Positions 1 through 22,412 of a stretch of DNA of 22,412 bases are shown one piece after another. The DNA lies in the IMG/VR virus record IMGVR_UViG_3300027833_001733, positions 1 through 22,412 of that record. The stretch is one strand, 5' to 3'. A program made the translations under genes and the position numbers. The DNA comes from a virus. The stretch's first letter is position 1. Each line of letters begins with the position of its first letter. The notes below the pieces were generated by a model. It did no database searches and was not told the origin of the DNA. It saw only the letters and a program-made list of their open reading frames with translations.

Positions 1-181
1 TACGATTTGGTAACGGTCGTGGCATATGCGGATCGTCCCAAGTAGTAGATCCCATTACAACAATGCCATTTACTGTATTGCTTTTAAACCATTTAAGATC
101 TGTGCTATTGTTAGGCCAAGGTAGTGTACCATCTTTACTTACACCACCATAGTCGTCGCATGCTAGAATTGCTTTAATCAT
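1..181 (-). CDS. frd: Dihydrofolate reductase, N-terminal part (cut by window edge)
   Basis: Reading leftward from the ATG at 181, the sequence gives about 60 residues of the DHFR fold start. These include MIKAILACDDYGGVSKDG, then LPWPNNSTDLKWFK, then VVMGSTTWDD and MPRPLPNR. The LPW substrate-loop motif, the D-x-x-x-F/W-K helix and the V-M-G-x-x-T-W strand are hallmarks of DHFR, which reduces dihydrofolate with NADPH to supply thymidylate and purine synthesis. T4 carries the same function as frd. The remaining two thirds of the gene lies outside the window. The ATG directly follows the ferredoxin stop codon with no spacer, so translation is probably coupled. It is the last visible gene of the exonuclease-gp44-ferredoxin operon. 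The call is safe as a family assignment; whether the gene is intact cannot be seen. Confidence 0.9.
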   Translation of the reverse strand, partial: MIKAILACDDYGGVSKDGTLPWPNNSTDLKWFKSNTVNGIVVMGSTTWDDPHMPRPLPNR

Positions 182-535
182 TTAGTTTCCTTCCCCTGGT
201 AATTCACTCATAAGTCCGCTATCATACTTATTAGGAACGCCCTCCCACTCGGCTGCATCTGAAGGCGCAACGCCTTTTTCTGTAATCACAGGCCAAAGCA
301 AACTATACTTCTTATTAATATCATGCCATTTCTGTGCTTCTTCGTCTGTATCAAATGCATTGTCCGGCAAAATAGCATCTACTGGACATTCTGGTTCACA
401 TACTCCGCAATCAATACATTCATCTGGATTGATAACTAGAAAGTTCTCACCTTCATAAAAACAATCAACTGGACATACTTCAACACAGTCCATATGTTTA
501 CATTTAATACAATCATCAGTTACTAAGTAAGTCAT
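182..535 (-). CDS. fdxA: 7Fe ferredoxin, FdxA type ([3Fe-4S][4Fe-4S])
   Basis: This 117-aa electron-transfer protein has nine cysteines at positions 9, 12, 17, 21, 25, 40, 43, 46 and 50. The two motifs are C-x2-C-x4-C-x3-C-P and C-x2-C-x2-C-x3-C-P. The spacing, the [10 protein letters not shown] and [14 protein letters not shown] stretches and the C-terminal tail (W-P-x-I-T-E-K, then a PGEG end) match the Azotobacter FdI/alphaproteobacterial FdxA family. In that family one site holds [3Fe-4S] and the other [4Fe-4S], at low potential. The length is normal and every ligand is present, so the protein should be functional. It sits between gp44 and DHFR with zero-base spacers on both sides, so it is an integrated operon member. 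The electron acceptor is unknown. Probable origin is capture from an alphaproteobacterial host (inference). Confidence 0.93.
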
Positions 536-1450
536 TTAAATTCTCGCAAGTCTAATTAATGTCGCTGCTAAGTTAATTTCTGGATCTGCTACTAGTGTGT
601 GGTCAACTAGACCTTGTTTAATAGTTAGTACTGCGGTGTCTTGTTTTTCTTCTTCACCAAACAGTTCAATATTGTCATACAGCCAGCGATAGATCTCTTC
701 CATTTCTTCAGGTCGAACTGCTCCGCATAATAGTTTACGTGCTTCAACAATTTTACCTGCCTTAAATAATTCAACCATATCAAGTTTCCAGTCCGATGAA
801 CCAGTATCGCCTTCGTTAGGTTTAACTAACTCGCCGTCCACAACATTCATTTGTACTGTATTAATACATTTACGCAAATCTGGATATGTACCTTTAACAT
901 AAGTGTCAAGTGTATCCAAGTCTGGAGTTATACCTTCTGTAATAAGAATAGTTGCAATTCGTGCAGTAAACTCTGTTTGGTCAATCTTTGCAATATGAAA
1001 CCCTTGACAACGACTATGGATCGCTGGAATAATTCTATTTTCATAATTACATGTCAACACAAACCGTGCAGTTGTATGATACTCTTCCATTACTCCGCGG
1101 AGTGCAGCCTGTGCGTTAGGTGACAAGTAATCAGCCTCGTCTAGCAGTACAACTTTAAAGTCACCAAACGGTATCATTTGTACAAAGTTAACAATTTTAT
1201 TCCGTACATCTTCAACACTGTTTGTGCGCGATGCGTTAATTTCTAAAATATCCAACGGATTAATATCAAGCTCATTAAACAATAATTTAGCAAGTGTAGT
1301 TTTACCAATGCCTGCTGCACCACTAAACAGCAAATGCGGTATACTTTTGTCTGCAATCCAAGTTGCTACTTGTTTCCGTTGTGCATCATCACGAAACACA
1401 TATCCTTCAACAGTTGCCGGACGATATTTCTCTACCCATAATTCTTTCAT
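536..1450 (-). CDS. 44: Sliding-clamp loader large subunit, AAA+ ATPase (gp44-like)
   Basis: This 304-aa AAA+ protein is close in length to T4 gp44 (319 aa). It opens with the LWVEKYRP start typical of clamp loaders. Visible motifs are Walker A GAAGIGKT (44-51), Walker B LLDEAD (102-107), a sensor-1-like LTCNYENRI (132-140) and the arginine-finger SRC motif (146-148). The family loads the gp45 sliding clamp onto primed DNA, working with the small subunit gp62. In T4, gp62 is encoded directly downstream, but here the next gene is a ferredoxin, so gp62 must lie elsewhere. The start codon overlaps the upstream exonuclease stop by four bases (ATGA), a coupling arrangement. Its stop codon is followed at once by the ferredoxin ATG. 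Confidence 0.95.
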   Translation of the reverse strand: MKELWVEKYRPATVEGYVFRDDAQRKQVATWIADKSIPHLLFSGAAGIGKTTLAKLLFNELDINPLDILEINASRTNSVEDVRNKIVNFVQMIPFGDFKVVLLDEADYLSPNAQAALRGVMEEYHTTARFVLTCNYENRIIPAIHSRCQGFHIAKIDQTEFTARIATILITEGITPDLDTLDTYVKGTYPDLRKCINTVQMNVVDGELVKPNEGDTGSSDWKLDMVELFKAGKIVEARKLLCGAVRPEEMEEIYRWLYDNIELFGEEEKQDTAVLTIKQGLVDHTLVADPEINLAATLIRLARI

Positions 1451-1983
1451 CGTGTTAACCCTAATTCTTTGTATGCAATTTGAATTGCTTTTGATTGATA
1501 GTATGCATCTGCTAGTGCATTGTGCAAATTATTTTGCATTGCTTTACGTGGATCTTTTTGACAACATCCAAATAGTGTTCTTGAGTCTCGTATAATCCAA
1601 AAGTTCCACGGAATAGGCTTTTCGGCTTTTCGAAACATATCTTCTAGTATAGTGTAATCAAAGCCATAACCTTGACCCCACAGCGTGTCAACACCAACAA
1701 CCCATTTACTAATTTGACGTAGTGCTTCGTCTACGCTTACTGCATCTTTCTGATCAAATGCTTCTTCCATAATCTTCGGATCTTGTTTGCTCCACCACTC
1801 GATAGTGCTGTCACTTGCAGTACGTCCGAGCATATCTTGTTCATCAATATTAATTTTAAGATATAATTCTGAATGTGGTTCACTATCGGTAAGTGGATTA
1901 AACTTAACTGCTCCTAGTGATAGCACAGTTGCAGTCGGACTAGTGTCAATAGTTTCTAAGTCAATAGTGCCGTGTGTAGCCAT
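1447..1983 (-). CDS. dexA: DEDDh-family 3'-5' exonuclease (DexA/DnaQ-like)
   Basis: This 178-aa RNase H-fold exonuclease has all the DEDDh catalytic residues. ExoI is IDLET (D8, E10), ExoII is GFDYTILED (D109) and ExoIII is HNALADA (H154, D159). The family removes nucleotides from 3' DNA ends using two metals. The protein is similar in role to T4 DexA but shorter (T4 DexA is about 227 aa). It could also be a DNA or RNA exonuclease of the oligoribonuclease/DnaQ group. The start is well supported by a TAAGGAG Shine-Dalgarno sequence at 1991-1997, seven bases upstream. It is the first gene of the operon with gp44, ferredoxin and DHFR, read from the sigma70-type promoter at 2010-2038. Confidence 0.85.
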   Translation of the reverse strand: MATHGTIDLETIDTSPTATVLSLGAVKFNPLTDSEPHSELYLKINIDEQDMLGRTASDSTIEWWSKQDPKIMEEAFDQKDAVSVDEALRQISKWVVGVDTLWGQGYGFDYTILEDMFRKAEKPIPWNFWIIRDSRTLFGCCQKDPRKAMQNNLHNALADAYYQSKAIQIAYKELGLTR

Positions 1984-2009
1984 AGTAAAACTCCTTAATT
2001 GTTATATAC

Positions 2010-2038
2010 ATTATAGCGTATAATCACTAAAGAGTCAA
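2010..2038 (-). promoter_or_regulatory. Sigma70-type (early) promoter for the exonuclease-gp44-fdx-DHFR operon
   Basis: On the minus strand a -35 box TTGACT (2033-2038) is separated by exactly 17 bases from a perfect -10 box TATAAT (2010-2015). Transcription would begin near 2003, leaving a roughly 20-base leader that carries TAAGGAG and the ATG at 1983. It fills the only gap in this part of the window, directly upstream of the replication operon. Recognition by host RNA polymerase is inferred from the match. Confidence 0.85.
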
Positions 2039-2045
2039 GTAGTTT

Positions 2046-2774
2046 TTAAATATTATTTTTGGTATAGATCGAAGTGTCAAAGCCTGATGTTAAGTCTACT
2101 ATTTCACCTGTTGTAAAATACTTAACCACCTTATCAGCTAGTATCTTATGGTTTCTTTCTGTAAAATGATTATAACGACTGTCTGCTGTCTTAGTATAAA
2201 ACAACCCCATAGTTTCTTCACTATCAAATTCATTAAAACTAGCATCTGATAAAGTACCAACTATACCTGAGATATTATGAAACCCTGGTATAATTAAAAG
2301 TTTAACACCTTTACGGTCTAACATTATACCGGCACTAAACATTGCAGAAACAAATGCTTGATAAATTATCTTGTAACGTTCTTCAAAGTATAAATTTTTA
2401 TAAAACATATCTATAGCTTTTTGTGTTTGTTTTGGTATTTCGGCTCTACTACTTACATTAGTTGACTTAAAATTTGAAAGATGAGGTTTATCTTCAATAA
2501 ACCATTGCCTCTCATATGATGATAACTGTACAATGACCTGATCCCCTGCCTGCATCTCATCAAATCTATGAAGAAGACTTTGATAGATATATTCGTTCGG
2601 GCATCCTAAAATAGCATCATTTATATGTGTAGCACTGCCATTTAACTTTTCACTGACTATCCCACACCAGTTCATTTCTAAACGTTGGTAAGGATAGTCA
2701 GATTGATTACTGTTAGTAATCTGAGTTAATTGTTCGTGTGGTGAAGAAAAACTATCGCCAAACACATAAAGCAT
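2046..2774 (-). CDS. SGNH/GDSL-type hydrolase-like protein
   Basis: This 242-aa protein starts with the SGNH block I signature YVFGDSFS (probable nucleophile S8). Near the C-terminus it has a block V-like segment (DSRYNHF, then NHKILADK) where the catalytic Asp/His pair is expected (D198, H203). Between these lie a hydrophobic strand ending in QLSSYERQW (about 83-91), in the position of block III, and the strand VKLLIIPGF (157-165). SGNH enzymes cleave esters or acetyl groups on lipids and polysaccharides. Here the substrate is unknown; envelope sugar modification is possible. The canonical block III GxND is not obvious, so activity is not certain. No signal peptide is seen. The start lies two bases from the stop of the MazG-like gene. 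Confidence 0.7.
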   Translation of the reverse strand: MLYVFGDSFSSPHEQLTQITNSNQSDYPYQRLEMNWCGIVSEKLNGSATHINDAILGCPNEYIYQSLLHRFDEMQAGDQVIVQLSSYERQWFIEDKPHLSNFKSTNVSSRAEIPKQTQKAIDMFYKNLYFEERYKIIYQAFVSAMFSAGIMLDRKGVKLLIIPGFHNISGIVGTLSDASFNEFDSEETMGLFYTKTADSRYNHFTERNHKILADKVVKYFTTGEIVDLTSGFDTSIYTKNNI

Positions 2775-2776
2775 AG

Positions 2777-3133
2777 TTATTTTACAAACGTTGTTAAATC
2801 AGGTGCAACCCAACCTTCTGGCTTTAGTACTTTTCCATCTTCACGTTTGTTTACTTTGCCTGTCTTCTCGTCAATCTTTGCAAAGTTAGTTTTCATTACC
2901 TCTTTCCAAGCACCTTCGCCGTTAAACCCTGCGGCTCTAATAGCACCCATAGTAACAACCAAGATATCAATTAGTGCATCGAGCTGTTCTACATCGTCAT
3001 TGTTGCCAAGTGCAGTTTGTAACTCTGTATATTCCTCGTCAATAAGACCAATATACATTTCATAGTTTTCTGGGGATGCTGGTTGATCACATGCTGTTGC
3101 AAATGTGTCAATGTCTTTAAATACGTCTGTCAT
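2777..3133 (-). CDS. MazG-like nucleotide pyrophosphohydrolase
   Basis: This is a 118-aa all-alpha protein starting MTDVFKDID. The Mg-binding signature is E33-E34-x2-E37 followed by E49-x2-D52 and D56, as in the MazG/HisE/dUTPase-like superfamily. Members split nucleoside triphosphates or related pyrophosphates to the monophosphate. In phages they are thought to adjust (d)NTP pools or ppGpp-type signals. An upstream in-frame ATG at 3214 would add 27 residues of poor composition lying inside the co-chaperonin gene. The ATG at 3133 is preferred because TAAAGGA sits at the right distance, overlapping the co-chaperonin stop. It is part of a nucleotide-metabolism theme with DHFR. The exact substrate cannot be read from sequence. 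Confidence 0.8.
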   Translation of the reverse strand: MTDVFKDIDTFATACDQPASPENYEMYIGLIDEEYTELQTALGNNDDVEQLDALIDILVVTMGAIRAAGFNGEGAWKEVMKTNFAKIDEKTGKVNKREDGKVLKPEGWVAPDLTTFVK

Positions 3134-3143
3134 AATTTTTCCT

Positions 3144-3557
3144 TTAGTACTGTGGATTAACAAATGCTGATGGATCAACAGTTGCATGTTCGCCGTCGTT
3201 ATATTCTGATCCAATATTTAGATCATTTGGTTTTTCTATTGCATAACCTAATACGCTTTCAGTTTCTACCATACGAAGTTCAATATCGCCTTCTGGAGTT
3301 TCTATACTCATGCCACGAGTCCATCGCCCGTGTTCAATAAGTATCCAATTACCAATTTCATAGTCATCTTGGTTTGTCGGTCCTTTAGAATATACTTTAG
3401 CCCAACGTGGGTAAATTCCCCGTGTAGTGCCATCGTCATCCTTAATAATAAGACCACTTTTTGTTTTCTGCTCACCAAAATGCATATCTGTCACAAGTAC
3501 ACGGTTGCCAATTGCTCTTGGTGTACCTTTGATTTTCTTTAAGTTAGTGGTTGCCAT
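3144..3557 (-). CDS. GroES-like co-chaperonin (gp31 counterpart)
   Basis: This 137-aa protein has a Cpn10 layout. An N-terminal strand RAIGNRVLV (14-22) is followed by a mobile-loop segment EQKTKSGLII (29-38), which resembles the GroES GroEL-binding loop. Then come beta strands IYPRWAKVYSKGP (48-60), the GNWILIEHGRW turn (69-79) and a final strand near 92-108. In T4, gp31 replaces GroES so that host GroEL can fold the major capsid protein gp23; the same role is inferred here. It is longer than GroES (97) and gp31 (111) because of a polar C-terminal tail of about 28 residues. The start overlaps the upstream stop by one base (TAATG). Confidence 0.85.
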   Translation of the reverse strand: MATTNLKKIKGTPRAIGNRVLVTDMHFGEQKTKSGLIIKDDDGTTRGIYPRWAKVYSKGPTNQDDYEIGNWILIEHGRWTRGMSIETPEGDIELRMVETESVLGYAIEKPNDLNIGSEYNDGEHATVDPSAFVNPQY

Positions 3558-3865
3558 TATTTTTCTCTCTGAATAAAGTTACCGTCTTCGTCTTCTTCCC
3601 ATTCTGCTGCTTCAGCCGCAGTTGGTTGATTCTTTGCTACAGATTGTTCTTCTCTAACACCTGGATTAGAGTCGTAATAATCCTTAAGCAACTCTTCTTT
3701 TTTACGAACAATTTTACCACCAGCACCTAGTTGATCACCACGTGCATTTACACGAGCATTACCTACTGCCGGAGTTAATTCGTTACGCTGTCGAAGTAAG
3801 TCCATATCAACTGCTTTACCGTTAGCACTTCTGTGGACTTTGCGTCCGGGTTGTTTCATAGCCAT
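3557..3865 (-). CDS. Small charged protein conserved-looking, unknown function
   Basis: This 102-aa protein starts MAMKQPGRK. The N-terminal two thirds is basic (RKVHRSANGK, then NARVNARGDQ and GGKIVRKKEE). The C-terminal third is acidic (AAEWEEDEDGNF). No enzyme motif is seen. The composition suggests a nucleic-acid or virion-associated protein, but no function can be given. The ATG at 3865 is chosen over an upstream ATG at 3916 because an AAAGGAG Shine-Dalgarno sequence sits seven bases before it. The longer form would also overlap the Pol III alpha-like gene. The stop overlaps the co-chaperonin start, so the two are probably translationally coupled. Confidence 0.75.
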   Translation of the reverse strand: MAMKQPGRKVHRSANGKAVDMDLLRQRNELTPAVGNARVNARGDQLGAGGKIVRKKEELLKDYYDSNPGVREEQSVAKNQPTAAEAAEWEEDEDGNFIQREK

Positions 3866-3894
3866 TGCCAATCTCCTTTTAGTTATATACTTAC

Positions 3895-4452
3895 TTATCT
3901 CAAGAACTCGGTCCAATCCAGGTCAAACTGGATTGAATCTATTCTGTGTACGCCTATTAAGTATAACACATAACTTGCTACACTTGATCCTCTACCTACT
4001 CCCCATACAATGTCGTTCTTACGCATAAAGTCTACAAGATACACCATATAGCGTAACAAGTCTGTCATACCTCGATCTAAGAACGCTTTCCATTCTTCAG
4101 TAACTCGTTTCCATTCTTCAGTATGTCTAAGTTCATCATTTGGTTCTACTTGTAGTTTTTCTGCAAGTTTAGCAAATAGATAAACTGTAATATCTAAGTT
4201 CTTGTATTCGTCAGGCATAAACCATTCCGACTGCAATGCACCGTCAAAAGTCTTTTGATCTACATCTAAGGGAATATACTGTTTAAGTTCTGGTAGGTAT
4301 TGCTCACGCATTGCTTCATTAAACTTGTCTATATCATCTGAAGGGTCACATAGTACAACGTGACACTTGTCAACATGACCACTATAGATCATATCAACTA
4401 AGTCTTTGTTTGTAAATCGTGGGATACCGAGTTCGTCTGTTTTCATAAGCAT
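3895..4452 (-). CDS. Stand-alone DNA polymerase III alpha-like module (GRGS segment, no catalytic Asp)
   Basis: This 185-aa protein has a C-terminal half (about 118-185) that resembles the start of the C-family polymerase palm. It has a helix with the D-F-M-R-K-N-D-I pattern, then VWGVGRGSSVASYVLYLIGV (149-168), IDSIQFDLDW and TEFLR. In DnaE this block reads GPGRGS-x2-GS-x-V-x-Y-x-L-x-I-T and F-x-R-F-L, directly followed by the P-D-x-D-x-D metal ligands. Here the protein ends just before those aspartates, and no continuation is found downstream in any frame I read. It therefore cannot polymerise by itself. It may bind DNA or nucleotide, or be a repurposed domain. The N-terminal 110 residues are unassigned. 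The start could be 4452 or 4446, and no good Shine-Dalgarno sequence is visible. Confidence 0.7.
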   Translation of the reverse strand: MLMKTDELGIPRFTNKDLVDMIYSGHVDKCHVVLCDPSDDIDKFNEAMREQYLPELKQYIPLDVDQKTFDGALQSEWFMPDEYKNLDITVYLFAKLAEKLQVEPNDELRHTEEWKRVTEEWKAFLDRGMTDLLRYMVYLVDFMRKNDIVWGVGRGSSVASYVLYLIGVHRIDSIQFDLDWTEFLR

Positions 4453-4458
4453 ACACTT

Positions 4459-4487
4459 ATTTTAACTTACATTGATTAGATTGTCAA
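4459..4487 (-). promoter_or_regulatory. Sigma70-type promoter before the Pol III alpha-like gene
   Basis: On the minus strand TTGACA (4482-4487) and TAAAAT (4459-4464) are separated by exactly 17 bases. The boxes overlap the 3' end of the 78-aa gene. The predicted start point falls at about 4452, the A of the first possible ATG, so a message from here would have almost no leader. This may serve the whole 2046-4452 cluster early in infection. It is a sequence match only. Confidence 0.6.
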
Positions 4488-4698
4488 GTCCTGATTCGCC
4501 ATTTTGTTCATTTTGTTGCGAATATGCTTTAGCTCGCCTTGCTCTATTTTCTTCTTGATACATATCTAGTACCGCAGATATTTGTTCTTGTACTTGAGGA
4601 TTATGCGTCATGAAGTATTTACGCTGAAGTTCAATAGATTTATTTTCTACCTCAGCATCACTTAGGTCTGCAAAACTGTCAACTAATGGATTAAACAT
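4462..4698 (-). CDS. Small protein of unknown function
   Basis: This 78-aa, mostly helical and hydrophilic protein starts MFNPLVDSFADLSDAEVENK. Residues 14-60 are predicted to form long amphipathic helices rich in Glu, Gln and Arg, and the C-terminus ends LDNLINVS. No catalytic or metal motif is present. The layout suggests a small assembly or accessory protein made with the virion genes, but this is inference. The start overlaps the stop of the 185-aa structural gene by one base (TAATG), indicating coupled translation from the late promoter at 5277. I do not recognise a named family. Confidence 0.7.
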   Translation of the reverse strand: MFNPLVDSFADLSDAEVENKSIELQRKYFMTHNPQVQEQISAVLDMYQEENRARRAKAYSQQNEQNGESGLDNLINVS

Positions 4699-5255
4699 TA
4701 ATCAAAAATACCATGGTCTAATGCGTGAACAGTAATGCCACCGTTAATTGTCCAGAAGTCGATAATAGTTGGATTAGTTGTAGATGCTACTGTGGTTGTT
4801 CCGCTCCAAGAACCATTTCCTTTAAACGCACCGCCACCGCTACTTGCCCAAGTAATTAGTCTTGAACTTCCGTCGCTTGTAAGTTGCATACGTATCTTGC
4901 CCATTACGCCACTTGCTGGCCAACCTGTTAAAGTAAGTGTAACATCAGCACCTGCTTGTAGTGTTTGATAATGTCCTGCTTCCCAATCAATCTCTTGATT
5001 TGAGGTAATATTACCTGCTGAGTTGACAGTTTCGGTATTCTTTTTAAATTCAGCTTCACTAATTACACTACCATTAAACTCGTTAGATGTATTTAATTTT
5101 GCTGTATTTGATTGTAAATCAGTAATTTCCGTTGCTGCTTGCTCTAAACCTACTTTAGTTACATTAAAATTTGTGCGAAAGCCTTGACTGTCGTTGTCTT
5201 GTCCTGCTACTGGAAACGCTGCGTCGAATCCTACTGTACTAATTGTACTTGCCAT
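4698..5255 (-). CDS. Small virion-type protein (fibre/baseplate accessory)
   Basis: This 185-aa protein is rich in Thr, Ser, Gly and Asn with no charged catalytic motif. The N-terminus carries QDNDSQGFRTNFNVTKVGLE (about 19-38), a variant of the N-terminal element seen in two other fibre genes here. A short coiled-coil-like stretch (ATEITDLQSNTAKL) follows. The second half is beta-rich with alternating hydrophobic residues (VTLTLTGWP, then KIRMQLTSDGSSRLITW and NPTIIDFWTINGG), like receptor-exposed or trimeric virion proteins. The late-type element at 5277-5284 and AGGAG before the ATG support late expression. The exact virion location is unknown. Confidence 0.7.
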   Translation of the reverse strand: MASTISTVGFDAAFPVAGQDNDSQGFRTNFNVTKVGLEQAATEITDLQSNTAKLNTSNEFNGSVISEAEFKKNTETVNSAGNITSNQEIDWEAGHYQTLQAGADVTLTLTGWPASGVMGKIRMQLTSDGSSRLITWASSGGGAFKGNGSWSGTTTVASTTNPTIIDFWTINGGITVHALDHGIFD

Positions 5256-5276
5256 TGTGTTATATCTCCTGTATTG

Positions 5277-5284
5277 TATTTATC
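5277..5284 (-). promoter_or_regulatory. Late-type promoter element GATAAATA
   Basis: Minus-strand GATAAATA, one base from the T4 late element TATAAATA and a fit to the NATAAATA form reported for T4-like cyanophages. Its near edge is 22 bases from the A of the ATG at 5255, and AGGAG lies between. It probably drives the 185-aa structural gene and the genes coupled to it. Confidence 0.7.
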
Positions 5285-5288
5285 TTGG

Positions 5289-8069
5289 TTAAGTATTAAA
5301 CTCGTAATTTGCGAATAACACATATTGTTCTTGTGTGAGGCCTTCGGAATTGTCTATTAGATATCTATCAATATCTAACTCGTATTGACTAAAATCAATA
5401 TTGTAGAAATCAATAGTATTAGCAATTATCTTTGCAGTTCCAGGTTTGCAATAGCATAACGGAATAGCAGTAACAAACCCTAGATCTGTTATTGTGTCTT
5501 CTTGTGATGACCTCATCCATAAAGGTAAAAAGTTTTTCTCAGTAGTTCCGATATCTCTAATAGCATCGCGCATGTGTGTCATATTTGATATATATCGAGT
5601 TGTGTCATTTGCACCGCTAGCAAGTATAGCATTACTATCTACTGTAATTGTGTTAGCCGGAAATGGTCTGTATTTGTTACTTTCAACAACACCTGGAGTA
5701 AACGATATATTTAAAGGGTAGCCGTCTCTATTAATAGCATCTAATACACTAGTTATTGGAATTTTATATAGCTGCTCTCTTCCATTAATATTTAATAAAT
5801 CTATCCACTTAACAATAACATCTCCTGATTCTCTAGTAGATACAGTAATCTCAGAAAAGTCACTTGCATAACTATTATTAATATCATTATATTTTGTACT
5901 ATTAACTAAAACTTTTTTAGAATTTTTAATTTTAATCTGTTTTGCAGTTTTTTGATTTTTTACTTTTGATACCATTGGATCAATTACATCTAAATATACT
6001 ACTTCGTATACTACTTCCTGTGTACCTAACTTTTTTGCAACAGCAGTTTTTACGCCACCTACTTTAAGATTTCGTCTTTTATGATTTTTAGCTGCGGCTG
6101 CAACAAAGTTTTCAATTGCTTTTGCTTCAATACCTGCATATGCAAGAATTTTGATTTTAGTTTGTACTCCAAAATTAGTATCATCTGGTCTATACAAATA
6201 TTCCGGCAAAAATATTTCTGCATTATTTACTAAGTTTATAAATGATGTTCGCTGTGTCTGTGTCATCATTGGTTGTAAAAATACATTACTATATTGCTTA
6301 TTATCAGGATCAGCTAACTTAATAGTAAACTCTCGTTCAATCGCACTAAATCCAAATTGATCTTGTGCTTTAATTGTAAATTTAAAGTTTCGATCAAATC
6401 CAGTAGTATTTCCGTCTAGTTGTAGTAGCTGACTGTCAAATACTGTAAGACCGGGTTGATTAGCAGTTCCAAAACTATTTACTTTGCCTATTATCTCGCC
6501 AGTTAATGATAACGTCAATCCTGGCGGCAACGTACCGGTAGTTTTTGTATAAATTAAATTAGCATTTGGTACAGTAGTAGTTGCGTTAACATTAAGTGTG
6601 CTGATATAATTAGCACTAAACGAACCTAAATTGCTCGGAGTAGTCCAGGCAATTGTTGATTCTACTTCGCCTAGTAATTTTATTACAAATGTTTTCTTAC
6701 TAATTGCATTTTCATTACCACTAATATTAATAGTACCAAAATTAATACTGTTACCTTTAGGAACTATAGTAAGTAGTGCTCTATTTAAAGTAAGAACATC
6801 GTACTCAATGTTACTTGTATTAATACTTGTAACACTATATACATTACCATCGAATGTGAATTCTTTACCTATTACATATTGTGAATATGTGTCAAATTTA
6901 CTTGTTTTAATTTGTGCAACACCCTGTGTCGCTGCTTCGTACATATACTCAATTAGTTGTACACTATTAATATCAGACGCAATACGTTGTGCAGCAATAG
7001 TAAATTTATATTCTTTTGTTACGGCTGGTTGATAAGGAACTCTACCTGCAATTTCCCCAGTTATCATATCTAGTTGCAATCCTGGCGGTAGTATACTAGG
7101 AGTATTATCATCATTAAGACTAGTTTGATAATAGCTAACTACTCCTGATAGTGTATTAGGATCAATAATATCGAGTATAAGTGTGACATAATTATTGGCC
7201 CGTCTATATCCAAAGTCTTTTGGGGTTAGCCATATTGGTACTCTAACATGTGTGTTGTCTGCACTGAATATACCAGTGCCAATTTGCATAACAGTAGTGT
7301 CTGCTCTAAAAAAATCATCTCCTACAACATACAGTTTAAATGTTCGACTTGCAATGCTGTCCCCGTCAGATACATTAACTATAAATTCGTAAAATCTATT
7401 AAGTTTCTTAGGCGACTGTGTTGGGGTAGATAGGTCATAAATTGTTGTGTCGAAGAAGAAACTATCAAACCCGTTATTACTCGGAACACTCCAATCGTAT
7501 GCACTAGTAGATCCGCTATCATACCCTGCATCGTCATAGAATCCTCGACCTGTTGATTTTTCAATTGCAAGAATTGGATCAACTACTCCGACTAATCTTC
7601 CATCTGTTGTCAATTGTATGCCTGGCGGTAATGTTCCTCCACTAGCTGGAATAAAATACTCAAGTACTTGTCCTGCATCAGTGTCAGTATCTATAACTTG
7701 TAGTTGGAAGTCGACTGGTGAACTATCTAATATGTAGTAGGTGTTATTATTACCTGCTGCTAATAAATCTGCAGGAGTTATCCATTGAGGAATATCTGCA
7801 CCATCAACAGTTATTTTAAATGTTCTATCGTTAATTTGTGAATTATAAGTTGCTCTAAGTACAAACGTACTAACTGTTTCTCTCGCAACTTCGATAGGCG
7901 TACCAACAATTGTGTTATTAAGTAATCTTAACCCACTAGGTAAACTACCACTTATTAGTGTAACAGTTGCTCCTGCTTGTGATAGTGGTAGTTGTATCGG
8001 TGCAATAGTAACTTGCTCTTGCAAAGTACCTAAACTGTCCCCGTTATTATTTGTCCAAAAGTTTGCCAT
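5289..8069 (-). CDS. Large virion protein with putative Ig (He_PIG-like) repeats
   Basis: This 926-aa protein has four copies of a signature of the form SG-LP-GL-L-x(4)-G-I-x-G. They lie at about 41-58 (GSLPSGLRLL), 144-162 (GGTLPPGIQL), 326-344 (ILPPGLQLDM) and 512-530 (GTLPPGLTLS). This matches putative Ig-like (He_PIG) domains, often linked to binding carbohydrate or cell surfaces. Each copy sits in a unit that also contains a strand like R-T-F-K-I/L (for example 82-86 and 242-246) and an aromatic I-x-W-x-T/L-P linker. The C-terminal 330 residues lack the repeat and probably form the attachment or tip part. It is most likely a tail-fibre or baseplate-associated adhesin. The late element at 8091-8098 precedes it. 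Confidence 0.8.
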   Translation of the reverse strand: MANFWTNNNGDSLGTLQEQVTIAPIQLPLSQAGATVTLISGSLPSGLRLLNNTIVGTPIEVARETVSTFVLRATYNSQINDRTFKITVDGADIPQWITPADLLAAGNNNTYYILDSSPVDFQLQVIDTDTDAGQVLEYFIPASGGTLPPGIQLTTDGRLVGVVDPILAIEKSTGRGFYDDAGYDSGSTSAYDWSVPSNNGFDSFFFDTTIYDLSTPTQSPKKLNRFYEFIVNVSDGDSIASRTFKLYVVGDDFFRADTTVMQIGTGIFSADNTHVRVPIWLTPKDFGYRRANNYVTLILDIIDPNTLSGVVSYYQTSLNDDNTPSILPPGLQLDMITGEIAGRVPYQPAVTKEYKFTIAAQRIASDINSVQLIEYMYEAATQGVAQIKTSKFDTYSQYVIGKEFTFDGNVYSVTSINTSNIEYDVLTLNRALLTIVPKGNSINFGTINISGNENAISKKTFVIKLLGEVESTIAWTTPSNLGSFSANYISTLNVNATTTVPNANLIYTKTTGTLPPGLTLSLTGEIIGKVNSFGTANQPGLTVFDSQLLQLDGNTTGFDRNFKFTIKAQDQFGFSAIEREFTIKLADPDNKQYSNVFLQPMMTQTQRTSFINLVNNAEIFLPEYLYRPDDTNFGVQTKIKILAYAGIEAKAIENFVAAAAKNHKRRNLKVGGVKTAVAKKLGTQEVVYEVVYLDVIDPMVSKVKNQKTAKQIKIKNSKKVLVNSTKYNDINNSYASDFSEITVSTRESGDVIVKWIDLLNINGREQLYKIPITSVLDAINRDGYPLNISFTPGVVESNKYRPFPANTITVDSNAILASGANDTTRYISNMTHMRDAIRDIGTTEKNFLPLWMRSSQEDTITDLGFVTAIPLCYCKPGTAKIIANTIDFYNIDFSQYELDIDRYLIDNSEGLTQEQYVLFANYEFNT

Positions 8070-8090
8070 ATATCTATTCCCTATATAGCA

Positions 8091-8098
8091 TATTTATC
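8091..8098 (-). promoter_or_regulatory. Late-type promoter element GATAAATA
   Basis: Minus-strand GATAAATA just upstream of the 926-aa protein. The near edge is 22 bases from the A of the start codon at 8069, the same spacing as at 5277, 11768 and 20278. An AGGGA ribosome-binding sequence follows it. Confidence 0.7.
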
Positions 8099-8103
8099 GA
8101 AAA

Positions 8104-8820
8104 TTACAGTGTACCGTAATCTGAGACTATTGCTGCTGGTGATCCTACTGATCCGTAATCTATAGTGGCGGCATGAAACAATAATTCAATACCTGTTGTT
8201 AAATTGATTGCTGCTTCACCGTAATCCGTACCATTAATAACTCTAGCAAGTTCAGATACATTTTCACCGTTAACTGTTCCATTAAGTGATCCAGTAATTG
8301 AAGCAGCATTAAGTGTAGCAGCCTGTAGTGAAATTGCGTCTAATGATCCGACATTATTGATATTAAATCCATTAGCATCAAGTGCAGCACCTAGTGACGG
8401 ATTAGTATCTAATGATACTAAGTCAGTAGTATCAAGTGCTACAATAATATTGTTTCCAGATAAAGACGTAGTAATACTCTGTCCACCATTAACGCCAAAC
8501 TGTCTATTTGCGCCAGATAAACTTAATGTATTTCCATCTGTCCTAACAGTAATACTACCGTTATTTGTAATAGTAATACTTGTTCCATCAGCAACAAGTG
8601 ACATGTTGTCTCCTGCTACCAAGCTTCTAAAGTTTAACGAAGATCCTTCTTTGGTATAAAATACCCCTGTACCTGTACCTAAGTTGGTAGCATTATTCTG
8701 TGGTACAACTCTTGCATCTAATTCAGCAATGCTGTTGTTAACTTTAACAAACGCCTGTCTTAGATCATCACCTGTTCCGTCGTTTGCTATGTCACCTACA
8801 TTTATTCTACTTATTGTCAT
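8104..8820 (-). CDS. Fibre-like virion protein with NDGTGD N-terminal element
   Basis: This 238-aa protein starts MTISRINVGDIANDGTGDDL and continues R-x2-F-x-K-x-N, an N-terminal element (5-28) shared with the 2696-aa fibre. The rest is low in charge and rich in Asn, Gly, Thr, Ser and Leu. It has short beta repeats such as VAGDNMSLVADGTSITITNN (about 68-87) and NPSLGAALDANGFNINNVGS. The latter form (N-P-x-L-G-x2-L-D-x2-G) also appears in the giant fibre (NPTLGGHVDASNFGI). Together these suggest a trimeric beta-structured fibre segment or hinge. The start has AGGAAAG upstream. Only a weak late-type element (GGTAAATA, 8872-8879) lies before it, so it may be cotranscribed with the protease. Confidence 0.75.
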   Translation of the reverse strand: MTISRINVGDIANDGTGDDLRQAFVKVNNSIAELDARVVPQNNATNLGTGTGVFYTKEGSSLNFRSLVAGDNMSLVADGTSITITNNGSITVRTDGNTLSLSGANRQFGVNGGQSITTSLSGNNIIVALDTTDLVSLDTNPSLGAALDANGFNINNVGSLDAISLQAATLNAASITGSLNGTVNGENVSELARVINGTDYGEAAINLTTGIELLFHAATIDYGSVGSPAAIVSDYGTL

Positions 8821-8871
8821 TTTTCTTTCCTAAGTTATTAAGCTATTACTCCACCAACGCCGCTATACTAC

Positions 8872-8879
8872 TATTTACC
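8872..8879 (-). promoter_or_regulatory. Weak late-type element GGTAAATA
   Basis: Minus-strand GGTAAATA overlapping the protease stop codon, 52 bases before the ATG at 8820. It deviates from NATAAATA at one position and does not have the 22-base spacing of the other sites, so it may be chance or a weak promoter. Confidence 0.3.
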
Positions 8880-10623
8880 CACGCTTGCGTATTCTTGTAC
8901 GAGGATAGATAGCACCAGTTGTAGGCTTATTGTTAACATCTTTGTTATATGTGTTGAACGCCATATTGCCTGATGTGGCTCTGTGATTCTTCCACAATGC
9001 TATTCTATCAATGCTGCTACCGTCTATGCTTGTTCTTGTGTCTGTGTCTACATCTATTGCGTCTGCTGTGTCTACCATTAATCCTGTTACAGCATTGTCG
9101 TGTAAATATGTTCTTGCTTGTGCGTGTGTAAGGTTAGGATATATTTCTGCTAAACAAGCTAACATACCTGTTACGAACGGCGCACTATAACTTGTTCCTG
9201 ATCCAGACTGTACTGTGTCCCAGTTTGATGTATTTGCTTCTTGTCCTGGATACGGAACACCAAACATAATAGTGCCACTTTTTCCTGCGCCAAAACAACC
9301 AGTTCCTGCGGCATATACATCAATACCTGGTCCCCAATTGCTGAAACCTGATTTGCCTTGATTTGTGTTGCCGCCTAAAGCACCTGCACAAATAGCACCA
9401 TTGAACGTATAAGTGGTGCCACGATGATAGTAATATCTAAATGGATAATTACCGCCAAAGTAGTAATCTTTAAAGGAATATGCCCCCTCACCAACAATAT
9501 AGTTATCGTAGTTGTCGCCATCTGACACATCAATGTATCTGTTGTCGTTGCCTGCTGAAGCTACAATAATAATTCCATCTGTTATAGCATCTTGCATATC
9601 ACTTAGTAGGACTTGCGAATTTACACTAAATTGTTGATTGTCTGTCCACTCAGGGTCACTTGCATATATACCTCTTGCATTTAGTTCTGCGGCTGATAGA
9701 TCATTGCCTGTGCCGTTGTCTGTAGTTACACCCTGGAAGTGAATTAAAGCGGCCCCGCCGCCTACTAGGGTCTGTGTTCCCAAACTAATATTAACAATAG
9801 TAGGATTTTTTCTACCTGTTGCTGGATTTATACTTTTGTTTGCGTGAAACTCTCTGATGTAGGCATAAGTTCTATCAGTAACATCGCCGCCTGACTTTGA
9901 ACGTTCGTAAGTCTTGTCAAACATGTATATGTTTGCATCATTGGCAAGTCCGTATAGTGTGCCTGCCGCATAACTTGTGACTGCTGTAGGATGATCGTCT
10001 TCTGCGCCATAGTTGTCACGAGCGTCTGCGTTGCTGTATGTATAGTTAGTACCACCTGTGATTGTGTTGTAGTGTTGACCCCAGTTGTAGTCCACTACTC
10101 TACTTGAATAGTCTGCGTGGTCGCTTAATGTTTTTATTTCAACAATAACAATGTCTACATTTTTACCACTTGCTGAATATGTTACACTGTCATCAACATA
10201 CCTGTCTGATAATGAAGCATTTGATCCCCAATTGGTTCTGTTTGCGTCTTCACTGTGTCTTAGTATGCCCCAATTTTTGTGATCAACAGTATACTTCATT
10301 CCTGTTTGCCCATTTGCTTTTGTAAACGGCGCTGAACCGCTTGGAACACCTTTGTCAAACCTGCCTGTAAAAGTACTTGCTGGGGTATCTATGTTTCTAT
10401 CTAAAACACTTTGTGGTATAACTTGTTCAACTCTGTCGTCATCGGCTACTTCCATTGCTTCTTCCATAGTAAGCATATAGCCGGTGGTTCTTGAAGTTGG
10501 GCGTCTTGCGGCACACTCTACTTTACGATCTGGAATAGTTAGAGCACCACCTGGTGTTTCCATATCCTCATAGAAAGCAGTAATATCTTCACCATGCTTT
10601 AGTGTTACTTGGAACAATTCCAT
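8875..10623 (-). CDS. Subtilisin-like serine protease (S8), atypical active site
   Basis: This 582-aa protein contains an S8 core after a roughly 150-residue N-terminal region; residues 1-80 may be a propeptide. The Ser motif is GTSYSAPFVTGMLA with S478, the oxyanion Asn motif is VASAGN with N359, and the His motif is DDHPTAVTSYAAG with H211. The usual HGTHVAG is altered to HPTAVTS. Where the catalytic Asp of the V-x-V-I-D-T/S-G strand is expected, the sequence reads IVIVEIKTLSDH, giving E162. Function could be maturation of neighbouring fibres or degradation of host surface protein (inference). It lies between two fibre genes, and its ATG is one base after the stop of the 373-aa fibre, so it belongs to the late fibre operon. 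Confidence 0.85.
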   Translation of the reverse strand: MELFQVTLKHGEDITAFYEDMETPGGALTIPDRKVECAARRPTSRTTGYMLTMEEAMEVADDDRVEQVIPQSVLDRNIDTPASTFTGRFDKGVPSGSAPFTKANGQTGMKYTVDHKNWGILRHSEDANRTNWGSNASLSDRYVDDSVTYSASGKNVDIVIVEIKTLSDHADYSSRVVDYNWGQHYNTITGGTNYTYSNADARDNYGAEDDHPTAVTSYAAGTLYGLANDANIYMFDKTYERSKSGGDVTDRTYAYIREFHANKSINPATGRKNPTIVNISLGTQTLVGGGAALIHFQGVTTDNGTGNDLSAAELNARGIYASDPEWTDNQQFSVNSQVLLSDMQDAITDGIIIVASAGNDNRYIDVSDGDNYDNYIVGEGAYSFKDYYFGGNYPFRYYYHRGTTYTFNGAICAGALGGNTNQGKSGFSNWGPGIDVYAAGTGCFGAGKSGTIMFGVPYPGQEANTSNWDTVQSGSGTSYSAPFVTGMLACLAEIYPNLTHAQARTYLHDNAVTGLMVDTADAIDVDTDTRTSIDGSSIDRIALWKNHRATSGNMAFNTYNKDVNNKPTTGAIYPRTRIRKRG

Positions 10624-10624
10624 G

Positions 10625-11746
10625 TTACGCCTCCAGTTGTAGTATGTTTACGTCTACTTGTACAGTACCTGTGCTACCGCTTTTGTTTGTAACTCTACAT
10701 GGTATATTTGTAGTTGGCGAACTTTCTAAGTTAAATCCATAAGCACCTGGACTAATAATAACAGTTTCTGCGCCTGTGGTAATTACTTCAGCAATAACAC
10801 CTGCGTCTGATGTTGGATCAATACCCTCTGCCCTTGCCGCATCTGCTGTTCTTGTTGCAGCATTCACATACAATCTTACACGGGCCGCTTTGTCTGTTGT
10901 GATAGCCATTAATGTGTATGATTTGAATCCTGTAATATCCAAGTCTGCTTGTGCGGCATCAGCTAAACTGCTTGTTGTGCCTGTTGCTGTGCTTCTGCTT
11001 TGTAAGCCTGAACCACCTCCTCCACTTATTCCAGTAAGGCCACTACCGTCTCCAACAAATGCTGTTGCAGTAACAGTGCCTTGAATATAAGCATTTTTAA
11101 ATCGTACTGTGTTACTACCTAAGTCCCACAAATTGTGTTGATTGGTATTAGGGATAACATTGCCTCTAATGGTTCCGTCTAAATTTACTGCTCCTAATAT
11201 ACTGTCAATCATCACAGTTGAATCATCTGCAAATACACTACCAACTAAGTCGCCAGTATTATTAACATCAATAGTAACTAGTCCATTCTGTATATCTGAT
11301 ACTGTTAAGTAACCTACATCATTTATAAATGAACTAATAACTGCACCTACTTGTATAGCGTCAGTTATTCCGTAATCGGCTACTGTTGTAGGTGTTGCTG
11401 TTATGTCTGCAAACGCAACAGTAGTAAGATACCCTACGTTATTAGTAAGTAGTCCTATATTAGAGCCTGGCACTAATACATTTAAATCATTAGTTAAATC
11501 ACTAAATGCAGTAGGTTTATTAATTAAATCATTAAAACTTCCTGATACTGCAACAGCGGCAAGTTCTGTGCCACCTTTCATAATACTTGCAGCACTTAGT
11601 ACTCCGCCAGCAATGGTGCCACTTGCAGTAACATCAGTTACGCCTATGATACTATTACCTGTAAGTTGTAGGTTATCTCCACTTGGTATTTCTTTTAATT
11701 TGTTACCATCTGTTGTATCGACTATTAGTGGATATCTATTTGCCAT
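10625..11746 (-). CDS. Tail-fibre protein with PTT-YGITDA-type repeats
   Basis: This 373-aa protein has typical tail-fibre repeats: SGSFNDLINKPTAFSDLTND (about 69-88), NVGYLTT, then FADITATPTTVADYGITDAI (about 112-131), and a second VGYLTVSDIQNG. A VGDGSGLTGISGGGGSG linker (about 232-248) precedes a C-terminal domain of about 110 residues (TGFKSYTLMAITTDKAARVR to the end). That domain looks like a compact beta sandwich, a candidate receptor-binding or tip domain. A shaft-then-head layout is inferred. The late element at 11768-11775 and GAGG before the ATG support late expression. Its stop lies one base from the protease ATG, so fibre and protease would be co-translated. Confidence 0.82.
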   Translation of the reverse strand: MANRYPLIVDTTDGNKLKEIPSGDNLQLTGNSIIGVTDVTASGTIAGGVLSAASIMKGGTELAAVAVSGSFNDLINKPTAFSDLTNDLNVLVPGSNIGLLTNNVGYLTTVAFADITATPTTVADYGITDAIQVGAVISSFINDVGYLTVSDIQNGLVTIDVNNTGDLVGSVFADDSTVMIDSILGAVNLDGTIRGNVIPNTNQHNLWDLGSNTVRFKNAYIQGTVTATAFVGDGSGLTGISGGGGSGLQSRSTATGTTSSLADAAQADLDITGFKSYTLMAITTDKAARVRLYVNAATRTADAARAEGIDPTSDAGVIAEVITTGAETVIISPGAYGFNLESSPTTNIPCRVTNKSGSTGTVQVDVNILQLEA

Positions 11747-11767
11747 CTGTGTTTTCCTCGCTTAGTG

Positions 11768-11775
11768 TATTTATT
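11768..11775 (-). promoter_or_regulatory. Late-type promoter element AATAAATA
   Basis: Minus-strand AATAAATA between the giant fibre and the 373-aa fibre. The near edge is 22 bases from the A of the ATG at 11746, with GAGGAAAA in between as the ribosome-binding site. It would drive the fibre-protease pair. Confidence 0.7.
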
Positions 11776-11786
11776 TGCTTTGTCAT

Positions 11787-12180
11787 TTATACTCTGCCCA
11801 CTACTGCATTAACAGTGCCACGTTCTGTAGTATCTTTAGTACCAATAGCTTTACCAATCACACTTCCAACTTTTGGATCGTCATCAACTATAGCATAACC
11901 TGGGATCGAACTTGCTACTAGCATATCGCCTTTAGCAACTGTACCAATAACATTTACTGGAACTTTACCTTGTAGTGCAACTAGTGTTTGTATACCCGGA
12001 CACTCACTGTTCATTGTATATGCACTTTGATCACTTACTACACCAGCAATGCGTCTTGTTTTGTGCTCTGTACTAATAGTAACATCTTTGTCACCGCCAA
12101 ACACAACAACTGTACCAACAGCATATTCAGTATCACCTTCGTAATACTCCGCCAAATCCGCATAAGTTGCTTCGAAGCGT
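11787..12180 (-). other. C-terminal YADLAEYY domain of the giant fibre (Peptidase_G2-like)
   Basis: The last roughly 130 residues read ATYADLAEYY, then YAVGTVVVFGGDKDVT, IAGVVSDQSAYTMNS, GKVPVNVIGTVAKGDMLVAS and VGSVIGKAIGT. This conserved C-terminal block is widespread in phage fibres and appendages. It resembles the Peptidase_G2 / intramolecular chaperone class, which aids trimer folding and can cleave itself off. Whether this copy cleaves cannot be told from sequence alone. Confidence 0.6.
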
Positions 12181-15100
12181 GAGTTGGTAGTTAAACTCCA
12201 TCTACCTGTGATAGTACCTGTAGTTGTTGCTGCGCCTGTACTCAACGTTCTTACTGCTGTTAATCCACCTACTGTTAATAATTGTGTACTTGGATTGTAC
12301 CTAAGTTGAGCATTGTCTGTATCAATGTACGGTCTTTGATATCCTGTCCCGTTTGCAGCACTAAACAGTACTTGGTAGTTTACATTACCATTTGTCTCGT
12401 CAACATTAATGTTATTAGCATTTGTTGCTGTTGATGCTGATGTTGCTGATGTTGCTGTATCAGCATTACCTGTTAAATCACCAACAACATCACCTGTAAA
12501 TCCGACACTACTTATTTTACCTCGTACACTACCGCCAGTGATAAACGTAATAATATCACTACCGCCATCTGCAAATCCGGTACCGTCGCCAATACCAATA
12601 CCAGTACTACTAGAACCTTTTTCGTTTGCTGCTTCTATAAATGATGTGTATACCCAACGTGATGATATTGCACTTGTTTCTACGCCAGCACCTGCTCCGC
12701 CAACAGTACCATAGTCACTGTTAGTTTGGAAAGTACTTTCAGTAGGAGCAATTGCCATGTCACCAACTTTAATATTTCCGCCTGTATTTATTTGCGGCTT
12801 GCTTGCTCCACTTGCTGTTAAGATCGTGCCTTGTGCAGGTGTCTTAAATGATAGCGTACCTGAAGTTTCACTTAGTATTTTATATGCAGAGTTACCACCA
12901 ATGATCAACGAAGTAGCTTGTAAACTACCATCATTTCTGCGCTTTGCAATACTAGTATTTGTATTATCGTATGATATATCACTAATGCTATATGTGCCAG
13001 TGCCTGTTTTAACTAGTACTTCACCTGGATTTCCTACAGTAGTACCTGACGAGAAGTAAGGAAGTATAGATGCAAAGTCGCCATCAGCTAGACCGCCACC
13101 TTCGTCAATTACTGTACTAAATGCAATTGCACTTGTATCACCTGCGCCAGTTGCGCTTCTACCAATAACAGTATCAGTTGCTAGTGTTGGCAAATCTGCA
13201 AAATCAACATCATTTGCCTTTAGTGTGACCCAGCCGTTTGTTACACTAAAGTCATCACTATCAAAGCTTGCTAGACCTAAGTCTGCTTGCACAATTCCTG
13301 TAGCGTTTGCTCTAGTAGAAGCAGCAGTCATTGCAAGTTTGCTTTGGACAATTGCTGCTGCGTTATTAACATCACTGTTAATAATAGCTTGCGGCTCAAT
13401 CTGCAAGTTAACTTGTGTATTTGTTGAATCACGTGACACAGTAATGTTGATATCACTTGTAGTTGATTCAACAGCGTTAGTAAATTCATCTATTGGATTT
13501 TCTATTACTACTGCTGTAGTAGATCCTGGCGACCCAACAACTCCGTTATTAATTGGACTTGCTGTTGTGCTAAATTCACCTGCTGTTGTTAGTGTGTAAG
13601 AAATAATTCTAATATTTTGATTCAATACTTGGTCAAATCGCGATTCTAATGCAACAACTGTACCTTGTGCTGTGCCATCAGTAATAGTTCCACCTTCTGT
13701 AAACAGTCCTGGTGTTTCAGGTTCTACTACTAATCTCCGTAAGCCGGTAGGAACAAGTAACTGTTTTGCTTTATTAGCAGGAACAACATCATGTATTGTA
13801 ATGTTTCTTAAGTCGTCAAGTTCGTCATATGCTTTAGTAGCTTGCACAACATAATCTTTTGTTGCTGCATCATTATCATCAGTAGGATCAAGTAAGTTTT
13901 TAATTTGCTTACTATTAGCATTTAAGTTAGCCTCTAATGGAGTAGATCCGTCTAGTGCAAAGAAGCCAGGAGCAAATCTATTAGTACCTGTTAGTTGCGC
14001 ACTACCATTATGTCCTAGTCTACGACTTACATAATTAGCAATTGCTTTTTCTGTAGGTACTGCTGTGTCTGATAAGTCAATAAACAATTCATCATTTGAA
14101 AACTCATCAATTGTAACACCTTCTTTAAATCCTAATGAAGCCGCTCTTGAAATACCAACATCGCCTGCGAAAGTAATACTACCTGTTGATTGATCTACAA
14201 CAAAATACTTACCTACTCTAAAGAAGCCATCGTTATCTGAACTGATAAAGAATACTCTACCTTTTCTACGCTCCCATACTTGTGCCTTACTTGCATCATC
14301 AGCGTCTGCATAAGCACCTGCTTTAGAAGCTGATCCGCCAATTGGCGCACCCAACAATACATTTGGATAGTTACTTGTGTTAAAGCCACCAGTTCCAATT
14401 TCTGTAAAGTCGTGTCCTGTTGCACGTAGCAATGATATAGCAATTGTGATTTCAGCAGTAGAACTTGCTGGCAATCCGCAATGTATGTCTCTTGCTTCTG
14501 TTGGGACTAATCTAATACCTGCTGTTGCTACATTATTAATGTCAGTTCCTGTAACAAATGCTGTTTGGATGTACCAAACACTGTCTGAAGTAACCCAGCG
14601 ACCACCACTTGTGTATGTTGCATACGCTGTACCATCTAGTGCAGCACTTAAACCTATATCAGTATAAAGTGCAAATGTGTTAGTAGTTACATTGCCTACG
14701 TAATAACTAGTTCCATTTAATAGTATACTGCCGCCAATTGAATCAAACTCAACAATTTCACCATTTGTTAGGTTGTGATTTGCACTTGTAATTACTACTG
14801 GGCTTGCACTTGTTACATTAGTAATAGCACCAAACGTTATCGGACCGTAGTTAATAACTTTCTGTGTTCTGCCGCCGTATGCAAATTCTAAACCACCTGT
14901 ATAACCAGCATCACCTGGTTTCTTAATCGTTTGATTAGCTGCATCGGTTGATTGTTGTACTATGCGTACTCCGTCAACAGCAGATAATTTTTCTACTGCT
15001 AAGTATGTATCGCCTACTGATCCGCCTAATGTGCCGCCGCCTGTTGGAGCACTGACACCTCTGTTTTGGTAATCAATACTTGCTGCTACATATGCAAAGT

Positions 15101-18100
15101 CATTATCAAATACTGCTTTAATCTGCGAACCTGTTAGATCTTGACTTTGGTCATTTTTAGAAGTAAACCCAGTACTTCTGTATGTAACTGTGTCACTTTC
15201 GTCAAAGTTAATAGCAGTACTTGGACGCTCAGTAATATCTTGTGTGTCAACACCTTCGAATATGATGTTCTCACCGTGTCTATATTCAATTAAATCACGA
15301 TGTGCAAGACTACTTTGCAATGTAGCAAAGTAATCAAGATTTGATGCAGATTCTTGTATTGTTAATCTATAAACATCATTACTGAATGTTCCTGCAAAGT
15401 TAGTGAATACAGTAGTTACAGTAAAGGTTAAATCATTTGCGCCATCACTGCCTCCGACATCTGCACCAGATACTACAATAGTATTACCATTTGCATATCC
15501 GCTGCCTACGTTTGAAATTGTTGTTAATGTAGCTACACCGCCAGCAATTGTGACAGTAAATTGTGCACCTGTACCTAAACCATTAGTTGATTTTTGACCA
15601 ACCAGTGTGTACACTCCGTTAGTACCTTCAGTTCCTGAAGTAAACGTTGCTGCTTCTATACCAGTGACTACAACAGAACCAGCATCGCCGGCTATGCCAT
15701 CGTTGTTTGGATCTGACAATGCTTGCACGTTAGTAATTTTATAGTTCAATCCACCAACTACGCCGCCATGATCGATATAGATATAAGCGTTTTTCATTGG
15801 GGGAGTTTTAAAGTCGTATACTGTAATAGTAGTATCGTCTGTTACGTTAGTGTATCCACCATATGTAAATGCCTTAACACTCTGTGTCATGGAGTTTAAT
15901 GTAGTAACTTGATCTGGAATTTCGTTTGGATCAGCACCTTCAGCAACTAAGCCAAAGTTACCGTAACCGTTAGATCCGTTAAGTGATCTAATTTCTGAAC
16001 CGTTACTTGCATAGTATGCTGCATGACAGTAATATGTAAACATACTAACCATCTCAGAGAACGCACCGTTATTAGTTACAAGGCCATACGCTAAGTCGTT
16101 AATCTGTGTAAAGTCGTTACCAAGTATACTTCTGTTACCAGCACTTTGTATGAAGATATCTTGATTATAATCATCTGGATCGTGTCCACCGGCACCTACA
16201 AGATCTGTTCCACTAAAGTTCCAACCATTACCGCTGTTACTTCCTGGATCAAGATATATAATAGCTCTACCTAATCCACTATCGTAGTTTGATATAGCAT
16301 TAACTTGATAACGCTGTCCTCGATAGTAAAACGGTGCAGGAAGTTCTGGGATTCTTAATTTAAGTCCTTGGCCTACTCCGGCTACATCTTGTGATTCAAC
16401 GTATAATGTAAATGCATTTAGTGCAACACTTCCGTTTGCATCAGTGTAGTTACCTGAGTTACCTTGAACTCGCATAGGCATGTTACCAGCAAACGCATCA
16501 ACATACATACCGCCTCGGAATGATTTCTTGTTTTCAGCTTTTGAGAAACTTGATGCTGTTTGAATATAAGGTGACTTAGTTAATACTTGACCTTCTGGAT
16601 CAAGTACACACATAAATCCACCGTGACCTTGTACTGTTAAGTTTCGAATAATAGTAGCATCGTCCATTAAGAACACATCCATCAAGTCTGCATCGTTGCG
16701 TTTTGGTGGATTGTAATTTGCATTAAATGCAAATGCTACAATGTCAATTAGATCGCCTACTATGGTTGTACTACTTGAAACTGATTTCCATATGAGAGTA
16801 TTAGTTAGCTGACCAAATGTAGCTGATAATACATCAGTATCTTCATCTGCTGCTGTTGAAACATGTGTGCGTAATGCTCTATAAAATAATGATCCTTTTT
16901 TAACAAAATCACCTTGCTTATAAGATACATTAGCTGCCCAATCTGCTTCTACAACTCCTGCACTGATATCTGGATCAAAGTTAGTACCTGCATTCTTTGT
17001 TGGCGCTACACCTATTAGTAGTTGTGCAACAAGTGTTGATATATGACCAATTGCCGCAGCAGTTTCAGTTTCTTGTCCTGCAACTGCACCTGCATAGTAT
17101 TCACCTTGATTTTGTAGGGCAAACTCTTTACCACCTGCTAGAATATCTTTCACAACGCCGTCAATGATTAAACCAGTGTCACGTCTACATTTTGTTTCAT
17201 TATATACTAATGATGGATAAGTGTCATTAATAAAATAAATTACTTCATCTTGTATAAATTCTTTATTACTTTTAACAATATTACTAGCTGCTACATACTT
17301 ACCTAGGTTAGTTATAGGAAGTCCGACATTAACTGGTTTAGTGTTATCAGTTAAGTAATGGTATCCAAAGAAGCCTTGTGTTACGCCAGTTTGATTAACA
17401 AACGGAGTACCAGTTGTTGTTAAAGTTAATCCGTCAAACTCTGCATCTCTATAGAAATATGTATTTGCATATGAACTTTGTGATACTCTGCGTTTCGGTC
17501 TTACAATAACTCGTCTAAATTCGTCACCTTTTAATGATACGTTTTTAGTCAGCTTAATTGGATAGTCTTCTTCGTATATGCCTGTTTCGACCATAATTGT
17601 AAGCTGTTTTGCTTTTACAAAGTTACCTACTTCAATTTCTTCGCCAGGTTCAAACGGTGTAGTTTTAAGCGGCTGCATAAAGAATGTAGTTGAGTTAGTA
17701 TCTTGCGTAAATGTAATTATACGTCCTAGTGCGCCACTGCGCTTACCTCTAAGTACTTTACCTGGAATTGCATCAGTATTAGCTGGATCTGTTTGATCTA
17801 ATTGCCCACCTGTACTATTTGTAAGTTCTAATGTGTATCTGTTACCAAACGCAATATCAGCACCTGCTTCAATACCGTTTGCAATAATAGTATTAATTAA
17901 TGCAACATTGTTTGATACTGCCGCTGCGCCATTTGGCTCTGCGCCACCTGATGATCCGTCCCAGGCTAGTGTTTGGGTAAAGTCTTGTGGGAATTTAGAT
18001 TGATATCTTAGACCAATCTTTCCACTTACAAATGGAGTATATGCACTGTTGTTAAACGGTATTGATAATGCTTCGTCAGTAAATAATTCAAAAGTACTAA

Positions 18101-19877
18101 CATCTACAACTTTTACATATGCAAACTGACCTTCAATTTCTGTCATACCTGTAACAGAATCAAACACTACAATATTTTTATTAGCTAACCCGTGTGCTGC
18201 CGACGTAGTAACTAATGACGGAGTGTCGCCTGCGCTAACAACTATTCCTGATATAGATTTTTCTTGATATAATTTTTTCTGTAATACTGTACTAGTTATT
18301 AGATTGCCTAAAAAGCTAAAACTATCAGTAGTCTGTTCTAACTGAGACGAAATAGCAATTCTGCCACTTACACTAGAATAATATCTTTCACCTGCAGTTC
18401 TTGATAGGTAGTTAGCATTGTTGCCTCGTTCAGCATCAATTCTTAAACTATCAATAATTAATCCTAGGTCACGTTCGCATGTTGCAACTGTATACTGAAA
18501 ATCTGGATACTTAAATGCAAGGTATCCAGTAACTTCTGCAATTAAGAATTTCTTGTTTAATCTTAAAGTTGCACTTGTAACTACGTTAACTGCATTTTCT
18601 ACACCTTGACTTACTACTTCAGCTGGTGTTACAAATCCTGAATGAGTAAGTGTTTGAAAATATGGACCCGGCTCTTCTGGAGCAGTTTTAATTATTTCTG
18701 CTGCTCGTTTTGCTGCTGCATTAATAGTACGGAAGGCATATGTATTCGACGAACCTTCTTTACCATTAGGTACACCTTGCATACTATCATCGCCTATAGT
18801 ACTTACAAATAATACTTCTGGACTTGAGTATGCAGTATTATCTACATAATATTTTGACGCTGCTTCTAAATCGTCTGGACCATTTGGAGTACCGTCCCCT
18901 GCTAAGTCACCTGGATGATCACTTAGGTACAATGGGCCTTCCATTGTGTCGCCTTGGCGTCTTGTTACACTTTCTCTCGGCACAGCAACATTATTTAAGA
19001 AATTACCTGCTAGTGTACTGTCGTAACCTTCATCGACTATCTTATGTGCATCTAATGCACCAATAGTGCCTGACACAGTAATTTTATTACTTGCTGCTTC
19101 TACTGGATTACCAGTCTGTGCTTCAGATTGTGTTGCAAATAATGATAACTGATCATCGTTTACATAGCGAATATAATATGTTGTTCCCGACACAAGATTA
19201 GTTGGATCAACGTCTTCAGCTGTAAATATAAATGCTGTACCGTTTGCGCCACTCTCGTAACCGTGTCCGGATATAAACAAGTTTCCAGAAACATAACTAG
19301 TAATATTTAATGTGTATTGTGTAATAGTTGTAGGTTCTGTAGAGATTCGTAATGGGAGCCCGGTTGAAATATATCGTCTATCAGCATAGCCTTTAGTTAT
19401 AACTAAGTCGTCAATTGTGTAATTAGTACTTCGACCTAACTGTGAGTTTATTGCAGTAGCAGTTCCGTCCGATATAGAAACTCCAGCAATACCAAAATTT
19501 GACGCATCTACATGCCCACCAAGCGTAGGATTAACATTATCATCTACTAGCGCACTAAAGGATGTTGATAAAACAATTTTCCCTGGAACACTTACAACAT
19601 CAACAGTAATACTATCAGGCGTTCCTGAATTTATATCACTATCACTACCAATTTCACTATATCTAAGTGCAGTACCTGATGCGTTTGTAGTAATTATTTT
19701 ACCTGACTCAATAGTATCAGGTGTATCGCCTAATGTAGTAAAGCCTATTGTGCCGCCTTGGCCAAATACTGCATACAGTTCTTGAAAATTTTCATTAGTT
19801 TTGCGAAACGACTCGCGTATACTATCACCAGTGCCGTCATTACCTTCTACACCGATATCTACATCTTGCTTTGCCAT
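11787..19877 (-). CDS. Giant tail-fibre protein (2696 aa)
   Basis: This 8-kb gene is more than a third of the window. The N-terminus has EGNDGTGDSIRESFRKTNEN (10-29), the element shared with the 238-aa protein. Further on are a DDSMQGVPNGKEGSSNTYAF segment and a beta-helix-like TIMVETGIYEEDYPI region. There are two copies of an NK-x-F, YP, C-x-RD-x-GLIID module (centred on C467 and C897). A later segment reads SAGNRSILGNDFTQINDLAY, then FTYYCHAAYYASNGSEIRSL and GLVAEGADPNE, a pattern I associate with long fibres of T4-like cyanophages. The last roughly 125 residues form a YADLAEYY domain. It is probably the main host-recognition fibre. GGAG precedes the ATG, but no late element does, so it is probably read with the iscA-like gene. 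Confidence 0.88.
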   Translation of the reverse strand: MAKQDVDIGVEGNDGTGDSIRESFRKTNENFQELYAVFGQGGTIGFTTLGDTPDTIESGKIITTNASGTALRYSEIGSDSDINSGTPDSITVDVVSVPGKIVLSTSFSALVDDNVNPTLGGHVDASNFGIAGVSISDGTATAINSQLGRSTNYTIDDLVITKGYADRRYISTGLPLRISTEPTTITQYTLNITSYVSGNLFISGHGYESGANGTAFIFTAEDVDPTNLVSGTTYYIRYVNDDQLSLFATQSEAQTGNPVEAASNKITVSGTIGALDAHKIVDEGYDSTLAGNFLNNVAVPRESVTRRQGDTMEGPLYLSDHPGDLAGDGTPNGPDDLEAASKYYVDNTAYSSPEVLFVSTIGDDSMQGVPNGKEGSSNTYAFRTINAAAKRAAEIIKTAPEEPGPYFQTLTHSGFVTPAEVVSQGVENAVNVVTSATLRLNKKFLIAEVTGYLAFKYPDFQYTVATCERDLGLIIDSLRIDAERGNNANYLSRTAGERYYSSVSGRIAISSQLEQTTDSFSFLGNLITSTVLQKKLYQEKSISGIVVSAGDTPSLVTTSAAHGLANKNIVVFDSVTGMTEIEGQFAYVKVVDVSTFELFTDEALSIPFNNSAYTPFVSGKIGLRYQSKFPQDFTQTLAWDGSSGGAEPNGAAAVSNNVALINTIIANGIEAGADIAFGNRYTLELTNSTGGQLDQTDPANTDAIPGKVLRGKRSGALGRIITFTQDTNSTTFFMQPLKTTPFEPGEEIEVGNFVKAKQLTIMVETGIYEEDYPIKLTKNVSLKGDEFRRVIVRPKRRVSQSSYANTYFYRDAEFDGLTLTTTGTPFVNQTGVTQGFFGYHYLTDNTKPVNVGLPITNLGKYVAASNIVKSNKEFIQDEVIYFINDTYPSLVYNETKCRRDTGLIIDGVVKDILAGGKEFALQNQGEYYAGAVAGQETETAAAIGHISTLVAQLLIGVAPTKNAGTNFDPDISAGVVEADWAANVSYKQGDFVKKGSLFYRALRTHVSTAADEDTDVLSATFGQLTNTLIWKSVSSSTTIVGDLIDIVAFAFNANYNPPKRNDADLMDVFLMDDATIIRNLTVQGHGGFMCVLDPEGQVLTKSPYIQTASSFSKAENKKSFRGGMYVDAFAGNMPMRVQGNSGNYTDANGSVALNAFTLYVESQDVAGVGQGLKLRIPELPAPFYYRGQRYQVNAISNYDSGLGRAIIYLDPGSNSGNGWNFSGTDLVGAGGHDPDDYNQDIFIQSAGNRSILGNDFTQINDLAYGLVTNNGAFSEMVSMFTYYCHAAYYASNGSEIRSLNGSNGYGNFGLVAEGADPNEIPDQVTTLNSMTQSVKAFTYGGYTNVTDDTTITVYDFKTPPMKNAYIYIDHGGVVGGLNYKITNVQALSDPNNDGIAGDAGSVVVTGIEAATFTSGTEGTNGVYTLVGQKSTNGLGTGAQFTVTIAGGVATLTTISNVGSGYANGNTIVVSGADVGGSDGANDLTFTVTTVFTNFAGTFSNDVYRLTIQESASNLDYFATLQSSLAHRDLIEYRHGENIIFEGVDTQDITERPSTAINFDESDTVTYRSTGFTSKNDQSQDLTGSQIKAVFDNDFAYVAASIDYQNRGVSAPTGGGTLGGSVGDTYLAVEKLSAVDGVRIVQQSTDAANQTIKKPGDAGYTGGLEFAYGGRTQKVINYGPITFGAITNVTSASPVVITSANHNLTNGEIVEFDSIGGSILLNGTSYYVGNVTTNTFALYTDIGLSAALDGTAYATYTSGGRWVTSDSVWYIQTAFVTGTDINNVATAGIRLVPTEARDIHCGLPASSTAEITIAISLLRATGHDFTEIGTGGFNTSNYPNVLLGAPIGGSASKAGAYADADDASKAQVWERRKGRVFFISSDNDGFFRVGKYFVVDQSTGSITFAGDVGISRAASLGFKEGVTIDEFSNDELFIDLSDTAVPTEKAIANYVSRRLGHNGSAQLTGTNRFAPGFFALDGSTPLEANLNANSKQIKNLLDPTDDNDAATKDYVVQATKAYDELDDLRNITIHDVVPANKAKQLLVPTGLRRLVVEPETPGLFTEGGTITDGTAQGTVVALESRFDQVLNQNIRIISYTLTTAGEFSTTASPINNGVVGSPGSTTAVVIENPIDEFTNAVESTTSDINITVSRDSTNTQVNLQIEPQAIINSDVNNAAAIVQSKLAMTAASTRANATGIVQADLGLASFDSDDFSVTNGWVTLKANDVDFADLPTLATDTVIGRSATGAGDTSAIAFSTVIDEGGGLADGDFASILPYFSSGTTVGNPGEVLVKTGTGTYSISDISYDNTNTSIAKRRNDGSLQATSLIIGGNSAYKILSETSGTLSFKTPAQGTILTASGASKPQINTGGNIKVGDMAIAPTESTFQTNSDYGTVGGAGAGVETSAISSRWVYTSFIEAANEKGSSSTGIGIGDGTGFADGGSDIITFITGGSVRGKISSVGFTGDVVGDLTGNADTATSATSASTATNANNINVDETNGNVNYQVLFSAANGTGYQRPYIDTDNAQLRYNPSTQLLTVGGLTAVRTLSTGAATTTGTITGRWSLTTNSRFEATYADLAEYYEGDTEYAVGTVVVFGGDKDVTISTEHKTRRIAGVVSDQSAYTMNSECPGIQTLVALQGKVPVNVIGTVAKGDMLVASSIPGYAIVDDDPKVGSVIGKAIGTKDTTERGTVNAVVGRV
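17073..18557 (-). repeat. Two diverged copies of an NK-x-F / C-x-RD-x-GLIID module in the giant fibre
   Basis: Copy 1 starts at N441 (NKKFLIAEVTGYLAFKYP, then CERDLGLIID with C467, ending in YYSSVSG). Copy 2 starts at N871 (NKEFIQDEVIYFINDTYP, then CRRDTGLIID with C897, ending in YYAGAVAG). The distance from the first Asn to the Cys is identical in both (26 residues). About 430 residues separate them. This looks like an ancient internal duplication of a structural domain within the fibre shaft. Confidence 0.7.
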
Positions 19878-19893
19878 CTGTCTTTGCTCCGTT

Positions 19894-20256
19894 TTATATT
19901 GCTGGTATTGCTAATTTGTCTACATCAAAATTTACACTAACGCCGCATCCACATGCTGATTGTGCATTAGGGTTGTTAACTTCAAAAGTTGCACCCATTA
20001 TATCTTTAACATAATCTATTTCTGTTCCTATCATGAACATTACTGCTGTTGCACCAACTACAAATTTACCTGTAGTTGAATCAATAACTACATCATGTTT
20101 TTCTACATCGGCTTCTGTTGCTACAGTTGTCCAATCATATTCAAATCCTGCACAGCCGCCACCTTTTAAGTCAAGGCTAACTGCATAACAATCGTTATCT
20201 TTGCATATTGTGTCAATTTGTGCTTTTGCCGTGTCTGTTAGTGTAACTATACTCAT
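19894..20256 (-). CDS. A-type iron-sulfur carrier (IscA/HesB/ErpA family)
   Basis: This 120-aa protein has the family layout. It opens with TLTDTAKAQID, then has GGGCAGFEY carrying the first conserved Cys (C35). Strands and FMIGTEIDYVKD follow, and the C-terminus has NNPNAQSACGCG with the Cys pair C102/C104. A-type carriers hold an Fe-S cluster or iron and pass it to target proteins. All three ligands are present and the length is normal (107-120), so it should work. Extra cysteines (C18, C23) are seen. It lies 16 bases upstream of the giant fibre and has the late element at 20278-20285, so it would be made late, with the virion proteins. AAGAAGGA precedes the ATG. Confidence 0.92.
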   Translation of the reverse strand: MSIVTLTDTAKAQIDTICKDNDCYAVSLDLKGGGCAGFEYDWTTVATEADVEKHDVVIDSTTGKFVVGATAVMFMIGTEIDYVKDIMGATFEVNNPNAQSACGCGVSVNFDVDKLAIPAI

Positions 20257-20270
20257 GAATAATCCTTCTT

Positions 20271-20300
20271 ATGATAGTATTTATCGTTGCGTTTTATAAT
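20271..20300 (+). promoter_or_regulatory. Possible sigma70-type promoter for the plus-strand Zn-ribbon gene
   Basis: Plus-strand TATAAT (20295-20300) is a perfect -10 box. The best -35 candidate is ATGATA (20271-20276) with an 18-base spacer, four of six matches. Transcription would start near 20307, upstream of the ATG at 20320. It lies across the late element of the opposite strand. Confidence 0.45.
20278..20285 (-). promoter_or_regulatory. Late-type promoter element GATAAATA
   Basis: Minus-strand GATAAATA before the IscA-like gene. The near edge is again 22 bases from the A of the ATG at 20256, with AAGAAGGA between. It probably also drives the 2696-aa fibre, which has no element of its own. 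Confidence 0.7.
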
Positions 20301-20319
20301 CTTAATGTTAAATATACTT

Positions 20320-20607
20320 ATGTTTATAAGAGAATTTAAAAAGCAGACCCGGCATGTGCGCACTAGCAAAACAGGCAAGGTTCATGCCTATAAGCGTGAA
20401 CAAACTGTGTGTGTATTTAGGTGTGATAATTGCGATGCAGAGTTTGAGCGTGCTAGAGGTAGTATGGATCCGAAGCGCCTAAGTAATTCCTACTTTCACG
20501 TATGTAAGAACTGTGATAGTAAGGTTTTTGCTCAAAAGAAAGGCGTAGAACAGAAGCAAAAATGGAATATGACTGCTAGTAGTTCTACGCCTATTGGTAA
20601 ACTTTAG
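20320..20607 (+). CDS. Small Zn-ribbon protein, unknown function (only plus-strand gene)
   Basis: This 95-aa basic protein starts MFIREFKKQTRHVRTSKTGK. It has two CxxC knuckles, CDNCDAEF and CKNCDSKVF, 27 residues apart from first Cys to first Cys, enough to bind one zinc. Between them lies RARGSMDPKRLSNSYFHVC. The C-terminus reads FAQKKGVEQKQKW. The pattern resembles small Zn-ribbon proteins of T4-like marine phages, some near HNH-type nucleases, but no HNH catalytic set is complete here. Nucleic-acid binding is likely (basic, zinc). The ATG at 20320 is preferred over upstream in-frame starts (TTG 20287, ATG 20305) because they lie within or before the predicted promoter start point. No clear Shine-Dalgarno sequence is seen. 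Confidence 0.75.
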   Translation: MFIREFKKQTRHVRTSKTGKVHAYKREQTVCVFRCDNCDAEFERARGSMDPKRLSNSYFHVCKNCDSKVFAQKKGVEQKQKWNMTASSSTPIGKL

Positions 20608-20768
20608 TCTTTAGACCAAATAGCCCATGCACCGTACGCAATTGCTGCATACGCTGCTAGCTTTGCAAATGGTCCTGCAATTAGTACAACAACGCCAACA
20701 GCAATTAATGCCGCCCCGTTCCATGATGTACGTTCTTCTAATCTTTCTTTAATCCAATTCTTAATCAT
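20604..20768 (-). CDS. 54-aa small membrane protein
   Basis: This short ORF starts MIKNWIKERLEERTSWNGAA with a charged amphipathic N-terminus. It is followed by a hydrophobic stretch (about residues 19-36, ALIAVGVVVLIAGPFAKL) and a second one (AAYAAIAYGAWAIW, 38-51), then KD. Two short membrane helices with a hairpin are likely. The ATG overlaps the upstream gene's stop by four bases (ATGA). The stop overlaps the convergent plus-strand gene's last four bases. The tight coupling and membrane-like composition argue that it is real despite its size. Function is unknown; an inner-membrane role during infection is possible. Confidence 0.75.
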   Translation of the reverse strand: MIKNWIKERLEERTSWNGAALIAVGVVVLIAGPFAKLAAYAAIAYGAWAIWSKD

Positions 20769-21055
20769 TGATTTCTCCCTATCATTCCTTTGACTTGTTC
20801 AAGTGTAGCTTCGACTCGAGTTAGCTTACGTTCTAGGACGGTTATAGCTGCTCGCTGTTTTCTTGACTGCTCTTCCAAACTTTGTACATAACGCTGTGTA
20901 GGAATTTGCTGCTCTAAACCGTTCTCAGCAATCATAGTAAAATGATCAGCACCTTGTGCTTTTAAACCACCGCTAACACGATTTGGATTCTTATCCGAAC
21001 TCGAGCTCTCTGCTGTTGGTTTCTTGCGACTGTACATTTTCGCTAAGTAATTCAT
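20765..21055 (-). CDS. Coiled-coil protein of unknown function
   Basis: This 96-aa protein starts MNYLAKMYSRKKPTAESSSS. The first third is Ser/Lys-rich and probably disordered. The middle has SGGLKAQGADHFTMIAENGL. From about residue 54 to the end it forms a heptad-rich helix (QRYVQSLEEQSRKQRAAITV, then LERKLTRVEATLEQVKGMIG), so oligomerisation is likely. No enzyme motif is present. An in-frame ATG at 21088 is possible, but the ATG at 21055 has AAAGGAA at the right distance. The gene overlaps the 3' end of uvsE by 65 bases, and its stop overlaps the start of the 54-aa membrane protein, suggesting a coupled trio. Confidence 0.75.
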   Translation of the reverse strand: MNYLAKMYSRKKPTAESSSSDKNPNRVSGGLKAQGADHFTMIAENGLEQQIPTQRYVQSLEEQSRKQRAAITVLERKLTRVEATLEQVKGMIGRNQ

Positions 21056-22082
21056 ATTGGTTTCCTTTGTAATATTTATACAATTCAATACTTGCTAAGT
21101 TCTTACATTTGCTTTCGCACATAATATCTGTATAAGGCAAGAAGCTAAGTGCATAATCATTAACAAGTTGATTGGGATAGTAGTCACTATGCGCACGTAG
21201 CTTACCTTTCTTGTGTCCTGCTTCTAGTAGTGCAGGAAAGTCTGGCATTGTATCGTGTGCGAAGCCTTCGGGTAGTGCTGTGTCTCTGCTGTAACTGTAA
21301 TGCATTGCAGGACGAACACCACGCCAGCTATCTACTATGCGCTTATATCTATCGTCGGTGGGTTGTAAGTATGAACCTTCTCTGCACCAGTGATGGTGTA
21401 CGTCGAGGACAAGTGCGAGGTCGTCTGCAAGTTCGAGGCTGTCTGCGATGCCCCACTTGTTTTCGTCGTTCTCGATTGTAATACAGTTTCTCGCTTCTTG
21501 CGATAACCGCTTGAGGGAGGCTTTGATACCGGCTGGACCATTGCGGCCTGATATGTGTACGTTGCACTTAAAGTCTTGGAATTGTCTGCCGTAACCCATA
21601 TAGCGGATGACATCGGTGTGATATTCAAATTCTTCTATACTCCTATCTACAATATCCGGATTATCACTGGCCAGTACAGTAAATTGCCCCGGATGCATGG
21701 ATAACCTGACATCAAGTAATCTTGCTGTGTCTCCAACTTTGGCAAACTCTCGTTCGCAGTATGCGACCACATCTGGTTGCTGCCAATAATAAGCCCAATC
21801 ACGCTGAGTATAAACAGGTAATACATCACTGCCCAGTCGTACCATTCTAAGTTCTGGAGGAAGACTTCCAACATATTCAATCAACTTTTTGTATGCGGCA
21901 ATGTTATGGACCATAATGTCCCACAAGCGTTCTTCAGCAACTTCACGTGTCTGCCTATTGAGCCACTGTACTGTTGTGCTACGTGTATTTAGCGGTCGTT
22001 GAATTTCTTCAAGCACTTTCTTCTTCTGTGTTTGATCTGGGTGCATGTATTTACATGCAAAGCCTATGCGTTGTGTTACCAT
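20991..22082 (-). CDS. uvsE: UV-damage endonuclease (UvsE/UvdE)
   Basis: This 363-aa TIM-barrel enzyme nicks DNA 5' of UV photoproducts and starts excision repair independent of UvrABC. The metal and active-site residues expected for the family appear in order. They are RLSMHPGQF (H130), NVHISG (H176), ITIENDE (E204), VLDVHHHW (D227, H230), MHYSYSR (H261), RAHSDYY (H298) and DIMCESKCKN (E323). The N-terminus IGFACKYM and RLGSDVLPV also fit. Length is somewhat above bacterial UvsE (about 280-310). The extra C-terminal tail after about residue 340 is polar and is encoded where the gene overlaps the next one. The start overlaps the stop of a small upstream ORF by seven bases, and no strong Shine-Dalgarno sequence is seen. 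It would help phage DNA survive sunlight in surface water. Confidence 0.92.
   Translation of the reverse strand: MVTQRIGFACKYMHPDQTQKKKVLEEIQRPLNTRSTTVQWLNRQTREVAEERLWDIMVHNIAAYKKLIEYVGSLPPELRMVRLGSDVLPVYTQRDWAYYWQQPDVVAYCEREFAKVGDTARLLDVRLSMHPGQFTVLASDNPDIVDRSIEEFEYHTDVIRYMGYGRQFQDFKCNVHISGRNGPAGIKASLKRLSQEARNCITIENDENKWGIADSLELADDLALVLDVHHHWCREGSYLQPTDDRYKRIVDSWRGVRPAMHYSYSRDTALPEGFAHDTMPDFPALLEAGHKKGKLRAHSDYYPNQLVNDYALSFLPYTDIMCESKCKNLASIELYKYYKGNQYELLSENVQSQETNSRELEFG
21073..21080 (-). promoter_or_regulatory. Possible late promoter TATAAATA inside uvsE
   Basis: Minus-strand TATAAATA, the exact T4 late consensus, 18 bases before the ATG at 21055. It lies within the uvsE reading frame, where it encodes part of a Leu-Tyr-Lys-Tyr-Tyr stretch, so it may be chance. 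The spacing differs from the 22 bases seen at the other four sites. Confidence 0.4.
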
Positions 22083-22228
22083 TTTCTATATTGTCCGTCT
22101 AGTTCGTGTGTGCCTGAATTGTAAATTGCCCACTGTACACAGTTGTACCATGCATAGTGCGCAGGATGATGCCTTAGTTGTTTGTACCATTGTATAGCTA
22201 GTATAACACGTTTCTTAAAGTTTGTCAA
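22076..22228 (-). CDS. Possible 50-aa small protein (TTG start)
   Basis: An open frame reads (M)TNFKKRVILAIQWYKQLR, then HPAHYAWYNCVQWAIYNSGT and ends DGQYRKW. The composition, rich in Trp, Tyr and His without biased runs, looks like real protein. The frame fills the gap between the upstream partial gene and uvsE. The only start in frame is TTG at 22228, with AAAGGA about ten bases upstream. It overlaps the upstream stop by four bases and uvsE by seven, as expected in this compact genome. However, the TTGACA of a strong promoter match coincides with the start, and a transcript from that promoter would lack it. Function is unknown. Confidence 0.45.
   Translation of the reverse strand: MTNFKKRVILAIQWYKQLRHHPAHYAWYNCVQWAIYNSGTHELDGQYRKW
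22200..22228 (-). promoter_or_regulatory. Sigma70-type promoter upstream of uvsE
   Basis: On the minus strand TTGACA (22223-22228) and TATACT (22200-22205) are separated by exactly 17 bases, the same spacing as the two other sigma70-type promoters in the window. Transcription would start near 22193, about 110 bases before the uvsE ATG. It overlaps the end of the upstream gene and the start of the possible 50-aa ORF. Confidence 0.65.
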
Positions 22229-22412
22229 CGCCAGTTTTCCTTTACCCAAGGGTCTTCGCAGTTGTGTGGATTAGGATCTCCGTGAAATACTGTAATACAA
22301 CAATCCTTAGGTGGAGTAATTTGTTCTACTGTTCGCAGTACTCGACTGCCTCTTGCGCCGCCTGCTTTTAAATCTTTAGACTGTCTAATTTCCCACTTCC
22401 AACTCTTTATCC
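22225..22412 (-). CDS. C-terminal end of a protein, possibly a phage glycosyltransferase-like protein
   Basis: The last 61 codons of a gene entering from the right are open. They read IKSWKWEIRQSKDLKAGGAR at the window edge, then VEQITPPKDCCITVFHGDPN and end CEDPWVKENWR before TGA. The V-F-H-G-D/K-P-x-P-H followed by W-V-K-E-x-W-R ending is one I associate with phage proteins annotated as glycosyltransferases, but the catalytic part is outside the window. Call the product uncertain; the reading frame itself is well supported by composition and by the stop overlapping the next start. Confidence 0.5.
   Translation of the reverse strand, partial: IKSWKWEIRQSKDLKAGGARGSRVLRTVEQITPPKDCCITVFHGDPNPHNCEDPWVKENWR

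Follow-up and report, generated by a model that had tools for sequence, protein, structure and literature searches.

Late promoters of phage T4, which depend on gp55, gp33 and gp45, consist of an 8-bp TATA element (TATAAATA) with a degenerate first base, have no -35 requirement and lie ahead of structural genes; a review of T4 late genes numbers the motif from -13, that is, -13 to -6 (PMC2988020). Late promoters with the consensus NATAAATA are known from the cyanomyoviruses S-PM2 and Syn9 (PMC2984593). In bacteria, TA-led genes carry a -10-type element about 10–12 bp before the start codon, have no Shine-Dalgarno (SD) sequence and are interpreted as leaderless (PMC3160421), and the AR9 paper notes that transcripts of phages frequently lack a leader. 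We found no report of leaderless T4-type late genes in the openly licensed literature, which does not by itself prove their absence elsewhere.

The motifs analysed here, in a 22.4-kb stretch of viral DNA (the window) and in related marine phages, share with T4 the TATA element, its degenerate first base, the lack of a -35 requirement and the position ahead of structural genes, and gp55 homologs occur in several relatives. With the cyanomyoviruses they share both the consensus and the kinds of genes served. They differ from these systems in a large, putatively leaderless class with the motif 4–5 bases before the start codon, found in the marine relatives and in Pelagibacter phage HTVC008M but essentially absent from T4 (0 of 44 motif-ATG pairs), Syn9 (0 of 32) and S-PM2 (1 of 46). 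This class resembles the bacterial TA-led genes in the placement of the promoter element and in having no SD; unlike them, it draws on two kinds of element, a phage late motif and a sigma70 -10, and a single phage gene family can switch between leadered and leaderless members.

Late-type motifs in the window

Genes on the minus strand of the window include clamp-loader, Pol III alpha NTPase-like and tail-fibre-like genes and others encoding UvdE, a peptidase of type S8 and a protein of Fe-S biosynthesis (Table 1). A megablast search of phage records with the window as query gave no match, and neither did Pfam and PHROG searches with the 185-aa ORF at 4698..5255. ATAAATA is present in six copies, all on the minus (coding) strand. 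This number is not in excess over chance, since about 10 would be expected; what is non-random is their position, with five of the six lying 17–21 bases ahead of a gene start. The initial annotation had reported four sites at one identical distance from the ATG, each with a ribosome site in its leader. Our recount agrees, giving exactly 21 intervening bases at each (22 as a coordinate difference) and SD-like stretches of AGGAG, AGGGA, GAGGA and AAGGA at 5277, 8091, 11768 and 20278, respectively. All four sites are real, but the list had missed two more, a leadered one at 21073 and one at 12785 within a long ORF. Initiation at the in-frame ATG downstream of the latter would yield a 323-aa C-terminal product. 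As at T4-type late promoters, NATAAATA motifs stand just upstream of late and structural genes in the window, in its relatives and in HTVC008M, and by sequence and placement the window sites appear to behave as promoters of this type.

Table 1. Putative promoters and associated genes in the window.
Feature	Position	Strand	Placement or basis
Late-type promoter GATAAATA	5277..5284	-	21 bases before ATG 5255; motif kept in orthologs
Late-type promoter GATAAATA	8091..8098	-	21 bases before ATG 8069
Late-type promoter AATAAATA	11768..11775	-	21 bases before ATG 11746
Late-type promoter GATAAATA	20278..20285	-	21 bases before ATG 20256
Fifth late-type promoter TATAAATA	21073..21080	-	17 bases before ATG 21055; SD AAAGGA; within end of UvdE gene
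Late motif AATAAATA inside 2696-aa ORF	12785..12792	-	26 bases before in-frame ATG 12758
Variant motif TTAAATA, candidate leaderless promoter	20308..20314	+	5 bases before ATG 20320
Sigma70-type TTGACA-N17-TAAAAT, candidate leaderless	4459..4487	-	6 bases before ATG 4452
185-aa protein, DNA polymerase III alpha NTPase-domain match, candidate leaderless	3895..4452	-	domain match
185-aa ORF, SD-leadered late gene, beside putative structural genes	4698..5255	-	ORF list
926-aa ORF, Ig-like (He_PIG) domain, SD-leadered	5289..8069	-	domain match
373-aa tail-fibre-like ORF, SD-leadered	10625..11746	-	homology
120-aa Fe-S biosynthesis (HesB/IscA-type) protein, SD-leadered	19894..20256	-	PF01521
95-aa ORF with CxxC, divergent from HesB gene, candidate leaderless late gene	20320..20607	+	ortholog upstreams
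96-aa ORF (MNYLAKMY family), leadered in window	20765..21055	-	ortholog comparison

Two distance classes in related phages

Motif-to-ATG distances were collected from 140 related loci and from whole contigs (12 marine contigs and HTVC008M), taking start codons from mechanical ORF calls and not from protein N-termini. Both histograms are bimodal, with a hump at about 15–30 bases, a sharp spike at 4–5 and few sites at 6–13. The distribution in the relatives is thus far from flat, as the initial annotation had expected, which argues that leader geometry is constrained; its further idea of a single constrained length is not supported (see below), and the second, discrete class at 4–5 bases was beyond its view. 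In the 12 marine contigs and HTVC008M, 84 sites fall at 4–5, 24 at 6–13 and 122 (deduplicated) at 14–26. Twenty other A5T2 7-mers score between 2 and 21 at 4–5 bases as against 84, the 21 belonging to the motif shifted by one base. ATAAATA itself is present in 526 copies in marine contigs G001–G015 and is rarer there than nearly all 7-mers of the same composition (about 750–1334), as if it were avoided away from gene starts.

The two classes differ in more than distance. An SD-like word precedes 107 of 122 genes in the 14–26 class and 7 of 79 in the 4–5 class, and 76 of 79 of the latter have a pyrimidine immediately ahead of the ATG, compared with a background of 45%. In leadered genes, YR steps are enriched at motif+4/+5 (59 of 122, with 24–35 at other positions). 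The upper limit of the leadered class is soft, some spacers reaching 30–40 bases, and its shortest spacers leave a leader of only about 9–10 nt. A minor group of eight sites has a spacer of 8 and thus a predicted leader of roughly 3 nt; it includes the HTVC008M head-tail adaptor, with examples at L192:19714 and L195:9429 (HTVC008M records 59714 and 109429) and in G001.

A putative leaderless class of late genes

With the late motif at -13 to -6, the first base of the ATG falls at +1 when the spacer is 5, and the pyrimidine that almost always precedes this A supplies the YR step expected of a start point. Position therefore suggests that these promoters place +1 on the start codon. The reading would fail if the nearest ATG were spurious and the true start codon lay downstream or upstream, as mechanical calling of ORFs could allow. 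However, a downstream ATG with an SD is found within 25 codons in only 2 of 79 cases and an upstream SD-led start in 2 of 79, leadered orthologs begin at the same codon as their 4–5-class relatives, and so regular a pyrimidine at -1 is unexpected at spurious ATGs. We regard misplaced starts as improbable.

Assignment to one class or the other varies among orthologs. Those of window gene 21055 have the motif at 4–5 bases in 13 cases, at 6–15 in none and at 16–26 in 31. At least nine gene families contain both classes, including those of head-tail adaptor Ad2, virion structural proteins and fibre-like proteins, and the PHROGs of 4–5-class products comprise tail tube, head-tail adaptor Ad2 and virion structural proteins.

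Variant motifs and sigma70-type promoters

Three variants of the motif are also abundant at 4–5 bases: GTAAATA (23), CTAAATA (17) and TTAAATA (14), where 2–3 would be expected from neighbouring spacings. As the base at -1 is a pyrimidine in 51 of these 54, the late motif of the leaderless class appears to tolerate any base at -12. One such variant precedes the plus-strand gene 20320 of the window. Its orthologs have TAAATA at 4–5 bases in 50 of 53 cases, T at -1 in 50 of 53 and an SD-like word in 3 of 53. Between this gene and the divergent HesB gene lies TTTTATAATCTTAATG (window 20292–20307), which looks like a -10 box without an evident -35 or SD to go with it. Of the 53 intergenic regions compared among orthologs, about 48 carry it in near-invariant form.

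Sigma70-type promoters show a corresponding arrangement. In the marine contigs, -10 elements with a good -35 have a peak of 20 hits at 6 bases from the ATG; 11 shuffled -35 hexamers give 0–3 hits, and the twelfth is TTGACA shifted by one. With a sigma70-type spacing of 6, transcription would likewise begin with the A of the AUG. The layout TTGACA-N17-TAAAAT-N6-ATG at window gene 4452 is kept in nearly all of 21 ortholog upstream regions, although the conserved stretch is partly coding: the promoter overlaps the last codons of the upstream ORF and its stop, the TAA in TAAAAT. The window thus holds two leaderless candidates, gene 20320 and the DNA-polymerase-like gene 4452. Elsewhere in the window, a 178-aa exoribonuclease-like gene has what looks like an ordinary SD-led sigma70-type promoter, with TTGACT-N17-TATAAT (1983–2038), a 26-base spacer and AAGGAG.

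The sequence ahead of the ATG is often AT-rich in AT-rich phages, and the element could conceivably be a translation enhancer, such as an S1 site, in mRNA that comes from upstream. This too is improbable: 7-mers of the same composition have no such peak, the leadered class has the same 7-mer as its promoter, and sigma70 -35/-10 pairs, which are promoter elements, peak equivalently with +1 at the ATG.

We therefore favour, with a probability of about 0.8, a reading in which late promoters of these marine T4-like phages provide either a short, SD-bearing leader or no leader, the 21-base spacers of the window being draws from the leadered class. From motif positions, distance classes, the presence or absence of SDs, the pyrimidine/A step, class switching and the sigma70 parallel, we infer that gp55-RNA polymerase begins transcription there and that ribosomes translate messages that lack a leader. 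Late RNA polymerase would most likely start five or six bases beyond the motif. A promoter 14–30 bases upstream of the ATG would then give a leader of about 10–25 nt with just enough room for an SD, the SD-to-ATG distance being the fixed quantity, and a promoter 4–5 bases upstream would start transcription at the A of the AUG. Evolution would bring the start codon to coincide with the start point or shift it downstream by enough to make room for an SD; spacers of 6–13 are depleted presumably because the resulting leader cannot accommodate an SD and the AUG is no longer 5′-terminal. It is likely, with somewhat less assurance than the reading just given, that in some T4-like phages infecting marine heterotrophs the late regulon is divided in this way between SD-led and leaderless mRNAs, with one promoter type serving two routes of initiation, individual structural genes switching class in the course of evolution with almost nothing in between, and sigma70-type promoters using the leaderless option too.

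Is the 21-base spacing itself selected?

The initial annotation had seen in the four equal distances selection for one leader length, and the coincidence is indeed unusual: the chance of four equal spacers among the five leadered sites is 0.0009 when drawn from the spacers of relatives and 0.0037 if the spacer of each gene is drawn from its own orthologs, although both values were computed after the pattern had been noticed and the comparison was thus picked post hoc. Sister contig 3300025701_000598 likewise has three spacers at 21, the full set being 20, 21, 21, 21 and 17. Nevertheless, the proposal is not borne out. The same five genes have spacers of 20, 19, 18, 21 and 17 in sister contig 3300017697_002075, and the fifth site of the window itself stands at 17. 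Spacers with the exact motif range over 15–24 in orthologs of gp5255, 15–23 for gp8069, 17–25 for gp11746 and 15–22 for hesB, outside which falls one distant hesB-like gene with a spacer of 5. Close orthologs lie 1–3 bases apart, with the changes between SD and ATG (19, 21 and 22 for gp8069). For gp11746 the closest ortholog (L042, 84%) has a spacer of 18 as against 21; its motif and SD are almost the same, and the difference falls between SD and ATG. Orthologs thus appear to have largely refuted a need of the phage for exactly 21 bases, which we consider very unlikely, and a promoter set with leaders of one fixed length is rejected on the same ortholog and sister-contig spacers.

What is held constant lies closer to the gene. 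At 111 leadered sites the distance from the GG of the SD to the ATG peaks at 8 (38 sites) and is 6–10 in 90, compared with a broad range of 5–17 from motif to GG; the ribosome-site distance is therefore fixed and the promoter distance merely bounded. The four 21-base spacers of the window are a near-coincidence, drawn from the loose leadered range. They may not even correspond to identical leaders, as reading the YR steps puts the start at base 5 after the motif at 5277, 8091 and 11768 (predicted leader of 17 nt) and at base 6 at 20278 (16 nt).

Distribution among phages and possible host link

In HTVC008M the motif stands exactly 5 bases before the ATG of nine genes, structural ones included. 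Where checked, the annotated starts agree, namely for the DNA end protector (18916), tail tube cap (19456), tape measure (16007), gp25-type baseplate wedge (31132) and wedge initiator (49760). Since this phage is cultured, the idea is directly testable, and orthologs that switch class make these phages a natural experiment on the conditions under which a ribosome-binding leader is dispensable to a virus. Class switching also bears on whether the host translation machinery decides the need for a leader. If the reading is correct, the classic T4 late-promoter system is able to drive leaderless messages, and gene-start calling would change for abundant marine T4-like phages.

A leaderless late class as a general trait of T4-like phages and cyanophages is rejected on the counts for T4, Syn9 and S-PM2 given above. 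By pattern count, matches at 4–5 bases do not exceed the 8–9-base control in P-SSM2, S-WAM2, phiM12, Ochrobactrum phage OC, Atu_ph07, Phosso, VH7D, Aeromonas phage 25, pf16 and Campylobacter phage F368. PA5oct gives a weak signal, with four ORFs at 4–5 bases and 9 versus 2 matches in the pattern count. Homologs of gp55 were found in HTVC008M, G003, G005, G006, PA5oct, Syn9 and S-PM2; the same search found none in G001, G002 or G004, or in the window, which is a fragment of 22 kb. A simple rule based on alphaproteobacterial hosts fails, as rhizobial and Ochrobactrum phages are without the 4–5 class. In one SAR11 genome, a strong SD precedes just 9% of first-ATG ORFs of at least 100 aa, and in the same genome (L422–L441) TATAAT-like boxes 5–7 bases before the ATG are about twofold in excess (34 versus about 16). 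This scarcity of SDs together with -10-like boxes makes a host link plausible, and is suggestive only.
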